A DNA stretch of 64,000 nt from Planobispora longispora (GTDB lineage Bacteria > Actinomycetota > Actinomycetes > Streptosporangiales > Streptosporangiaceae): the NCBI RefSeq assembly GCF_016863135.1, contig NZ_BOOH01000009.1, forward strand, positions 1-64,000, given 5' to 3'. Below the pieces are notes generated by a model, which made no database searches, had not been told where the DNA came from, and saw nothing but the letters and a program-made list of their open reading frames with translations. A program made the position numbers and the translations under genes. Positions 1 through 64,000 of this stretch are shown piece after piece (the stretch's first letter is position 1; every line of letters begins with the position of its first letter).

Positions 1-1
1 C

Positions 2-2245
2 TCGGACACCGGTACGGCCTCGGGCACGGACACCTCCGTCCTCCCCGACCGCGCCGTGCCCGACGACGCGGGCGCGCGCGACTCCGGGAGACCCGCGGAC
101 CTGTACGGCGCGGCGGGCCCCGAGGGGAGAGGCCGTGACGGCGCGGGACCGGACGAGGAACGGCGCGACGCCACAGAAACGGACAGGTCGGAACAGGGAA
201 GAGCGGAACAGGGCAGTCCGGATGGAGAAGGACGGGAGAACTCCGGGAAGTCCACCGGCGAGGGCGCCGAGCAGTCCGGGAAGGGCACAGGAGAGGCCGG
301 GAAGGGCGCCGAACAGTCCGGAGGCGGGGGCGCCGAGGAGACCGGGGAGGCCGGGAAGGGCGCCGAGCGGGACGCCGGGGAGGCGGCCGGGGACGGGACC
401 GGTGAGCGGGATGGCACGCCGGGCATGCTGGACTACCTGGCGGGGGCCTCGCTCGCGGCGGCGGGACTGCTGGCGGCGCTCGGCCGCAGGCGCAGGGAGC
501 AGCTCTGGCGCCGGGCGTTCGGACGGAGGATCACCCGCCCGCGGGAGGACGCGGCCCAGGCGGAGCTGGCGCTCCGGCTCGGCGCCGACGCCCCGGGCAG
601 CCGGATGCTGGACCTGGGGCTGCGCCTCCTCGGCCGGTCCCTCGCGGCAGGCGGGCGGGTCCCGCCCACGGTCTACGCCGCCCACCTGTCCCCGCGCCAT
701 CTCGACCTGTGGATCCACCCCCCGGACTCCGACGCCCCCGAGCCGTGGGGCGCGCACGACGGAGGCCAGGTCTGGCGGCTGCCCGCGCACGAGGGCCGGA
801 TGCTCGACGAGCACGCGCTGGCCGACGCGCCCGCGCCGTACCCGGGACTGGTCTCGCTCGGTTCCACCGAGGACGGCCGGGTGCTGGTCGACCTGGAGGC
901 GGCGCACGGGCTGATCGTCGTCACGGGGACCCGGACCACCGCGGCCCTGGCCGCGCTCGCCGTCGAGCTGGCCACCAACCGGTGGTCGGACCGGATGCGC
1001 ATCACCCTGGTCGGCTTCGGGGAGGAGCTCGTCGAGATCGCCCCCGACCGGATCAGGTGCGCGGGCGGTCTGGCCGAGGTCCTGCCGGAGCTGGAGGCGC
1101 AGGCGAACGATCACGGGACCGGCGCCGAGGTGCTCACCGGCCGGATCAACGGCCGTGCCGCCGACCCCGCCTGGTCGCCGCACTACCTGCTCTCGGCGAT
1201 CCCGCCGAGCGCGGAGGAGGCCCGGCGGCTGGTGGTGCTGGCCAGGAAGGGCGCCCGGACGGCCGCCGGTTACGTCGTCGCGGGTGACGTCCCGCACGCC
1301 ACGTGGACCTGGGAGATCACCGAGGAGGGCACGGCCAGGGTGGACGCGCTCGGCTTCGAGGTGGACGCCCAGCTGCTGCCCCGCAGGCAGTACCGCGCGC
1401 TGGTCGAGCTGTTCGCGACGGCGCGGCGCTTCGAGGGCGAACCCCTGCCGGAGGAGCCCGAGCGCGAGCCCGTCACCGAGGCCCCCTCGATCGAGGTGCG
1501 GATCCTCGGCCCCGTCGAGGTCTCCGGCCCGCCGCCGCTGGAGGAGGGCCGGGCCGACCTCGCCGTCGAGCTCGCCGTCTATCTGGCGACCCACCCGGAC
1601 GGCGTGCACCCGGTCGTGCTCGGCGGCATCCTGTGGCCGCGCGGCGTCCAGTCGGTGGTGCGGGACGCCACGATCGCCCGCGTCGCCGCCTGGCTCGGCT
1701 CCGACGCCGCCGGGCGGCCCAACCTCTTCACGGACGAGGCGGGACGGCTCCGGCTCGGCCCCGGGGTGCGGACCGACTGGGCGCTCTTCCGCGAGCTCGT
1801 CCGGAGGTCCCACGCGGACGAGGCCGCGCGCGCCGTACTGCTGGACAAGGCGCTCGGGCTGGTGCGCGGACCGCTGCTGAACGGCCGTCCCCGCGGCCGG
1901 TACTCCTGGCTCGCCGCCGACGACCTCGAGTACGACGTGACGGCGAGCGTCGCGGACGCGGCGCACCGGCTCTGCGAGGTACGGCTGGCGCACGGCGAGG
2001 CCGACCAGGCGGTGGCGGCGGTACGGGCCGGACTGCTGCTGGCCGCCGACGACGAAGGGCTCTGGCGGGACCTGCTGCGGGCCACCCACATGACCGGTGA
2101 CCTCGCCCGCCTGCGGGCCGTGGCCGACGCCCTGCAGCGCAGGGCCGCCTCCCATCCCTACGGCGGCGGGATGGCGCCCGAGACCGAGGCGCTCATCGAC
2201 GAGCTGCTGCCCACCTGGCGGATGCGCGCGGCTCCGTCGGCATGA
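2..2245 (+). CDS. BTAD-domain membrane regulator (5' truncated by window edge)
   Basis: The reading frame is open to the left edge, so the true start lies outside the window; a GTG at 56 is only an internal candidate. The visible part begins with a long Gly/Glu/Lys-rich low-complexity stretch. A short hydrophobic segment follows around nt 425-485 (LAGASLAAAGLLAALG), then a basic stop-transfer patch. From about nt 1480 comes a winged-helix-like region, and from about nt 1770 to 2110 a helical repeat typical of bacterial transcriptional activator (BTAD) domains. In actinomycetes this layout is typical of large membrane proteins that often carry LysM near the N-terminus; no LysM is visible here, but it could lie upstream. 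Role inferred: membrane-linked regulator or scaffold, target unknown. Confidence 0.75.
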   Translation, partial: SDTGTASGTDTSVLPDRAVPDDAGARDSGRPADLYGAAGPEGRGRDGAGPDEERRDATETDRSEQGRAEQGSPDGEGRENSGKSTGEGAEQSGKGTGEAGKGAEQSGGGGAEETGEAGKGAERDAGEAAGDGTGERDGTPGMLDYLAGASLAAAGLLAALGRRRREQLWRRAFGRRITRPREDAAQAELALRLGADAPGSRMLDLGLRLLGRSLAAGGRVPPTVYAAHLSPRHLDLWIHPPDSDAPEPWGAHDGGQVWRLPAHEGRMLDEHALADAPAPYPGLVSLGSTEDGRVLVDLEAAHGLIVVTGTRTTAALAALAVELATNRWSDRMRITLVGFGEELVEIAPDRIRCAGGLAEVLPELEAQANDHGTGAEVLTGRINGRAADPAWSPHYLLSAIPPSAEEARRLVVLARKGARTAAGYVVAGDVPHATWTWEITEEGTARVDALGFEVDAQLLPRRQYRALVELFATARRFEGEPLPEEPEREPVTEAPSIEVRILGPVEVSGPPPLEEGRADLAVELAVYLATHPDGVHPVVLGGILWPRGVQSVVRDATIARVAAWLGSDAAGRPNLFTDEAGRLRLGPGVRTDWALFRELVRRSHADEAARAVLLDKALGLVRGPLLNGRPRGRYSWLAADDLEYDVTASVADAAHRLCEVRLAHGEADQAVAAVRAGLLLAADDEGLWRDLLRATHMTGDLARLRAVADALQRRAASHPYGGGMAPETEALIDELLPTWRMRAAPSA

Positions 2246-2269
2246 ACGGGCACGCCACGCGGACACCTC

Positions 2270-2385
2270 ATGAACGGGCACGGCATGAACGGGCACGGCA
2301 TGAACGGGCACGGCTCGGACAGGCACGGCATGAACACGTACGGAATGAACGCGGCATGAACACGTACGGCGTAGACACGTACGGC
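2270..2385. repeat. 15-bp tandem minisatellite
   Basis: About eight head-to-tail copies of a 15-bp unit, ATGAACGGGCACGGC and variants ending in ACGTACGGC. Copies begin at 2270, 2285, 2300, 2315 (variant), 2330, 2345 (11-bp short copy), 2356 and 2371. A further partial copy at 2242 overlaps the stop of the upstream gene. Each unit carries an ATG, which creates a spurious open frame. It fills the gap between the BTAD gene and the next lipoprotein gene. I see no regulator site in it. Confidence 0.85.
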
Positions 2386-2474
2386 GTGAGCGCGCCGCCG
2401 ATCGCGCCGACGGCGAGGGCGGCGCGATCGGCGGGCGGGACGTCGGAGGGAGTGCTTTCCCGGTGGAGGCCGAG

Positions 2475-3239
2475 ATGAGGGGTGGCGGAGGCGGGACGCG
2501 GGCGGCCATGCCGATCCGCGCATACCGCTGGTCCCGCGCGGCGCGCGCTTCTAGCGTGATCGGCGTGGGTGCCGTGATCGCGCTGGCGCTGACCGGGCTG
2601 ACGGGCTGCTCCTCGCCGGCCGATGAGGCGTTCGTCCCGGCCGACCGGGTGGCGGGCGCCTCCGGCCCGTCCGGCCCCGGCGACCCGGCGGGCGCCTCCG
2701 GCTCGCCGTCGCCCGCCGGGAGCACGCCGGAGCCCGAGACCGTCCAGGCGGCGCCGGGCGTGCGGGTGGTCGTCGAGCCGCCGGCCGCGGCCGACCCCGC
2801 CACCGCCGACATGGTCGCCGCCTTCCGCGACTACTACGCCGGATCCCTCCGCGTGATCGCCGCGGGGGAGAACGGCGCGGGGGCGGGCGACACCGCCTAT
2901 CTCGGCCTTCTGGGGAAGGACGCGGTCCGGCAGGACTACGAGTGGGTGTCCGCCTACCGGGAGAAGCACCGGGCGCTGCGCGGGACGACCCGGCTGTACG
3001 GGTTCGAGGTCGAGCCGCTGGAGGACCGCGGCGTACGGCTCAACGTGTGCGTGGACATGTCGCGGACCCGCACGGTGGACACGCGCACGGGCAGGGCGGT
3101 CGCAGATCAGGACGAATGGATGCGCAAGCCCTTCCTGCACGCCGCCGACATGTGGGAGGACGGCGACGGCGTCCGCCGGATCCAGTACCTGCGCCACGCC
3201 CTGTATCCCAGCGAACGAGCGGAGAGGTGCATACGATGA
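2475..3239 (+). CDS. lipoprotein of unknown function
   Basis: A 254-aa protein with a Sec/lipoprotein signal: basic residues, a hydrophobic core and the lipobox LTGC with the acylated cysteine at residue 45. A Pro/Ser/Gly-rich tether follows, then a globular domain of about 150 residues ending in YPSERAERCIR. I chose ATG 2475 because TGGAGG lies 5 nt upstream; GTG 2463 has no site, and ATG 2508 would give a more usual signal length but its GGAGG is far away. The C-terminal half looks like the small NTF2-like domains of actinobacterial lipoproteins, but I cannot name the family. The stop overlaps the ATG of the next gene (ATGA), so the two are translationally coupled. Confidence 0.75.
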   Translation: MRGGGGGTRAAMPIRAYRWSRAARASSVIGVGAVIALALTGLTGCSSPADEAFVPADRVAGASGPSGPGDPAGASGSPSPAGSTPEPETVQAAPGVRVVVEPPAAADPATADMVAAFRDYYAGSLRVIAAGENGAGAGDTAYLGLLGKDAVRQDYEWVSAYREKHRALRGTTRLYGFEVEPLEDRGVRLNVCVDMSRTRTVDTRTGRAVADQDEWMRKPFLHAADMWEDGDGVRRIQYLRHALYPSERAERCIR

Positions 3240-4219
3240 TCGTCAAGGGGATCGCCGTGGGAACCCTGCTGCTCGCGGTGGGGGCGGCTCCGGGGACGGC
3301 GGGTGCGGCGCCCGCCGCGGAGACCGGGCGAGCCCCGGCGGCGACGGGTGAGCCGCCGACCGGAGACGGGTTCCAGGACGGCCGCACGGCCGGGGTCCGC
3401 CTGCGGAACTCCCAGATCGTCATCACCGGCAACGGCCTCGGCGGCCGGAGCGACGGCTACCGCATCAAGCGTCCCTGCTGGTACGAGCCCGGCCGGAACG
3501 CCTCCGACATGCTGAAGAAGCAGGAGGAGGTGCGGGAGTGGTGGTTCCGCTTCACTCCGAACCCGACCGAGGAGAAGTTCCAGAAGTTCCTCGAGCAGTT
3601 CAAGGACAAGATCGGCAAGCCGGGGCGCTGGTGGGAGCCCGCCTACAACGCCGCCGATCCCGACGGCACGTCCTGCTGGAACGGGCTGGACCCGTTCGTG
3701 TGGGCGGCGCCCGGCGCCACCCCGCCCGGCGGCATCACCCTGGCGGAGCTCGTCGAGATCGCCCGCGCCGCGCTGACCGTGCCCGAGCCGAAGATCAAGC
3801 TGAATCCCGACGTCAAGAGCTACGTCAACCTGCCGACCTGGGTCTGGCTGGACGGCGTCGGCCAGACCACCCGGTCGGTGACCGCCACCATCCCGGGCGT
3901 CATGAGCGCCACCGTGACCGCCACCCTCTCCGACATCGAGATCGACCCCGGCACGACCGCCGACCGGGCCGAGGTCCGGGAAGACTGCGGCCGGGGCGGC
4001 CGGCCGTACGCCAAGGGGGCCGAGTTCACCTGCGGCGTGCGCTACCTGCGCGCCTCGGCCGACCAGCCCCGCGAGGTCTACGAGCTGACGGTGACGGCGG
4101 TCTGGCCGATCGAGGTCGAGGACGACGTGGTGCCCTTCGCCTACGATCCCGTCGAGGTCGGGGCCACCCGCGACGTCCCGGTGGGCGAGGTGCAGAGCAC
4201 CGTCAGGAAGGGCGGCTAG
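3236..4219 (+). CDS. secreted protein of unknown function
   Basis: A 327-aa protein with a Sec signal peptide (hydrophobic core at residues 5-24, probable cleavage in the Ala/Pro run near residue 25). The mature protein has a Trp/Lys-rich segment at about residues 95-130, a few cysteines, and a C-terminal beta-rich part; LPTWVWLDGVG is the most conserved-looking motif. The ATG overlaps the stop of the upstream lipoprotein gene, with GAGAGGTG as ribosome site. Secreted proteins with a similar LPTWVW motif occur in streptomycetes next to lipoprotein genes. No catalytic motif is evident. The operon suggests that the lipoprotein and this protein act together at the cell surface. Confidence 0.75.
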   Translation: MIVKGIAVGTLLLAVGAAPGTAGAAPAAETGRAPAATGEPPTGDGFQDGRTAGVRLRNSQIVITGNGLGGRSDGYRIKRPCWYEPGRNASDMLKKQEEVREWWFRFTPNPTEEKFQKFLEQFKDKIGKPGRWWEPAYNAADPDGTSCWNGLDPFVWAAPGATPPGGITLAELVEIARAALTVPEPKIKLNPDVKSYVNLPTWVWLDGVGQTTRSVTATIPGVMSATVTATLSDIEIDPGTTADRAEVREDCGRGGRPYAKGAEFTCGVRYLRASADQPREVYELTVTAVWPIEVEDDVVPFAYDPVEVGATRDVPVGEVQSTVRKGG

Positions 4220-4359
4220 ACCGCCCGGCCCGGCCTGCCGGGCGTCCACCCGCCGCGGCGGGGCCTCCCGGCGAAGGCCCCGGGCCCTCGTGGCGGGGAA
4301 TCCGGCAGGACCCGGGCCCCCGCGAGAGGGACCCGGGCCCGCCGTGCCGGGAGCGGAGG

Positions 4360-4860
4360 TCAGGCGACGCCCGACTCGTGGGTCAGGAGCCACTGCTTGA
4401 CCGGGGTGCCGTAGTAGTAGCCGCCGTAGCCGCCCGCGGTCGGCAGGATGCGGTGGCACGGCACGAACGGGGCGATCAGGTTCTGCGCGCAGGCGGATCC
4501 GGCCGCCCGGGCCGCCGTGCGGGGCAGGCCCGCGCGCTCGGCCAGCTCGGCGTAGCTGATCGTGGTCCCCGGCGGCACCTCGCGCAGGGCCGTCAGCAGC
4601 CGCTGCCGGGTGGGCGTGCCGGGCTGGCTCACCGGCACGGCGTCCAGGGCCTTCAGATCGCCGTCCAGGTAGTCCCGTACGGCCTGGGCGGCCTGCCCCA
4701 GGTCGTCGACCCGGGTCAGGCCCTCGGCCCGGAGCGCGGGCGAGAGCCGGGCGAACATCTCCTCGGGGTCGGCGGTGAAGCCCGCCGCGACGATGACCCC
4801 CTCGCGGGAGAGGAGCGCCAGCGGCCCGGCCGGGGTGGGGAGGATCTGTGCCTCGATCAT
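4360..4860 (-). CDS. ogt: methylated-DNA--protein-cysteine methyltransferase
   Basis: A 166-aa suicide DNA repair protein that removes O6-alkyl groups from guanine. The acceptor cysteine is C135 in the PCHR motif (134-137), preceded by the Asn-containing strand and followed by the Gly/Tyr-rich GGYGGYYYG segment; the helix-turn-helix part (ISYAELAERAG) lies at 101-111. The ATG at 4860 has AAGGAG 6 nt upstream. A second ATG at 4944 overlaps the stop of the Ada-AlkA gene (ATGA) and would add a 28-residue Ala/Pro-rich tail absent from the family; translation from it would couple the two genes. The neighbour is another alkylation-repair gene, so this is a repair operon. Confidence 0.93.
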   Translation of the reverse strand: MIEAQILPTPAGPLALLSREGVIVAAGFTADPEEMFARLSPALRAEGLTRVDDLGQAAQAVRDYLDGDLKALDAVPVSQPGTPTRQRLLTALREVPPGTTISYAELAERAGLPRTAARAAGSACAQNLIAPFVPCHRILPTAGGYGGYYYGTPVKQWLLTHESGVA

Positions 4861-4940
4861 GGTGACTCCTTCGGTCGTCGGGCTCGTCAGGGGTGCGGGG
4901 AGCGCCGGAGGCGGCGCCGGTGCGGAGGCCGTCACGGGGG

Positions 4941-6473
4941 TCATTCGGAGCTCCAGAGGTGCAGGGCGGCGTACGCCCGCCAGGGGCGCCAGCGTTCGAC
5001 GTGGTCGTCGGGGATGCCCAGGCACGCCATGGCCCGCCGGAGCCCGAGGTCGCCCTCCGGCCAGGCGTCCGGGTCACGCAGCGCCCGCAGCGCGATGTAG
5101 CCGGCCGTCCACGGCCCGATCCCGGGGACCTCCAGGAGCGCGGCGACGGCCTCGCCCGGCTCCTGCGCCCCGTCCAGGTCGATCTCGCCGCCCGCGACCC
5201 TCGCCGCGAGCGCCTTCAGCGTGGCCACCCGCCGCCCGGTCATCCCGAGCCCGTCCAGGTCGGCCTCCAGCAGTTCCCCGGCGGTGGGGAACAGGCGCAT
5301 GGACTCCCCGGCCGGGGCTCCGTCCGGGGCGCCGGCCGGGGGGCCGCCGGGTCTCCCGGCGCGGGCGACGACGCGGCCCAGGAGCGTGCGGGCCCCGGCG
5401 ACGGAGACCTGCTGGCCGATCACGGCGCGCACGGCCACCTCGAAGCCGTCCCACGCGCCGGGGACCCGCAGGCCCGGCCGGGCCTCGACGAGCGCGCGCA
5501 GCGAGGTCTCCCCCAGGGCGGAGGCGATGGCCTCCGGATCGGCGTCGAGGTCGAGCAGGCGGCGGCAGCGCGCGACGATGTGGGCCAGCCGCCGCGTGTC
5601 GTCGATGCTCGCCTCCAGGCGGATGTGCCCGGGGAGCGGCGTCAGGGTGATCACGCCGCCGGGGACGGCGCGGGTGTAGCTCCAGCCGGCCCCGGAACCG
5701 TCCGGACCACCGGATTCGCCGGAGCCGTCCGGACCGCCGGATTCGCCGAGCCCGGCGGCGGTGGGCCCGCCGGGCCCGTGCGGGGCCTCGACGCGCTCCA
5801 GGCCGGGGATCGCGCGGGCGCGCAGGAACCGCATCAGGGTCTGCGCGTCGTACGGCTCCCGCCGGTGCAGCCGGAGCGTCAGCGCGTCCCCGGAGACCCG
5901 CCCGCCCGCCGTGGCCCTCAGTTCGCCGGGCGTGAAGCCGTACGTCTCCTTCATGGTCGCGTTGAACTGCCGCACGCTTCCGAACCCCGCGGCGAACGCC
6001 ACGTCGGTGATCGGCAGGCCGGTCTCGGTGAGCAGCTGCTTGGCCAGCAGCAGCCGTTTGGTCCTGGCCACGGCCAGCGGTCCCGCGCCGAGTTCGGCGG
6101 TGAACAGCCGGTGCAGGTGCCGTTCGGTGATGTGCAGCCGGCCGGCCAGGGCGGAGACCCCGCCGTCGTCGGCCGCGCCCTCCTCGATCAGCCGGAGCGC
6201 CCGGCCGATCAGGTCGCCCCGGTGATCCCAGCCGGGGTCGCCCGGGCTGAGTTCGGGACGGCACCGCTTGCACGGGCGGAATCCGGCCGCCTCGGCGGAG
6301 GCGGCGTGGCGGTAGAAACGCACGTTGCGCGAGGCGGGCGTGCGCGCCGGGCAGATGGGGCGGCAGTAGATGCCGGTCGAGGTGACCGCCGTGTAGAAAC
6401 GCCCGTCGAAACGGGCGTCCCGCGCGGCCACCGCGCGGTAACAGGAATCGAAGTCGAGCTCTCTCACGGACAC
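4941..6473 (-). CDS. Ada metal-binding / AraC / AlkA fusion, 3-methyladenine DNA glycosylase
   Basis: A 510-aa three-part protein. Residues 8-75 form the Ada N-terminal zinc domain with C37, C41, C68 and C71; C37 matches the cysteine that accepts methyl from phosphotriesters. Residues about 85-185 are an AraC-type DNA-binding domain. Residues about 205-500 are AlkA: the N-terminal beta domain, then the HhH motif VPGIGPWTAGY and the catalytic aspartate in PEGD. A Gly/Ser/Glu linker with a repeated GESGGPDGS unit precedes the AlkA body. It should sense methylation and excise alkylated bases; as in other Ada-like fusions, methylated C37 could activate transcription of itself and ogt. The start at 6473 is the only good one. 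The stop overlaps a possible ogt start. Confidence 0.93.
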   Translation of the reverse strand: MSVRELDFDSCYRAVAARDARFDGRFYTAVTSTGIYCRPICPARTPASRNVRFYRHAASAEAAGFRPCKRCRPELSPGDPGWDHRGDLIGRALRLIEEGAADDGGVSALAGRLHITERHLHRLFTAELGAGPLAVARTKRLLLAKQLLTETGLPITDVAFAAGFGSVRQFNATMKETYGFTPGELRATAGGRVSGDALTLRLHRREPYDAQTLMRFLRARAIPGLERVEAPHGPGGPTAAGLGESGGPDGSGESGGPDGSGAGWSYTRAVPGGVITLTPLPGHIRLEASIDDTRRLAHIVARCRRLLDLDADPEAIASALGETSLRALVEARPGLRVPGAWDGFEVAVRAVIGQQVSVAGARTLLGRVVARAGRPGGPPAGAPDGAPAGESMRLFPTAGELLEADLDGLGMTGRRVATLKALAARVAGGEIDLDGAQEPGEAVAALLEVPGIGPWTAGYIALRALRDPDAWPEGDLGLRRAMACLGIPDDHVERWRPWRAYAALHLWSSE

Positions 6474-6651
6474 ATGAAAGACGTTATCCGCAGCTCCACC
6501 CGGACGGCTGGCGGAAATCGGACGCGACCGTCACGATCTTGCGGGGCTCGGCGGGGTACCCGGGAGCCGGCCGCCCGTCAGGGGCCGATCGGCTTCGGAG
6601 AGCCGGCGGCCGTCCGGCTCCGGCGGGCTTGCCGGGACCCGGCGGGGGCCG

Positions 6652-7596
6652 TCACTTGGACGAGATGCCGACCCCCAGGTCGAACTCGCGGTAGACGCGG
6701 GCCCAGAACCCGTCGCGGAGCCAGACGCGGGCCTCGGGGAACGGGCGCAGGGAGTGGCCGAGCTCCTTCTCCGCCTCGATCAGCAGCTCGGTATCGATCA
6801 CCGTCGGCAGCAGCGGTCCCGGGAGCAGGTCGCGGATGTTGTCGCGGCCGCGGGTGAGGATCCACTTCTGGGCGACGTGCTCGCCGACCTCCTCCACCCG
6901 GGGGCGGCTGGGGCCGAGCTTGGTGACCTGGCCGGCGGCCGGCGCCTTGGGCTTGATCGTCGCGGGGGAGCGGCCCGCGAAGACCTGGGCGGGGGAGGGT
7001 GCGGCCGGGGCGACCGGAACGGGCTGGGGGGCGCGGCTGAAGAAGTCGCGGAGGAAGTCGGCGGTGAGGATCTCGACGGTGTCGGCCTCCCAGACCAGGC
7101 GCTCGGCCTGGTTGGTGCCGTAGGGCGGCTCGACGCCCCACAGGTGGATCCGCACGCCGTAGGCCTGGGCGGCCTCGACCGCCGGCACCATGTCCTCGTC
7201 GCCGGCCAGCAGGATCGTGTCGCTCACCGCGTGGTGCCGGGCCAGGGCCTCCAGGTCGCTCCTGATCTGGGCGTCCACGCCCTTCTGCTGGCCGCGCGCG
7301 TTGAGGTTGCCCAGGCGCACCTTGACCCAGGGGAGCTGGGCGATGACGCGCTGGTCCACGGTCGGCACGCGGTCGCGGGCCGCGTCGTACCAGTAGATCC
7401 GGAGCAGCTCCCCCTGGATGCGGGCCTCCGCGTGCTTCTGCAGCGCCTGGATCAGCTCGTCGGCGGAGACACGGTACTCCTTGCGCTCCTTGGCACCGAG
7501 CAGCACCTCTCCCGCCGCGGCGTACAGATATCCGACGTCGACGAGGACGGCGTATTTCGCGGTGATGGGACGGGTAGTGAGGTCAAGGATGGCCAT
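6652..7596 (-). CDS. NYN (PIN-like) domain protein, putative RNase
   Basis: A 314-aa protein. Residues 14-185 form a NYN domain, the PIN-related nuclease fold, with the expected acidic residues: D20 in VLVDVGY, D108 and D114 in VDAQIRSD, and D133/D135 in LLAGDEDM. A Pro/Ala-rich linker and a C-terminal part (from about residue 230) follow, which may be an OST-HTH/LOTUS-like or other RNA-contacting module; I am not sure of this. The ATG has GGAGG 6-7 nt upstream. A monocistronic unit is likely, between repair genes and the carboxylase. Role inferred: RNA processing or turnover. Confidence 0.82.
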   Translation of the reverse strand: MAILDLTTRPITAKYAVLVDVGYLYAAAGEVLLGAKERKEYRVSADELIQALQKHAEARIQGELLRIYWYDAARDRVPTVDQRVIAQLPWVKVRLGNLNARGQQKGVDAQIRSDLEALARHHAVSDTILLAGDEDMVPAVEAAQAYGVRIHLWGVEPPYGTNQAERLVWEADTVEILTADFLRDFFSRAPQPVPVAPAAPSPAQVFAGRSPATIKPKAPAAGQVTKLGPSRPRVEEVGEHVAQKWILTRGRDNIRDLLPGPLLPTVIDTELLIEAEKELGHSLRPFPEARVWLRDGFWARVYREFDLGVGISSK

Positions 7597-7697
7597 GTCG
7601 TCCTCCAGGCCTCGTGACTAGCTGATCGGCTGACTATATGCGCCCATTTCTTAGATGGTCCCAACTCTCGCGCGACTTGACACCATGTTCCGCGGAT

Positions 7698-7891
7698 CTA
7701 TCTTGGCAAGCCGCTTGATCGCCATGCCCCTTGTCCATGTGGAAGAGGCTTTCGTAGGTAATGTGCGGGGTTGCGCCAATTTTCCGACTTTCGCGTGACT
7801 TTAGTCTGCGGAATCGTCCGTGATGCGAGGGCGATCACGATTGCGGTGATCTCCTCTGGAGTCGCGTCCCCATTGATGATCTTCAAGTGCG

Positions 7892-7895
<4 letters not shown>
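7698..7895 (-). CDS. accE: acyl-CoA carboxylase epsilon subunit
   Basis: A 65-aa protein beginning with GTG at 7895. The GTG overlaps the stop of the carboxyltransferase gene as GTGA, so the two are translationally coupled. The sequence has the hallmark of actinobacterial epsilon subunits: a hydrophobic strand then [16 protein letters not shown], and a C-terminal basic Trp-containing tail ([21 protein letters not shown]). These small subunits stabilise the beta subunit and are needed for full activity of acetyl/propionyl-CoA carboxylase complexes. The gene sits directly after its partner, as expected. Confidence 0.9.
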
Positions 7896-9496
<1,601 letters not shown>

Positions 9497-9694
9497 TGGT
9501 CGCTCACCACTCCTCATTCGCTGCGCGGACCGCTCGTTCCTCGCGATCCGCTGCGCTCACTGCGTCGGGCTCGCTCCGGCTCATAGCCCAGAAGAGTAAC
9601 CGTCTCCTGACATCCCGAACTATCGGGGTGACCCGTTCGTTGCCCGGGAAGAGCCAGAGATCCCCCAGTAGGAAACTATGACAAAGTGGGCGCT

Positions 9695-10474
9695 ATGACG
9701 GGCATCGCGGACGCTGTACGGACCCAGGGATTGTTCAAGAGGTTCGGCCAACAGGTGGCTGTGGGAGGGGTCGACCTCGTGGTCCCCCGGGGCAGCTTCG
9801 CCGGACTGGTCGGTCCCAACGGCGCCGGCAAGACCACCACGCTGAGCATGGTCACGGGCCTGCTCCGTCCCGACGCCGGGATCATCCACATCGACGGCGC
9901 CGACGTCTGGCGCGACCCCGTCGCCGTCAAGGCCCGCATCGGCGTGCTGCCCGAGGGGCTGCGCCTGTTCGAGCGCCTGTCCGGCAGGGAGCTGCTGTCC
10001 TACAACGGCCAGCTGCGCGGCATCCCCATGAGAGAGGTGGAGCGGCGCGCCGAGGAGCTCCTGCGCGTCATGGACCTGGCCGACTCGGCCGACAAGCTCG
10101 TCGTCGACTACTCCACCGGCATGCGCAAGAAGATCGGCCTGGCCGCCGCGCTGCTGCACAACCCGAAGGTGCTCTTCCTGGACGAGCCGTTCGAGGGCGT
10201 CGACCCGGTCAGCGCCAACACCCTGGTCGAGGTGCTGCGCCGCTACACGGCCTCCGGCTCCACCGTCGTCTTCTCCAGCCACGTCATGGACCTCGTCGAG
10301 CGCCTGTGCGACTGGGTCTCGGTGATGAACCGCGGCCAGATCGTCGCGCAGGGCCCGCTGGAGGAGGTGCGCGGCGGCCGGAGCCTCAACGAGGCGTTCC
10401 TGGGCCTGGTCGGCGCGCCCGCTAACGGCAACGGGGAGGAGGGGCTGTCGTGGCTGGGAGCGACCTCGGCATGA
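9695..10474 (+). CDS. ABC transporter ATP-binding protein
   Basis: A 259-aa ATPase of the ABC-2/drug-export type. Walker A is GPNGAGKTT at 40-48, the signature is the degenerate STGMRKK at 140-146, Walker B is VLFLDEP at 159-165, and the H-loop His is 196. ATG 9695 is preferred; a GTG 9 nt upstream is in frame. The ribosome site is weak. It overlaps the permease gene by 25 nt, so the two form one transporter with ATPase and membrane subunits. The substrate is unknown. Confidence 0.9.
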   Translation: MTGIADAVRTQGLFKRFGQQVAVGGVDLVVPRGSFAGLVGPNGAGKTTTLSMVTGLLRPDAGIIHIDGADVWRDPVAVKARIGVLPEGLRLFERLSGRELLSYNGQLRGIPMREVERRAEELLRVMDLADSADKLVVDYSTGMRKKIGLAAALLHNPKVLFLDEPFEGVDPVSANTLVEVLRRYTASGSTVVFSSHVMDLVERLCDWVSVMNRGQIVAQGPLEEVRGGRSLNEAFLGLVGAPANGNGEEGLSWLGATSA

Positions 10475-12168
10475 GCCCGGACGGATCGTCCCCCGTGAGC
10501 CCCGCCGGCCCCCCGCCGGCCGCCGGCGGGTCCGTGACGGGTGCTCCAGCGCCGGCCGCCGGCGGACCCGTGACGGGTGCTCCCGGGACGGGCGCCGCGC
10601 GGGTGGGCCCCGCGATCTTCGTCCGGCTCAAGCTCCGGCTGATCGCCGGGAACCTGCGCGGCGACACCACGCGCCTGCTCGGCTTCATCTTCACCATGCT
10701 CGCCGCGATCGTCGTCGCCTCCTTCGGCTTCCTGGCGATGGCGGCGCTGCGCCTGGCCCCCGCCGACGTCGCGGCGGACGTCGCGATCGTGACGTTCACC
10801 GCGGTCCTGGTCGGCTGGGCGATCGTGCCGCTGCTGGCCTTCGGCCTGGACGACACCCTCGACCCGTCCCGGCTCGCGCTGCTCCCGCTGCGGACCGGGC
10901 AGCTCGCGGCCGGCATGTTCGCCTCCTCCGTCACCGGCGTCTGGCCCCTCGCCACCCTGATCGCCGTCACCGGCGCGATCGTGGGCCTGGCCGACGGCGT
11001 CGGCGGCGTCCTCCTCGGCGTCGTCGCCGTGCTGCTCCAGTTCGCCCTGTGCATCGTCACCTCCCGCCTGATCACCACCTCCCTCTCCGGCGTGCTGCGC
11101 ACCCGCCGCGGCCGGGACGTGCTGGCGATCTCGGCGATCCTCGTCGTCGTGGCCGCCCAGCTCCCCAACCTCCTGCTCAACCGGGGGATCGGCGGCGACC
11201 CGCTGGCGGTGCTGCACGGCCTGGCCTCGGCGTTGCGCTGGACCCCGCCGGGCATGGCCGCGCACGCCATCACCGACGGCGGCGTCCTGGCCCTGGCCGA
11301 GCTGGCCGCCCTGGCCCTCCTGGTGGTCGTGCTCGGCCGGCTCTGGATCGCGGCGCTGAGCCGGGCGCTGGTGACCACGGACGCCTCCACCGAGGGCGCC
11401 TCGGTCCGCAACTCCCGGGGCCTGCTGGCCCGCGTCCTGCCCGACGGGCAGCTGGCCGCGGTCGCCACCAAGGAGCTCAAGTACGCCCGCCGGGACCCCC
11501 GCGGCCGGGTCGGCTGGTTCGCCGCCATCGCGGTCACCGGCATCATGGCCTTCTCCCTGAACGGGCAGGAGGGAGGGACGCCCGGCCCCGCGCTCGCCAT
11601 CGGCCCCGCCTGCATCGGCGCCCTGATGATCAGCCTGCAGTCGTGCAACTCCTTCGGCATCGACGGCCGCTCGTTGTGGATGAACTCCATGGCGTACGGC
11701 ACCGCCCGCGACTGGCGGACCGACCTCGCCGGGCGGCACCTGGCCGTGGCGACGATCGCGGTCCCGGCGCTCACCGTGCTGTCGGTGATCGCGGGACTGC
11801 TCGCCGGGAACGTCGGCTGGGCGTTCCCCGCCATGATCTCCTCCTGGGGCGTGCTCGGCGTCGGGCTGGGCGTGGGCGCGGTGACGAGCGTGCTGCTGCC
11901 GTACACCGTCCCGGAGCGGCTCAACGCCTTCACAGGCGCGGCGCCGGGGCAGGGGGGCATCGCCTTCGCGGCGTCGTTCGGCGCGATGATCGGCACCGCT
12001 CTGCTGACGCTGCCCGTCGTGCTGCCCGAGCTGCTCGGCTTCGGCTGGGCCGGCGTGCTCGCCCTGCCGTACGGGATCCTGATCTCCTGGGGCGGTCGCA
12101 GGCTCGCCGGGAACCTCGGATTCACCCGGTATCCGGAGATCCTCGGGGCCATCTCCCGGCCCGCCTGA
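10450..12168 (+). CDS. ABC transporter permease
   Basis: A 572-aa integral membrane protein with a Pro/Gly-rich cytosolic N-terminus (repeated VTGAP units at residues 25-50) and about twelve hydrophobic segments. GTG 10450 follows a strong GGAGGAGGGG site; ATG 10471, which overlaps the ATPase stop as ATGA, is a plausible alternative and would shorten the protein by 7 residues. It is the membrane partner of the ATPase just upstream. The layout resembles large ABC-2-type permeases of actinobacteria, which export unknown compounds. Confidence 0.82.
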   Translation: MAGSDLGMSPDGSSPVSPAGPPPAAGGSVTGAPAPAAGGPVTGAPGTGAARVGPAIFVRLKLRLIAGNLRGDTTRLLGFIFTMLAAIVVASFGFLAMAALRLAPADVAADVAIVTFTAVLVGWAIVPLLAFGLDDTLDPSRLALLPLRTGQLAAGMFASSVTGVWPLATLIAVTGAIVGLADGVGGVLLGVVAVLLQFALCIVTSRLITTSLSGVLRTRRGRDVLAISAILVVVAAQLPNLLLNRGIGGDPLAVLHGLASALRWTPPGMAAHAITDGGVLALAELAALALLVVVLGRLWIAALSRALVTTDASTEGASVRNSRGLLARVLPDGQLAAVATKELKYARRDPRGRVGWFAAIAVTGIMAFSLNGQEGGTPGPALAIGPACIGALMISLQSCNSFGIDGRSLWMNSMAYGTARDWRTDLAGRHLAVATIAVPALTVLSVIAGLLAGNVGWAFPAMISSWGVLGVGLGVGAVTSVLLPYTVPERLNAFTGAAPGQGGIAFAASFGAMIGTALLTLPVVLPELLGFGWAGVLALPYGILISWGGRRLAGNLGFTRYPEILGAISRPA

Positions 12169-12178
12169 GCCCCTCACC

Positions 12179-12194
12179 ATTGGTCTAGTCCAAT
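12179..12194. promoter_or_regulatory. dre-like GntR (DasR-type) operator upstream of ppc
   Basis: ATTGGTCTAGTCCAAT, with perfect 5-bp outer arms, lies 50 nt before the ppc start. It closely matches the DasR-responsive element (ACTGGTCTAGACCA and variants) that links N-acetylglucosamine to metabolism in streptomycetes. The flanks add CTCACC on the left and GGTGAG on the right, extending the dyad with one bulged base. It also lies just after the ABC permease stop, so a terminator role is the alternative, but it has no T-run. No dasR gene is in the window. Confidence 0.6.
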
Positions 12195-12244
12195 AGGTGA
12201 GACCGGTCGGCGTCGGCGAAATCGCTCTCGATACCCTGGCAGGC

Positions 12245-14887
12245 ATGTCCGCCAGCGCGCCCCATCAGGCAGAACGTTCTTCCGCTGTCACCGAGATGCC
12301 CGACGAGCTCCGCGCGGACGTGCGGCTGCTCGGCGGGCTCCTGGGCCAGGTCATCGCCGAACACGGCGGAGACGACCTGCTCGCCGACGTCGAACGCCTC
12401 CGCAAGGCCGTCATCGCGGCCCGTCGACGGGAGATCTCCGTCGATGAGATCTCCGCGATGGTCGCCGAGTGGCCGATCAGCCGGGCCGTCAAAATCGCCC
12501 GGGCCTTCACCTGCTACTTCCACCTGGCGAACCTGGCCGAGGAACACTTCCGCATCCGCATGCTCCGGGTCCGCGACACCGGCGGGGAGCCGCTCCCCGA
12601 GTCGCTGGGCCACGTCGTGCGGGAGCTCGGCGACGAGCGCGTCGCCGAGCTCGTCGAGGGGCTGCGGCTGCACCCGGTGCTGACCGCGCACCCCACCGAG
12701 GCGCGCCGGCGCGCCGTGGTCACCGCGATCCAGCGGATCAGCGGTCACCTCGCCGCCTACAACGACCCCGGGCGCGGCGTCTCCGAGCGCGCCGAGACCC
12801 GGCGGCGGCTGCTGGAGGAGATCGACCTGCTCTGGCGGACGGCCCAGCTCCGGCACACCAAGCTCGACCCGCTGGACGAGGTCCGGACCGCGATGGCGGC
12901 CTTCGACGAGACGCTGTTCCGGATGGTCCCGCAGGTCTACCGCGCGATGGACGCCGCGCTCGGCGACGACAGCGGCACGCGCGAGCCGCTGGCCCGCCCC
13001 TACATCCGCTACGGCAGCTGGATCGGCGGCGACCGGGACGGCAACCCCAACGTCACCGCCAAGGTGACCAGGGACGCCCTGCTCATCCAGTCCGAGCACG
13101 TGCTGATCGCCCTGGAGAACGCCACCCTGCGGATCGGCCGCAGCCTCACCGTCACCGCCGAGTACACCCCGGCCTCGCCCGAGCTGCGCGCCGCGCTGGC
13201 CGCCGCCGAGAACGACCACCCCGAGCTGGTCTCGGAGATGGCCACCCGCTCCCCGCGGGAGCCGCACCGGCAGTGGCTGCTGTACGTCGCGACCCGGATC
13301 GCCGCCACCCGGCAGCGCGGCCTCGACCTGGCCTACCGCTCGCCGGAGGAGTTCCTGGCCGACCTGCGCCTGGCCCAGGCGTCCCTGGCCGCGGCCGGGG
13401 CGAAGCGGCAGGCGTACGGCGAGCTGCAGCACCTGATCTGGCAGGCCGAGACGTTCGGCTTCCACCTGGCGGAGCTGGAGGTGCGCCAGCACTCGCAGGT
13501 CCACGCCGCCGCGCTGGCCGAGATCGCCGAGGGCGAGACCTCCGAGCGCACGGACGAGGTCCTGGCCACCATCCGGACGATCGGCTGGATCCAGGAGCGG
13601 TTCGGCGTGGCCGCCTGCTCCCGCTACGTCGTCTCCTTCACCCGCTCGGCCGACGACATCGCCGCGGTCTACGAGCTGGCCCGGCACGCCCTCGGCGAGC
13701 GCGCGCCCGCGCTCGACGTGGTCCCGCTGTTCGAGTCCGGGGCCGACCTGGCCGCCGCGCCCGCCGTGCTCTCCGGGATGCTGGAGATCCCCGGCATCCA
13801 GGCCCGCCTCGCCGTCAACGGCCGCCGCCTGGAGGTCATGCTCGGATACTCCGACTCGGCCAAGGAGCTCGGCCCGGCCGCCGCCACCCTGAAGCTGTAC
13901 GAGGCGCAGGAGGCGCTGGCGGCCTGGGCCGCCGAGCACGATGTGACGCTGACCCTCTTCCACGGCCGGGGCGGCGCCCTGGGCCGCGGCGGCGGGCCGG
14001 CCAACCGCGCCGTGCTCGCCCAGGCCCCCGGCTCGGTCGGCGGCCGGTTCAAGGTCACCGAGCAGGGCGAGGTCATCTTCGCCCGGTACGGCCACGAGGC
14101 CATCGGCCGCCGCCATCTGGAGCAGGTCACCTCCGCGGTGCTGCTCGCCTCCACCCCGGCCGTCGAGGCCCGCACCGCCGAGGCCGCCGCGCGCTTCCGC
14201 GCGGTGGCCGGGCGGGTCGCCTCCGCCTCGGAGAAGGCCTACCGCTCGCTGACCGAGGCGCCCGGCTTCCCCGAGTGGTTCTCGCTGGTCAGCCCGCTGG
14301 AGGAGATCGGCTCGCTCCGGCTGGGCTCCCGCCCGGCCCGCCGCGGCCTGGGCGCGCCGCGCTCCCTGGACGACCTGCGGGCCATCCCGTGGGTGTTCGC
14401 CTGGGCGCAGACCCGGGTCAACCTGCCCGGCTGGTACGGCCTGGGCAGCGGCCTGGAGGCCGTCGTCTCCGAGAGCGGGGGGATGGAGGAGCTGCGCGCC
14501 GCCTACCGCGAGTGGCCGCTGTTCGCCTCCCTGCTGGACAACGTGGAGATGTCCCTGGCCAAGACCGACCGCGAGATCGCCTCCCGCTATCTCGCGCTCG
14601 GCGGCCGGGACGACTTCATGGAGCAGGTCCTGGCCGAGTACGACCTGACCCGCCGCCTGGTCCTGGAGATCACCGGCCACACCCGGCTGCTGGAGAACCG
14701 CCGCGTGCTGTCCCGCGCGGTCCAGCTCCGCGACCCGTACGTGGACGCGCTCTCCCACCTGCAGCTGCGGGCCCTGTCCCGGCTCCGCGCCGAGGAGGAC
14801 CTGCCGGAGGACGAGCGCGACCGCCTGTCCACGCTGCTGCTGCTGTCGGTCAACGGCGTCGCGGCGGGCCTGCAGAACACCGGCTGA
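12245..14887 (+). CDS. ppc: phosphoenolpyruvate carboxylase
   Basis: An 880-aa enzyme converting PEP and bicarbonate to oxaloacetate, an anaplerotic step. The catalytic signatures are intact: TAHPTEARRR with the catalytic His, GGDRDGNPNVT, GYSDSAKELG, the mobile loop FHGRGGALGRGGGP, and the invariant C-terminal NTG. ATG 12245 was chosen for family length; a GTG at 12197 directly abuts the palindrome and is unlikely. The last 100 nt of the gene are repeated downstream at 15678, see the repeat entries. The dre-like site suggests control by amino-sugar availability. Confidence 0.95.
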   Translation: MSASAPHQAERSSAVTEMPDELRADVRLLGGLLGQVIAEHGGDDLLADVERLRKAVIAARRREISVDEISAMVAEWPISRAVKIARAFTCYFHLANLAEEHFRIRMLRVRDTGGEPLPESLGHVVRELGDERVAELVEGLRLHPVLTAHPTEARRRAVVTAIQRISGHLAAYNDPGRGVSERAETRRRLLEEIDLLWRTAQLRHTKLDPLDEVRTAMAAFDETLFRMVPQVYRAMDAALGDDSGTREPLARPYIRYGSWIGGDRDGNPNVTAKVTRDALLIQSEHVLIALENATLRIGRSLTVTAEYTPASPELRAALAAAENDHPELVSEMATRSPREPHRQWLLYVATRIAATRQRGLDLAYRSPEEFLADLRLAQASLAAAGAKRQAYGELQHLIWQAETFGFHLAELEVRQHSQVHAAALAEIAEGETSERTDEVLATIRTIGWIQERFGVAACSRYVVSFTRSADDIAAVYELARHALGERAPALDVVPLFESGADLAAAPAVLSGMLEIPGIQARLAVNGRRLEVMLGYSDSAKELGPAAATLKLYEAQEALAAWAAEHDVTLTLFHGRGGALGRGGGPANRAVLAQAPGSVGGRFKVTEQGEVIFARYGHEAIGRRHLEQVTSAVLLASTPAVEARTAEAAARFRAVAGRVASASEKAYRSLTEAPGFPEWFSLVSPLEEIGSLRLGSRPARRGLGAPRSLDDLRAIPWVFAWAQTRVNLPGWYGLGSGLEAVVSESGGMEELRAAYREWPLFASLLDNVEMSLAKTDREIASRYLALGGRDDFMEQVLAEYDLTRRLVLEITGHTRLLENRRVLSRAVQLRDPYVDALSHLQLRALSRLRAEEDLPEDERDRLSTLLLLSVNGVAAGLQNTG

Positions 14888-14897
14888 CCGCCCCCGC
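14788..14897. repeat. left copy of duplicated ppc 3' end
   Basis: These 110 bp cover the last 100 nt of ppc including its stop codon plus 10 nt downstream. They recur at 15678-15784 with a single difference: one CTG fewer in a CTG run (four here, three there). The copies are direct repeats bracketing a 780-bp segment that holds the MazF-type toxin-antitoxin pair. This copy completes a functional ppc. Confidence 0.95.
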
Positions 14898-15010
14898 ACG
14901 GCCGTACGGCGTTCGGGGAACGGCCTGTTTCCGTGGCCGGCGGAATCCGGTGATTTCCCGAACATCCGCGAAAAGTGCCGTGCCGTCGGGACCTCTAGCC
15001 GACCTTCCAC

Positions 15011-15045
15011 CACTGTCGCTGACAGTGATTGTATGATTACGTAAT
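15011..15045. promoter_or_regulatory. putative operator/promoter of the first toxin-antitoxin pair
   Basis: A perfect dyad CACTGTC-GCT-GACAGTG at 15011-15027 is followed by the palindrome ATTACGTAAT at 15036-15045, in an AT-richer patch 43-77 nt before the antitoxin ATG. Ribbon-helix-helix antitoxins usually repress their own promoter through such dyads. No clear -35/-10 pair can be assigned. Confidence 0.5.
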
Positions 15046-15087
15046 TCGCGCGAAGGTCTGCGAGATCGGACGCTTTACAGTGAGAAT

Positions 15088-15318
15088 ATGGGGATGCTTA
15101 CTGTTGAGATCGACGCGAGTACGGAGAGGATTCTCGCCGAGCTGACTTCTGGCGGTAGGTCTCCGGATGACGTGGTCCGTGAGGCGATCCGTATCGCAGG
15201 ACGGCTCCGCTGGATGGAGCAGGCCCGCGCCGACGCGGAGAGGCTGGCCGCAGACCCGGACGACCTCGCGGAGATCCGGGCGATACAGCGGGAGTTCGGC
15301 GATGCCGATGCGTGGTGA
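15088..15318 (+). CDS. ribbon-helix-helix-like antitoxin
   Basis: A 76-aa acidic protein whose N-terminus (LTVEIDASTERILAELTSGG) reads as a ribbon-helix-helix start, followed by helices and an acidic tail expected to wrap the toxin. It precedes and overlaps the MazF-like gene by 17 nt, the normal antitoxin-first order. A second in-frame ATG at 15094 is possible. Base composition is clearly less GC-rich than in ppc, consistent with horizontal gain. It lies inside the segment bracketed by the ppc 3' duplication. Confidence 0.78.
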   Translation: MGMLTVEIDASTERILAELTSGGRSPDDVVREAIRIAGRLRWMEQARADAERLAADPDDLAEIRAIQREFGDADAW

Positions 15319-15631
15319 CGTCTATCGTGTACGCGCTCCTCGCGATGTGGTCGGTCATGAACAGCGCGGCGATCGGTACGCCGTCGTCCTGCAGTCGGAT
15401 GCCTTCGCCGTTCTCTCCACTTTGGTCGTCGCTCCGACCTCGACCAGTGCCGCTCCCGCGGTCTTCCGCCCCGAGATCGAACTGAACGGCAAGACGACCC
15501 GTGTTCTCGTCGATCAGATGAGGGCTGTGGATATCTCCCGCCTCGGGGACTTCGCGGGTCGTCTCGATCTGAGTGAGGTCCAGGAGATCGGCAGGACGCT
15601 CCACGGGTTCCTCGGCCTGCGCTGCCGATAG
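15302..15631 (+). CDS. MazF/PemK-family endoribonuclease toxin
   Basis: A 109-aa protein with the PemK/MazF pattern: N-terminal MRGDVYRV, then QRGDRYAVVLQSDAF, LSTLVVAPTSTSA, and a C-terminal helix with VDQMRAVDISRL. These toxins cut mRNA at short sites when the antitoxin is lost. ATG 15302 has GGGAG 7 nt upstream; ATG 15308 would give the more usual MRGD start. It overlaps the antitoxin gene. The target sequence is not predictable from the sequence. Confidence 0.85.
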   Translation: MPMRGDVYRVRAPRDVVGHEQRGDRYAVVLQSDAFAVLSTLVVAPTSTSAAPAVFRPEIELNGKTTRVLVDQMRAVDISRLGDFAGRLDLSEVQEIGRTLHGFLGLRCR

Positions 15632-15677
15632 CATCGGCGGTCGGCTGATCCTGTCCGAGGAACGTGGCCAGGTCGCC

Positions 15678-15784
15678 CGCCGAGGAGGACCTGCCGGAGG
15701 ACGAGCGCGACCGCCTGTCCACGCTGCTGCTGTCGGTCAACGGCGTCGCGGCGGGCCTGCAGAACACCGGCTGACCGCCCCCGC
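15678..15784. pseudogene. right copy: detached ppc 3' fragment
   Basis: A 107-bp near-identical copy of the ppc terminus, missing one CTG codon and with no start or upstream coding sequence. It still ends with the ppc stop and the following CCGCCCCCGC. This is probably the ancestral ppc end (or a duplicate of it) displaced when the 780-bp toxin-antitoxin segment arrived. A rho-independent-like stem-loop follows at once, as expected of the original gene end. Confidence 0.85.
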
Positions 15785-15788
15785 GCCA

Positions 15789-15831
15789 CCGTACGGCCCG
15801 CGCCCCGGATCACGGGACGCGGGCTGTACGG
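15789..15831 (+). terminator. stem-loop after the ppc remnant
   Basis: Arms CCGTACGGCCCGCG and CGCGGGCTGTACGG pair at 13 of 14 positions with a 15-nt loop. No T-run follows. It lies after the toxin gene and the ppc remnant and faces the converging APH gene. Confidence 0.45.
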
Positions 15832-15867
15832 CGTTCAGCGTCCGGGGCACGGCCGGAGGCGGGCGTC

Positions 15868-16677
15868 TCAGGCCATGTCCCACAGCAGGCGGTAGTAGGC
15901 GATGCGCTCGGGATCGGGGTCGATGCCGTAGGCGTCGTAGACCACGCCGTCGTAGCCGGGACCGTAGTTCCACTCTGTGCTCCACGCCGCGACCGCCAGG
16001 TCGGCCCACCGGTCGGCCACACCGAGCGAGCCGAGGTCGACGTGCGCGGCGAAACGGCCGTCATCGTGCAGCAGGGTGTTGGGAACGCAGGTGTCGCCGT
16101 GGCAGACGACCAGGCGGTCGATCGCGGGAGGCTCGCCGAGACGTCCCCGGGCCTCGGCGAGGTCCAGGTGCCGGTGTTCGGGGAACCAGTCGGCCGGCCC
16201 CTCCCCGGCGGCGATGCGTTCGTCGGCGCGGGCGAGCCGTCGCTCGACGCTCCAGTCGAAGGGACACCGGTCGACGGGCAGGGCGTCGTGCAGCAGCCGC
16301 AGCCCGCGCCCGATCCCGGCCGCCGCGGTGGCCGGGTCGGCACTCCAACGGGGGTCCACCGCCGAGCGCCCGGGAACCGCCTCGGTGACCAGCCAAGTGC
16401 CCTCGGCGTCCGAACCGCGCTCCAGGACGCGGGGTACGGGCACCCACCGCCGCGCCCAGGCCAACCGCGCGGCCTCACCGGCCAGATCGATCTCGGGGGT
16501 GCCCGCGGCGACCCATTTGGCGTATCTGACGCCACCCGTCCCGTGGAGCCGGAAGGTCAGGCCGCCCAGCTCGTTGCACCAGACCGGGGTGACGGCGTCG
16601 TCACCGGCGAGTGCGGCGATGACCTCCGGGACGGCCACCGGACCGCTGGGGATCTCAGGGGCGAGAGGGCGGCTCAT
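15868..16677 (-). CDS. APH-family aminoglycoside phosphotransferase-like kinase
   Basis: A 269-aa protein of the APH(3')-like fold. The Brenner motif CHGDTCVPN (192-200) supplies catalytic D195 and metal ligand N200; the DFG equivalent HVDLGSLG carries D214; AKW at 53-55 is the ATP-lysine strand. The C-terminus (WSTEWNYGPGY) is like APH(3') enzymes. ATG 16677 has GGGAGG upstream. It could phosphorylate an aminoglycoside or an unrelated small molecule; many such chromosomal genes give no resistance. It stands alone between two toxin-antitoxin loci, a neighbourhood of acquired genes. Confidence 0.85.
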   Translation of the reverse strand: MSRPLAPEIPSGPVAVPEVIAALAGDDAVTPVWCNELGGLTFRLHGTGGVRYAKWVAAGTPEIDLAGEAARLAWARRWVPVPRVLERGSDAEGTWLVTEAVPGRSAVDPRWSADPATAAAGIGRGLRLLHDALPVDRCPFDWSVERRLARADERIAAGEGPADWFPEHRHLDLAEARGRLGEPPAIDRLVVCHGDTCVPNTLLHDDGRFAAHVDLGSLGVADRWADLAVAAWSTEWNYGPGYDGVVYDAYGIDPDPERIAYYRLLWDMA

Positions 16678-16814
16678 GAGAGCGATCCTCCCGGCGGCGG
16701 GCCACCGTCGGCAAACCGATAACGGGCTCGGTACGGCGGGCCGCCCGCTCCGGCTGATCTCACGGCCACGCCGTACGGTCCCCTCGTCGAGGCCGTACGG
16801 CATAGCCCGCACCG

Positions 16815-17189
16815 TCACGCTCGGAGCAGCATGACGTCGTCGTATTTCTGGATCTCCCCGTCTCGGGTGACCAGCGTCAATCCTTCGCAGCGTGCCTGCG
16901 CGATGAGCATGCGGTCGAAGGGGTCGCGGTGGAGGGGCGGCAGCCGGGCCGCGGTGAGGGCGTGCGCGGGTGTCATCGGAAGCTCCCGCAGCTCGGAGTC
17001 GAGGATCCGCTCCGGCAAGTCCGCCGGTGCGAGCTTGCCGAGAGCTTGTTTGATGCCCACCTCCCAGATGGTGGCCGCGCTCACGAAGACGTCGATCTCC
17101 GTGTCGATCAGGTCTTTGATCTCGTCGGACAGCGTCTCGTCGTCCGAGAGCCACCAGAGGATCACGTGGGTGTCAAGGAGCAGCCGCAT
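16815..17189 (-). CDS. VapC-type PIN-domain toxin
   Basis: A 124-aa PIN ribonuclease. The acidic site residues are visible: D6 in LLLDTHV, the Glu in TIWEVGIK, the Asp of DPFDRMLIAQA, and the Asp of LVTRDGEIQ. The C-terminus matches family ends (KYDDVMLLRA). The gene follows its antitoxin with a 2-nt gap. Such toxins cleave tRNA or rRNA; the target here is unknown. Confidence 0.9.
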   Translation of the reverse strand: MRLLLDTHVILWWLSDDETLSDEIKDLIDTEIDVFVSAATIWEVGIKQALGKLAPADLPERILDSELRELPMTPAHALTAARLPPLHRDPFDRMLIAQARCEGLTLVTRDGEIQKYDDVMLLRA

Positions 17190-17191
17190 GG

Positions 17192-17443
17192 TCAGAGCCC
17201 GAAATCCTCGGCGATGCTCTCGTTGGTCTGGCGGGTGTCCCAGTCCTCGGCCATGGCGAGCGTGCCGCGGAGAGATCCCCGGCCACGACGACGGGTGGAC
17301 GTCCTGAGTGGTACGACTTTCGCGATGGGCTTGCCCGCACGGGAGATGACCACCTCCTCGCCGTGCTCCACCCGCTCCAATATCTTGGAGAGCTGGGTTT
17401 TGGCCTCGTGGATGTTGAACTGCTCCGCTGCTCCGGCAGACAT
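17192..17443 (-). CDS. Phd/YefM-family antitoxin
   Basis: An 83-aa protein. FNIHEAKTQLSKILERVEHGEEVVISRAGKPIAKVVPL is compressed here to its recognisable parts: the N-terminal FNIHEAKTQLSK and the VVISRAGKPIAKVVP strand of the Phd DNA-binding fold. The acidic C-terminus (SIAEDFGL) should block the VapC site. The ATG at 17443 has an excellent GGAGGAGGAG site. The dyad at 17469-17485 lies where autorepression would act. Confidence 0.9.
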   Translation of the reverse strand: MSAGAAEQFNIHEAKTQLSKILERVEHGEEVVISRAGKPIAKVVPLRTSTRRRGRGSLRGTLAMAEDWDTRQTNESIAEDFGL

Positions 17444-17468
17444 GTTCTCCTCCTCCTGATCTGGCCTA

Positions 17469-17485
17469 GCTAGACTTAGTCTAGC
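17469..17485. promoter_or_regulatory. operator dyad of the vapBC-like operon
   Basis: A perfect inverted repeat GCTAGAC-TTA-GTCTAGC centred 34 nt upstream of the antitoxin ATG. Read on the minus strand it includes TAGACT, a good -10. An operator overlapping the -10 fits autorepression by the antitoxin-toxin complex. Confidence 0.65.
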
Positions 17486-17513
17486 CGTTTCTCCTTCGCC
17501 GGGTACGTAGAAC

Positions 17514-17563
17514 AGCCGTACGGCCCGCGCCTCGGACGGGGGCGCGGGCCGCACGGCTGTTTT
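17514..17563. terminator. bidirectional stem-loop between MFS gene and toxin-antitoxin operon
   Basis: Two 18-nt arms (17514-17531 and 17541-17558) pair at 17 of 18 positions with a 9-nt loop. GTTTT follows on the plus strand. It lies directly after the MFS gene stop (minus strand) and should end that transcript. Confidence 0.65.
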
Positions 17564-17573
17564 CTGATCTGGA

Positions 17574-19052
17574 TCAGTGCGCCGAGGCGCCCTCGCGGGC
17601 CTTCTTGGGGAGCATGAAGCCGATGACGAAGGTCGCCGAGGTGAGCCCGATGGTCAGCAGGGTGACCAGCCCGGCGGCGTCGAGGAAGCCGTGCACGTGC
17701 GGGCGGTGGCCGACCGTGCTGAAGAAGACGGTGCCGAGGACGGCGACGCCGAGCGAGGCGCCGAGCTGCTCGAAGGAGGACACCAGGCCGGAGGCCGAGC
17801 CGATCTCGCGATCGCCGAGGTCGGCCAGGATGATGTCGAACAGCGGGACGAAGATCATGCCCATGCCGATCCCGAAGGCGACCATCGGGGCGGTCAGGTC
17901 CCATCCGCCCAGATCGGTCCCCGCGGTGGAGAAGACCAGGTAGAGGCCGACGAGCCCGGCGGTCATCACGGTCAGGCCGATGTGCAGGAGGTGCCTGCCG
18001 AGCCTGTTCATCATGGTGCCGCCGAAGATGGAGCCGATGAAGGCGCCCGCGGCCCAGGAGATCATCGTCAGGCTGGCGTCCAGCGGCGTGTAGCCCAGGC
18101 CGAGCTGGAGGAACAGGCCGACGGCGAGGGAGAAACCGGTGATCGCGCCGAAGAAGATCACGGCGAACGCCACGCCGGAGGTGTAGGAGCGCTTGGCGAG
18201 GACGGCCAGCTCGATCAGCGGGGTACGGCCGGAGCGGGTGCGGCGCAGCTGGTGCCAGACGAAGGCGGCGAACACCGGGACCGAGGCGGCGAGCAGGATC
18301 AGCGACCAGGTGGGCCAGCCCAGCTCGTGGCCCTGGACCAGCGGGTAGACGAGCGTGAACATGCCGGTCGCGGCCAGCAGCGCGCCGATCACGTCGAGCC
18401 GCTGCCCGCGGGCGACGGGCTCGGCCTCGGGCAGCACCTTCCAGCCGACGATCAGGGCGAACGCGCCGAGCGGCAGGTTGATCAGGAAGATCATGCGCCA
18501 GCCGGTGCCGAGGACGTCGGCCTCGATGAGCATCCCCGCGACCACCGGTCCGAGGATCGTGGCCATCCCGATGACCGGCCCCAGGGCGGCGAACGCCTTG
18601 CCGACCTCGGCGCCGAACAGGTCGCGGATGAGACCGAAGGACTGCGGCACCATGACCGCGGCGAACGCGCCCTGCAGGACGCGGGCGCCGATGAGCATCT
18701 CCGGCGAGACGGCCAGCGCGCAGGCGGCCGAGGTGACGAGGAATCCGGCGATGCCGATCATCATCATCCGCCGGCGGCCGAACATGTCGCCGAGCCGCCC
18801 GCCGGTGAGCAGGCCGACCGCCATCGCCAGGGTGTATCCGGCCGCGACCCACTGCAGGGTGGCGAGCGAGCCGCCGAGGTCGGTGCGGATCACCGGGGCG
18901 GCCACGTTGGCCACGGTCGAGTCGAGGAGGTTGAGCAGGTCGGCGGCGAGGACGGCGAAGAGCCCCAGCCAGCGGTGGGAGCGCCGGGCGACGGGGGCCG
19001 GCTTCGGCGGCTCGGGGGCGAGGACCGGGGCGGAAGGGGCGGTGACGGTCAT
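17574..19052 (-). CDS. EmrB/QacA-type MFS drug exporter (14 TM)
   Basis: A 492-aa DHA2-family proton antiporter with about 14 membrane segments. Family motifs seen: LDSTVANVAAP in helix 1, GGRLGDMFGRRR between helices 2 and 3, GARVLQGAFAA in helix 4, and the antiporter motif around GPVIGMATILGPVVAG in helix 5. ATG 19052 has AAGGA upstream; an apparent N-terminal extension is only the translated operator region. The promoter is nearly identical to that of the next gene, the epoxide hydrolase, so the two belong to one regulon. Role inferred: efflux of a toxic organic compound. Confidence 0.92.
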   Translation of the reverse strand: MTVTAPSAPVLAPEPPKPAPVARRSHRWLGLFAVLAADLLNLLDSTVANVAAPVIRTDLGGSLATLQWVAAGYTLAMAVGLLTGGRLGDMFGRRRMMMIGIAGFLVTSAACALAVSPEMLIGARVLQGAFAAVMVPQSFGLIRDLFGAEVGKAFAALGPVIGMATILGPVVAGMLIEADVLGTGWRMIFLINLPLGAFALIVGWKVLPEAEPVARGQRLDVIGALLAATGMFTLVYPLVQGHELGWPTWSLILLAASVPVFAAFVWHQLRRTRSGRTPLIELAVLAKRSYTSGVAFAVIFFGAITGFSLAVGLFLQLGLGYTPLDASLTMISWAAGAFIGSIFGGTMMNRLGRHLLHIGLTVMTAGLVGLYLVFSTAGTDLGGWDLTAPMVAFGIGMGMIFVPLFDIILADLGDREIGSASGLVSSFEQLGASLGVAVLGTVFFSTVGHRPHVHGFLDAAGLVTLLTIGLTSATFVIGFMLPKKAREGASAH

Positions 19053-19085
19053 GGTGGCGTCCTTCGGGCGATGAACCTTTGGATC

Positions 19086-19131
19086 GGAATGATCTATTCC
19101 GATATTATCAGAACGGAATGCTTCATTCCAA
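19086..19131 (-). promoter_or_regulatory. double-operator promoter of the MFS gene
   Basis: Minus-strand -35 TTGGAA (19126-19131) and -10 TAATAT (19102-19107) are 18 nt apart. Two 15-bp inverted repeats flank the -10: GGAATGCTTCATTCC at 19115-19129, overlapping the -35, and GGAATGATCTATTCC at 19086-19100. Both have the form GGAAT-N5-ATTCC. The same layout occurs before the epoxide hydrolase gene. This is what a TetR-like repressor site would look like; no such gene is in the window. Confidence 0.75.
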
Positions 19132-19188
19132 CACTTGAGAGAGAAAATCATGGACGCCCGGGACTCGCGCCGCGCCGGCCGGACATGA

Positions 19189-19230
19189 CTCCGCCGCGCC
19201 GGGCCCTTGCGGGGCGCCGGCGCGGCGGAG
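19189..19230 (-). terminator. stem-loop after the epoxide hydrolase gene
   Basis: Perfect 12-bp arms CTCCGCCGCGCC and GGCGCGGCGGAG with an 18-nt loop, placed just downstream of the epoxide hydrolase stop on the minus strand. There is no clear T-run. Confidence 0.5.
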
Positions 19231-19258
19231 GGGTGTCAGGGGGCGGAGAAGCCGGGGA

Positions 19259-20419
19259 TCAGGCGGCGCGGAGCCCCCGGAAGAACTGGCGGAGGTCGCC
19301 GATGAGGAGGTCGGGCGCGTCGTGGGCGGCCCAGTGGCTGCCGCGCTCGAACTCGTTCCAGGACACGATGTTGCTGTGGTCGCGCTCGGCGAAGCGCCGC
19401 AGCGGAGTGAAGTCGTAGGCGAAGGCGGCCAGGCCGGTCGGGACGGTCGTCGGCTCGCCCGGGTGCTCGGAGTGCTGGTCCTCGTAGTAGAGGCGGGCCG
19501 ACGACGCCGAGGTGTTGGTCAGCCAGTAGATCGTGGCGTTGGTGAGGACCACGTCCGGGTCGACCGCCTCCCCGAGCAGCTGGCCGATCCAGGCGAGCTG
19601 GCCGGCGGGCGAGTCGGCCAGGGCGTGCGCCAGGTTCTGCGGCTTGGTCGCCTGGAGCTGGGCGTAGGCCGACATCTCCGCGTTGAACGACTGGAGGAAG
19701 GCCAGCTTCTCCATGTCCTCCGCCGACAGGCCCGCGAACTCGGCCGGGTCGCCGGAGGGGAAGGAGAACAGCTGGTTCACGTGCACGCCGATCACGTGGT
19801 CCGGGTCGACCCGCCCGACCTCGGGGGAGATCAGCGAGCCCGCGTCGTTGCCGTGCGCGCCGTAGCGCTCGTAGCCCAGGCGGCGCATGAGCTCGGCCCA
19901 GGCGCGGGCGATGCGGTGACGGTTCCAGCCCCGCTCCCGGGTGTGCCCGGAGAAGCCGAAACCGGGGATGGACGGGATGACCACGTGGAAGGCGTCGGCC
20001 GGGTCGCCGCCGTGGGAGCGGGGGTCGGTGAGGGGACCGATCAGGTCCAGGTACTCGACGATCGAGTTGGGCCAGCCGTGGGTGAGGATCAGCGGCGTGG
20101 CGTCGGGCTCGGCGGAGCGGACGTGCAGGAAGTGCACGGTCTGGCCGTCGATCTCGGTTGTGAACTGCGGGTAAGCGTTGATCTTCGCCTCCCATGCGCG
20201 CCAGTCGTAGCCGGTGCGCCAGCGCTCGACGAGCCGCTTGACGTAGGCGGCCGGGACGCCGTACTCCCAGCCCGGCGGGACCGGGCCGGTCTGCTCCTTC
20301 TTCTCGTCGGGGTCGGCGGGCAGTTCCTCGGCCCAGCGGGTGCGGGTCAGCCGGTCCTGGAGGTCGTCGAGGTCGGCCTGGGGGATCTCGACGCGGAAGG
20401 GGCGGATCTCGGTGCTCAA
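19259..20419 (-). CDS. epoxide hydrolase (alpha/beta hydrolase)
   Basis: A 386-aa protein of the microsomal-type epoxide hydrolase family: an N-terminal EHN domain (1-105), the HGWP oxyanion motif at 114-117, nucleophile D192 in HGNDAG, and a catalytic-His region near the C-terminus ([11 protein letters not shown]). The start is TTG at 20419 because AGGAGG lies 6 nt upstream; the longer frame only translates the operator. It converts epoxides to diols by water addition. Co-regulation with the MFS exporter suggests a detoxification response to an epoxide or other xenobiotic. Confidence 0.9.
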
Positions 20420-20455
20420 GGGGTCCTCCTGTGGATCACCTGTGATCGGCGGATC

Positions 20456-20501
20456 GGAACGATCTATTCCGATAATATCAGAACGGAATGATTTATTCCA
20501 C
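20456..20501 (-). promoter_or_regulatory. double-operator promoter of the epoxide hydrolase gene
   Basis: Near copy of the MFS promoter. The -35 is GTGGAA (20496-20501), the -10 is TATTAT (20472-20477), again 18 nt apart. Operators are GGAATGATTTATTCC at 20485-20499 and GGAACGATCTATTCC at 20456-20470 (one mismatch in one arm). The TCNGAACG-type spacer between them is also conserved. Confidence 0.75.
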
Positions 20502-20841
20502 ACCTCTGGCCGCTCGTGTCCGGGGCGCCGCCGTCATGCGGCGGCTCGGCCACGTCGGCACGGTCACCCCGTCACCGCCGTCATCCCCGTCACTCCCGTC
20601 GCTGCCGGAACGGCCGAGGCGCCTCCGATGCTCGCCGACTTCGGGCCGGCGGGCAACGCCCGGCCTCCATGATCGCGGAGCGTCGCGGCGCCTGCACGGC
20701 ACGACCTTGGCGCGGCATGACATGGACACCGCGCCGGCCTGTGCCGATAATTCAGTGAATCTACGGATCGCGACTTCCGTCATCGCGGCTCCCCGTCAAT
20801 TCCCGGTGATCTCTCATGCCCGGGTGACAGAAGGGCTGCCC
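20502..20841. other. gap upstream of the chitinase gene
   Basis: About 340 bp without a credible gene. It should hold the chitinase promoter. I looked for a dre-like TGGTCTAG site, common before chitinase genes, and did not find one. Small open frames here have no ribosome site and no family features. Confidence 0.5.
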
Positions 20842-22386
20842 ATGAAACGGACCTCCCGCCTCCTGACGCTCGCGGCGGCGCTGCTGCTGGCGATCGCGGG
20901 GATCCTCATCACACAGACCTCGGCCCATGCGGCCAACCTGCTCCAGAACCCCGGCTTCGAGAGCGGCGCCCTCTCGCCCTGGTCCTGCTCCGGCGGGCTG
21001 GGATCGGTGGTCGACTCCCCGGCCCGCTCCGGCGCCAAGGCGCTCGCCGGCGCGGCCGGCGGCTCCGACAACGCCCGGTGCGCCCAGACCGTGGCCGTCC
21101 GGCCGAGCACCGCCTACACCCTGACCGCGTGGGTCCGCGGCAGCCACGTGTATCTCGGCGTGACCGGCGGCGGATCCCGCTGGACCTCGTCGCCGACGGC
21201 GTACACCCAGCTCACCCTCACCTTCACCACCGCGGCCGGCCAGACCGCCGCCGAGGTCTATCTGCACGGCTGGTACGGCCAGGGCGCCTACTACGCCGAC
21301 GACGTCAGCTTCGACGGGCCCGGAGGCGTCCCGACGGGCTCGCCCACCCCGACGGTCTCCCCGACGCCGACGGTCTCTCCGACGGTCTCACCGACCCCCA
21401 CGGTCTCCCCGACGCCCACGCCGACCGGGAGCACCTGCGCGCTGAAGCCCAGGCCCGCCGGCAAGGTGCTCCAGGGGTACTGGGAGAACTGGGACGGCGC
21501 GATCAACGGCGTGCACCCGCCGTTCGGCTGGACGCCGATCACCGACCCCCGCATCCGGCAGCACGGCTACAACGTCATCAACGCCGCGTTCCCGGTCATC
21601 CGCTCCGACGGCACCGTGCTGTGGGAGGACGGCATGGACGCCACCGTGAAGGTCGCCACCCCCGCCGAGATGTGCCAGGCCAAGGCCGCCGGCCTGACGA
21701 TCCTGATGTCCATCGGCGGGGCGACCGCGGGCATCGACCTCAGCTCCAGCGCCGTCGCCGACCGCTTCGTCGCGACCGTCGTGCCGATCCTGAAGAGGTA
21801 CAACTTCGACGGCATCGACATCGACATCGAGACCGGCCTCACCGGCAGCGGGAACATCAACCAGCTCTCGGCCTCCCAGAGCAACCTCATCCGCATCATC
21901 GACGGCGTGCTCGCCCAGATGCCGCCCGGCTTCGGCCTGACCATGGCCCCCGAGACGGCCTACGTCACCGGCGGCAGCGTGACGTACGGCTCCATCTGGG
22001 GCGCGTACCTGCCGATCATCAAGAAGTACGCCGACAACGGCCGCCTCTGGTGGCTGAACATGCAGTACTACAACGGGAGCATGTACGGCTGCTCCGGCGA
22101 CTCGTACTCCGCGGGCACGGTCCAGGGGTTCACCGCCCAGACCACCTGCCTGAACGACGGCCTGGTCATCCAGGGCGCCACGATCAGGGTCCCGTACGAC
22201 AAGCAGGTCCCCGGCCTGCCCGCCCAGCCCGGCGCCGGGGGCGGGCACATGTCGCCCGCCCTGGTGGCCCAGAGCTGGAACGCCTTCAACGGCGGCCTCA
22301 AGGGCCTGATGACCTGGTCCATCAACTGGGACGGCTCGAAGAACTGGACGTTCGGCGACAACGTCAAGGCACTGCAGGGCCGCTGA
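20842..22386 (+). CDS. secreted GH18 chitinase with N-terminal carbohydrate-binding domain
   Basis: A 514-aa exoenzyme. Signal peptide at 1-30 (cleavage AHA/AN); residues 31-160 form a beta-sandwich of the CenC/CBM4_9-like kind starting NLLQNPGFESG; residues 163-197 are a Pro/Thr/Ser linker of PTPTVS units; residues 205-514 are the GH18 barrel. The catalytic DxxDxDxE motif is D323-G-I-D326-I-D328-I-E330, with E330 as acid. The strand MSIGG at 289-293 is also typical. ATG 20842 follows GAAGGG. It hydrolyses chitin outside the cell. The presumed inverted-repeat terminator follows at 22404. Confidence 0.94.
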   Translation: MKRTSRLLTLAAALLLAIAGILITQTSAHAANLLQNPGFESGALSPWSCSGGLGSVVDSPARSGAKALAGAAGGSDNARCAQTVAVRPSTAYTLTAWVRGSHVYLGVTGGGSRWTSSPTAYTQLTLTFTTAAGQTAAEVYLHGWYGQGAYYADDVSFDGPGGVPTGSPTPTVSPTPTVSPTVSPTPTVSPTPTPTGSTCALKPRPAGKVLQGYWENWDGAINGVHPPFGWTPITDPRIRQHGYNVINAAFPVIRSDGTVLWEDGMDATVKVATPAEMCQAKAAGLTILMSIGGATAGIDLSSSAVADRFVATVVPILKRYNFDGIDIDIETGLTGSGNINQLSASQSNLIRIIDGVLAQMPPGFGLTMAPETAYVTGGSVTYGSIWGAYLPIIKKYADNGRLWWLNMQYYNGSMYGCSGDSYSAGTVQGFTAQTTCLNDGLVIQGATIRVPYDKQVPGLPAQPGAGGGHMSPALVAQSWNAFNGGLKGLMTWSINWDGSKNWTFGDNVKALQGR

Positions 22387-22403
22387 GAGCGGTTCGGAGT
22401 CCG

Positions 22404-22442
22404 GATCATGCGGTTGAAGTGAGGAGCTTCAACCGCATGATC
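22404..22442. terminator. perfect 16-bp inverted repeat after the chitinase gene
   Basis: GATCATGCGGTTGAAG and its exact complement are separated by 7 nt (TGAGGAG). It is less GC-rich than its surroundings and has no T-run. It lies 18 nt after the chitinase stop. A factor-dependent or bidirectional terminator is likely. Just downstream, GGAACACCCGGC recurs three times (22483-22523). Confidence 0.55.
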
Positions 22443-22530
22443 GAGCCTCGAAGTTCGTCCCGCCGGGAGTGAACGGGGGCTCGGAACACCCGGCAGAACA
22501 CCCGGCGAGCGGAACACCCCGGCGAGCCGG

Positions 22531-23448
22531 TCACGGTTCGACGCGGTGCGCCCCGGCGTAGACGTTGAAGCGCTCGCCGCGCAGGAAGCCGACCAGCGTC
22601 ATGCCGAACTCCCTGGCCAGGTCCACGGCCAGGGAGGACGGCGCGGAGACCGCGCAGACGACCGGCACGCCCGCCGCCAGGGCCTTCTGCATGATCTCGT
22701 AGCTGGTCCGGCCGCTGACCATGAGGACGTGACCGGCCAGCGGCAGCCGCCCGTCCAGCAGCGCCCAGCCGGTCAGCTTGTCGACCGCGTTGTGCCGTCC
22801 CACGTCCTCGCGGAGTGCCACGAGCCCGCCGTCCGGGGTGAAGAGCCCGGCCGCGTGCAGGCCCCCCGTCCGGCCGAACACGCCCTGGGCCCGCCGGAGG
22901 GTGTCCGGCAGGCCGTACAGGACCTCGGCGGGGACCGCGAGGCCGTCCCGCGCGAGCGGCGGGGAGCACCGCTCACGCAGGGCGTCGAGGCTCGCGGTGC
23001 CGCACACGCCGCAGGCGCTGGAGGTCACGAAGTGCCGGTCGAGGGAGGGCAGGTCGGGCAGGCGGTCGCCGCGCAGCCGTACGGTGACCGTGTTGTAGCG
23101 CGCCTCGGGCGGCACGTCCTCGTCCGCGCAGTAGGAGATGGACGCGATGGAGCCGGGCGCCGCGACGCCCTCGCCGTGCAGGAACCCGGCCGCCAGCTCG
23201 AAGTCGTGCCCGGGGGTCCGCATGGTGATCGCCACGGTGCGGCGCCCGCCGCCCGCCCGGATCCGGATCTCCAGCGGCTCCTCGGTGGCCAGGTCGTCGC
23301 GGCGGTCCCGGACGGCCCGGCCGGAGAACTCCCGGATCCGGACCCGGCTGACCGGCCCCGGCCGCCTGACCCCGCGACCGGCCTCCCCCGCGGGCGTCCC
23401 GGGGGCGCCACGCGGGGGAGCGGGGTCGGCGGGGTTCCCGGCGGTCAT
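22531..23448 (-). CDS. fdhD: formate dehydrogenase accessory sulfurtransferase
   Basis: A 305-aa FdhD protein that passes sulfur from the cysteine desulfurase to the bis-MGD molybdenum cofactor of formate dehydrogenase-like enzymes. The active-site loop has C146 and C149 in SSACGVCG. Other family features are TPGHDFELAAGFLHGEG and REDVGRHNAVDK. The ATG overlaps the stop of the oxidoreductase gene (ATGA), so the maturation factor is coupled to its client. The first 35 residues are a Pro/Gly-rich extension. Confidence 0.94.
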   Translation of the reverse strand: MTAGNPADPAPPRGAPGTPAGEAGRGVRRPGPVSRVRIREFSGRAVRDRRDDLATEEPLEIRIRAGGGRRTVAITMRTPGHDFELAAGFLHGEGVAAPGSIASISYCADEDVPPEARYNTVTVRLRGDRLPDLPSLDRHFVTSSACGVCGTASLDALRERCSPPLARDGLAVPAEVLYGLPDTLRRAQGVFGRTGGLHAAGLFTPDGGLVALREDVGRHNAVDKLTGWALLDGRLPLAGHVLMVSGRTSYEIMQKALAAGVPVVCAVSAPSSLAVDLAREFGMTLVGFLRGERFNVYAGAHRVEP

Positions 23449-25679
23449 GAGGGCAGTTTCGTGATCATGGCCAGGGCGTTGTAGTCGGGGATGCGCGCGG
23501 CGGAGGAGCGGCGGCCCGCGTCGAGCAGGACGTTGCCCTCGGGCCAGTGGATCTGCAGGTTGCCGGGGGTCAGCGGGGCGCGCAGCACCCGGCCGCGGAA
23601 GACGCGCCCGCCGGTGACCGAGCGCAGCTCCACGGGGGCGCCGTCGGGCAGGCCGAGGCGGTCGGCGTCGTGCGCGCTCATCAGCACCGCCTCGCGGGTG
23701 GCGCCGTTGAAGCCGTCGCGGCGCTCGTGGACCATGCTGTTGAACTGCTTGCCGCGCCGGGTGGCGACCATGAACGCCCCGTCGGGGCGCTCCAGGGCGG
23801 GCAGCGGGACCGGGGAGAACCGGCCCAGGCCGTCGGCCGTGGGGAAGCGGCCGTCCGGGCACAGGTGCCGGCCGCCGTACTGGACGTTGTCCCCGAACGC
23901 CGACAGCCCGGCGACGCCCGCGTAGAACGGGACCGCCCGCTCGATGTCCGCCCGGATCTCGGCGGTGCCCGCGTAGCGGAGCCGGTCGGCCAGCTCCGGC
24001 CGGGCGCGGCCGGCCAGCTCGGTGAAGATCTGCCACTCCGGCCGGGCCTCGCCGATCCGGGGGCCGGGGATCTCCGGGGAGAGGATGATCCGCCGCTCGG
24101 TGGTCGTCTCGGTGACGCCCCCGACCATCTCGTAGCGGGTCTGGGCGGGCAGCAGCAGGACGTCGCCCCCGGAGCCGTCGGGCCCCTCCGCGGGCACCAG
24201 CATCTGCGAGGACAGGACGATGTCGATGTGCACGCGGAGCTTCAGCCGGGACAGGGCCTCGCGGCAGTAGCCCGGGTCGGGCAGGACCTCCAGGAAGTTG
24301 CCGCCGCTGGAGACCAGGACGTCCAGCTCTCCCCGGTGGGCCGCGTCGATCATGTCGGTGGCGGTCAGGCCGGGGGCGGTGGGCACCTCGAAGCCCCACA
24401 GCTCACCGAACCTGCGGGCGTTCTCCTCGGTGATCGGCAGGCCGCCGGGCAGGCCGGTGGCGTAGGCGCCCATCTCGGCGCCGCCCTGCACGCCGCTGTG
24501 CCCGCGGATCGGCATCAATCCGCACCTGTCGCGGCCGACGAAGCCCCGGGCCAGCGCCAGGTTCACGATCGAGCGGACGTTGTCCTCGCCGTAGGTGTGC
24601 TGGGTGATGCCCATCGACCAGACCAGCACCGCCGAGCGTGCCCTGCCCAGCAGCTCGGCCAGCTCGAACATCTGCTCCCGGCTCGCCCCGGCCAGCGCCT
24701 CCAGCGACTCCCACGACTGCCCGGCCAGCTCCCGCCGTACGGCGTCGAAGCCCGTCGTGTGCTCGTCGATCCAGGCCTCGTCCGCCCAGCCGTTCTCGAT
24801 CAGGTGCTTGAGCACGCCGTTGAGGAAGCCGATGTCGCCGCCGACGTTCACGCCGAAGAAATGGTCGGTGATCTTCGTGCCGAAGAGCGCGGACTCGGCG
24901 TTGGACGGCACCCAGTACTTGTCCATGCCGGGCTCGCGGTAGGCGTTGACCATCGCGATCTTCGTCCCGGCCTTCTTGGCGTGGTAGAGGTACTTCATCG
25001 CGACCGGCTGGTTGTTCGACGGGTTGGACCCGATGAACACGATCAGGTCCGAGCCGATCCAGTCGGTGTAGGAGCAGGTCGTCGCGGCCGCGCCGATGGT
25101 CTCCTTCAGCGCGACGGTCGAGGGGGAGTGGCAGATGCGGGCCGCGTTGTCCACGGAGTTGGAGCCCAGCGCCCGGACCGCCTTCTGCGCCGCGAAGTAG
25201 TTCTCGTTCGGCACGCCCCGGCTGGTCAGGTAGACCCCGAGCCGGGATCCGCGCAGGTGCGGCGCGGCCAGGTCCAGGGCCTCGTCCCAGCCGATCCGGG
25301 TGAATCCGGGCTCGCCCGCGCGGCGCAGCATCGGGTACGGCAGCCGCCCGAGGTCACGCAGCTCCGCGCTCTTGCGCCCCTCCAGGGCGGAGACGTCCTC
25401 CAGCACGGAGACGTCCAGGGCGGGCATCGTGTTCAGCGGCAGGAGCCGCAACCGGATGTTGCACAGATGGATCTCGTCCATGGTCCAGTCGCGCATGCCC
25501 TTGGTGCCCAGCGCGCACCCGTCGCAGGTCCCCTGCGTGAGGATCCGCCAGGCGTAGCGGCGGTTGCCCTTGACCGAGCGGAAGGCCTTGACCAGCTCCA
25601 GGTAGTTGTTCGGCTTGCGCTCGCCGATCCCGAAGGGCTTCCAGCTCGCCCAGTTGCGCGGGTCGAGACGTCTCTTCAT
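23445..25679 (-). CDS. FdhF/YdeP-family molybdopterin oxidoreductase
   Basis: A 744-aa bis-MGD enzyme of the YdeP group. Near the N-terminus GTCDGCALGTKGMRDW replaces the usual 4Fe-4S motif of formate dehydrogenases; the putative Mo ligand is the Cys of RICHSPS; cofactor-binding motifs are FIGSNPSNNQP and the C-terminal NSMVHERRDGFN. ATG 25679 was chosen; the frame extends another 16 residues upstream without a good site. It is adjacent to fdhD but has no electron-transfer subunits nearby. Related E. coli YdeP is linked to acid resistance; the substrate here is unknown. Confidence 0.9.
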   Translation of the reverse strand: MKRRLDPRNWASWKPFGIGERKPNNYLELVKAFRSVKGNRRYAWRILTQGTCDGCALGTKGMRDWTMDEIHLCNIRLRLLPLNTMPALDVSVLEDVSALEGRKSAELRDLGRLPYPMLRRAGEPGFTRIGWDEALDLAAPHLRGSRLGVYLTSRGVPNENYFAAQKAVRALGSNSVDNAARICHSPSTVALKETIGAAATTCSYTDWIGSDLIVFIGSNPSNNQPVAMKYLYHAKKAGTKIAMVNAYREPGMDKYWVPSNAESALFGTKITDHFFGVNVGGDIGFLNGVLKHLIENGWADEAWIDEHTTGFDAVRRELAGQSWESLEALAGASREQMFELAELLGRARSAVLVWSMGITQHTYGEDNVRSIVNLALARGFVGRDRCGLMPIRGHSGVQGGAEMGAYATGLPGGLPITEENARRFGELWGFEVPTAPGLTATDMIDAAHRGELDVLVSSGGNFLEVLPDPGYCREALSRLKLRVHIDIVLSSQMLVPAEGPDGSGGDVLLLPAQTRYEMVGGVTETTTERRIILSPEIPGPRIGEARPEWQIFTELAGRARPELADRLRYAGTAEIRADIERAVPFYAGVAGLSAFGDNVQYGGRHLCPDGRFPTADGLGRFSPVPLPALERPDGAFMVATRRGKQFNSMVHERRDGFNGATREAVLMSAHDADRLGLPDGAPVELRSVTGGRVFRGRVLRAPLTPGNLQIHWPEGNVLLDAGRRSSAARIPDYNALAMITKLPS

Positions 25680-25814
25680 GCGTCCATTTTCGCCCCCCTG
25701 CGGAGGATGCGGATAGCCGGAACGCATCTATCGGTTCAATCTATGATCGCGGTATTCGCTGGTCATCGCCCTGTTCGTGCAGCATTCGGTCGTCCGGGGA
25801 GGGAAGATGGAGGG

Positions 25815-26639
25815 GTGCTGGACTCCCCCTTCACCGATCTCGAGCGCCCGCCGCTCTCCCAGGCGGCGCTCAACCGCGCCCTGGTGCGCCCCGGCGGCCT
25901 CTGGTCGGACATCGCCGTCGTCGACAGGACCGGCTCGACGAACGCCGACCTCGCGCAGGCCGCACGTGACGGCGCCCGCCAGGGAGCGGTCATCGTCGCG
26001 GAGTCGCAGTTCGCCGGGCGCGGCAGGCTCGGCCGGGCCTGGTCCGCGCCGCCGCGCGCCGGCCTGACGTTCTCGATGCTGCTGCGGCCCGACCCGCCGC
26101 CGGCGCGGCAGGGCTGGCTGCCGCTGCTCGTCGGCCTGGCCGCCGTCTCGGCGGTGCGCCGGCTGGCGGAGGTGGACGCCCGCCTGAAATGGCCCAACGA
26201 CCTGCTGATCGGGGAGCGCAAGCTCGCCGGCGTGCTCGCCGAGCGGGTGGACAGCGCGGTGATCGTCGGAGTCGGGCTCAACGTCAGCCTGCGCCCCCAG
26301 GAGCTGCCCGTCCCCACCGCCACCTCGCTCGCCGTCGAGAAGGCCGCCTGCACCGACCGCGACCCGCTCCTGCGGGAGGTGCTGCGGGAGATCGAGACGC
26401 ACTACCGCGAGTGGTCGGAGGCGGACGGCGACGCGGACGCCTGCGGGCTGCGGGCCGCCTACCTCGCGGCCAGCGGGACGGTCGGGCGGCGCGTCCGGGT
26501 GGAGCTGCCCGGGGAGCGCGTGCTCACCGGCCTGGCGACCGGCGTCGACCCCTCCGGGCACCTGGTGGTGGAGTCCGGCGGGCAGGAGCACACGCTCAGC
26601 GCGGGCGACGTCGTGCACGTCCGCCCGGACGCCGTCTGA
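25815..26639 (+). CDS. birA: biotin--[acetyl-CoA-carboxylase] ligase
   Basis: A 274-aa BirA without the DNA-binding domain, as usual in actinobacteria. It joins biotin to the carrier domain of acyl-CoA carboxylases. Motifs: GSTNADL, the biotinyl-AMP loop GRGRLGRAWSAPP, KWPNDLL, and a C-terminal SH3-like domain (VRVELPGERVLTG). The start is GTG 25815 with GGAGGG 11 nt upstream. It is divergent from the oxidoreductase gene and probably leads the PH-domain and cyclase genes. Its clients likely include the partner of the AccD found at 8-9.5 kb. Confidence 0.93.
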   Translation: MLDSPFTDLERPPLSQAALNRALVRPGGLWSDIAVVDRTGSTNADLAQAARDGARQGAVIVAESQFAGRGRLGRAWSAPPRAGLTFSMLLRPDPPPARQGWLPLLVGLAAVSAVRRLAEVDARLKWPNDLLIGERKLAGVLAERVDSAVIVGVGLNVSLRPQELPVPTATSLAVEKAACTDRDPLLREVLREIETHYREWSEADGDADACGLRAAYLAASGTVGRRVRVELPGERVLTGLATGVDPSGHLVVESGGQEHTLSAGDVVHVRPDAV

Positions 26640-26818
26640 CCGCGGGCTGCCGCAGCCGCCCCGCTCGGCCGTCCGCACGCCACCTTGCTCGGCCGTCCGC
26701 CGCGCCGCCTCGTCCGGCCGTCCGCCGCGCCGCCCCGCGGGGCGGCGCGGCGTCTTCCCGGGGCCGTTCACCGTACGGCCCCTGACGGGGGAGGCGCGGC
26801 CGTGCCACGATGTGCCCC

Positions 26819-27343
26819 ATGGGTCTCCCCGATCACCACCTGACGGAGGGGGAGCGGCGCATCCGGGCCTTCCACCCCCACTGGAAACGCCTGGTCGTCC
26901 CCCTCCTGGCGCTGCTCCTCATCGTCGCGGCGGCCGTCGCCGCGATGTTCCTCATGCCGTCCTTCCCCTACGAGGGATACGCGCGCGCCGCGGTGGCGGT
27001 GATCGCGGTCGGGCTGCTGGCGGTGTGGTCGCTCGTGCCGTACCTCCAGTGGCGCGCCACCGTGTACGTCCTGACCTCGCACCGGTTCACGATCAGCACG
27101 GGCGTGCTGAGCACCTCCCACGACGACATCCCGATGGGCAAGGTCAACACGGTCAGCGCCGACCAGACCCTGCTGGAGCGGATCCTCGGCTGCGGCACGC
27201 TCATCGTCGAGTCGGCCGGCGAGCGGGGCCGGATCGTCCTGCGCGACATCCCCGACCTCCAGGACGTCCGCGCCGAACTGTTCCGCGCCATCGACGAGGC
27301 CGACGACGGCGACCCGGGCCGCGACGCGCTGGCGTCGCCATGA
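26819..27343 (+). CDS. PH-domain membrane protein
   Basis: A 174-aa protein with two membrane helices at about residues 23-45 and 58-75, then a bacterial PH-like domain (YLQWRATVYVLTSHRFTI start, DIPMGKVNTVSADQ). The start MGLPDHHLTEGER matches the form of actinobacterial homologues; ATG 26810 is 9 nt upstream. Its stop overlaps the cyclase ATG. The birA, PH-domain, cyclase order is, to my knowledge, kept in other actinomycetes. Function unknown. The 178-bp gap before it has TCGGCCGTCCGC-like repeats. Confidence 0.85.
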   Translation: MGLPDHHLTEGERRIRAFHPHWKRLVVPLLALLLIVAAAVAAMFLMPSFPYEGYARAAVAVIAVGLLAVWSLVPYLQWRATVYVLTSHRFTISTGVLSTSHDDIPMGKVNTVSADQTLLERILGCGTLIVESAGERGRIVLRDIPDLQDVRAELFRAIDEADDGDPGRDALASP

Positions 27344-28353
27344 ACACAGGGAAGAAGATGGGCGCTGAGGAAGCGGTGGGGCGGCCGACGGCCGAGGAGA
27401 TCGAGCGGATCTTCGTGGGGCCCGAGCCCCGCTACACCCGGATCGAGGTCGCCGAGCGCTCCGGGGTCCCCCAGGAGCTGACCGAGCGGATCTGGCGGGC
27501 GCTGGGCTTCGCCACGCTGGCCGACGACGCCGTGGCCTTCACCGAGGCCGACATCGACGCGCTGAAGCGGGTGCGGGCGATGATGGAGAGCGGCCTGCTC
27601 GACGAGCAGACGGTCATCCGGATGACCCGGGCGGTCGGCCAGACCACGGCCAGGCTCGCGCAGTGGCAGGCCGAGATCATCGTCGGCGCCAAGCTCGACC
27701 CGGGCCACCCGCCCAGCCCCGCCGACCTGAAGGAGATCATGGCGACCGCCCAGCGGCTCCTGCCCGACTTCGAGATGGTGCTGGCCCACGTCTGGCGCTC
27801 CCAGCTGGCCGCGGCCGGAACCCGGCTGCTGGCGCTGGCCGACATGTCGCAGGAGGCCGTGCCCACCCGGCTGACCCTCGCGGTGGGCTTCGCCGACCTG
27901 GTCTCCTTCACCCGGGTCTCGCGGGAGCTCGACGAGTACGGCCTCGCCGAGCTGGTCGAGGGGTTCGAGTCGCGGGCCGCCGACGTGGTCGCCGCGCACG
28001 GGGGGCGGCTGGTCAAGACGCTCGGCGACGAGGTGCTGTTCACCACGGCCGAGCCCCGTACGGCCGCCGCGATCGCGCTGGAGCTGATCGAGGCCATCAG
28101 GCGGGACGGGCCCGAGGTCAGGGCGGGGCTGGCCTACGGCCCGGTGCTGCCGATGATGGGGGACGTCTTCGGGACCACGGTCAATCTGGCGGCGCGCTTG
28201 ACGGCGGTCGCCCGTCCGGGGACCGTCGTCATCGACGCGGGCATGGCCGACGCCGTCGGGGCGGAACCCGGCTTCGAGACCCACCGCATCCGGCGCAGGC
28301 CGGTCCGGGGGCTGGGGGTCATCCAGCCGTACGTGCTGCGCAGGGCCGAGTGA
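27340..28353 (+). CDS. class III adenylate/guanylate cyclase
   Basis: A 337-aa soluble protein with an N-terminal helical regulatory part (residues 15-160, EIERIFVGPEPRYTRIEVAERSG) and a C-terminal cyclase homology domain. Metal-binding Asp residues sit in VGFADLVSFT and LGDEVLFT, the base-selecting Lys in RLVKTLGDE, and the transition-state Asn/Arg in TTVNLAARL. It therefore looks catalytically complete. The domain order resembles the Streptomyces Cya adenylate cyclase involved in spore germination. ATG 27340 overlaps the upstream stop; ATG 27358 with AGGGA is an alternative. Confidence 0.9.
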   Translation: MNTGKKMGAEEAVGRPTAEEIERIFVGPEPRYTRIEVAERSGVPQELTERIWRALGFATLADDAVAFTEADIDALKRVRAMMESGLLDEQTVIRMTRAVGQTTARLAQWQAEIIVGAKLDPGHPPSPADLKEIMATAQRLLPDFEMVLAHVWRSQLAAAGTRLLALADMSQEAVPTRLTLAVGFADLVSFTRVSRELDEYGLAELVEGFESRAADVVAAHGGRLVKTLGDEVLFTTAEPRTAAAIALELIEAIRRDGPEVRAGLAYGPVLPMMGDVFGTTVNLAARLTAVARPGTVVIDAGMADAVGAEPGFETHRIRRRPVRGLGVIQPYVLRRAE

Positions 28354-28490
28354 GGCCGCGCGGGGTGCGTTGAGAGGGGCCCGAGTGGGTCCGTGCAGGG
28401 CCCGGACGATCCACTTCCCACGGTGACGGGGATCTAACGTTCCGTGTGTCGCAAATGGCCTCGCCGCTGAGCTGCGATTATGTGGCTCAG

Positions 28491-28543
28491 CTCACATAGG
28501 CAAGCCTAACCAAAGTGAGTTACCTTAGGTGTGCCTTACCTAT
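28491..28543. promoter_or_regulatory. DtxR/IdeR-type iron boxes before bfd
   Basis: TTAGGTGTGCCTTACCTAT at 28525-28543 matches the 19-bp iron-box consensus at 14 positions by eye. A weaker box lies at 28491-28509 on the opposite strand, TTAGGCTTGCC at its core. They sit 34-86 nt before the bfd start. Fe-loaded IdeR/DmdR could control bfd-bfr; repression or activation cannot be told from position alone. Confidence 0.65.
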
Positions 28544-28576
28544 GTGCTACTCTTCTTGAGAGGTCCCTTCCTCGCC

Positions 28577-28753
28577 ATGTATGTGTGTGTCTGCCGCGCA
28601 GTGACTGAGAATGAGGTGCACGACTGCATCGCCGCTGGGGCGAAGAGCGCGCGGCAAATCCGCGACACCACCGGCGCCGGAGGCGACTGTGCTTCTTGCG
28701 TGCGCAAGATCTGTGCGATCCTGAAGCGGTCTGAAGAGTTGGCGACCGCATAA
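28577..28753 (+). CDS. bfd: bacterioferritin-associated ferredoxin
   Basis: A 58-aa 2Fe-2S protein with the four expected ligands: C4 and C6 in YVCVCRAVTE, and C38 and C41 in CASC. The fold start and the RDTTGAGGDC region fit Bfd, which delivers electrons to bacterioferritin for iron release. The ATG at 28577 is the family start; GAGAGG lies about 13 nt upstream. It is followed 17 nt later by bfr, its partner. Confidence 0.92.
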   Translation: MYVCVCRAVTENEVHDCIAAGAKSARQIRDTTGAGGDCASCVRKICAILKRSEELATA

Positions 28754-28769
28754 GGCAAGGAGCCCGCCG

Positions 28770-29252
28770 ATGCAGGGCGACAAGCAGATCATCGAATTGC
28801 TCAACGAACAGCTCACCGCCGAGCTGACCGCGATCAACCAGTACTTCCTGCACGCCAAGATGCAGCAGAACTGGGGTTACACCAAGCTTGCGAAGTACAC
28901 CCGCGAAGAGTCCATCGACGAGATGCGCCACGCGGAGAAGCTCACCGACCGGATCCTCTTCCTCGAGGGCCTGCCCAACTACCAGCGCCTGGGCACGCTC
29001 CACATCGGGCAGACCGTCACCGAACAGCTCCGCGCCGACCTCACGGTCGAGCTGGAGGTCGTCAACCGGATCCGGCCGGCGATCGCCATCATGCGCGACA
29101 AGGGTGACATCACCTCCGCCCGGCTCTTCGAGGAGATCCTGGAGGACGAGGAGCACCACATCGACTACCTGGAGACCGAGCTTTCGCTCATCGAGAGCCT
29201 GGGCGAGCAGCTCTACCTCGCCCGGTACGCGGAGCCGCCGTCGGCCTCCTGA
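28770..29252 (+). CDS. bfr: bacterioferritin
   Basis: A 160-aa iron-storage subunit of the 24-mer. The dinuclear ferroxidase centre is complete: E18, E51, H54, E94, E127 and H130. M52 is the axial haem ligand. AAGGAG precedes the ATG. It is co-transcribed with bfd and ends at a strong intrinsic terminator. Confidence 0.96.
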   Translation: MQGDKQIIELLNEQLTAELTAINQYFLHAKMQQNWGYTKLAKYTREESIDEMRHAEKLTDRILFLEGLPNYQRLGTLHIGQTVTEQLRADLTVELEVVNRIRPAIAIMRDKGDITSARLFEEILEDEEHHIDYLETELSLIESLGEQLYLARYAEPPSAS

Positions 29253-29284
29253 GGGGTCTTCCCCACACGCCGAGACACGCCGAG

Positions 29285-29327
29285 ACACGCCCAATCGGAC
29301 ACGGTCCGACTGGGCGTGTTCTTTTTG
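29285..29327 (+). terminator. intrinsic terminator of bfd-bfr
   Basis: A 9+6-bp stem (ACACGCCCA and TCGGAC with one A/C mismatch between) with a 3-nt loop, followed by TTCTTTTT. Confidence 0.9.
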
Positions 29328-29518
29328 TCGATAATGCGATTAGGGCCGTGCTCTTTCGGGGACTCCCGAGGCGGGCGCCGTACCCGCTCCTCGTGAACCG
29401 GTGCGGGATGACTATCCGGGATTTATCAGTGTTTGCCCAGGTCAATAGATAGGTCAACGGCAAGTCAAACCGCGCGCTATGCCGGGGAAACGATCGCTTA
29501 AGGTCCTACTCTCTCAAC

Positions 29519-30187
29519 ATGACCTGCGTACTTCTCGCCGAGGATGACACCTCGATTTCCGAGCCGCTGGCGCGAGCCCTGCGCCGTGAGGGCTATCAGG
29601 TGGAGGTGAGCCCCGACGGCCCGCAAGCCCTGGAGAGGGCTCTGTCGGGTGGCATCGACTTGATCGTTCTTGACCTGGGGCTGCCCGAGATGGACGGCCT
29701 CGAAGTGGCCCGGCGCATCCGGGCCGAGGGGCACGGCACGCCCGTGCTCATCCTCACCGCCCGCGTGGACGAGGTGGACACCGTGGTGGGCCTCGACGCC
29801 GGGGCCGACGACTACGTCACCAAGCCGTTCCGCCTGGCCGAGCTGCTGGCCCGGGTCCGGGCCCTGCTCCGGCGCGGCACCTCCGAGACGCCCGTGGTCC
29901 AGGGCGTGCGCATCGACGCCGACTCCCGCCGCGCGTGGATGGGCGACAAGGAACTGCACCTGACCACCAAGGAGTTCGACCTGCTCCGGGTCCTGGTCCG
30001 GGACGCCGGGAAGGTGGTCACGCGCGAGCAGATCATGCGCGAGGTGTGGGACACCAACTGGTGGGGCTCCACCAAGACCCTGGACATGCACATCTCGTGG
30101 CTGCGCCGCAAGCTCGGCGACGACGCAGCGAAGCCGCGCTACATCACCACGGTTCGAGGGGTCGGCTTCCGTTTCGAACGCGAGTAG
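29519..30187 (+). CDS. OmpR-family response regulator
   Basis: A 222-aa protein. The receiver domain has the acidic pair D9/D10, phospho-acceptor D52, T80 and K102; a winged-helix DNA-binding domain follows (TTKEFDLLRVLVRDAGKVVTREQ, seen in part, to TTVRGVGFRFE). The kinase gene begins 2 nt after its stop, so the pair forms one two-component system. The signal is unknown. Confidence 0.94.
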   Translation: MTCVLLAEDDTSISEPLARALRREGYQVEVSPDGPQALERALSGGIDLIVLDLGLPEMDGLEVARRIRAEGHGTPVLILTARVDEVDTVVGLDAGADDYVTKPFRLAELLARVRALLRRGTSETPVVQGVRIDADSRRAWMGDKELHLTTKEFDLLRVLVRDAGKVVTREQIMREVWDTNWWGSTKTLDMHISWLRRKLGDDAAKPRYITTVRGVGFRFERE

Positions 30188-30189
30188 GG

Positions 30190-31467
30190 ATGCGCCGTCG
30201 TCTGCTCTCCTCCACCCTGCTCGTCGCGGTCATCGCGGTGCTGCTGCTCGGCATCCCGCTGGGCGTGGCGGTCAACCGCCTCATCCAGGAGGAGGCGACC
30301 CAGGAACTCACGGGGGAGGCCAAGAGCCTGGTCGGCGACGTGGAGTACGCCCGGGGGCAGGAGCAGCCGATCGATCCCGAGCAGCTCGCGAAGAAATACC
30401 CCGAGCGCTACATCCAGATCTACGCCAGGGGAATCCCCGACCAGGTGATCACCGTGGGCACCGAGCCCCCCCGGGACCGCTCGCTCAAGGCGGACGCCCA
30501 GTCGGAGAGCGGGGTCTACGTCGTGGTGATCCGGGACAAGACCCAGGTCGAGCAGCAGGTCCACGCTTGGCTCCTGCTCATCCTCGCGCTCGCCGCGGTG
30601 GCCCTCGCGGTGGCGGTGGGGCTCGCCGTCGTGCAGTCGCGCCGGCTGACGCTCCCGCTCCGCGACCTGGCCATGATCGCCGAGCGGCTCGGCTCGGGTG
30701 AGGCCCGGCCGAGCAAGCACCGCTACGGCATCCAGGAGCTCGACCGGGTGGCCGAGGTGCTGGACCGGAGCGCGACCCGGATCGCCGACCTGCTGGCCAG
30801 GGAGCGCGAGTTCGCCACGGACGCCTCCCACCAGCTCCGCACCCCGCTCACCGGCCTGACCATGCGGCTGGAGGAGATCGTCGCGGCCGCGGACGACCCC
30901 GGCGTCGTCAAGGAGGAGGGCGAGGCCGCGATCGTGCAGGCCGAGCGCCTGACCGCGGTGATCGACGAACTGCTCGCCGCCGCCCGGCGGCAGCGCCATG
31001 CCCAGACCGCGGTGGTGGAGCTCGACGCCCTGCTGGACCAGCAGTTCATCGAGTGGGGCCCGGCGTTCTCCCGCGGCGGGCGGAAACTGACGCTGGCCGG
31101 GACGCGCGGGCTCAAGGCGCTGGGCACCAGCGGAGGGATCAGCCAGGTCATCTCCACCCTGCTGGAGAACTCCCTGAAACACGGCGGCGGCCCGGTGACG
31201 GTGACGACGAGCAGCACGGACAAGTCGATCGTGATCGAGGTGGCGGATCAGGGGGACGGCATCCCCGACGACATCGCCCCCCGCGTCTTCGAGCGCAACA
31301 TGAGCGGGGCGGGCGGCACCGGTCTCGGGCTGACCCTCGCGCGGGCGCTGGCCGCCGCCGACGGCGGCCGCCTGGAGCTGGTACGGCCCCGCCCCGCGGC
31401 GTTCGCCGTCTTCCTGCGCCCGGTCGGCGACTCCGGGAGATACCGGGTGGTCAGCGGCCCGGCGTGA
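30190..31467 (+). CDS. membrane sensor histidine kinase
   Basis: A 425-aa kinase with TM helices at 7-29 and 126-148 around an extracytoplasmic sensor of about 95 residues. HAMP follows at 150-200, the H-box has phospho-acceptor H214 (DASHQLRTPL), and an HATPase domain has N-box LLENSLKHG and G-boxes ADQGDGIP and GTGLGLTLA. It partners the response regulator just upstream. The short sensor domain has no obvious cysteine or ligand motif. Confidence 0.93.
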   Translation: MRRRLLSSTLLVAVIAVLLLGIPLGVAVNRLIQEEATQELTGEAKSLVGDVEYARGQEQPIDPEQLAKKYPERYIQIYARGIPDQVITVGTEPPRDRSLKADAQSESGVYVVVIRDKTQVEQQVHAWLLLILALAAVALAVAVGLAVVQSRRLTLPLRDLAMIAERLGSGEARPSKHRYGIQELDRVAEVLDRSATRIADLLAREREFATDASHQLRTPLTGLTMRLEEIVAAADDPGVVKEEGEAAIVQAERLTAVIDELLAAARRQRHAQTAVVELDALLDQQFIEWGPAFSRGGRKLTLAGTRGLKALGTSGGISQVISTLLENSLKHGGGPVTVTTSSTDKSIVIEVADQGDGIPDDIAPRVFERNMSGAGGTGLGLTLARALAAADGGRLELVRPRPAAFAVFLRPVGDSGRYRVVSGPA

Positions 31468-31473
31468 GAGACG

Positions 31474-32004
31474 TCAGCGGACCCTGGTCTCGCCGGGGAG
31501 TTCCTTGGGGATCTCCTCGGTGACGGCCGTGGCGGCGAGGAAGACCCAGCGCTTGTAGGACCAGAACCGGAACAGCGTGCCGAGGGCCGTGCCGACCAGG
31601 AGCGCGACGTTGTAGCTGATCGGGTCTTCCAGGCCGAGGGTGTAGGTCACGAAGCCGATCACCAGCATCGAGATCAGCAGGCCGATGCCGTTGAGCAGGA
31701 AGAACAGGAAGTACTCGCGGGCGAGGCCGCTCTGCTCCCGGTGCCGGAAGGTCCAGTAGCGGTTGCCGAGGTAGGCGAAGGTCGCCGCGATGATCGTGGC
31801 GATGACCTTGGAGGTCAGCGGCCCCCAGCCCCAGCCCCAGCGGAGCAGGTTGGTGGCGCCGAAGTCGATCACGAAGGCGATGGCCCCGATGATCCCGAAT
31901 TTCGCCAGCTCGTGCACCAGGTCGGCGAACCGTTTGTAGGCGTGTCGGAGGAACTGCACGTCTGCTGCACGGTCCTTTCCTGTCGGCTGCGGATCCGCCG
32001 TCAT
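31474..32004 (-). CDS. GtrA-family membrane protein
   Basis: A 176-aa protein with four hydrophobic helices (about residues 34-55, 62-82, 100-122 and 130-150). The sequence FGIIGAIAFVIDFGATNLL and the charged YRYWTF-like loop (GNRYWTFRHRE) are typical of GtrA proteins, which are thought to flip or hold lipid-linked sugars for cell-surface glycosylation. It converges on the kinase gene with a 6-nt gap. Confidence 0.88.
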   Translation of the reverse strand: MTADPQPTGKDRAADVQFLRHAYKRFADLVHELAKFGIIGAIAFVIDFGATNLLRWGWGWGPLTSKVIATIIAATFAYLGNRYWTFRHREQSGLAREYFLFFLLNGIGLLISMLVIGFVTYTLGLEDPISYNVALLVGTALGTLFRFWSYKRWVFLAATAVTEEIPKELPGETRVR

Positions 32005-32248
32005 CCGGTGGATCTCGGGCGTCGCCCTCAGGCTACCGGGGGCCTCCGGGTCGCCGTGCGAGAGCCGGTCGAATCGTTGCGTCGCCGGTGCTCAAGAACA
32101 TTTCTATAAATGTCCCACAACGACGGATAAATCAGGGCATCTGACGTTACCCTGTTCGGGTAGATCGCGGGAAGGCTCGGGGGCTCACCTCTCGCGATCG
32201 GTTCCAGACGGATCGCCGACCAGACGGCCAGAACCCCGGGACCATCGC

Positions 32249-33193
32249 TTGCCTCGCCGATTGATCGCCCTGCTCCTCGGCCTGTGCGCCGCGGCGGGCT
32301 GCGGCGTGCGGAGCGAAGGACGAGCGGTCCCCGAGACCGGGCCGTCCCCGGAGGCATCCGCCCGTACGGTCGAACGCGCGGAGGCGGTCCAGGCGTTCGA
32401 GCTCCTCGGGCAGCTCGACGACGCCTGGCGCGACCGGGACTGCGCGGCGGTCGATCAGCTGACCGCCTGGGCGGAGAATACGCTGGGCGGCCGTGCCTGC
32501 GAGGCAACCCGGAACGGCCGCCCAGCTCCCACCCGCCAGGAATACGCCGACCCGGAGTTCTTCCTGCCCGCCCCGGCCGGGGAGGACCGCTGGTTCGCGG
32601 CCCTGGCGCGCGAACCCCGCCCGGCCTACTTCCTCTTCGTCCACGAGGACGGCCGCTGGCGGCTCGCCGCGGGGCCCATCCCGGCGGAGGGCGACGGGGC
32701 CCCCGAGCCCACCGGCGGCGCCGTACCCTCCGACGACCCCTCCACCGGGGTCAAGGCCCGGCTGGTGCCGCAGCGCTACCTGACCTACCTGACCGATCCC
32801 GCCGGCGTCAGCGGAGTGTCGTTCCCCAAGGGCGACGTCGCCGCGGAGCTGCTCGCGGAGCTGGGCAGGCGGCCCGAGACGGTCCGCCCCGACCGGCTCG
32901 GCACCGACGTCCGGCTGCTCGTCGGCCCGCAGCGCGCGCTGCTGCTGCCGGCCGGGGGCGCGCTGGTGATCCACGCCCTGGAGATCGAGTACCGGCAGCG
33001 GCCGGGGCCCGGCCGGTCCTCCCTCGCCCACCCGATCTACGGCAGGGACGACCTGCGCGGGTTCACCGGGAGCGTCAAGGCCCCCGAGCTGACCGGGACC
33101 GAGATCGTGCTCCTCGTCACCGAGGTCACCGGCAAGGGGAAGACCTCCACCGTCGCCGCCCGCCGCGGCCTGGCCTCCCTGACCGCCGACTGA
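32249..33193 (+). CDS. lipoprotein of unknown function
   Basis: A 314-aa protein with a short lipoprotein signal: MPRRLIALLLGLCAAAGC, acylated Cys18. The start is TTG at 32249 (TTG 32261 is the alternative). Two Cys follow in the first half and a C-terminal half of beta character contains PQRYLTYLTDP and LAHPIYGRDDLRGFTG. No enzyme motif is seen. It stands alone upstream of purK with a 81-bp gap containing a short duplicated TGACCTGACCGCCGAC stretch. Confidence 0.72.
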   Translation: MPRRLIALLLGLCAAAGCGVRSEGRAVPETGPSPEASARTVERAEAVQAFELLGQLDDAWRDRDCAAVDQLTAWAENTLGGRACEATRNGRPAPTRQEYADPEFFLPAPAGEDRWFAALAREPRPAYFLFVHEDGRWRLAAGPIPAEGDGAPEPTGGAVPSDDPSTGVKARLVPQRYLTYLTDPAGVSGVSFPKGDVAAELLAELGRRPETVRPDRLGTDVRLLVGPQRALLLPAGGALVIHALEIEYRQRPGPGRSSLAHPIYGRDDLRGFTGSVKAPELTGTEIVLLVTEVTGKGKTSTVAARRGLASLTAD

Positions 33194-33274
33194 CCTGACC
33201 GCCGACTGACCTGACCGCCGACCGACGGCGACCTCCGGCCGGGGCCGTACCGGGGGGCGGTAAGCTCAGCGGAC

Positions 33275-34435
33275 GTGAGCAGCACTTCTCCGGCCGGTCG
33301 CGCCATCGGCCCCGTCGTCGGCATGATCGGAGCGGGCCAGCTGGCCCGGATGACCCAGCAGGCGGCCATCGCGCTCGGCGTGGAACTGCGGGTGCTGGCC
33401 GAGTCCGCCGGTGACAGCGCGGCCCGGGTGGTCGCCGACGCGCCCCTGGGCGACTACCGCGACCTGGCCGACCTGCGCGAGTTCGCCAAGGGCTGCGACG
33501 CGCTCACCTTCGACCACGAGCACGTGCCCACCGAGCACATCGCCGCGCTGACCGCGGAGGGCCACGCCGTCCGCCCCGGGGCCGAGGCGCTCGTGCACGC
33601 CCAGGACAAGGCCGTGATGCGCGAGCGGCTGACCGCGATCGGCGCGCCCTGCCCGGCCTGGCGGCGGATCACCGCGGCCGCCGAGGTGGAGGGGTTCGCC
33701 GCGGAGCACGGCTGGCCGGTCGTGCTCAAGGCCGTGCGCGGCGGCTACGACGGCCGGGGCGTCTGGGTCTGCCGGTCCGCGGAGGAGGCCGCCGAGGTCC
33801 TCGCGAGCGGGGTGCCGCTGATGGCCGAGGCGTTCGTGCCGTTCGAGCGGGAGCTGGCCGTGCTCGTCGCCCGCTCCCCGCACGGGCAGGGCGTCAGCTA
33901 CCCGGTGGTGGAGACCGTGCAGAAGGACGGCATCTGCGTCGAGGTCCTCGCCCCCGCGCCCGGCCTCGACCCCGAGCGGGCCGCGGTCGCGCAGGGGATC
34001 GCTCTGAAGATCGCCACCGAGCTGGGCGTGACCGGCCTGCTGGCCGTGGAGATGTTCGAGACCTCCACCGGGCTCGTGGTGAACGAGCTGGCCATGCGCC
34101 CGCACAACAGCGGCCACTGGACCATCGACGGCGCCCGGACCTCCCAGTTCGAGCAGCACCTGCGCGCTGTCCTCGACCTCCCGCTCGGCTCGCCCTCGCT
34201 GGCCGCCCCCGTCGTGGTGATGGCCAACCTCCTCGGCGGCGACGATCCGGACGTCTTCTCCCGCTACGAGCACGTCATGGCGCACGACCCGGGGATCAAG
34301 ATTCACTTCTACGGCAAGGACGTACGGCCCGGCCGCAAGATCGGGCACGTCACCGCGCTCGGAACGGACCTCGACGAGGTCCGGGTCCGGGCCCGGCACG
34401 CCGCCGCCTACCTGGCCGACGGCGTCTACGTCTGA
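33275..34435 (+). CDS. purK: N5-carboxyaminoimidazole ribonucleotide synthase
   Basis: A 386-aa ATP-grasp enzyme that carboxylates AIR on N5 with ATP and bicarbonate in de novo purine synthesis. Motifs: GMIGAGQLARM, LTFDHEHVP, LKAVRGGYDGRG with the ATP-lysine, and NELAMRPHNSGHWT. The GTG start at 33275 gives the family length. It works with purE, which lies 195 nt downstream on the same strand. Confidence 0.95.
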   Translation: MSSTSPAGRAIGPVVGMIGAGQLARMTQQAAIALGVELRVLAESAGDSAARVVADAPLGDYRDLADLREFAKGCDALTFDHEHVPTEHIAALTAEGHAVRPGAEALVHAQDKAVMRERLTAIGAPCPAWRRITAAAEVEGFAAEHGWPVVLKAVRGGYDGRGVWVCRSAEEAAEVLASGVPLMAEAFVPFERELAVLVARSPHGQGVSYPVVETVQKDGICVEVLAPAPGLDPERAAVAQGIALKIATELGVTGLLAVEMFETSTGLVVNELAMRPHNSGHWTIDGARTSQFEQHLRAVLDLPLGSPSLAAPVVVMANLLGGDDPDVFSRYEHVMAHDPGIKIHFYGKDVRPGRKIGHVTALGTDLDEVRVRARHAAAYLADGVYV

Positions 34436-34510
34436 CCGCCGCGCCTGATCGCGCGAGGGGCGGCCGGGCACACCGGACGGCCGGAACGCGGGACGATCGC
34501 GGACGGAGGA

Positions 34511-34600
34511 ACGCCCGGGCCCAGCCGGGTACGGCATGAGACGCCCGGGCACACCCGGGCGCGGTAAGAGACGCCCGGGCACACCCGGGCACGGCACGAT
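34511..34600. repeat. three tandem 30-bp repeats between purK and purE
   Basis: Exactly three head-to-tail 30-bp units begin at 34511, 34541 and 34571, each starting ACGCCCGGGC. Units two and three are almost identical (ACACCCGGGC in the middle). Each contains CCCGGG palindromes and so could fold as RNA. Confidence 0.85.
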
Positions 34601-34629
34601 CGGGCGAGGCGCCCGGCGAAGGAGAGCGC

Positions 34630-35133
34630 ATGGCCACCGTCGGCATCGTGATGGGCAGTGACTCCGACTGGCCGGTGATGCGGCTGGCCGCCGAGGCGCT
34701 CGCCGAGTTCGGCGTGGAGTTCGAGGCCGACGTGGTCTCCGCGCACCGCATGCCCCAGGAGATGATCGAGTACGGCGCGCGGGCGGCGGAGCGCGGGCTG
34801 AAGGTGATCATCGCCGGGGCCGGGGGCGCCGCCCACCTGCCCGGGATGCTCGCCTCGGTGACCCCGCTCCCGGTGATCGGCGTGCCCGTCCCGCTGAAGT
34901 ACCTCGACGGCATGGACTCCCTGCTGTCCATCGTCCAGATGCCGGCCGGGGTCCCGGTCGCCACCGTCGCCATCGGCGGCGCCCGCAACGCCGGGCTGCT
35001 GGCCGTACGGATCCTCGCCGCCGCCGACGCGGAGCTGCGGGCGAAGATGGAGGAGTTCCAGGCCGCGCTGCGCGACCAGGCCCACGCCAAGGGCGCCAGG
35101 CTCCGGGAGGAGGCCGCCGGGCTCGGCGGCTGA
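34630..35133 (+). CDS. purE: N5-carboxyaminoimidazole ribonucleotide mutase
   Basis: A 167-aa class I PurE. It moves the carboxylate from N5 to C4 to give CAIR. Signatures: [17 protein letters not shown] with the catalytic His, [12 protein letters not shown] and [15 protein letters not shown] precedes the ATG. It follows purK as in most actinomycetes, but with the tandem repeats in the gap. Confidence 0.95.
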
Positions 35134-35384
35134 GCCCGGCGGCCGCACCCGGTTCCCAGGCCCCGCGGCCGTATCCGGTTCCCGGGTCCGGCGGCGGGGT
35201 GCGGCGGCGGGTACGGTCCCGGAGGGGGATGGCCCGGACGGTCCGGCTGGGGTAGTTTCTACGCCCGAACGCCGCCGGATGCCCCGGATGATCTGAGCGC
35301 GGCGAACGTTCCGAACACGGTGAGCGCCACGGACGTTCCGGATGCCACGCACGATTCCGGGCGAGGAGAGCGAAGGAGCCCGCC

Positions 35385-35792
35385 ATGGCCGCGACCCCCG
35401 TGGAGATCCACGAGCGTTACGTCTGGCTCACGATGACGCGCGACGCCGACGCGCTGGCCGAGATGTTCACCCCGGACGGCGTCCTCGAGTCGCCGCTCGT
35501 CCCCGCCGGTCACGTGTTCCCCCGGCGGATGGAGGGGCGAGAAGAGATCCGCAAGGGACTGGCCGCGTACTACGAGCGCCCCCCGACGCGCACCGACCGC
35601 GTGCTGAACGTGGACAGATCCCGCTACGTGCTTCACACCACCGCCGATCCCGACGTGTTCATCGTCGAGATCGACGCCGCCTTCGACGAGCCCGCAGGCG
35701 CCGCGACCGTGTCGCTCCTGAAGATCTTCCGTATGCGGGACGGGAAGATCGCCCTGCTGCGTGACTACTTCGCGCCGGAGGAGGTGGCCTGA
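35385..35792 (+). CDS. SnoaL/NTF2-like protein
   Basis: A 135-aa protein of the NTF2 fold: an N-terminal helix with YVWLTMTRDADALAEMFTPDG, then strands ending in MRDGKIALLRDYF, the usual SnoaL-like ending. AAGGAG lies upstream of the ATG. Members are small-molecule enzymes or binding proteins; no catalytic residues can be assigned. Likely monocistronic. Confidence 0.82.
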   Translation: MAATPVEIHERYVWLTMTRDADALAEMFTPDGVLESPLVPAGHVFPRRMEGREEIRKGLAAYYERPPTRTDRVLNVDRSRYVLHTTADPDVFIVEIDAAFDEPAGAATVSLLKIFRMRDGKIALLRDYFAPEEVA

Positions 35793-36025
35793 GGCGGCGG
35801 AGACCTCTCGCCCGGAGACCCCGCCGTGGCGAACACCGGGGAACGGGGCCGGTGCACCGATACTGTGTATGCCGACTGCGCCGCCGGGAGCATCTCGCCG
35901 GCCCTTCCCGTGGCCCGGCGCAGATCCGCGCCCGCCTCGGGCGGGTCCCGCGTGCTCCGGAGGGTCCCGTGCGGATGCCTGCCCCCGGGTGGCGTGACCG
36001 ATCCGCTGACGAAGGTGGTGGGGAT

Positions 36026-36259
36026 GTGGAAGCGGACCTGAGCGAGGCCGTCTGGCATCGGGCGGCTCCGAGTGACGACCGTGGGAGCTGCGTCGAGGTG
36101 GCCGTGGTGGACGACCTCCGTGAGGGCCACAAGGCGGGTCTCGGCTCCTTGTACGTGCTGCGCGACTCCAAGGACCCCGACGGTCCCAAGCTCTTCTTCA
36201 CTCAGGCCGAGTGGGACGCCTTCGTCGGTGGCGTGAGACTTGGCGAGTTCGACGTCTGA
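36026..36259 (+). CDS. DUF397-domain protein
   Basis: A 77-aa protein starting with GTG 36026. It shows the DUF397 pattern: AVWHRAAPSDDRGSCVEVA, then VLRDSKDPDGP and FTQAEWDAFVGGVRLGEFD. Such proteins usually follow an XRE-type regulator and act as its antagonist or partner; here no helix-turn-helix gene lies upstream, so it is an orphan. Confidence 0.85.
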   Translation: MEADLSEAVWHRAAPSDDRGSCVEVAVVDDLREGHKAGLGSLYVLRDSKDPDGPKLFFTQAEWDAFVGGVRLGEFDV

Positions 36260-36308
36260 CGTCGGCCGGGCGGATCCGCACCGGCCGCCCGGAGGCCCCG
36301 GCGCCTCC

Positions 36309-37160
36309 GTGCGCGGAATGATCTGGCCCCTCGCGCTGGCGGCGGTGCTGCTGTCCGCGTGCGGCGGCGGCCGTATGTCGGCGGGAGCGTTCGAGGACCG
36401 CGCCCGCGAGGTCGCGGAGCGCTGGCACGGCTCCGAGGCCGACCGCGCCTGGCGCACGGGCCTGGTGCCGCTGGAAGGGCTGGGCAGAGAGCCGCGGAAG
36501 ATGCCCGACCGGGTACGGGTGGCCGAGCACAACGGCGTGTGGAAGCTCGGTATCGAACTGCCCGGGGGGCCACCCGCCAGCGGGGAGGTGCGCTGGCCCG
36601 ACGGGTCCGCGCTGACGGTCCCGCTCATCTCGGCGGCGACGGCGTACGCGGAGGTGAGCAAGCCTCCCGACCTGGTCGAGGAGGAATGCCCGGCCGAGGG
36701 CTGCACCCCCCTCCGGCTCGTCGGCGCCGAGCTCGGCGAGCTGCCGCTGCGCACCAGCCGGGGGACGATCCAGGTGCCCGCCTGGCACTTCACCGCCGAG
36801 GGCGTCGAGGGAAGGTTCAGCCGCGTGGCGGTCGACCCGTCGGCGATCAGCCCGCGTCCCGTCGCGAGGAAGGGCGAGTTCGAGGAGGTGACCGCCTTCG
36901 AACCGGTCCCGGCCAGGCCCCGCGACCTCCTCCTGCACTACGGCCACGGCAGCTGCGACCGGATCCACGGCGTCCGCGCCTACGAGACGAGTGATGTGGT
37001 GGTGGTCGACGTGGACGAGGAGACCGGCGACGGGGGGTGCAACGCCATGCTCCGTCTCGCCCGGATCACCGTCACACTCGACGAGCCGCTCGGGAACCGG
37101 CTCCTGCTCGACTCCGGGACCGGCCTGCCGGTGCTGCGCCGATCCTGGCTGCCGCACTGA
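36309..37160 (+). CDS. lipoprotein of unknown function
   Basis: A 283-aa protein with the signal MRGMIWPLALAAVLLSAC and acylated Cys18. The mature part has four further Cys, two of them close together in EECPAEGC, so disulfides are possible. It has no recognisable catalytic motif. GTG 36309 was chosen to keep a basic residue before the hydrophobic core; ATG 36318 is the alternative. It converges on the UDP-glucose dehydrogenase gene. Confidence 0.72.
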   Translation: MRGMIWPLALAAVLLSACGGGRMSAGAFEDRAREVAERWHGSEADRAWRTGLVPLEGLGREPRKMPDRVRVAEHNGVWKLGIELPGGPPASGEVRWPDGSALTVPLISAATAYAEVSKPPDLVEEECPAEGCTPLRLVGAELGELPLRTSRGTIQVPAWHFTAEGVEGRFSRVAVDPSAISPRPVARKGEFEEVTAFEPVPARPRDLLLHYGHGSCDRIHGVRAYETSDVVVVDVDEETGDGGCNAMLRLARITVTLDEPLGNRLLLDSGTGLPVLRRSWLPH

Positions 37161-37176
37161 GCCGGCCCTCGTTGTC

Positions 37177-38496
37177 CTACGGGCGGCCGAGGGCGCGGTA
37201 GTGCCAGCCGGCGGCGCGCCAGGTCTCGGCGTCGAGGGCGTTGCGGCCGTCGACGATCTTCCGCTGGGCGACGACGGAGCCCAGCTCCTCGGGGTCGAGG
37301 TCGACGAACTCCTGCCACTCGGTCAGCAGCAGCACCACGTGGGCGTCACGCGCGGCCTCCATGGCGGAGGTGCCGTAGGAGAGCTCGGGGTGGGCGCGGC
37401 GGGCGTTGTCCAGCGCGATGGGGTCGTAGACGGTGACCCGCCCGCCCTGCGCCGCGATGCTCGTGGCCACATCCAGCGCGGGAGAGTCGCGGATGTCGTC
37501 GGAGTTGGGCTTGAAGGCGGCCCCCAGCACCGCCACCGTGCAGCCGTTGAAGGAGCCCCCGGTCAGCTCGCGGGCCAGGTCCACCATGCGGGCCCGGCGG
37601 CGCATGTTGATCGCGTCGACCTCGCGCAGGAACGTCAGCGCCTGGTCGGCGCCCAGCTCCCCGGCGCGGGCCATGAACGCCCGGATGTCCTTGGGCAGGC
37701 AGCCCCCGCCGAAGCCGAGGCCGGGGTTGAGGAAGCGCCCGCCGATGCGCTCGTCGTACGACAGCGCCTTCGACAGCTGCTTGACGTCGGCGTGCGCGGT
37801 CTCGCACACCTCGGCCATCGCGTTGATGAAGGAGATCTTCGTGGCCAGGAAGGCGTTGGCGGCGACCTTGACCAGTTCGGCGGTGGGGTAGTCGGTGACC
37901 ACCAGCGGCGTGCCGGCCTCCAGCATGGAGGCGTAGACCTCCCGCATGACCTTCTCGGCCTTCTCCGAGCGCACGCCCAGCACGATCCGGTCCGGGTTCA
38001 TGGTGTCGTCCACCGCGAAGCCCTCGCGCAGGAACTCGGGGTTCCAGGCCAGCTCGGAGGCCTCGCCGACGGGGGACAGGCGGGCCAGCTTGTCGGCCAG
38101 GCGGGCGGCGGTGCCGACCGGGACGGTGGACTTGCCCACCACCAGGCACTCGCGGTCCAGGTGCGGGGCCAGCGATTCGATCACCGCGTCGAGGTAGGAG
38201 ACGTCCGCGGCGTACTCGCCCTTCTTCTGCGGGGTGCCCACGCAGACGAAGTGCACCTCGCCGAAGGCGGCGGCCTCCCGGTAGGAGGTGGTGAAGCGCA
38301 GCCGGCCGTTGGCCAGGTTGCGGCGGAGGATCTCCTCCAGGCCCGGCTCGTGGATGGGCAGGTGCCCGGCCTGCAGGCTGGCGACCTTGTCGGCGTCGAC
38401 GTCCAGGCCGAGCACCTCGAAGCCCAGGTCGGCCATGCAGGCCGCATGCGTGGTGCCCAGGTACCCGGTCCCCAGCACAGTCAGGCGGTAGGCCAC
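37177..38496 (-). CDS. ugd: UDP-glucose 6-dehydrogenase
   Basis: A 439-aa NAD enzyme oxidising UDP-glucose to UDP-glucuronate. N-terminal Rossmann motif LGTGYLG at 8-14; conserved VGTPQKKGEYA; catalytic C266 in GFGGGCLPKD; C-terminal domain with AVLGAAFKPNSDD. GTG 38496 has AAAGGA 8 nt upstream. It supplies precursors for surface polysaccharides or glycosylated products. Confidence 0.95.
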   Translation of the reverse strand: MAYRLTVLGTGYLGTTHAACMADLGFEVLGLDVDADKVASLQAGHLPIHEPGLEEILRRNLANGRLRFTTSYREAAAFGEVHFVCVGTPQKKGEYAADVSYLDAVIESLAPHLDRECLVVGKSTVPVGTAARLADKLARLSPVGEASELAWNPEFLREGFAVDDTMNPDRIVLGVRSEKAEKVMREVYASMLEAGTPLVVTDYPTAELVKVAANAFLATKISFINAMAEVCETAHADVKQLSKALSYDERIGGRFLNPGLGFGGGCLPKDIRAFMARAGELGADQALTFLREVDAINMRRRARMVDLARELTGGSFNGCTVAVLGAAFKPNSDDIRDSPALDVATSIAAQGGRVTVYDPIALDNARRAHPELSYGTSAMEAARDAHVVLLLTEWQEFVDLDPEELGSVVAQRKIVDGRNALDAETWRAAGWHYRALGRP

Positions 38497-38840
38497 TGCG
38501 GATCCTTTCGGTTCTCCCCAATCCATCGCGGACAGGTTACCGGCATTCTTGACACTCTCTTTTAATACCCATGCCTCATGCCGCTGACAGGAAGGGTGCG
38601 GGCCGTCCTCCGCCCGGTGTCCGGAGGGGTTTCCCGTGACCTTCTCCGCGGCCGCCTGGAGCCGTACCGGGAGGGGGGAGGGTGCTCCACCCCGGCCGCA
38701 GCGCGCCGGGGGCGGCCGCGAGGACGGGGGACGCCCGGCCCTCCGGCCGTGACTTCCCCTGCCACCTGCGTAAACGGGGAGCGGCACATATCACACCCCT
38801 GAGCCGGTCCACAGTTTGTTGGACGTCCTACTATTTTCCT
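38497..38840. other. divergent promoter region, ugd and acyl-CoA dehydrogenase
   Basis: About 344 bp holding both promoters. On the minus strand TAACCT near 38535 could be a -10 for ugd; on the plus strand TACTAT near 38830 lies too close to the start to be certain. No coding feature or strong dyad is seen. Confidence 0.4.
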
Positions 38841-40004
38841 ATGAGCTTCCCTCTCTACGCGCTGCCCGAAGAGCACCAGATGCTCCGGGAGACCGTCCGC
38901 GCCCTCGCCGATGAGAAGATCGCCCCCCGGGCCGCCGAGGCCGACGAGACGGGGGAGTTCCCCTGGGACGTCTACAAGGCGCTCACCGCCGCCGACCTGC
39001 ACGCCGTGCACATCCCCGAGGAGTACGGCGGCGCCGGCGCCGACGCGCTCGCGACGGTGATCGTCATCGAGGAGGTGGCGCGGGCCTGCGCGTCGTCCTC
39101 GCTGATCCCGGCGGTCAACAAGCTCGGCACCGTGCCGCTGCTGCTGTCGGCGTCGGAGGAGCTCAAGCAGCAGTACCTCGCGCCGGTCGCGCGGGGCGAG
39201 GCGATGTTCTCCTACGCCCTGTCCGAGGCCGAGGCGGGCAGCGACGCCGCGTCGATGAAGACCCGCGCGGTGGCCGACGGCGACCACTACGTGCTCAACG
39301 GCGCGAAGATGTGGATCACCAACGCCGGGGTGTCGGAGTACTACACGGTGATGGCCGTGACCGAGCCCGGCGTCGGCGCCCGCGGCATCTCCGCGTTCGT
39401 CGTGGAGAAGTCCGACGAGGGCGTCAGCTTCGGCCCGAAGGAGAAGAAGCTCGGCATCAAGGGCTCCCCGACCCGCCAGGTCATCCTGGAGGACGTCCGC
39501 ATCCCGGCGTCGCGAATGATCGGCGAGCCCGGCACCGGTTTCAAGACCGCGCTGGCCACCCTGGACCACACCCGCATCACGATCGCCGCCCAGGCGCTCG
39601 GCATCGCCCAGGGCGCGCTGGACTACGCCGTCGGCTACGTCAAGGAGCGCAAGCAGTTCGGCAAGGCCATCGCCGAGTTCCAGGGCGTGCAGTTCATGAT
39701 CGCCGACATGGCGATGAAGCTCGAGGCCGCCCGCCAGCTCACCTACGCCGCCGCGGCCAAGTCCGAGCTGGCCGCCCACGGTGAGCCCCAGGCCGACCTG
39801 ACGTTCTTCTCCAGCGCCGCCAAGTGCGCCGCCTCCGACGCCGCCATGGAGATCACCACCGACGCGGTCCAGCTCCTCGGCGGGTACGGCTACACCAGCG
39901 AGTTCCCGGTCGAGCGCATGATGCGCGACGCCAAGATCACCCAGATCTACGAGGGCACCAACCAGATCCAGCGCATGGTGATGGCCCGCCAGCTCCTCAA
40001 ATAG
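38841..40004 (+). CDS. acyl-CoA dehydrogenase
   Basis: A 387-aa FAD enzyme of beta-oxidation type. Motifs: YALSEAEAGSD and KMWITNAG for FAD and substrate, QALGIAQGALDYA, RKQFGKAIAEFQ, QLLGGYGY, and catalytic base E371 in QIYEGTNQIQR. The position of the Glu fits the short/medium-chain group. A strong terminator follows, so it is monocistronic. Substrate chain length is not read from the sequence. Confidence 0.94.
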   Translation: MSFPLYALPEEHQMLRETVRALADEKIAPRAAEADETGEFPWDVYKALTAADLHAVHIPEEYGGAGADALATVIVIEEVARACASSSLIPAVNKLGTVPLLLSASEELKQQYLAPVARGEAMFSYALSEAEAGSDAASMKTRAVADGDHYVLNGAKMWITNAGVSEYYTVMAVTEPGVGARGISAFVVEKSDEGVSFGPKEKKLGIKGSPTRQVILEDVRIPASRMIGEPGTGFKTALATLDHTRITIAAQALGIAQGALDYAVGYVKERKQFGKAIAEFQGVQFMIADMAMKLEAARQLTYAAAAKSELAAHGEPQADLTFFSSAAKCAASDAAMEITTDAVQLLGGYGYTSEFPVERMMRDAKITQIYEGTNQIQRMVMARQLLK

Positions 40005-40036
40005 GTCCTGAGCAGGGAAGATTCTGTTATCACCGA

Positions 40037-40077
40037 GATCGTCCGGTGGCCCTCGCGGCCGCCGGACGATCTTTTTT
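40037..40077 (+). terminator. intrinsic terminator of the acyl-CoA dehydrogenase gene
   Basis: A 15-bp stem, GATCGTCCGG and GGCC arms with one mismatch, 5-nt loop, then six T. It cleanly separates the upstream housekeeping gene from the biosynthetic cluster. Confidence 0.93.
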
Positions 40078-40820
40078 ATGGCTCTGTCCGATCGAACGCC
40101 TCACCGGGATCAAGCCGACACCGCAACTGCCGGAGAAGTCCACCTGCCTGGGTGGCGTTGTGTCCGGGCCCCAGTCCCGGGAGATGCCCCGGCTACGGTG
40201 AACCGGACCCGCCGCCCGTGACCTCACAGGTCGACTCGTGAAACGCGACAGCTGAGCGCCCACCCTCGCTCGGAAGGCGTGTGACACTCCGGTTGGATAT
40301 CCGTTCCAGCGGATGACCTTGCAAGCAGTACGGCCCTTCCGCTGAAGCGGTGTCTCGGGTCGCCCCATGGCTTTAGCCCTCGGGCCTGACAACAGGTCTG
40401 GACGATCCTGGGCGAGCGTGGGGTGAGGGGCCCCGTAGGGCCGGCGGGCGGTGGGCTGTCGGGCTGTCCACGTGGTGCGATTCCGGCGGATAGGCGGGCG
40501 AAAGATCTTCGATAGCGGCTGATAGTAGCTTTGAGCCGGTCCGGAAGCTGACCGGTCGCCCTCCGGACCAGATGTCCGTAGCGATAACCCCCAAGGTCCG
40601 GCCCCGCGGATCCGGACCCGCGATCCCGTCCGCTCAGAGGTCCCTCGGCAGGCGCGGCGGCCCGGGAACGGCGCCGCCGGCCGCCCCACCCTCGATCCCC
40701 GACCACCCGGCCGGACGCGAACAAGCGGCAGGCCCGACGCGACGCCGTGCCACGTGACCACGCGGCACGCCGGTCGCCCGCACCTTCCACGGACAAGCCG
40801 ACAGAAATCTGAGGAAGCCG
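40078..40820. other. 743-bp non-coding region before the biosynthetic cluster
   Basis: No credible gene on either strand; long antisense frames are GC-frame shadows. The GC content drops in patches (40490-40530). At 40369-40378 GGCTTTAGCC forms a tiny hairpin followed by GGGCCTGAC, resembling the right end of IS200/IS605-like elements; the preceding 150 bp are rich in short dyads. It should hold the promoter of the N-hydroxylase operon. I see no iron box here. Confidence 0.4.
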
Positions 40821-42161
40821 ATGAAACACAGGGATGTGGAACTGCTCGCGATCGGTGCCGGGCCGGCGAACCTGGCTCTCGCCGTGGCGCTCGAAGAACT
40901 CGCACCCGCCAGGATGGCGGCCGACTCGCTGGTGATCGAGCAGGCCGACACCGTGGCGTGGCAGCCGGGGATGCTCCTGCCGGAGGCGCAGAGCCAGGTC
41001 TCCTTCCTCAAGGATCTCGTCACCCTGCGCAACCCGCGCAGCCGGTTCTCGTTCGTGAACTACCTGCACTCGGTGGGCCGGCTCAGCCAGTTCATCAACA
41101 TGGGGAGCCTCTGGCCGTACCGGGTCGAGATCTCCGACTACTTCAAGTGGGTCGCGGACTCCCTGTCCCGGGTGCGGCTCGAGTACTCCCGCCGCTGCAC
41201 GGCGGTCGAGCCGCTGCGGGACGCCGGGGGCACGCTCACAGGCTGGCTGACCCACCTGGCCGACGGCTCGACGATCGGCAGCCGCTACCTCGTCGTGGGG
41301 ATCGGCAGGGGGGCTTACGTCCCGGAGGAGTTCGCGGGCCTGCCGGAGCGGCGCGTCATCCACAGCACGAGGTACGTCCAGCGGATCGCCGAGCTGCCCA
41401 AGACGGTGCCGTACCGGGTGGTGGTGATCGGCAGCGGGCAGAGCGCGGCCGAGATGTTCGACGCCGTCCAGAGCGACCTGCCGGGCTGCCGGCCGACGAT
41501 GGTGATGCGGTCGATCGGCCTGAAGACGTACGAGAACAGCAAGTTCACCAACGAGCTGTACTACCCGAGCGCGGTGGACGACTTCTTCGGGGCGCGGCCC
41601 GAGGCGCGCCGGCAGATCCTCGAGGAGATGCACATCACCAACTACTCCGGCCTCAACCCGGAGACGCTGGAGAAGCTGTACAGCACGCTGTACCTCGACC
41701 GGCTGACCGGCAAGGGGCGGCTGCGGGTGGTCACGATGAACGATGTGACCTCGGCGCGCGAGGACGGCGACGAGGTCGTCCTGGAGCTGACCGACCGCAG
41801 GACGGGCGAGATCGAGGAGCTCCGCTGCGACCTGGTGCTGCTCGGCACGGGGTTCGAGCACTCGATGCCGTCGCTGGTGCGCGGCCTGGCCGACGCCCTC
41901 GGCCTGGAGCGGATCTCGGTGAACCGCACCTACCGGCTCGACGTCCCCGGTCCCGCCACCGCGGGCTGCTATCTGCAGGGCGTCAACGAGGCGACGCACG
42001 GCATCGCCGACTCGCTGCTGAGCATGCAGGCCGTGCGCGCCTGGGAGATCACCAACGACATCCTGGCCGGTCGCGCGGGCGGCGGATCCGACAGGCTCGC
42101 CGGCGAGCCGGTGGAGAGCACACCGGTGCCGGCCGCCGCCGTGCCCGTCTTCGCCGGCTGA
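40821..42161 (+). CDS. L-lysine/L-ornithine N-monooxygenase
   Basis: A 446-aa flavin N-hydroxylating monooxygenase (SidA/PvdA/IucD/Spb38 family). FAD motif AIGAGPANLAL at 10-20; the conserved QVSFLKDLVTLRNPRS and FSFVNYLH; NADPH motif VVIGSGQSAAE; C-terminal LLGTGFEHSMP. It hydroxylates the side-chain amine of lysine or ornithine; which one cannot be told by eye. GAGGAAG precedes the ATG. The gene is first of an operon with the cupin and MetRS-like genes (18-nt gap). That context favours N6-hydroxylysine for hydrazine formation over a siderophore: no NIS or NRPS synthetase and no iron box are present. Confidence 0.92.
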   Translation: MKHRDVELLAIGAGPANLALAVALEELAPARMAADSLVIEQADTVAWQPGMLLPEAQSQVSFLKDLVTLRNPRSRFSFVNYLHSVGRLSQFINMGSLWPYRVEISDYFKWVADSLSRVRLEYSRRCTAVEPLRDAGGTLTGWLTHLADGSTIGSRYLVVGIGRGAYVPEEFAGLPERRVIHSTRYVQRIAELPKTVPYRVVVIGSGQSAAEMFDAVQSDLPGCRPTMVMRSIGLKTYENSKFTNELYYPSAVDDFFGARPEARRQILEEMHITNYSGLNPETLEKLYSTLYLDRLTGKGRLRVVTMNDVTSAREDGDEVVLELTDRRTGEIEELRCDLVLLGTGFEHSMPSLVRGLADALGLERISVNRTYRLDVPGPATAGCYLQGVNEATHGIADSLLSMQAVRAWEITNDILAGRAGGGSDRLAGEPVESTPVPAAAVPVFAG

Positions 42162-42179
42162 GAGCGCGAAGGAGAGATC

Positions 42180-42590
42180 GTGGAAGTTCGCAGGCTGGAC
42201 CGGGACCGGCTGGGTCCCGCCAACAACCACTCCCAGCGGCTCATGCCGTGGGCCGCGCTCAACGCCCCCTTCGAGGGTGCGTGGTGCGTCGTCAAGCCGG
42301 GCACGGCGACCACCAGGCACGCCCACCACGAATACGAGATCTTCATCGCGGTCTCCGGTGAGGCCGTCCTCTCGTCCATGGGGGAGAGCAGCCCGTTCCG
42401 GCCCGGCGACGTGGTCCACTTCCCCCCGCACACGGATCACCAGGTGATCAACGAGGGTGACGAGGACTTCGAGATGTACGCCGTGTGGTGGGACGTCCCG
42501 ATGAGCCACCGCTTCACCGCGCGACACCAGATCGAGGACTCCGCCGCACGCGGCCACGACATGATCTTCGCCACACGGAACGAGGGCTGA
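42180..42590 (+). CDS. stand-alone cupin, putative hydrazine-synthase subunit
   Basis: A 136-aa single-domain cupin with a complete metal site. Motif 1 is G41-5x-H47-x-H49-3x-E53-6x-G60; motif 2 gives H87 and N91 after PGDVVHFPP. GTG 42180 has AAGGAG upstream. It lies between the N-hydroxylase and the MetRS-like gene, with 3 nt to the latter. In the s56-p1 pathway the hydrazine-forming enzyme Spb40 carries a zinc cupin fused to a MetRS-like domain, where the cupin catalyses the rearrangement to the N-N bond. I infer the same job here, as a separate subunit. Confidence 0.85.
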   Translation: MEVRRLDRDRLGPANNHSQRLMPWAALNAPFEGAWCVVKPGTATTRHAHHEYEIFIAVSGEAVLSSMGESSPFRPGDVVHFPPHTDHQVINEGDEDFEMYAVWWDVPMSHRFTARHQIEDSAARGHDMIFATRNEG

Positions 42591-42593
42591 CCT

Positions 42594-44219
42594 GTGAACG
42601 GACGCGACGCCGCCCGCCGGGCCATCATCATCGACACCCCGCCGACCTCCAACGGCGACCTGCACGTCGGGCACCTGGCGGGCCCGTTCATGGCGGCCGA
42701 CGTGTACGCGCGCTACCTGCGGTCGAACGGCCGTCCCGTGGTGTTCTCCAGCGGAACCGACGACAGCCAGACCTACGTGCTGGCCAGCGCCCGGCGCAAG
42801 GGGCTCACGCCGGAGGAGCTCAGCGGCAGGTCGTGGCACGAGATCCGGAGCACGCTCGCCGGCATGGGCGTCTCGCTCGACGGGTTCGCGCCGTACGACG
42901 ACCGCTACCGGGCCTCGGTGCTGACGTTCCTCACCGGGCTGCACCGGGCGGGCAAGTTCCGCGAGAGGACGGTCATGCTGCCGTACTCCGAGCGCCGGGG
43001 CGAGTACCTCGTCGAGGGCCTGGTCTGCGGTTACTGCCCGATCTGCCTGGTGGAGAGCCGGGGTGGGCTGTGCGAGACCTGCGGTCACCAGAACAACTTC
43101 GACGAGCTGATCGAGCCGCGTTCCACCGTCGACCCCGACGACGTGGTGACGCACCGCGAGGCCCGCATCCTGGTGCTGCCGATGGAGGAGTACCGCGAGC
43201 GGCTCACCGCGTACTACCGCGAGCGCGAGCCGCGGCTGCGGCCGCACACGATGCAGCTCGTGCGCGAGGTGCTGGCCCGGCCGCTGCCCGACTTCCCGAT
43301 CACCTACCCCATCGGCTGGGGCATCCCCGCGCCGTTCCCGGAGACGCCCGGGCAGCGGATCAACGCCTGGGCCGAGGGCATGCCCGCCGTCATGTACACC
43401 ACGGCGTACGCCGCCGAGCAGCTCGGCGAGCGGCACGCCGCCGACGACGAGCTGTGGCGCGCCGAGCACGACCCGGAGATCGTCTACTTCATCGGGTTCG
43501 ACAACGTCTACTTCTGGGGATTCACCCACATCGCCGCGCTGATGGCGCACGAGGGCAGGTACGCGCTGCCGGACACTTTCATCTCCAACGAGTTCTACGA
43601 GCTGGAGAACGCCAAGTTCTCCACCAGCCTCGGCCACGTGCTCTACACCAAGGACCTGCTGAAGGAGGTGCCGAGGGACCTCGTGCGCTTCTACCTCGCG
43701 ATCAGCTGTCCCGAACACCAGCAGACCAACTTCAGCCGCGAGGCGCTGGTCAAGGTGGCCGGCGACCGCCTGGTGCGGCCGTGGAACCGGCTGGCCGGGC
43801 TGCTGGGCAAGGCCGTGGCCGACTCGGGCGCCGACGGCGCGTCCCTGCCGGTGTCCGACGCGGGACGGCGGCGCGCCGAGGCCGTGATCGCCCGGTTCCG
43901 CGCCTGCTACGAGCTGTCCGGCTACAGCCTCACGCGGGCCGCCAACCTGATCGTCGGGCAGCTCGACCGGATGGTCCGCGAGGCGCGGCTCGTCCACGAG
44001 GACGCGGGCGCCGACCGGGCCAGGCTCGGCGATCTCTTCCTGGACGTGCGCGTCCTGGTGGCCTGCGCCTCGCCGATCCTGATCGACCTGGCGCGGGCCG
44101 CGGGCGAGGCGGGCGGGTTCACGTGCGGCCTGGACGCCGGCGGGTTCCGTCCCGGGCGGATCGCACCCTTCGCCCTGCCCCTGCTGGAGACCCCGGCGGG
44201 CGCGGCGGACGCACGCTGA
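42594..44219 (+). CDS. methionyl-tRNA-synthetase-like amino-acid-activating enzyme
   Basis: A 541-aa class I MetRS homologue. HIGH motif is HVGH at 24-27; the KMSKS motif is KFSTS at 341-345; a zinc knuckle has C145, C148, C160 and C163; GFDNVYFWG corresponds to the MetRS active-site strand. A helical C-terminal domain is present but no EMAP-type tRNA-binding extension. Housekeeping MetRS would not sit between a cupin and an oxygenase. In the related pathway such a protein adenylates glycine (or another amino acid) and esterifies the N-hydroxylamine of hydroxylysine. GTG 42594 follows the cupin stop by 3 nt, so the two are tightly coupled. Confidence 0.88.
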   Translation: MNGRDAARRAIIIDTPPTSNGDLHVGHLAGPFMAADVYARYLRSNGRPVVFSSGTDDSQTYVLASARRKGLTPEELSGRSWHEIRSTLAGMGVSLDGFAPYDDRYRASVLTFLTGLHRAGKFRERTVMLPYSERRGEYLVEGLVCGYCPICLVESRGGLCETCGHQNNFDELIEPRSTVDPDDVVTHREARILVLPMEEYRERLTAYYREREPRLRPHTMQLVREVLARPLPDFPITYPIGWGIPAPFPETPGQRINAWAEGMPAVMYTTAYAAEQLGERHAADDELWRAEHDPEIVYFIGFDNVYFWGFTHIAALMAHEGRYALPDTFISNEFYELENAKFSTSLGHVLYTKDLLKEVPRDLVRFYLAISCPEHQQTNFSREALVKVAGDRLVRPWNRLAGLLGKAVADSGADGASLPVSDAGRRRAEAVIARFRACYELSGYSLTRAANLIVGQLDRMVREARLVHEDAGADRARLGDLFLDVRVLVACASPILIDLARAAGEAGGFTCGLDAGGFRPGRIAPFALPLLETPAGAADAR

Positions 44220-44275
44220 CCCACGTTCGATCCCTCAGTGAATGTGCCTTCAGTGAATGTGGATGGTGGAACACA

Positions 44276-45259
44276 GTGCTATCGATGATCACGCAGACCC
44301 CGGCGCCCAGCGTCGTGCTGGACGGCGCGGACACCGCCGGAGTGCGCGGGGCGGTGCTCGCGGCGCGCTCGTGCGGCGGCCGCGTGGTGGACGACCCCAT
44401 GACGCTGGCCGCGGCCCGGAACTCCTCCGACCTGCTGCCCCCGACGCTGCGCCGTGTCCTGCGCGAGTTCCGCAGGCACTCCGGCCCGACGGGATCGCTG
44501 CTCGTGCGCGGGATGCCGGTCGACGAGACCCTGCTGCCCGCGACCCCCACGGCGGACGGTTCCGTGCAGCGCTCGCTGAGCGACCCCGCCACGATGCTCC
44601 TGCTCGTCGCGTGCGCGCTCGGCGACCCGATCGCCTTCCGCGCGGAGAAGTCCGGCGCGCTGGTGCAGGACGTCGTCCCCGTGCCGGGCAAGGAGGAGTT
44701 CCAGGGCAACGCCGGCTCGGTCATGTTGTCCTTCCACAACGAGAACGCCTTCCACGAGCACCGGCCCGACTACGTCATGCTCCTGTGCCTGCGGCCCGAC
44801 CACGACCGCGTCGCGGGCCTGCGCACCGCCTGCTCGCGTGAGGTCCTCCCCCTGCTGACGGAGGAGACGCGGCGGGCGCTGTTCCTGCCGGAGTTCGTCA
44901 CCGAGGCTCCCCCCTCGTTCGGCGCGAACCGCGACGCCACCTTCCCGCACGGCGTGCTCTCCGGCGCCCCGGAAGATCCCGACATGCGGGTCGACCTCGC
45001 CGCCACCACGCCGCTGACGCCGCGTGCCGAGGCCGCGCTGGCCGAGCTCGGCGAGGTGTTCGACCGGAGCGCGCAGAGCGTACGGCTGCTCCCCGGGGAC
45101 CTCGTCATCGTCGACAACCGGGTCACCGTGCACGGGCGCACCGCCTTCCAGCCGCGTTACGACGGCCGTGACCGCTGGCTCCAGCGCACGTTCGTCGCCG
45201 TGAACCTGCGCAGGTCACGGGACCACCGTCCCGCCGACGGCCACGTCCTGGAACGCTAG
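44276..45259 (+). CDS. Fe(II)/2-oxoglutarate oxygenase, AsnO/VioC-like
   Basis: A 327-aa clavaminate-synthase-like oxygenase. Metal ligands H154 and E156 in FHNENAF and H286 in VTVHGRTAF; 2-oxoglutarate Arg R304 in LQRTF. These positions nearly match the asparagine oxygenase AsnO. Known relatives hydroxylate free Asn, Arg or Lys at C3 or C4. GTG 44276 has GGTGGA 5 nt upstream; ATG 44285 is the alternative. A direct repeat TCAGTGAATGTG lies upstream at 44235 and 44250. It probably hydroxylates an amino-acid building block of the cluster product. Confidence 0.88.
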   Translation: MLSMITQTPAPSVVLDGADTAGVRGAVLAARSCGGRVVDDPMTLAAARNSSDLLPPTLRRVLREFRRHSGPTGSLLVRGMPVDETLLPATPTADGSVQRSLSDPATMLLLVACALGDPIAFRAEKSGALVQDVVPVPGKEEFQGNAGSVMLSFHNENAFHEHRPDYVMLLCLRPDHDRVAGLRTACSREVLPLLTEETRRALFLPEFVTEAPPSFGANRDATFPHGVLSGAPEDPDMRVDLAATTPLTPRAEAALAELGEVFDRSAQSVRLLPGDLVIVDNRVTVHGRTAFQPRYDGRDRWLQRTFVAVNLRRSRDHRPADGHVLER

Positions 45260-45324
45260 GCGTCCTGCGGGACGGACCGGAGCGGGTCGGGCTGGAGCGC
45301 GGCCCGGACGGGCGGTGCGGCAAG

Positions 45325-45349
45325 GGCCGGTCTCCGCGGGAGACCGGCC
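45325..45349. terminator. bidirectional stem-loop between converging cluster genes
   Basis: Perfect 11-bp arms GGCCGGTCTCC and GGAGACCGGCC with loop GCG. It abuts the stop of the FAD protein gene and serves both converging transcripts. Confidence 0.75.
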
Positions 45350-47328
45350 TACGCCGCACGCCCGCCGCCCGCGTATCCACGCCCGTGCTCATGCGCCGGA
45401 CGCAGCACGTGTTCCTGCGCCGAGCGCAGCCCGTGTTCCTGTACCTGCTGCGGCGCGTGTTCCCGCGCGCCGAGGAAGCGGAGCACCTCCCGGGCGAGCC
45501 GGTCGTTCTGCCGGAACGACGGCGCGTTGGTGCGGGGCCGGGCGAACGTCGCGAACTGCCGGATGTTGGTGAAGGGGCCGAGCGCGAAGCGGCGGGGATG
45601 CGGGACGCCGTTCCTGGACAGGACGCGGAAGTCCTCGGGTGAGACGTGCAGCAGCCCGGTGCGGTGCACGTATCCGTCGTCGCCGGCCAGTGTGTGCTCG
45701 GCCGCGTCGCCGCGACGGTACATCGACCGCAGCAGCGGCTCGGTGCACGTGCGCAGGTCGGCGTCGGGCAGCCGCGCCTCGATCAGGGCGGACGCCTCGA
45801 CGGTGTCCGGCGTGTTCGCGCCGCTCGCCCGGTACACGCCCTTCTCCTCGTCGATCTCGACGCACATGCCGGCGCCGACGAACCGGACGACGCCGGCCTC
45901 CGCGAGCGCGAGGAGCTGGCGGGTCCTCGTGCCGGGCGAGCCGCTGCCGAAGTACTCGAAGAAGCTCTGCCACCATCCGTTGAGGTCCTCGACGCGCGAG
46001 CGGACGGGCAGCCCGGCGACGCACTTCAGCAGCGGCATCTGGCCGTACACCGACAGCAGGGCGAGAAAAGCCCCGAGGTCGGCGCTGTGGCGGCGGTCCG
46101 AGCGCCGGTCTATGTCCGCCCTGATGTGGTCGCGGAGGTGTTCCTGCAGCTCGTCGGAGCATGGGAGGTCCAGCCCGCGCAGCGGCCTGTCGAGCGCGGC
46201 GAAGTCCAGGCGGTCCGCCTCGGCGGGGACGGACGCCTCGATCAGGGCGCACATCGGCTCGCCGTCCCAGTCCAGGCCGGCGTAGGCGGCGGCGAACTCC
46301 TCCCACGGGATCGCGACACGGTCCGGGTGGGCGGTGAACAGCTCGTGGTAGTAGCCGTAGGCGATCTCCTTGGCCATGAGCGGCCACAGGTCGGCCCAGA
46401 AGTCGATGCGATCGCGACCGGCGAACCGCGCGTCGACCTCGGGCGCGGAGAAGAAGCGCGGCAGCGGCGCGGGGTCGCCCGCCAGCCGGTAGGAGATCTT
46501 CGAGCGGTACGGCACCCCGCGGCGCGACCCGACGTGCAGCCGGGGCTCCCTGCCGGAGGGGACGTAGCGCAGCCGGCCGTCCTCCCGCTCGACGTACTCG
46601 CCGCCGCGCCCCTCGGTGAGCAGCACCATCAGGTCGATGAACGCGGCCCCCATGCCGCGCATCAGCACGTCCTCACCCGGCCTGAACATCGACAGATCAG
46701 CGTCGGCCGAATAGGCGCACGGCAGGTAGCGCAGGCCGTGGCGGTCGGCGAAGTCGGCGAGGAGCCGATGGTCCTTGCCGGGGACGGCGTCCAGGTGCCC
46801 CATGGTGAGGATCACCACGTCCGCCGTCAGCGGCTCGTCCCGGTCCTCCAGCCATACGCGCTGGCGGGTGCGCGCGCCGCCCTCGATCTGCGCGGCCCGG
46901 GTCGCGTGCACGCGCACGGAGACGTTCGCCGGGCGCTCAGCGACGATCTTGTCGAAGACCCAGCGCAGGTAGCGGCTCTGCACCTGGCGGGTGGCGAACG
47001 TCGTGCACGTGACGTCGGTGCAGGCGCCGTCGGCGGCGGCCCACTCGCTCAGGGACGGCCCCGTGCGGAGCGGCCCCTCCAGGGTCACGGTCTCGTCGGG
47101 GAACATGGTGACGTTCTCGGCCGTGGCGTTCATCCACATCAGCGGCGACTGCTCCGCGCGCCACACCCTCCCGGCGCCCGGTGGATAGGGGTCGACGAGC
47201 TCGATGCTCAGCGGTCGGGTCGGCGGCAGCTCGGCGGCGTTGGCCAGGAGGCGCTCCAGCACTCCCGTCCCCCGGGGCCCCGCGCCCACGATAACGACGA
47301 CGAACGGATCGTTCTGCGTGTTTCTCAT
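45349..47328 (-). CDS. FAD/NAD(P)-binding protein of the biosynthetic cluster
   Basis: A 659-aa protein with an N-terminal dinucleotide fold: VVIVGAGPRGTGVLERLL at 11-28, typical of the FAD/NAD(P)-binding family of large flavoproteins (PF13454-like). WMNATAENVTMFPDE and GAAFIDLMVLLTEGRGG are further conserved-looking segments. The last 30 residues are a His/Gln/Glu-rich repeat tail (QEHGLR, QEHVLR, HEHGRG). The reaction is unknown; within an N-N cluster it may oxidise or cleave the hydrazine intermediate, a role played by an unrelated glycine-oxidase-like protein (Spb39) in s56-p1 synthesis. The ATG has a weak ribosome site. Confidence 0.75.
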   Translation of the reverse strand: MRNTQNDPFVVVIVGAGPRGTGVLERLLANAAELPPTRPLSIELVDPYPPGAGRVWRAEQSPLMWMNATAENVTMFPDETVTLEGPLRTGPSLSEWAAADGACTDVTCTTFATRQVQSRYLRWVFDKIVAERPANVSVRVHATRAAQIEGGARTRQRVWLEDRDEPLTADVVILTMGHLDAVPGKDHRLLADFADRHGLRYLPCAYSADADLSMFRPGEDVLMRGMGAAFIDLMVLLTEGRGGEYVEREDGRLRYVPSGREPRLHVGSRRGVPYRSKISYRLAGDPAPLPRFFSAPEVDARFAGRDRIDFWADLWPLMAKEIAYGYYHELFTAHPDRVAIPWEEFAAAYAGLDWDGEPMCALIEASVPAEADRLDFAALDRPLRGLDLPCSDELQEHLRDHIRADIDRRSDRRHSADLGAFLALLSVYGQMPLLKCVAGLPVRSRVEDLNGWWQSFFEYFGSGSPGTRTRQLLALAEAGVVRFVGAGMCVEIDEEKGVYRASGANTPDTVEASALIEARLPDADLRTCTEPLLRSMYRRGDAAEHTLAGDDGYVHRTGLLHVSPEDFRVLSRNGVPHPRRFALGPFTNIRQFATFARPRTNAPSFRQNDRLAREVLRFLGAREHAPQQVQEHGLRSAQEHVLRPAHEHGRGYAGGGRAA

Positions 47329-47455
47329 TTATGCACCCGGTCCATAGGTCAGGAAATTGTTGACGGCGGCGCCCGGCCCCGGATTTCCGGGGAGGCGATT
47401 CGTTCCGCTCACAACACTGCGCGCCGCGGGGCCCGCGAACCAGGGATACGGAAGT

Positions 47456-47487
47456 CAGCAAGTTGCCCGGCGCCGACAGCTTCCTGC
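47456..47487. promoter_or_regulatory. shared 32-bp cluster element, copy 1
   Basis: Quasi-palindrome with arms CAGCAAGTTGCC and GACAGCTTCCTGC. It shares 25 of 32 positions with the copy at 51976, and the differences fall mostly in the centre. It lies 128 nt upstream of the FAD protein start. This pattern is expected of an operator for a dimeric regulator. Confidence 0.6.
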
Positions 47488-47545
47488 AACCGGCGTGGAT
47501 AAAAGAACGCGTGAAGAAAGAATGAAAGGCGTCGAGAATGACGAG

Positions 47546-47586
47546 AGCCCCCGCCGGAGAGCCTTTCGGCGTGCCCGGCGGGGGCT
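47546..47586 (-). terminator. stem-loop after the questin-oxidase-like gene
   Basis: Perfect 12-bp arms AGCCCCCGCCGG and CCGGCGGGGGCT with a 17-nt loop, just downstream of the questin-oxidase-like stop on the minus strand. Confidence 0.65.
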
Positions 47587-47612
47587 GGAGGGGGAGGGGG
47601 CCGTGCGGCCGG

Positions 47613-48662
47613 TCAGCGGCTGAGGAGCAGCCGGACGCGGGTCGCCGCGGCCAGCGCGTCCGGGTTCCCGGTGCGCGTGAAGACCTCGGCCGCGGTGTCG
47701 GTGAACTTGAGCACGTGCTCGTCCCCGTGGGCGACGGCCGCCGCCATCACGTCGTGCAGGGCGTCGGGGCCCGCGGGCGCGTCCGGCAGGCTGTCCCGCG
47801 GCGCGGCCCGCACCGGCTCGAACGCCGCCTGCACCCCGGCGCAGGCGGACCAGATGGCCGACAGGCTCGGCACCCACAGCTCGCGGGGCAGCGCGGGCAG
47901 CGTGTGCAGCACGGCGTTCGGCGCGGTCGCGGTGTGCACGAGGATCACCGGGCTCGCGTGCCCGTGGCTGAGATAGCGCAGCGTCGCGGCGTCCACCAGG
48001 GCTTCCAGCCGCGCCGGGACGTCGTCCGGGGTGAGCGCGGGCCGCAGCGCGGCGACCGCGTCCGGCCAGCCGGGCAGGCCGGGAAGCTGGCCGAGGCGGG
48101 TCCTGACCGGCCCGTCCTGGGAGGGGACCCGCGGAATGTTCTCCATGGCCTCGCCGGGGTCCAGGTCGCCACCGGGTTCGGCGGTCACCGGCATGCGCAG
48201 CGAGCGCGCCCCCCAGAAGGCCAGGCCCTGGGCCAGTTCGGCCGCCGCCGGCGCGTTCCGCTCGTCGGTCAGCAGGGTGCGCACGGCGTGGGAGACCCTG
48301 ATGACCGCGTGGGTGGTGCCCGCGAGGATGCCGGGGAGCAGCCGGGGCCACCAGACCGCCAGCACCTCGCGCCACGGCCGTTCGGCGACCTGGCGGGTGA
48401 AGTACTCGGCCCAGTCGCCCACGCGGTCGCCGTCGCCCAGCGCCTCCCGCCAGTTCGCGTCGCGGATCGGGTCGCCGGCGGACGGCAGGTCGTCGAGGCG
48501 GCGGGCGTAGGCGTCGATCCAGCGGTGCACGCCGTCCTCGTGGCCGCGCCGGACCAGCACCTCGACGGCCATCGGCCCGTGGTTGGTGAGCCGGCTCTCC
48601 CCCCATTCGGGGCCGGTGCCCCGGAACCGTTCGTACGCCTCGTTCAGGATTGCGCTGCTCAT
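47613..48662 (-). CDS. questin-oxidase-like (DUF4243) protein
   Basis: A 349-aa protein resembling the questin oxidase family: N-terminal LNEAYERFRGTGPEW and NHGPMAVEVLVRRG, and the central THAVIRVSHAVR with repeated His. In fungi such proteins carry out Baeyer-Villiger-like ring opening in GedK/AflY-type pathways; bacterial members are mostly uncharacterised. ATG 48662 has GGGAG upstream. It is divergent from the ATP-grasp gene and oriented with the FAD gene. It may be a tailoring oxidase; that is inference from location only. Confidence 0.72.
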   Translation of the reverse strand: MSSAILNEAYERFRGTGPEWGESRLTNHGPMAVEVLVRRGHEDGVHRWIDAYARRLDDLPSAGDPIRDANWREALGDGDRVGDWAEYFTRQVAERPWREVLAVWWPRLLPGILAGTTHAVIRVSHAVRTLLTDERNAPAAAELAQGLAFWGARSLRMPVTAEPGGDLDPGEAMENIPRVPSQDGPVRTRLGQLPGLPGWPDAVAALRPALTPDDVPARLEALVDAATLRYLSHGHASPVILVHTATAPNAVLHTLPALPRELWVPSLSAIWSACAGVQAAFEPVRAAPRDSLPDAPAGPDALHDVMAAAVAHGDEHVLKFTDTAAEVFTRTGNPDALAAATRVRLLLSR

Positions 48663-49197
48663 CGTCGTCTCCCGAGGATCGTGCCGGGCCACCACCGCGA
48701 GGACGCCGCTCGCGCCCCCGGTCCGCAGGAAAGCCTAACCCCGGTGCGCGTCGGCAGGCACTCCCGGATTCGCCCCCGGTGTCCGGAATGATGACCAAAG
48801 CACAATCGAAGAAGACACCCGTGACGGGAGCGTATTGACTGGACGCAGGGCAGAGGAGATGGTCTGATGCGCGAAAGCGTGACCGATGGCATCGAATTTC
48901 ACGAAGCCCGCCCGGTCGCGCCATTCATCGATGCCGGCCACGCCGTTCGCGCGTCCGTTTCCGTACGGCGGGGGCCGGTGAACCGCGCCCCCCGCCCGTC
49001 GCGGCGGTCGCGCCCTCCCGTTTCCGGTTCTGATCCCGGTTCCGTCTCGACGGGATTCCCCGGCCGGAGCGCCGGTCCGGATTCCGCCGGTCGTCGTCCG
49101 CGACCCGGCGGGACCGGTGGGGGATGCCCTCCGGCGCGTTCCCTCGCCCTGAGCACTATCCACCACCGGCTGACACCTGTTCAGGGAATCGGACATC
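48663..49197. other. divergent promoter region inside the cluster
   Basis: 535 bp between the questin-oxidase-like and ATP-grasp genes. No gene is supported: the small frame from 48867 lacks a ribosome site and family features. It should carry promoters in both directions; TATTGACT near 48834 is -35-like on the plus strand. A degenerate GCAGGAAAGCC at 48726 vaguely recalls half of the shared cluster element. No iron box is seen. Confidence 0.4.
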
Positions 49198-50571
49198 ATG
49201 ACCACTGACACGAACTCGTCCCGCCCGCCCGCCATCCTGTTCATGGGCGACATGGTGATCGTCGCCAGGCAGCTCCGGCTCATCACCGAGGCGCACCGCC
49301 GGGGATACGCCCCGCTGCTGGTCGTCACGCCCGACACCGACCCCGGCGAACTCGCGGCCTGCCGCGCCGACGCCGCGCACCCCCTGTCGCTGCTGGCGGA
49401 CGTCGTCAACGTCGCCGAGCCGAAGGTCGACCTGGTGGTGCCCGCCGTCCAGCCGCTCCTGCGACGCTACGACGTGCGCGGCGTACTGTGCATCGGGGAC
49501 CTCTTCGTGGAGCCCGTGGGCATGGTCGCCGCCTGCCTGAACCTGCCGGGCGCGGGGGCGGGCGCCAGCCGCACCAGCCGCAACAAGCTGCTGCAGCGCA
49601 CGACCGTTCCGCACCTGTCACCGGATTTCCGCGTGGTCACCCCCGGGGAGCGGGAGGGCTTCCCCGTCGACGGCATCTCGTTCCCCGTCGTCGTCAAGCC
49701 GGTCGGGCGCTTCTCCAGCCTCGGCGTGCGCCAGGTGAAGAACCCCGAGGACCTTCCCGCGATCCTCGCGACCTACCCCGAGGACGAGACGGTGCTCGTC
49801 GAGAGCCGCGTGGTCGGGCCCGAGTTCTCCGTCGAGGCCCTCACCCAGAACGGCGAGGTCATCTGGGCGGGCGTCACCGGCAAGGCCACCAACGAGTCCA
49901 CCGGCGTCTTCTTCACCGAGATGGGCCACACCTCGCCCGCGCGGCTGCCGGAGGAGGACGTCAGGGCCCTGCTGGACGCCAACGCCGAGGTGTTGCGCCG
50001 CATCGGCTTCGGCGACGGCATCACCCACGCCGAGTTCCGGCTCTCGGAGGGGCGCGCGGTGCTGATGGAGGTGGCCACGCGCCTGCCGGGCGACGGCATC
50101 ACCTTCCTGTGGCACCTCGCCACCGGGCAGCCGCTGGAGCCCGTCATGATCGACCTCGCCCTGGGCGAGCCCGCCTCCTACCCGGCCCCCCGCCGCCGGG
50201 CCTACCAGGTCTACCTGGAGCACCCGTACGGCAGCCTGCTCGACGTGACGAGCACCGGGGCCCCGGTGTCCTGGGTGTCGGTCGACAACGACTGGCCGGT
50301 CTTCGAGCCGGTCGCCGGCGACGCGCCCCCGCGCGACCACGCCGTCCTGGTCACCCAGCGGCCGGGAGCCGTGCTCGGCCCGCAGACCGACTCCGAGGCG
50401 CGTTCGGTCTCCGTCATCTTCGACGCCCCCCTGGACGCGCCGGCGGACGGCCTCGCAGACGAGTACACCGCCGCGGTGACGATCAGAGTGGCGGACGCGG
50501 CCCCCGCCGAGGACGGGGCGACCGAGAGCGGGGCGGGCCGGGCGCTCGCGGACGCCGGGAGCCGTTCGTGA
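49198..50571 (+). CDS. ATP-grasp ligase
   Basis: A 457-aa ATP-grasp carboxylate-amine ligase. N-terminal Rossmann-like part AILFMGDMVIVARQL; ATP-lysine strand PVVVKPVGRFSSLGV; acceptor/Mg region HAEFRLSEG then VLMEVATRLPGD. The last 60 residues are an acidic, low-complexity tail. Such enzymes form peptide bonds in small NRPS-free pathways by acyl-phosphate. It overlaps the next gene as GTGA, so the two probably act in sequence. Substrates are unknown; a hydroxylated or hydrazino amino acid from this cluster is the natural candidate. Confidence 0.88.
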   Translation: MTTDTNSSRPPAILFMGDMVIVARQLRLITEAHRRGYAPLLVVTPDTDPGELAACRADAAHPLSLLADVVNVAEPKVDLVVPAVQPLLRRYDVRGVLCIGDLFVEPVGMVAACLNLPGAGAGASRTSRNKLLQRTTVPHLSPDFRVVTPGEREGFPVDGISFPVVVKPVGRFSSLGVRQVKNPEDLPAILATYPEDETVLVESRVVGPEFSVEALTQNGEVIWAGVTGKATNESTGVFFTEMGHTSPARLPEEDVRALLDANAEVLRRIGFGDGITHAEFRLSEGRAVLMEVATRLPGDGITFLWHLATGQPLEPVMIDLALGEPASYPAPRRRAYQVYLEHPYGSLLDVTSTGAPVSWVSVDNDWPVFEPVAGDAPPRDHAVLVTQRPGAVLGPQTDSEARSVSVIFDAPLDAPADGLADEYTAAVTIRVADAAPAEDGATESGAGRALADAGSRS

Positions 50572-51806
50572 GCGACGCCCCGGCCCCGGCCCCGGCCCCG
50601 GTCCAGGTCCCGGCCTTCGCCGACGTGACGGGCGGCATGGACCCCGCGCGCTGGGACGCGCTCGCCCGGGACCATTTCTACTCGTCGGTCAACTGGCTGC
50701 GCTTCTGCGCGGGGGACGGCGGCATCACCACCGGCGGCCTGCACCTGGAGGCGCCGGGCGCCGGAACGGTCGGCGTTCCGGTGACGGCCGTGCGCTCGAT
50801 CGGCAACCCCTTCTACCAGTGGGACCGCATCCTCGGCGAGGCGGGACTCCCGTCGCCGGGCCCGAGCGGGCTGCTCGTCGGCGCGCACCGGGGATACCAG
50901 GCGAACATCCTCGCCTCGCCGGGCATCTCCCGCGAGCAGGCCGCCAAGGAGCTCCTGTGCGGCCTGGAGGACCTCGCCGGCGAGCTCGCCGCCGCGGGCG
51001 CCGCGGGACCGCTCCCGGCCGGCGCCTCCGGCGGCCGGGACGCGGGGGCCGTCCCCACCGTCGCGATGTTCCTCTCCACGCCGGACGTCGTCGCGCTGCG
51101 GGCCGCCGGGGTGCGGGCCATGCCGGTGGCGCTCCAGCCGGACGCCTGGATCCCCCTGCCCGAGGGCGGCGGCTGGGACGAGTGGATGCGCTCGCTGCCC
51201 TCCAAGCGGCGGGCCGACATCGTCCGCAGGGACCGCAGGAACTTCCTGGAGGCCGGCTACGAGGTCGTCCACACCACGCTCGGCGAGTGCGGCCCGCAGG
51301 CCGCCCGGCTGCTGGCGTGCACCGAGCGCCGGTACGGCCACGACGCCGACGTCGAGGAGCTGGCGGAGTCCATCCGCATCCAGGCCGAGGCGCTCGGCGC
51401 GGACGCCCGGGTGCTGCTGCTGAGCCGCCCCGGGGAGGATCCCGTCGGGTACTGCCTCTACTACATGTGGGGCGACACCCTGTACCTGCGCGCGGCGGGG
51501 TTCGACTACGACCGGCTCGCCGGGGCCGCCGAGTACTTCAACCTCGTGTACTACATCCCCCTGATCATCGCCTGCGAGAACGGCCTGCGCTGGCTGCACG
51601 CCGGCATCGAGGCCGCGGAGGCCAAGGTGCTGCGCGGCGCGGAGCTGCGCCCGCTGTGGATGCTGGACCTGTCGCGCGACAGCGTGCTCGCCGGTCGCGA
51701 CGACGACGTGCGCGCCCACAACGCGGGCCTCGTGGCCCGCTGGGGCGAGGCGTCCCCGGCGATCGCCAAGGCGCTGGTGCGCGACCTGTGGGAGCCGTTC
51801 TGCTGA
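50568..51806 (+). CDS. FemAB/GNAT-like acyl- or aminoacyl-transferase
   Basis: A 412-aa protein with an Ala/Pro start and a C-terminal GNAT-like domain of the Acetyltransf_6/FemAB-like type: SLPSKRRADIVRRDRRNF at about residue 208, then VGYCLYYMWGDTLYLRAAGFD and the helix region GLRWLHAGIEAAEAKVLRGAE. These enzymes transfer acyl or aminoacyl groups to amines, some with tRNA as donor. GTG 50568 is coupled to the ATP-grasp gene. Together the pair could make two amide bonds without an NRPS. Which donor is used is unknown. Confidence 0.78.
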   Translation: MSDAPAPAPAPVQVPAFADVTGGMDPARWDALARDHFYSSVNWLRFCAGDGGITTGGLHLEAPGAGTVGVPVTAVRSIGNPFYQWDRILGEAGLPSPGPSGLLVGAHRGYQANILASPGISREQAAKELLCGLEDLAGELAAAGAAGPLPAGASGGRDAGAVPTVAMFLSTPDVVALRAAGVRAMPVALQPDAWIPLPEGGGWDEWMRSLPSKRRADIVRRDRRNFLEAGYEVVHTTLGECGPQAARLLACTERRYGHDADVEELAESIRIQAEALGADARVLLLSRPGEDPVGYCLYYMWGDTLYLRAAGFDYDRLAGAAEYFNLVYYIPLIIACENGLRWLHAGIEAAEAKVLRGAELRPLWMLDLSRDSVLAGRDDDVRAHNAGLVARWGEASPAIAKALVRDLWEPFC

Positions 51807-51877
51807 CACCCTGATCCCCGGCGCGCGTCCCGCGCGGCGCCGACGGCGCGGGAAACCGCGTGAAGTCGATGTGAAGT

Positions 51878-51914
51878 GAAGAAGTCCCGTGGCCGGCGGC
51901 CACGGGACTTCTTC
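51878..51914. terminator. perfect 17-bp stem-loop after the transferase gene
   Basis: Exactly complementary 17-nt arms (51878-51894 and 51898-51914) with loop GGC, beginning GAAGAAGTCCCG. No T-run. It ends the ATP-grasp/transferase operon. Confidence 0.75.
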
Positions 51915-51975
51915 GTGTCCGGAGGCGTGCCGGTGCTCCCGCGCGCCGCCCGGGGCCGTCACGCCCGGCGGCAGG

Positions 51976-52007
51976 CAGCAAGCTGCCAGGGCGGGGCAGC
52001 TTCCTGC
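51976..52007. promoter_or_regulatory. shared 32-bp cluster element, copy 2
   Basis: Same element as at 47456, with better symmetry: arms CAGCAAGCTGCC and GGCAGCTTCCTG pair at 11 of 12 positions. It lies 117 nt upstream of the MFS gene start. It could also fold as RNA, but the sharing with the FAD gene promoter argues for a protein-binding site. Confidence 0.6.
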
Positions 52008-52124
52008 CTCCGTTCTTTCTGTTCCGAGGCCCGCGGAAAGCGCAGAGTTGTTCCTGTCAGAACGAACTCCGGGGCCGATGAGAACCCATAGGGTCGGCCG
52101 CCACGATTCTAAGGGAACTTATTC

Positions 52125-53468
52125 ATGACTATTTCCGTGCTGCACACACCGGAAAACAGCGGTAATTTCGCCGCCCCGCCGCGGGAGAGCATTTCCTCCC
52201 GGCTCCTCATAAACAAGGACTTCACGAAATTCCTGCTCTCGCAGATCGTCGCGCAGTTCGCGTCGAAAAGCCTCGCGGTCATTCTTCCGCTCATGGCGGT
52301 CATCACGTTCGCCGCCACCCCGACACAGGTCGGCCTGCTGAACGCGGCCCAGTTCTTCCCCGTGTTCGTCGTCACCCTCTTCGCCGGCGCGTGGCTGGAC
52401 AGGCGCCCGCGCAGGCCCGCCCTGATCGCCGCCTACGCCGGCAACGCGATCCTCGCCGCGACCCTGCCGCTGGCCACCTCGGTCGGCCTCGTGCACGTCT
52501 ACGTGCTGTTCTTCGTGGCGTTCGGCATGGGATCGCTGATCGCCTTCTCGGACGTCGCCTACCAGGCCTACATCCCGAACCTCGTGCGCGGCGAACGGCT
52601 CGTCCAGGCGAACAGCCGGCTGGAGGTCGCGTTCTCGCTGGCCATGGTGGGCGCCCCCGGCCTCGGGGGGCTGCTGATCGGCGAGCTCGGCGGGTCCACC
52701 GCGATGGTGTCGGCCGTCGTCGCGTACGTGCTCGCCGCGATCGGCGTGCTGGCCATCCGGGCCCGCGAGAAGCACGTGCCCGCGCCGGCGCGCGGCGGAG
52801 AGGGCACGCTGAAGCGGATCGCCGAGGGCATGAAGTTCACCGCCAAGACGCCCCTGCTGCGCGTGCTGACCCTCCAGGGCGCCTGGTTCAACCTCTTCGA
52901 GCAGGCGGTGCTGACCCTCTACCTGCTGTACGGCATCCGGGTGCTGGACTTCTCGCCCCAGCTCGTCGGCCTCACGATGTCCCTCGGCGCGATCGGCGTG
53001 CTGGCGGGATCGGCCGTGGCCCGGCTCATCGGCGACAAGCTGGGCGTGACCCGCGTGCTGATCCTCGGCATGGGCGTGGCGTCCGCCGCCCCGGTCATCA
53101 TCCCCTTCGCCGCCGGGTCGCAGGCCGCGCTCATCGCCCTCACCACGTCGTCCTTCATCATCTACGGCGTCGGGATGACGGTGTTCAACATCTACGGCAT
53201 CTCGCTGCGCCAGCGCGCCACCCCCGACGGCATGCTGGCCCGGGTCTCGGCGACGTACCGGTTCCTCGCCTTCGGAGCGATCGGCGTCGGCGGCGTCGTC
53301 GGCGGCCTGGCGGGTGACTGGTTCGGCCTGCGTCCCGCCATGTTCTTCTGCATCATCGCGCTGGTCGCCGGCTGGCTCGTCTTCGCCAGGTTCCTGCCGG
53401 GCGCCGTCAAGCAGTTCGAGGACTCCGAGCGCGCCGCCGAGGCGGGGAGCGCGCCGCGACCGGCCTGA
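52125..53468 (+). CDS. MFS exporter of the biosynthetic cluster
   Basis: A 447-aa, 12-helix MFS protein of the EntS-like/MFS_3 type: QVGLLNAAQFFPVFVVTLF, GAWLDRRPRRP between helices 2 and 3, and RLVQANSRLEVAFSLA in the middle. A soluble N-terminal tail of about 30 residues precedes helix 1. It is the last gene of the cluster and probably exports the product, giving self-protection. Expression is probably shared with the FAD gene through the 32-bp element. Confidence 0.9.
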   Translation: MTISVLHTPENSGNFAAPPRESISSRLLINKDFTKFLLSQIVAQFASKSLAVILPLMAVITFAATPTQVGLLNAAQFFPVFVVTLFAGAWLDRRPRRPALIAAYAGNAILAATLPLATSVGLVHVYVLFFVAFGMGSLIAFSDVAYQAYIPNLVRGERLVQANSRLEVAFSLAMVGAPGLGGLLIGELGGSTAMVSAVVAYVLAAIGVLAIRAREKHVPAPARGGEGTLKRIAEGMKFTAKTPLLRVLTLQGAWFNLFEQAVLTLYLLYGIRVLDFSPQLVGLTMSLGAIGVLAGSAVARLIGDKLGVTRVLILGMGVASAAPVIIPFAAGSQAALIALTTSSFIIYGVGMTVFNIYGISLRQRATPDGMLARVSATYRFLAFGAIGVGGVVGGLAGDWFGLRPAMFFCIIALVAGWLVFARFLPGAVKQFEDSERAAEAGSAPRPA

Positions 53469-53493
53469 GAGGAAGGAGGACCGGCGGCCGGGA

Positions 53494-53547
53494 ACGGGAA
53501 ACGCCGCGGGGCGGAGGGAGATCCCTCCGCCCCGCGGCGTTTCCCGT
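53494..53547. terminator. 26-bp perfect stem-loop closing the cluster
   Basis: Two exactly complementary 26-nt arms (53494-53519 and 53522-53547) with a 2-nt gap, beginning ACGGGAAACGCC. It lies between the cluster MFS gene and the converging DsbA-fold gene and should stop transcription from both sides. Confidence 0.85.
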
Positions 53548-53603
53548 GAGTCCGGGCCGGCGGGCCCCGTGCCCGCTCCGCGCGTTCCCGCCGACGCCGG
53601 AGC

Positions 53604-54194
53604 TCAGCTCAGCGGGGCGCGCTCGCGCTTCAACTCGCTGAACACCGGCACCGTGGAGAGCAGTCGCATGGCGTCGATGAGCCGGTCGGCCTCGTCGGCC
53701 GCGGGGACGCTCGCGACCACCGGCCCGAAGAAGCCGGGCCCGTCGTCGATGGCGGTCACCGGGCTGCCGCTCTCGGTGCCGACCCGGGACTGCCCGAGGC
53801 GGTGGCTCTCGCCGATCGAGGTGTCGAACGCGGCGTCGTCGGCGGCGAGCAGCAGGTCGGAGGGGAGCCCGGCGTCGGCCAGCGCGGCGGCCAGCGTGTC
53901 CGGTGTGAGGTCCTCGTCGAGGTCGTGCACGCGGTGCCCGATCGCGGTGTACAGCCGGTCGACGGCCGGCTGGCCGTGCCGCTCCTCGGCGGCGGCGAGC
54001 ACGCGCAGCGCCGCGAGCGACTTCCGGTGCGCCCTGTGCAGCCGCTCGGGGATGTCCTTGCCCTCGTTGAGGATGGCCAGGCTCATGAACCGCCAGGTCA
54101 CCGACTCGCCGCGGCGTGTGGCGACGTCCCGGACCCATCGTGAGGTGCGCCAGGTGAAGGGACAGATGGGATCGAACCAGAGGGTGATGCTCAC
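53604..54194 (-). CDS. DsbA-fold mycothiol-dependent nitroreductase-like protein
   Basis: A 196-aa thioredoxin/DsbA-fold protein starting with GTG 54194 (SITLWFDPICPFTW). C11 in CPFTW is the only cysteine of the motif. It resembles the Rv2466c family that uses mycothiol to reduce nitro compounds; many such homologues have CPFT in place of CPWC. GFFGPVVASVP near the C-terminus fits the family. Stand-alone gene. Confidence 0.82.
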   Translation of the reverse strand: MSITLWFDPICPFTWRTSRWVRDVATRRGESVTWRFMSLAILNEGKDIPERLHRAHRKSLAALRVLAAAEERHGQPAVDRLYTAIGHRVHDLDEDLTPDTLAAALADAGLPSDLLLAADDAAFDTSIGESHRLGQSRVGTESGSPVTAIDDGPGFFGPVVASVPAADEADRLIDAMRLLSTVPVFSELKRERAPLS

Positions 54195-54316
54195 GGCGTC
54201 ACATCCTGTCGTCGGCGTTGTGAGGATGTCGGCGACCACGGCCGCGGCCAGGTCCAGGCTCAGACCGGCCCGGCGAGGTGCGCGGCCTCATCGTTCCATC
54301 CGCGTCGGCCCGTGTC

Positions 54317-54844
54317 TTATCCCAGAATGCCGCTCGCGGGCGGGGAGTCCGGCGCGGCCTCGGCTGCGGCCTTCAGCTCGGCGAGCCAGCGCTCGTGGTT
54401 GGCGCGGAGCTTGTCCTCGCTGTAGACGAGTGAGGCGAGCGGCCCGGCGAACGACTCCTCGACCGTGACCCGGGTCCGCCCGTCCTCCAGGGGCTCCAGC
54501 ACGTGCCGGTCCACCGCCTTGTAGGCGAGGAAGACGCCCGTCCAGGTCAGCTCGCGTCCCGGGGCCACCACGGCGAACCGGGACCGCAAGGGGACGCCGT
54601 TGAGCCTCCACCGGAAGGGCGCGCCGGGCCGTACGGCGCCCAGCTCGACGATTTCCGTCTTCGAGGCCCACGACGGCCACGTGGCCAGATCCGCCATGAT
54701 CTCCCAGACCCGGTCCGCCGGGGCGCCGATGACGAGGGAGGAGGAGGAGATCAGCTGGGCCTGGCGGTCGAGGCGTCCGTGGACCGCGTATTCATCGTGC
54801 AGGACGGTGAGCGACGGGCCCCGGTAGAACAGCTTGCTCGCCAT
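54317..54844 (-). CDS. SRPBCC-fold protein
   Basis: A 175-aa protein with a START/SRPBCC core (SSSLVIGAPADRVWEIMADLATWPSW to KLRANHERWLAELKA). The first 30 residues are an extension. It binds hydrophobic small molecules in known relatives. ATG 54844 has GAGGAG upstream. Its promoter holds three matching palindromes, so it is likely controlled by a TetR/MarR-type regulator responding to such a molecule. Confidence 0.85.
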   Translation of the reverse strand: MASKLFYRGPSLTVLHDEYAVHGRLDRQAQLISSSSLVIGAPADRVWEIMADLATWPSWASKTEIVELGAVRPGAPFRWRLNGVPLRSRFAVVAPGRELTWTGVFLAYKAVDRHVLEPLEDGRTRVTVEESFAGPLASLVYSEDKLRANHERWLAELKAAAEAAPDSPPASGILG

Positions 54845-54869
54845 GACGACTCCTCGGAGAACGATTCAG

Positions 54870-54935
54870 AGATCAGTGCTCTCTTGTATGAGCAATGCTC
54901 CATCTTTTCTCGGCGCGCGTCAAGAGCAGTGCTCT
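54870..54935 (-). promoter_or_regulatory. three-palindrome promoter of the SRPBCC gene
   Basis: Sites of the form AGAGCANTGCTCT: AGATCAGTGCTCT at 54870-54882 (one mismatch), TGAGCAATGCTCC at 54889-54901, and a perfect AGAGCAGTGCTCT at 54923-54935. A minus-strand -35 TTGACG lies at 54918-54923, just beside the third site, and the second site falls where the -10 should be. No regulator gene is adjacent. Confidence 0.7.
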
Positions 54936-55010
54936 CGTTTGTGTCTCCCGCTTCCTGTCGGGTCCGGGCGGAAGAGGTGAAGGAGGTCCTGGACCTCCGG
55001 CCGACGCGGG

Positions 55011-56282
55011 TCAGCCGGCCGCGCAGGCGGCCGCCCGACTGAGCAGGGCGGCCCGCTCGGGGGCGTTCCGGGTGAGGGCCGCCGCGCGCTCGAACTCCGC
55101 GCGCGCCTCCTCCAGACGGCCGAGCCGGGCCAGGAGGTCACCGCGTACGGACGGCAGGAGGTGGTAGTCCTTGAGCGCCGGCTCCGTGACGAGCGCGTCC
55201 ACGAGCTCCAGCCCGCGCTCCGGGCCGTACGCCATCCCGAGCGCGACCGCGCGGTTGAGCTCCACGACCGGCGACGGGGTCAGCCGGACGAGCAGCTCGT
55301 AGAGGGCGGAGATGCGCGCCCAGTCGGTCTCCCCGGCGGTGGCGGCCTGCGCGTGGCAGGCGGCGATCGCGGCCTGCAGCACGTACGGCCCGGGCGGCCC
55401 GCCGAGCTTCTCGGCGCGCAGCAGCGCCTCGAAGCCGCGCCGGATCAGCAGCCGGTCCCAGCGGGCGCGGTCCTGGTCGAGGAGCTGGACGGGCTCACCG
55501 GACGGGCCGACGCGCGCCCGGGAGCGCGAGGCCTGGATCTCCATCAGCGCGACGAGCCCGTGGACCTCGGCCTCCTGCGGGGCGAGCCCGGCCAGGATCC
55601 GGCCCAGCCGCAACGCCTCCTGGCAGAGGTCCAGGCGGATCCACTCGGCGCCGCCGGTCGCCGCGTACCCCTCGTTGAAGATCAGGTAGATGACCTCCAG
55701 GACCGAGGCGAGCCGTCCGGCGCGCTCGGCGCCCTCCGGCACCTCGAACGGCACGCCCGCCTCCGCGAGCGTGCGCTTGGCGCGGACGATCCGCTGGGCG
55801 ACGGTCGGCTCGGGGACCAGGAACGCCCGCGCGATCTCCTCGGTCGTCAGCCCGCCGAGCATCCGCAGGGTGAGCGCGGCGCGCGACTGCGCGGACAGGA
55901 CGGGGTGGCAGGCGGTGAACACCAGCCGGAGGATGTCGTCCTCGATGGGCTCGGTGTCGAGGGTGTCGAGGACGGTGTCGAACTCCGGGGCCGGATCCGT
56001 GCTCTCCAGCCCGTGCCCGATCTCCTCCAGCTTGCGTTCCAGCCGCTCCTGCCGGCGGATCCGGTCGACGGCCCGGCGCTTGGCGACGGCCATGAGCCAG
56101 GCGCCCGGATTGTCCGGCACGCCCGTCTCCGGCCACTGCTCAAGCGCCGAGACCAGGGCATCCTGCGCCAGCTCCTCGGCCAGGCCGATGTCGCGCACCA
56201 TGCGCGCGAGGCCGGCGATGATGCGGGCCGACTCGATGCGCCAGACCGCGTCGATCGTCCGATGGGTGTCAGAGGCCGTCAC
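55011..56282 (-). CDS. ECF42-type RNA polymerase sigma factor
   Basis: A 423-aa sigma factor: sigma-2 region at 15-85 (RMVRDIGLAEELAQDALVSAL), sigma-4 at about 130-180 (SRAALTLRMLGGLTTEEIA), then a long TPR-like C-terminal extension (DUF6596). That extension and the adjacent DGPF gene are hallmarks of group ECF42. It would direct transcription of the DGPF gene and a small regulon. The extension may replace an anti-sigma factor. The start gives MTASDTHRTIDAVWRIE as in homologues. Confidence 0.93.
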   Translation of the reverse strand: MTASDTHRTIDAVWRIESARIIAGLARMVRDIGLAEELAQDALVSALEQWPETGVPDNPGAWLMAVAKRRAVDRIRRQERLERKLEEIGHGLESTDPAPEFDTVLDTLDTEPIEDDILRLVFTACHPVLSAQSRAALTLRMLGGLTTEEIARAFLVPEPTVAQRIVRAKRTLAEAGVPFEVPEGAERAGRLASVLEVIYLIFNEGYAATGGAEWIRLDLCQEALRLGRILAGLAPQEAEVHGLVALMEIQASRSRARVGPSGEPVQLLDQDRARWDRLLIRRGFEALLRAEKLGGPPGPYVLQAAIAACHAQAATAGETDWARISALYELLVRLTPSPVVELNRAVALGMAYGPERGLELVDALVTEPALKDYHLLPSVRGDLLARLGRLEEARAEFERAAALTRNAPERAALLSRAAACAAG

Positions 56283-56350
56283 CCGGACGATGAGAGCACC
56301 AGGGCCGCCCGCGGCGCAAGCTCACGGAGTCCGCGGAGCTCACGAAGTCC

Positions 56351-56395
56351 GCGGAGCCTGCGGAGCCTGCGGAGCCTGTGGAGCTTGCGGGGCTC
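56351..56395. repeat. 9-bp tandem repeats between sigma factor and DGPF gene
   Basis: Five 9-bp units from GCGGAGCCT (three exact, then GTGGAGCTT and GCGGGGCTC), with related degenerate units back to 56323. They end in the stop codon of the DGPF gene. Confidence 0.8.
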
Positions 56396-56750
56396 ACTGC
56401 CCGGACAGATCCTCCGGGCCGAACACCTGGTGGATGACGCCCTTGCCGTCACCGACGATCTGCCAGAAGCGCTTGGACAGCTCGATCGCCTCCTCCTTGG
56501 TGCGCACCTCGATGAGCGCGAAGCCGACGACGACCTCCTTCGCCTCGGTGTACGGACCGTCGGTCACGGTGACCTTGCCGCCGGAGGACTCGATCCGGGT
56601 GGGCCGGGGGTCCAGCCCGCCGGTCGCCAGCAGCACCCCCGCCTTGCTCATCTCCTCGATGAACCGGCCCATCTCGGCCATCATCCCCTCGTCCGGGGGG
56701 TTCTGGCCCGCGGAGGAGCTGTCGTCCGTGGTCATCATGAGGAACCGCAT
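56394..56750 (-). CDS. YCII/DGPF-domain protein, partner of ECF42
   Basis: A 118-aa protein with MRFLMMTTDDSS start and the DGPF-like motif VTDGPYTEAKE, then a Lys/Glu-rich C-terminal helix. These proteins are the standard neighbours and probable targets of ECF42 sigma factors; their biochemical role is unclear. ATG 56750 has AAGGAT upstream. Same strand as the sigma gene, 111 nt before it. Confidence 0.9.
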   Translation of the reverse strand: MRFLMMTTDDSSSAGQNPPDEGMMAEMGRFIEEMSKAGVLLATGGLDPRPTRIESSGGKVTVTDGPYTEAKEVVVGFALIEVRTKEEAIELSKRFWQIVGDGKGVIHQVFGPEDLSGQ

Positions 56751-56933
56751 CGTGGTGATCCTTCCGTCTCCGGCCGGTCCTTCCCGGCCTCTGCTGACGC
56801 GTCGAACAGCGGGCCGCCCGATCGACACGGCTCACGAGATTTTTCCGGACTTTCTATCAGCGGTCCGCGCCGCGGGTCGGCGGAGCGGTGTCACCGCAGG
56901 CCAGGGCCGTACGGCCGCCGCCCCGCGCCCCCG

Positions 56934-58811
56934 TCACCGCGCCCGGTGGAGGCTGAAGTCGTCGAAGGAGACGGTGAGGAGGCCGTCGCCGCCCTCCGGC
57001 ACCTGGGCGATCAGGCCCGCCTGGCTGTTGCCCGCGTCGGGCAGGGCCCGGGAGTCGGTGACGTCGAGCACCTGGGTCCCGTCGACCCAGAAGGTGAGGC
57101 GGGTCCCGGCGTCGGTCCGGCGGCACGCGGCCTGCAGGCGCACCGTCTGCCCCACGCCCGGCGCGTCCGCCCGCACGGCGGGCGCCACGTCCAGGCGGTC
57201 GCCCCGCGCGGTCCTGGTGACCCGGGCCGTGCCGTCGAGCCCGAGCAGGAAGCGGTATCCGTTGGGCACGTTCTCGTCCCACCAGCACAGGAGCCCGAGC
57301 GCGCCCGTGCCGGTCGAGCCCTCCCGCACCTGGGCGGTCGCCCCGATCAGCACGTCGCGCTCGGGGGACGACAGGGCGACCGGGGTCTTGGCCGGGACCG
57401 GGGACAGCGCGGGGCTGGACGGGTAGGAGGAGTCGGCCCGGAGCGAGAAGACCCCGCGGTCGATCTCGTGGCCCCGGTAGGTGCGCTCCTCCGCCGGGGC
57501 GTCGGGGTTGAAGGTGTAACCGTCCCACCCGGTCCGCTCGCTGAAGTCGTCGCTGAACAGCGGCGCGTCCGCCGCCTCGGAGGCCGGGTCGCCGCCCCCG
57601 GGCCTCAGGATGAGGACCGCGGCCGTGACCAGCAGCGCCACGACGACGGCGGCCGCCCCCCAGATCCATCGCCGTGCCGGCGGCCTGCCCGGGCTCGCCG
57701 CGGTCGTCGCGGAGCGCGGGGCGGCGGTCTCCCGGCCGGGGAGGGCGGGGCCGGTGAGAAGCCGGGTGGCCTTCTCCCCGGCGGGCACGGCTTCGCCGGC
57801 GGGCGCGGCGGGTCCTCCCGCGAACGCGGCGGGTTCCCCGGTGAGCGTGGCGGGTCCTCCCGCGAACGCGGCGGGTTCCCCGGTGAGCGTGGCGGGTTCT
57901 CCCGTGAACGCGGCGGGTTCCCCGGTGAGCGTGGCGGGTTCTCCGGCGGGCGCGCCGGCCGGCCGGGTCTGTGCCTCCGCCCGTCCCAGGAGAGCCGCGC
58001 CGCCGCTCGCGTCGTCGTCCCCGATCAGGCGGAGCAGCACCTCCCGCGCGGTCGGGCGCAGCTCCGGATCCCTGGCCAGGCAGGCCGTCACCACCTCCCG
58101 CAGGTCGTCCGGGAGCGGCGGGAGCACGGGGTCGGCGTGCAGGATCCGGTACATGATCGCCGGAACGGTGTCCTGCCCGAAGGGCGACTCCCCGCCCGCC
58201 GCGTAGGCCATCGTCGCGGCCCAGCTGAACATGTCGGAGGCGAAGTCGACGCGCGCGCCGGCCACCTGCTCGGGCGACATGTACGCGACGGTGCCGACCA
58301 CGTGACCGGTCGTCGTGGAGGCCGTGTCCAGCAGCCGGGCGATCCCGAAGTCGATCACCCGCGGCCCGTCCGGGCCCAGCAGCACGTTGGGCGGTTTGAC
58401 GTCCCGGTGGACGATCCCGGCCTGGTGGATGGCGGCCAGCGCGGTCACGGTGCCCACGGCCAGGCGGCGCAGGGTGCCTCCGCTCCGCGGCCCGCCGGTC
58501 TCCACGGCGGTCTTCAGGGAGGGGCCGTCGACGTACTCGCTGACGATGTAGGGCCGCTCGCTGTCGAGGTCGGCGTCCAGCACCTCCGCCACGCAGAACG
58601 ACGACACCTGGCGGATCAGCTCCGCCTCGCCCGCGAAACGCCGCCGCCTGATCGGGTCGGAGCTCGCCGCGGCGTGCAGCGCCTTCACCGCCACGGGCGT
58701 CCCGGAGGGGTCCTCGGCGAGGTAGACCGTGCCCTGCCCGCCCTCGCCCAGGCGGCCCAGCAACCGGTAGTCGCCCAGACGGCCCGGATCCCCCGGCCGG
58801 AGAGGGTCCAT
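56934..58811 (-). CDS. membrane Ser/Thr protein kinase with extracytoplasmic domain
   Basis: A 625-aa Hanks-type kinase. Gly-loop GRLGEGGQGTVY at 19-30, ATP lysine K43, catalytic D137 in HRDVKPPN, D154 in DFG, APE-type MSPEQ. Residues about 285-345 are a repeated linker of seven-residue units (TGEPATL, TGEPAAF). One TM helix at about 393-413 is followed by an extracytoplasmic jelly-roll of about 190 residues with FSDDFSERTGWDGY and SQAGLIAQVPEGG, which looks like a sugar-binding or LamG-type fold. It probably senses a surface ligand and signals inward. Confidence 0.92.
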   Translation of the reverse strand: MDPLRPGDPGRLGDYRLLGRLGEGGQGTVYLAEDPSGTPVAVKALHAAASSDPIRRRRFAGEAELIRQVSSFCVAEVLDADLDSERPYIVSEYVDGPSLKTAVETGGPRSGGTLRRLAVGTVTALAAIHQAGIVHRDVKPPNVLLGPDGPRVIDFGIARLLDTASTTTGHVVGTVAYMSPEQVAGARVDFASDMFSWAATMAYAAGGESPFGQDTVPAIMYRILHADPVLPPLPDDLREVVTACLARDPELRPTAREVLLRLIGDDDASGGAALLGRAEAQTRPAGAPAGEPATLTGEPAAFTGEPATLTGEPAAFAGGPATLTGEPAAFAGGPAAPAGEAVPAGEKATRLLTGPALPGRETAAPRSATTAASPGRPPARRWIWGAAAVVVALLVTAAVLILRPGGGDPASEAADAPLFSDDFSERTGWDGYTFNPDAPAEERTYRGHEIDRGVFSLRADSSYPSSPALSPVPAKTPVALSSPERDVLIGATAQVREGSTGTGALGLLCWWDENVPNGYRFLLGLDGTARVTRTARGDRLDVAPAVRADAPGVGQTVRLQAACRRTDAGTRLTFWVDGTQVLDVTDSRALPDAGNSQAGLIAQVPEGGDGLLTVSFDDFSLHRAR

Positions 58812-59091
58812 CGCCGCTCCTGTTCATGATCGAAGAGCGGCACCGTGGACGCTCCACCACGAAGCGTGGCAGGAAACGGCCGCCGCGTGAAGCGGATCCC
58901 CCGCTTCTCCGCCCGCCCGAGCCGTTCTCCGGCCGCCCGGACCCGTCCCCGGAGGGGATGCCGTGTCCGGTTCGCGGTTGTGCGACAGAGTGTCGTGATA
59001 TCACCCCCATCGGTTACTTCCTGCGGATTGTCCGAGGTGATGCCGGGTCCGCAAGCTGATCGGCAACACGATCAGAAAGGCAGCACCCCCC

Positions 59092-60765
59092 ATGCCGCGA
59101 ACGTCCTCCCTCCGCGCGCTCCAGCGCGTCGCCGCCGACCACCACGCCGCCCGCCGCCTCGGCCTCCCCGTCGACGAACTGCGCGGCCTGCGCGCGGAGG
59201 CGGCGGCCGAGCCGGGCGGCATCGCCCGGCGCGAGCTGCTCAAGCGGGCCGCGCTCCTCGGCCTCGGCGCGGCGGCCCTCGGCGCGCAGGCCGCGGCGGC
59301 CCGCCCGGCCCGCGCCGACACCGTCACGCCGCAGGCCGGGCCGCTCAAGCCCGCCCGCGTCGCCGTGATCGGGGCGGGCATCGCCGGGCTCACGGCGGCG
59401 CTCACCCTGCGGGACGCCGGGGCGACACCCGTCGTCTACGAGGCCAACGCCTCCCGCGTCGGCGGCCGGATGTACTCCCAGCGCTCACTCTGGGCGGGCG
59501 GGCAGACCTCCGAGATCGGCGGGGAGCTGATCGACGTCGAGCACAAGAAGATGCTGGAGCTGTGCCGCCGCTTCGACCTGCCCACCCGGAACTTCGCCGG
59601 GGCCGGGCCGAACGGGGCCGAGGAGATCCTGCACGTCAACGGCGCCTACTACCCGCGCTCCCAGGCGGACGAGGACTTCAAGGACGTCTACCACGCCCTG
59701 CACTCCGACCTGATGGCGGCCGGCGAGGTGATGTGGAACCAGACGACGCCCGAGGGCACCGCGCTGGACAACATGTCGATCCGGCAGTGGATCGACTCGC
59801 GCGTGCCCGGCGGCTACGCCTCCGACCTCGGCCGCTTCCTCGACGTCGCCTACAACGTCGAGTACGGCGCCGAGACGGTGAACCAGTCGTCCCTGGCGCT
59901 GGTGCTGCTGATGGGCTACCAGCCCAACCCGGGGCACTTCAACGTCTGGGGGCTGTCCGACGAGCGCTACCACATCGTCGGCGGCAACGACCAGCTGCCG
60001 CAGGCGATGGCCGCCTCGCTGCCGCCCGGCTCGCTGCAGCTGGGGTGGACGCTGCTGGCCGTACGGGCCAACTCCGACGGCACGCAGACGCTCACCTTCG
60101 ACGAGGGCGGCGCCACCAGGACCGTCACCGCCGACCACACGATCATCACCGTGCCGCTCCCGATCCTGCAGGGCCTCGACCTGTCACGCGCCGGGTTCGA
60201 CGCCCGCATGACGAACCTGCTGCGCGACGCGCGGATGGGCCACGTCACCAAGCTCAACATGCAGTTCTCCGCCCGCACGTGGCTGGGTACCGGTCCCTGG
60301 CCGGGGGTGTCGGCCGGCGACTGCTTCACCGACCTGCCGTTCCAGCAGTGCTGGGACACCACCAAGGACCAGGCGGGCACGACCGGGGTGCTGATCCAGT
60401 ACGGCGGCGGCGACGCGGCGCGCGCGCTGAACCCCTCCACGCCGTTCCCCACGCACGCCGACGCCTACGTGCGCACCCTGGTGCCCACCGTCCTGACCCA
60501 GATCGACAAGGTCTTCCCCGGGACCAAGGCCAAGTGGAACGGCCGGGCCCAGCTGTCGGCCTGGCACAAGAACCCCCACGCGCTCGGCGCCTACTCCTAC
60601 TGGCCCGTCGGCTACCTGCACCGGTACGCGGGCTACGAGGGGGTACGCCAGGGCAACGTCCACCTGGCCGGGGAGCACTGCTCCTACGACTTCCAGGGCT
60701 TCATGAACGGCGGGGCCACCGAGGGCGAGAGGGCCGCCGGCGAGGTCATCGCCGACCTGCGGTAA
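59092..60765 (+). CDS. flavin monoamine oxidase family protein, probable Tat substrate
   Basis: A 557-aa FAD amine oxidase. Twin arginines in GIARRELLKRAALLG (about residues 43-57) and a hydrophobic stretch ending ARPARADT suggest Tat export. FAD motif VAVIGAGIAGLTAALTL, then VVYEANASRVGGRMYS; C-terminal GYLHRYAGYEG and AGEHCSYDFQGFMNGGATEGERAA. Related enzymes oxidise primary amines or L-amino acids. It is convergent with an APC amino-acid permease, which would suit a shared substrate. The 280-bp gap before it holds TGATCG-N6-CGATCA at 59057. Confidence 0.88.
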   Translation: MPRTSSLRALQRVAADHHAARRLGLPVDELRGLRAEAAAEPGGIARRELLKRAALLGLGAAALGAQAAAARPARADTVTPQAGPLKPARVAVIGAGIAGLTAALTLRDAGATPVVYEANASRVGGRMYSQRSLWAGGQTSEIGGELIDVEHKKMLELCRRFDLPTRNFAGAGPNGAEEILHVNGAYYPRSQADEDFKDVYHALHSDLMAAGEVMWNQTTPEGTALDNMSIRQWIDSRVPGGYASDLGRFLDVAYNVEYGAETVNQSSLALVLLMGYQPNPGHFNVWGLSDERYHIVGGNDQLPQAMAASLPPGSLQLGWTLLAVRANSDGTQTLTFDEGGATRTVTADHTIITVPLPILQGLDLSRAGFDARMTNLLRDARMGHVTKLNMQFSARTWLGTGPWPGVSAGDCFTDLPFQQCWDTTKDQAGTTGVLIQYGGGDAARALNPSTPFPTHADAYVRTLVPTVLTQIDKVFPGTKAKWNGRAQLSAWHKNPHALGAYSYWPVGYLHRYAGYEGVRQGNVHLAGEHCSYDFQGFMNGGATEGERAAGEVIADLR

Positions 60766-60852
60766 CCGGCCCGGGGGAACGGGTCCGCCCCGGGCCCGCT
60801 CCCGTACGGCGCGCGCCCGGCCTCCCACGGGAGGGCCGGGCGCGCGCTGTAT

Positions 60853-60945
60853 GGGACGACCTGGGAAGAGCCGGACGAGACGACCTGAGGAAGGCTGTAC
60901 GAGACGACCGGGGAAGAGCCGTACGAGACAACCCGGGAAAGGAAC
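60853..60945. repeat. 24-bp tandem repeats between amine oxidase and permease genes
   Basis: Three full units of 24 bp (starting at 60853, 60877 and 60901) and a partial fourth (60925). Consensus begins GAGACGACC. They lie just downstream of both converging genes. An imperfect GC-rich hairpin precedes them near 60805-60850. Confidence 0.85.
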
Positions 60946-60946
60946 C

Positions 60947-62518
60947 TCAGTCGAGCCTGACGGCGTCCATCGGGCCGGTCCCGCCGACGGACGCCTTCTC
61001 GGCCGGGTCACGCTCGGCGGTGTCCTCCAGGACGATCCGGCCGATGATCGCGTACTTCGCCGGGTTCCTGGCCCGCAGGTAGAGCGCCAGGGCGGCGCCG
61101 AGCACGGCGAAGCCGAGCACGATCCACGGGATCAGCTTGAAGAACAGGGACTTGGAGGCGTCCCCGGCCGCGGTCTCCTGGTTCTGGAACAGCAGCAGCA
61201 CGACGTAGGACATCGCCAGGCCCCCTGCCAGCGGGGCGAGCAGGGTGCGCCACCACGAGGCGGTCTCGGGATGCTTCTTCCTGATGTGGAAGTAGCCGAT
61301 GACCGAGAACGAGCACATGGTCTGCACGATCAGGATCGCCAGCGTGCCCAGCACCGCGAGCAGCGTGTAGATGTGCAGGTACGGGTCCATCCCCGCGAGG
61401 GCGAACACCGCGATGATCAGCACCGAGATGCCCGTCTGGACGAACCCGGCGATGTGCGGCGAGCCGTGCTTGGGGTGGGTGGCGCCGAGGGTCCGGCGGG
61501 TGCCGGGGATGAGGTCCTCGCGGCCGATGGCGTACAGGTAGCGCGAGGCGCAGTTGTGGAAGGCCATCGAGCAGGCGAACGAGCCGGTCAGGATGAGGAC
61601 CTTGAACAGGTCGACCGCCCACTGGCCGACGAGCTCGCCGGTCGGGATGAAGAAGATCCCGGCGAACTCGCTGGCCGCGATCTCCGGCGCCTTGACGCCG
61701 TTGGCCGCCACCGTCATCCAGGAGACGAAGGTGTAGAACAGGCCGATGCCGACCACGGAGACGAGGGTCGCGATCGGGATGATCCGCTTGGGGTCGCGGG
61801 ACTCCTCGCCGTACATGGCGGTGGACTCGAAGCCGACCCACGACCAGAAGCACATGAACAGGCCGAGCCCGACCGCCCCGCCCGTCAGGCCCGTGGTGGT
61901 GAAGGCGTTGGCCGGGTTGAGGGTGTCGGCCATCAGCCCGTCCGGGCCGCCGCCGTTCAGCAGGGCGGCGACGGCGGTCAGGCCGAGCATGAGGATCTCG
62001 GTGATCAGGAAGACGCCGAGGACCTTCGCGGTCAGGTTGATGTCGAAGTAGGTGAGGATCGCGTTCAGGGCGAGGCCGAGGGCGGCGAACCAGAGCCAGT
62101 GGACGTCCACCCCGGCCAGGCTCTTGAAGGTGTCGTTGGCCGAGTAGGCGAAGAACCCGATGATGGACGCCTCGAAGACCACGTAGGCCATGGTCGCCAG
62201 CATCCCGGCGACCATGCCTGCGACCTGGCCGAGGCCGTGGGAGATGTAGCCGTAGAACGCTCCGGCGGAGGTGATGTGCTTGGCCATGGCCACGTACCCG
62301 ACGGAGAAGATCGTCAGGACCAGCGTCGCCACGAGGTACGCCGCCGGCACCCCGAGGCCGTTTCCGAAGCCGACGACCATCGGAACGTTGCCGGTCATGG
62401 CGGTGATGGGGGCGGCGGTGGCGACCGCCATGAAGATGACGCCGACGAGACCGACGGCGTCCTTGCGGAGCCGGCTGATGCCTTCGGCCGCCTCCGCGGG
62501 CCTCTCAGTGATGCTCAA
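60947..62518 (-). CDS. APC-family amino-acid permease
   Basis: A 523-aa transporter with about 12 hydrophobic helices. Helix 1 motif GLVGVIFMAVATAAPITAMTGN; SAGAFYGYISHGLGQ in helix 3; GFESTAMYGEESRDPKR after helix 6, all typical of the APC superfamily. The start is TTG 62518 with AAGGG about 11 nt upstream; ATG 62575 would add 19 residues without a ribosome site. It imports amino acids or polyamines. Converges with the amine oxidase gene. Confidence 0.88.
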   Translation of the reverse strand: MSITERPAEAAEGISRLRKDAVGLVGVIFMAVATAAPITAMTGNVPMVVGFGNGLGVPAAYLVATLVLTIFSVGYVAMAKHITSAGAFYGYISHGLGQVAGMVAGMLATMAYVVFEASIIGFFAYSANDTFKSLAGVDVHWLWFAALGLALNAILTYFDINLTAKVLGVFLITEILMLGLTAVAALLNGGGPDGLMADTLNPANAFTTTGLTGGAVGLGLFMCFWSWVGFESTAMYGEESRDPKRIIPIATLVSVVGIGLFYTFVSWMTVAANGVKAPEIAASEFAGIFFIPTGELVGQWAVDLFKVLILTGSFACSMAFHNCASRYLYAIGREDLIPGTRRTLGATHPKHGSPHIAGFVQTGISVLIIAVFALAGMDPYLHIYTLLAVLGTLAILIVQTMCSFSVIGYFHIRKKHPETASWWRTLLAPLAGGLAMSYVVLLLFQNQETAAGDASKSLFFKLIPWIVLGFAVLGAALALYLRARNPAKYAIIGRIVLEDTAERDPAEKASVGGTGPMDAVRLD

Positions 62519-62755
62519 TCGCGTGCGCCCTTCTGTAACCAGCGCCTGACGGGGGGATGGCGGCGATAATGGCATCAGCGCGGGGCGACGAGATAGTGGC
62601 ATTCCCCCTGAAACGCTTACGAGATGTCAGCTTCACCGGGGCGCGCAAGGGCATGTGAAAGCCCTGAAACCTCCGCGAAAGCCGTGCGGTCCCCCGGTGT
62701 CGCGGGGCGCGTTCCCGAGGACGGCGCCGGAGCCTCCCGGCGCCGGGCGCGGGTC

Positions 62756-63106
62756 TCAGGCCGCGGCGTCGAACGCCTCGTGCAGGGTGCCGCAGGTCTC
62801 GAAGTGGCGGTCGAGACTGGTGATCGCCAGCAGGCGGGTGATCATTCCCGGCGTGAGGACGAGGATGAGACGGCCCTGGGAGTTCCGCATCTTGGTGAGC
62901 GCGCTCACCAGGGTCCCCAGTCCCACCGAGTCGCAGAACGGCACCTGGGTCAGGTCCATCACCAGGCAGGGGTGGCTCCCGGCCTCCAGCACCCGGTCGA
63001 CCTCGGCCCCGAGACGCGGGGCGACGGTCATGTCCAACTCGCCCGTCGCCCGGATCACCGCGCACGGGCCGTTCTTCCAGGTCTGAACGTCGAATGCCGG
63101 AATCAT
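62756..63106 (-). CDS. STAS-domain anti-sigma factor antagonist
   Basis: A 116-aa SpoIIAA/RsbV-like protein. The phosphorylated serine is S60 in PFCDSVGLGTL. GELDMTVAPRL is the conserved N-terminal segment. ATG 63106 has GGAGG 8 nt upstream; the GTG at 63115 would sit on that site. It would bind an unphosphorylated anti-sigma kinase and release a sigma factor. No anti-sigma gene is adjacent in the window. Confidence 0.92.
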   Translation of the reverse strand: MIPAFDVQTWKNGPCAVIRATGELDMTVAPRLGAEVDRVLEAGSHPCLVMDLTQVPFCDSVGLGTLVSALTKMRNSQGRLILVLTPGMITRLLAITSLDRHFETCGTLHEAFDAAA

Positions 63107-63164
63107 GTTCGTCACCTCCGTCGGCTGACCACTGCCCCGCCTAGCGGGCGTTATGCGACTTGAA

Positions 63165-64000
63165 TCACTTTTTGCAGATGTTCTGCGTCGCGGTTCTGGC
63201 CGTCGGAGTGGCGACAGGGGAGGCGGAGGGGGTGGGCGCGGCCTCCTTGACGGTGACCTTCTTGACCTGCGGGCGCTTCTCGCCGACGATGACCTCGATC
63301 CGGTCCCCGAGCTCCTCGATCGGGCGGACGTCCGCGCCGGGGAGGGCGGCGGCCAGGGTGCGGGCGGAGTCTTCGCGGCCGGGGCCGTACCGGATGACCG
63401 TCTCCTTGTGGTCCCGGCGCTGGGTGTCCCCGGCGGGCTCGGGCACGAGGAACCCGGCGTCCAGCAGATCCTGCCGGGTGCGCGCGCCGAGACCGGTGAT
63501 CAGGGTGCCGTTGAGGACCTTGACCGCGATCCGGGAGGGCGGCACGGTCAGCGGGGCGGCCGAGGGCGTCGCGGCGGGCGCGGCGGATCCGGACGCGGAC
63601 GGCTTGGGCGCGGGTTTGGTCAGCTCCTCGTCGGCCGCGATCCGCTGGAACAGCTCGCGCGCGGCGGGCTTGTCCCACAGCACCGCGGACTCACCCGTCG
63701 GCGTCCGGTAGTCGACGTCGGCGAGCGGCACGGTGGCGAAGGCCACGTCGTCGGTGGAGACGGTCTTGAGCTGGTCGGCCAGGCCGAGCAGGTTCCCGCG
63801 GAGCGAGTCGTCCACCCGGAGCGTGCTCAACGTCGTGTTGACGAAATTGGTGAGCTTGACCGGGTTGGCCAGCGTGTCACCGCTCAGCGCCTGGTTCAGC
63901 AGGGCCGAGATCACCTGCTGCTGGCGGTCGATCCGGTCGAGGTCGGAGCGGGCGGTGGCCCGGGTGCGGGCGTAGGCGAGGGCCCTGACGCCGTCGAGGG
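63165..64000 (-). CDS. LCP (LytR-CpsA-Psr) protein, 3' part only
   Basis: The frame stays open to the right edge, so the N-terminus is outside the window. Visible are the end of the LCP catalytic domain (YARTRATARSDLDRIDRQQQ), a Pro/Ser/Ala linker, and a C-terminal LytR_C domain (IAVKVLNGTLITGLGARTRQDL, RYGPGREDSA). LCP enzymes attach glycopolymers to peptidoglycan from lipid carriers. The C-terminus is a Pro/Thr/Ala tail ending ICKK. Confidence 0.92.
   Translation of the reverse strand, partial: LDGVRALAYARTRATARSDLDRIDRQQQVISALLNQALSGDTLANPVKLTNFVNTTLSTLRVDDSLRGNLLGLADQLKTVSTDDVAFATVPLADVDYRTPTGESAVLWDKPAARELFQRIAADEELTKPAPKPSASGSAAPAATPSAAPLTVPPSRIAVKVLNGTLITGLGARTRQDLLDAGFLVPEPAGDTQRRDHKETVIRYGPGREDSARTLAAALPGADVRPIEELGDRIEVIVGEKRPQVKKVTVKEAAPTPSASPVATPTARTATQNICKK

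Follow-up and report, generated by a model that had tools for sequence, protein, structure and literature searches.

Introduction

Clusters in which an N-hydroxylase, a cupin and a methionyl-tRNA synthetase (MetRS)-like protein occur together are a known theme, as are clusters of this kind that lack both NRPS and PKS. In the s56-p1 pathway (Spb38/39/40), Spb40 is a single di-domain protein that uses glycine, and the oxidase Spb39 performs the cleavage (PMC11705231). PyrN and RHS1 use N6-hydroxylysine and glutamate, and a saccharopine dehydrogenase gene is present in the cluster (PMC8664883). For azaserine, the hydrazone oxidoreductase is still given as unidentified in a 2026 paper (PMC13061610).

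Here, a window of 64,000 nt (the whole stretch of DNA analysed) from Planobispora longispora was found to contain a ten-gene unit, A to J, with the N-hydroxylase and cupin/MetRS logic of s56-p1 but no Spb39-type gene, which bears out the expectation of an initial annotation of this DNA that the route after N–N formation differs from that of s56-p1. The cupin and the MetRS-like protein are encoded separately, as for RHS1 of Rhodococcus jostii, whereas PyrN is a fused cupin/MetRS; unlike in the PyrN and RHS1 systems, a saccharopine dehydrogenase gene was not found in the window and the neighbourhood is different. The azaserine-type (azs-order) cluster on Streptomyces lavendulae pSA3239 likewise has an NMO, a cupin/MetRS, an ATP-grasp protein (41% identity over 92% of G) and an MFS protein. 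However, the window has no AzsM-type oxidase, no AzsH/I saccharopine dehydrogenases and no AzsO-like NRPS (Cy-A-CP); cupin and MetRS are separate genes; and D, E, F, H and J are extra. Pantoea ananatis pOC5aB and Deinococcus ficus pDFI1 carry the trio with an ATP-grasp and an MFS gene and with no NRPS or PKS annotated alongside, and the Pantoea C protein belongs to the same clade as C; in contrast, an amine oxidase is present in these two clusters, and D and E are absent from the stretches examined. As the trio with ATP-grasp and MFS genes and with no annotated NRPS or PKS occurs elsewhere, the distinguishing genes of the present cluster are only D, E, F, H and J. The view that the set is undescribed therefore holds for the full combination, of which we found no description in the literature and comparisons made, but not for this smaller subset.

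Organization and conservation of the cluster

The whole unit spans positions 40821–54239. All genes named in the initial annotation were recovered by Pfam or sequence matches, but the extent given there (40821–53468) has to be enlarged by J, which it had missed, and the unit is not a single operon: only A to D are contiguous on the plus strand, E and F lie on the minus strand, and a separate plus-strand run begins at G. The ten genes are open throughout, with no internal stops and GC3 values of 0.91–0.98. No TTA codon occurs across A to J, so that no inference about bldA is drawn.

The whole A–J block was found again in four further Streptosporangiaceae, and the core A-B-C-D-E-G also in Amycolatopsis, Actinokineospora and Dactylosporangium, three other actinomycete genera, indicating that the association of these genes is beyond chance. 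Strains carrying such clusters include Sphaerisporangium melleum JCM 13064, Microbispora corallina NBRC 16416, Amycolatopsis xylanica and Actinokineospora xionganensis. A, D, E and G are present in all eight clusters of this type, H in five, and a close homologue of I (predicted MFS exporter; 52125–53468, plus strand; 447 aa; PF07690, 110 bits) also in five. No close homologue of H was found in the three outgroup clusters, and H is thus not part of the core. Neither F nor J turned up in the Amycolatopsis cluster, nor did F in that of Dactylosporangium, where the stretch stops at the contig end. The ORF maps of the relatives came from a GC3-based caller that skips and fuses genes and serve as leads only; the MFS-like genes of L102–L104 were identified by eye rather than by domain, and L078–L081 are the same places as L098–L101.

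The probable hydrazine synthetase genes A to C

A (40821–42161, plus strand; 446 aa) is a flavin side-chain N-hydroxylase of the PvdA/KtzI/MbtG type (PF13434, 7e-88, 295 bits; PvdA 2e-75; MbtG 6e-70). In the alignment with PvdA it matches the Lys and the two Asn that we take to be the amino-acid-binding residues of that enzyme. B (42180–42590, plus strand; 136 aa; PF07883) is a stand-alone zinc cupin of the hydrazine synthetase type that matches 4rd7, plu4264 and 5uqp (RHS1). Its zinc/Glu ligands H47, H49, E53 and H87 are unvarying in the eight clusters and have the same spacing as H50/H52/E56/H90 of PyrN and D63/H65/E69/H103 of RHS1 (PMC8664883).

C (42594–44219, plus strand; 541 aa; PF09334, 223 bits) is a MetRS-like protein predicted to activate an amino acid and form an ester, and it retains the ATP motifs HVGH and KFSTS. 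At the positions of E. coli MetRS N391, R395 and W461, presumably the residues that recognize the tRNA-Met anticodon, C has R, L and D, against N, R and W in the host's own housekeeping MetRS (L120). In the alignment, Asn occupies the first of these positions in none of the 52 hydrazine-type sequences and in 18 of the 20 others, while Arg persists at the second in 12 of the 52. A branch with 100/100 support parts 18 housekeeping-side sequences from 54 others, C included; two of the 54, L033 and L071, have no cupin or NMO detected in their 4-kb loci. C clusters with sequences whose loci mostly carry a cupin and often an NMO, among them the enzyme of the azaserine-type cluster, and the genome encodes a separate housekeeping MetRS (C26). 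A housekeeping role is ruled out for C by the tree and the residues, and C is, judging from these residues, devoid of tRNA recognition. The initial annotation had named a position of C among housekeeping MetRS as grounds for refuting its reading, and the tree does not show such a position. Taken with the unvarying cupin ligands, A, B and C are very probably, as annotated, a hydrazine-forming set that joins two nitrogens.

The pocket of C is unlike that of the enzyme from the azaserine-type, glycine-using cluster. At the position of E. coli Cys11, C has an Asp that adjoins the residues of the methionine pocket. This Asp is present in 9 of 9 aligned relatives with D in the locus and in none of 43 others, although 20 of the 43 were read from loci of about 4 kb, beyond which a D gene would escape. 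Three clusters outside the alignment are concordant: the one with D has Asp, and the two without D have Ala. That the Asp tracks the D gene suggests that C may use asparagine or hydroxyasparagine, and the lysine and glycine named in the initial annotation amount to a guess that these data do not support. The nine Asp-bearing proteins form a single clade in the tree (L125, the tenth, is not on it), so the correlation may reflect one event.

Oxygenase D and flavoprotein E

D (44285–45259, plus strand; 324 aa) is an Fe(II)/2-oxoglutarate oxygenase of the AsnO type (2og5, E value 1.9e-110, 372 bits), in line with its earlier description as AsnO/VioC-like. Its triad H151/E153/H283 and its residues E121/N142/D237 are unvarying in the eight clusters. 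Work by Strieker and colleagues in 2007 reportedly assigned the roles of the facial-triad and Asn-binding residues of AsnO, and D shares both sets; D is accordingly named here as a predicted L-asparagine 3-hydroxylase. AsnO of CDA belongs to an NRPS cluster, whereas D sits with a hydrazine synthetase.

E (45349–47328, minus strand; 659 aa; PF13454) had been recorded as a large FAD protein; this stands, and its identity can be refined to an FAD/NADPH N-hydroxylase of the CreE/FzmM family with an altered substrate pocket. It matches 8cp2, the L-Asp N-hydroxylase of Streptomyces sp. V2, at 2.7e-104, with 39.8% of residues identical across almost the full chain length, and R13/W51/N62 of the class-B flavin core shared with the L-Asp N-hydroxylases are kept in the eight clusters. 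Unlike in those enzymes, the aspartate entry chamber is lost: the set R276/R409/R412/N413/R416 is intact in none of the eight E proteins, with partial retention of R416 in L103 and of R409 in L104. Nor does the block hold the lyase partner of such enzymes. A function of E as nitrosuccinate synthase was rejected on the pocket residues. Among homologues of E from other genomes, L116 and L013 retain all five chamber residues, L117, L119 and L019 are variable at these positions, and L114 and L115 have the same altered pocket in stretches that hold no matches to A–D and offer no clue to the substrate.

Absence of an Spb39-type amine oxidase

Five queries of the Spb39/AzsM type gave no match at 1e-8 in the part of the window from 32821 to 56500, and whole-window tblastn with two such oxidases and with AzsH, AzsI, AzsO and AzsP (pSA3239 positions) gave chance matches only or none (E values of at least 0.002), in agreement with the earlier view that an Spb39-like oxidase is missing. 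All eight clusters of this type have E and none has an Spb39-type oxidase. Among 22 further distinct clusters whose C proteins belong to the same clade, a clear oxidase was found in 15 (four of them the sources of the oxidase queries) and E in none; the oxidase was weak in three and not found in four, also without E. L086 and L088 duplicate the genomes of L109 and L110 and were dropped from these counts; the more distant loci L096, L122 and L123, which fall outside the 22, all lack E. This distribution suggests that E may take over from the Spb39-type oxidase.

A Pfam scan covering the ten proteins of the block and 18 encoded on either side of it (23448–40001 and 54320–63914; ORFs of at least 90 aa) returned no NRPS, PKS or carrier-protein family, as had been stated for the block. 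When 13 flanking genes were sought near the seven other clusters, only a PF01593 flavin amine oxidase (near one) and a LytR_C protein (59%, near another) were recovered; a separate check of four flanking genes beside related clusters found none of them.

Proposed pathway and alternatives

Gene content, conservation, relationships and the catalytic and pocket residues were computed here; from them we infer all substrates and products, what E does and in which order the steps run. In the proposed pathway, D would hydroxylate L-asparagine at C3, and A would act on a diamino acid such as ornithine or lysine, hydroxylating its side-chain amine. C would adenylate asparagine or 3-hydroxyasparagine and esterify it onto the N-OH without tRNA, and the zinc cupin B would rearrange the ester to an N–N-linked conjugate. 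E, which no longer appears to bind aspartate, would oxidize this conjugate in place of an Spb39/AzsM-type amine oxidase; G would ligate another amino acid, F and H could act as tailoring enzymes in some hosts, I would export the product, and J would serve in protection or reduction. That the locus is a compact cluster whose genes assemble, by these steps and without an NRPS, a small hydrazine-based metabolite is a tentative proposal, to which we give slightly less than an even chance. Because the surrounding enzymes match no described cluster that we found, the product is likely to be a new small nitrogen–nitrogen metabolite. A more specific form, which we consider distinctly unlikely as a whole, is that the hydrazine synthetase is specific for (3-hydroxy)asparagine and that E, having descended from aspartate N-hydroxylases, stands in for the usual amine oxidase as a hydrazine N-oxygenase, which would be a flavoenzyme of a new kind; before ATP-grasp ligation, the distal nitrogen could then either undergo ring closure with the C4 amide of the asparagine-derived part, to a 4-hydroxypyrazolidinone or pyrazole carboxylate, or be oxidized to an azo or diazo group. 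If the model is true, hydrazine synthetases would gain a new amino acid linked to one visible residue of the MetRS-like protein, this Asp would aid substrate prediction from sequence, and E would be a candidate for an unstudied oxidation of hydrazines.

E might instead work in a second branch, N-oxidizing the 3-hydroxyasparagine from D to a hydroxylamine, oxime or nitro compound that G joins to the hydrazine branch, with J handling the nitro group. The joint presence of D and E in all eight clusters, the N-oxidation of an amino-acid amine by 8cp2, the closest solved relative of E, and the nitroreductase family of J agree with this possible, though somewhat unlikely, scheme; against it, two related clusters, L083 and L125 (Streptomyces sp. 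BHT-5-2), combine D with an Spb39-type amine oxidase but lack E, and J has a CPFT motif without the second Cys of Rv2466c. It is improbable that E acts late or otherwise and that the conjugate is either left uncleaved or cut by an oxidase whose gene lies elsewhere. One candidate would be the PF01593 oxidase, of a family other than Spb39, at 59092–60765, 4.9 kb past J, which might perform the cleavage; a homologue (80–81%) lies 1.9 kb past I in the cluster of a Sphaerisporangium MAG. Yet it was not found adjoining the other six clusters (about 20–56 kb examined per cluster), and 4 of 59 other related genomes also encode it, one of them of the same genus with a 96% copy and no C match, as expected of a flanking gene.

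Nitrite addition to a hydrazine has a precedent in triacsin, and E could still yield nitrosuccinate and nitrite from aspartate, the nitrite and the hydrazine giving a triazene, azide or N-nitroso product. The 39.8% sequence identity between E and a proven L-Asp N-hydroxylase speaks for this, but the loss of the five-residue set in all eight E proteins, while L116 and L013 keep it, and the lack of any lyase family among the Pfam matches of the block make it very improbable. There is only a slim chance that what the trio produces is an N-hydroxy/ester or an amide, for instance part of a hydroxamate siderophore, rather than a hydrazine: A does fall within the siderophore NMO superfamily, but in B the Glu and the zinc ligands are spaced as in N–N cupins, and C groups with proteins whose loci mostly carry a cupin and often an NMO. 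A role of C and the cluster in translation, or their decay, is hardly credible, since the MetRS catalytic domain of C is offset by the separate C26 and the lost anticodon residues, the reading frames are intact, and the core is kept in distant genera.

Genes F, G, H and J

F (47613–48695, minus strand; 360 aa; PF14027) has the BTG13/PaD non-heme iron dioxygenase (questin oxidase-like) fold and is probably an iron dioxygenase. Its sequence profile gave chance matches only against the PDB, and as no literature linking questin oxidase, BTG13, 8YXS or a carboxylated lysine with one another was found, no iron chemistry is claimed for F. F was rejected as cluster-specific and is treated as accessory, since 12 of 59 other genomes encode relatives of up to 63% identity.

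G (49198–50571, plus strand; 457 aa; PF13535) is an ATP-grasp ligase like that in the AzsJ position of azaserine-type clusters. AzsJ is perhaps not involved in azaserine biosynthesis according to its authors (PMC10445470), and G may therefore not be biosynthetic. H (50568–51806, plus strand; 412 aa), an accessory FemAB/GNAT-like acyl- or aminoacyl-transferase, starts 4 bases inside G, consistent with the coupling described earlier; its PF04339 score is 28.3 bits against a cut-off of 27, and its predicted structure has a mean pLDDT of 45.6.

J (53604–54239, minus strand; 211 aa) scores 182 bits against a cut-off of 27 for PF22234 and is Rv2466c-like (mycothiol-dependent nitroreductase family). 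In all seven J proteins compared, CPFT stands in place of CPWC, which we take to be the two-cysteine motif of Rv2466c. J-like proteins at an E value of 1e-40 are present in 37 of 59 other related genomes, none above 47% identity, while the copies in six of the seven related clusters are 66–92% identical; on these comparisons, J is a cluster-specific Rv2466c-like paralogue.

Results and Discussion

The cluster finding is sound, and the variant of hydrazine biosynthesis that it represents is new. The trio of side-chain N-hydroxylase (A), zinc cupin (B) and MetRS-like enzyme (C) was predicted, with a broad distribution, in 2010, and 2-oxoglutarate oxygenases and FAD enzymes were already listed near such genes at that time (PMC2922099); the trio chemistry has since been demonstrated (PMC8664883; review PMC11705231). 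The initial annotation knew of no described cluster with the exact set A–I, and among the matches listed from the open-licence PMC literature no description of the A–J combination was found, nor any open-licence PMC paper joining "hydrazine synthetase" with "hydroxyasparagine". Two specific hypotheses are open to test, namely that C takes (hydroxy)asparagine and that the FAD protein E substitutes for an amine oxidase.

The ten genes A–J occupy positions 40821–54239 on mixed strands, within contig C9 of the 8.84-Mb host genome. A, B, C and an AsnO-like 2-oxoglutarate oxygenase gene (D) follow one another on the + strand with intergenic gaps of 18, 3 and 65 bases. The CreE/FzmM-family FAD protein (E), a questin-oxidase-like protein (F) and an Rv2466c-like protein (J) are encoded on the − strand; an ATP-grasp ligase (G), a FemAB/GNAT-like transferase (H) and an MFS exporter (I) are on the + strand, where the genes for G and H share 4 bases. 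GC3 is 0.91–0.98 in all ten genes, none of which contains a TTA codon.

A search of 341 genomes of the family Streptosporangiaceae, host included, found C at 79–94% in four other genomes, and a named-genome scan with one protein as query, which reached close relatives only (16 loci), found it at 70–74% in Amycolatopsis xylanica, Actinokineospora xionganensis and Dactylosporangium sp. AC04546. C had no match at E 1e-50 in the three genomes of the host's genus (G001–G003). Within roughly 20 kb per cluster (the Dactylosporangium stretch stops at a contig end), A, B, C, D, E and G are present in all eight clusters, window included, J in seven, F in six, and H and I in five each. Only 2 of 13 flanking genes gave a match beside the seven other clusters, each at a single cluster: an amine oxidase (80–81%) beside that of a Sphaerisporangium MAG and, roughly 5 kb away from the Microbispora cluster, a LytR_C protein (59%). 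The unit ends are therefore best set at A and J; the amine oxidase is kept as an optional neighbour of uncertain status.

As judged from sequence, A, B and C together make up a hydrazine synthetase set, as initially proposed; the ligands of B, the residues of C and the tree all agree. Among solved structures B matches RHS1 (5uqp; E 2e-10), two other cupins scoring better. B residues H47, H49, E53 and H87 are unchanged in all eight proteins compared, and their spacing matches H50/H52/E56/H90 of PyrN and D63/H65/E69/H103 of RHS1. RHS1 and the PyrN cupin have been shown to be zinc enzymes requiring the corresponding Glu (PMC8664883). C retains HVGH and KFSTS, a KMSKS variant. At the positions of E. 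coli MetRS N391, R395 and W461, which we take to read the anticodon, the host's housekeeping MetRS (L120, contig C26) has N/R/W and C has R/L/D. In the alignment, N391 is kept in 18/20 rows without the trio versus 0/52 hydrazine-type rows and W461 in 17/20 versus 0/52, R395 being a less clean discriminator (18/20 versus 12/52). In a 72-row tree (long branches L065, L031 and L123, flagged by the tool, were set aside), a 100/100 branch separates C from 18 rows including E. coli MetG and L120; C thus lies outside the housekeeping side, where a placement had been named as refuting the proposed N–N cluster. Together with the C proteins of the other seven clusters of this type it forms an 8-row group (100/98), to which L083, from a genome of another family, is sister.

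The closest solved relative of D is AsnO (2og5; E 1.9e-110, 372 bits), followed by clavaminate synthase 3 (164 bits). The iron triad (H151, E153, H283) is unchanged in all eight D proteins, as are the positions of the asparagine-binding residues E125, N146 and D241 of AsnO. A survey of the order (345 genomes) found D, at 74% or above, in the five block-carrying genomes and in none besides; remoter relatives (49–65%, E 1e-80) occur in seven. In E. coli MetRS, Cys11 adjoins A12, L13 and Y15, which we take to form the methionine pocket. Among 52 hydrazine-type rows, the Cys11 position of C is Asp in 9/9 with D in the locus versus 0/43 others (Ser 20, Ala 19, Gly 3, Phe 1), and the Y260 position is Val in 9/9 versus 2/43; 23 of the 43 come from loci of 10.7–29 kb and 20 from loci of only about 4 kb, so that a remoter D could escape notice in the latter. 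Outside the alignment, Streptomyces sp. BHT-5-2 (D present, motif IDTPPT) agrees with this pattern, as do Deinococcus ficus (IIAPPPT) and S. nigrescens (TATPPT), where no D was found. All nine Asp-bearing C proteins form one clade, and the correlation may therefore be a single event, but the tracking of D by Asp suggests that C activates Asn or 3-OH-Asn.

No Spb39-type oxidase, the usual amine oxidase after N–N formation, had been noticed initially, and this was borne out in all eight clusters of this type (0/8), every one of which has E. In a further 22 distinct clusters whose C falls in this clade, E occurs in none, and the oxidase is clear in 15 (at least 44% to a query; four are query sources, and the L094 match spans 82 residues only), weak in three (34–35%) and not found in four. 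The two clusters with D and without E, L083 and L125 (Streptomyces sp. BHT-5-2), both have a Spb39-type oxidase; their AsnO-like gene follows C at a distance of some 8 kb downstream, an arrangement that may be intermediate. Our preferred reading is that E replaced the amine oxidase and would act in its place after N–N formation. A PF01593 flavin amine oxidase near the cluster counts against such a takeover: it lies at 59092–60765 (+ strand), 4.9 kb past J, and 1.9 kb past I in the Sphaerisporangium MAG (L081, 19489–19998; L148, 3–1250). However, it was not found in the stretches examined beside the remaining six clusters and is present in 4/59 other related genomes (one same-genus, at 96%), and for these reasons a flanking gene appears to fit better than a cluster member. 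That E instead oxidises the amine of hydroxyasparagine is kept as a rival to replacement of the amine oxidase.

Over residues 8–620, E aligns with 8cp2 (E 2.7e-104), an L-aspartate N-hydroxylase from Streptomyces sp. V2; PMC10404684 sets out the core and aspartate chamber of that enzyme and reports that its N413E variant no longer hydroxylates. Core residues R13, W51 and N62 are retained in all eight E proteins, but the chamber residues R276, R409, R412, N413 and R416 are gone as a set in all eight, single residues remaining in L103 and L104. Given this loss and the N413E effect, E appears to be an N-hydroxylase, though not one acting on aspartate. Of the homologues elsewhere, L116 and L013 retain all five chamber residues and three others vary. 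The altered pocket recurs in the E-like enzymes of L114 and L115, stretches that lack A–D; their substrate may be one not yet described. In L116 (genome G043, 8729–14098) the pocket-retaining aspartate-type enzyme has a G-like ATP-grasp (42%) in its vicinity; here too this kind of ligase is paired with nitrogen-oxidation chemistry.

Related gene sets were also observed elsewhere. On Streptomyces lavendulae plasmid pSA3239 (NC_024970.2, 112332–141612) the genes follow one another as published for azaserine (azs), among them one for an ATP-grasp and one for an MFS protein. On Pantoea and Klebsiella variicola plasmids (including NZ_CP059085.1) the cupin gene adjoins the MetRS-like gene; the Pantoea ananatis cluster also has an NMO, an oxidase, an MFS and an ATP-grasp gene, and the nearby annotation is without NRPS or PKS. 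Trio clusters L105–L112 have common genes, judged by eye and each present in some, not all, of them, that resemble a solute-binding protein (c3), an amidinotransferase/DDAH (c4) and a cation antiporter (c8). The trio cluster of Deinococcus ficus plasmid pDFI1 (NZ_CP021082.1) has three ATP-grasp genes.
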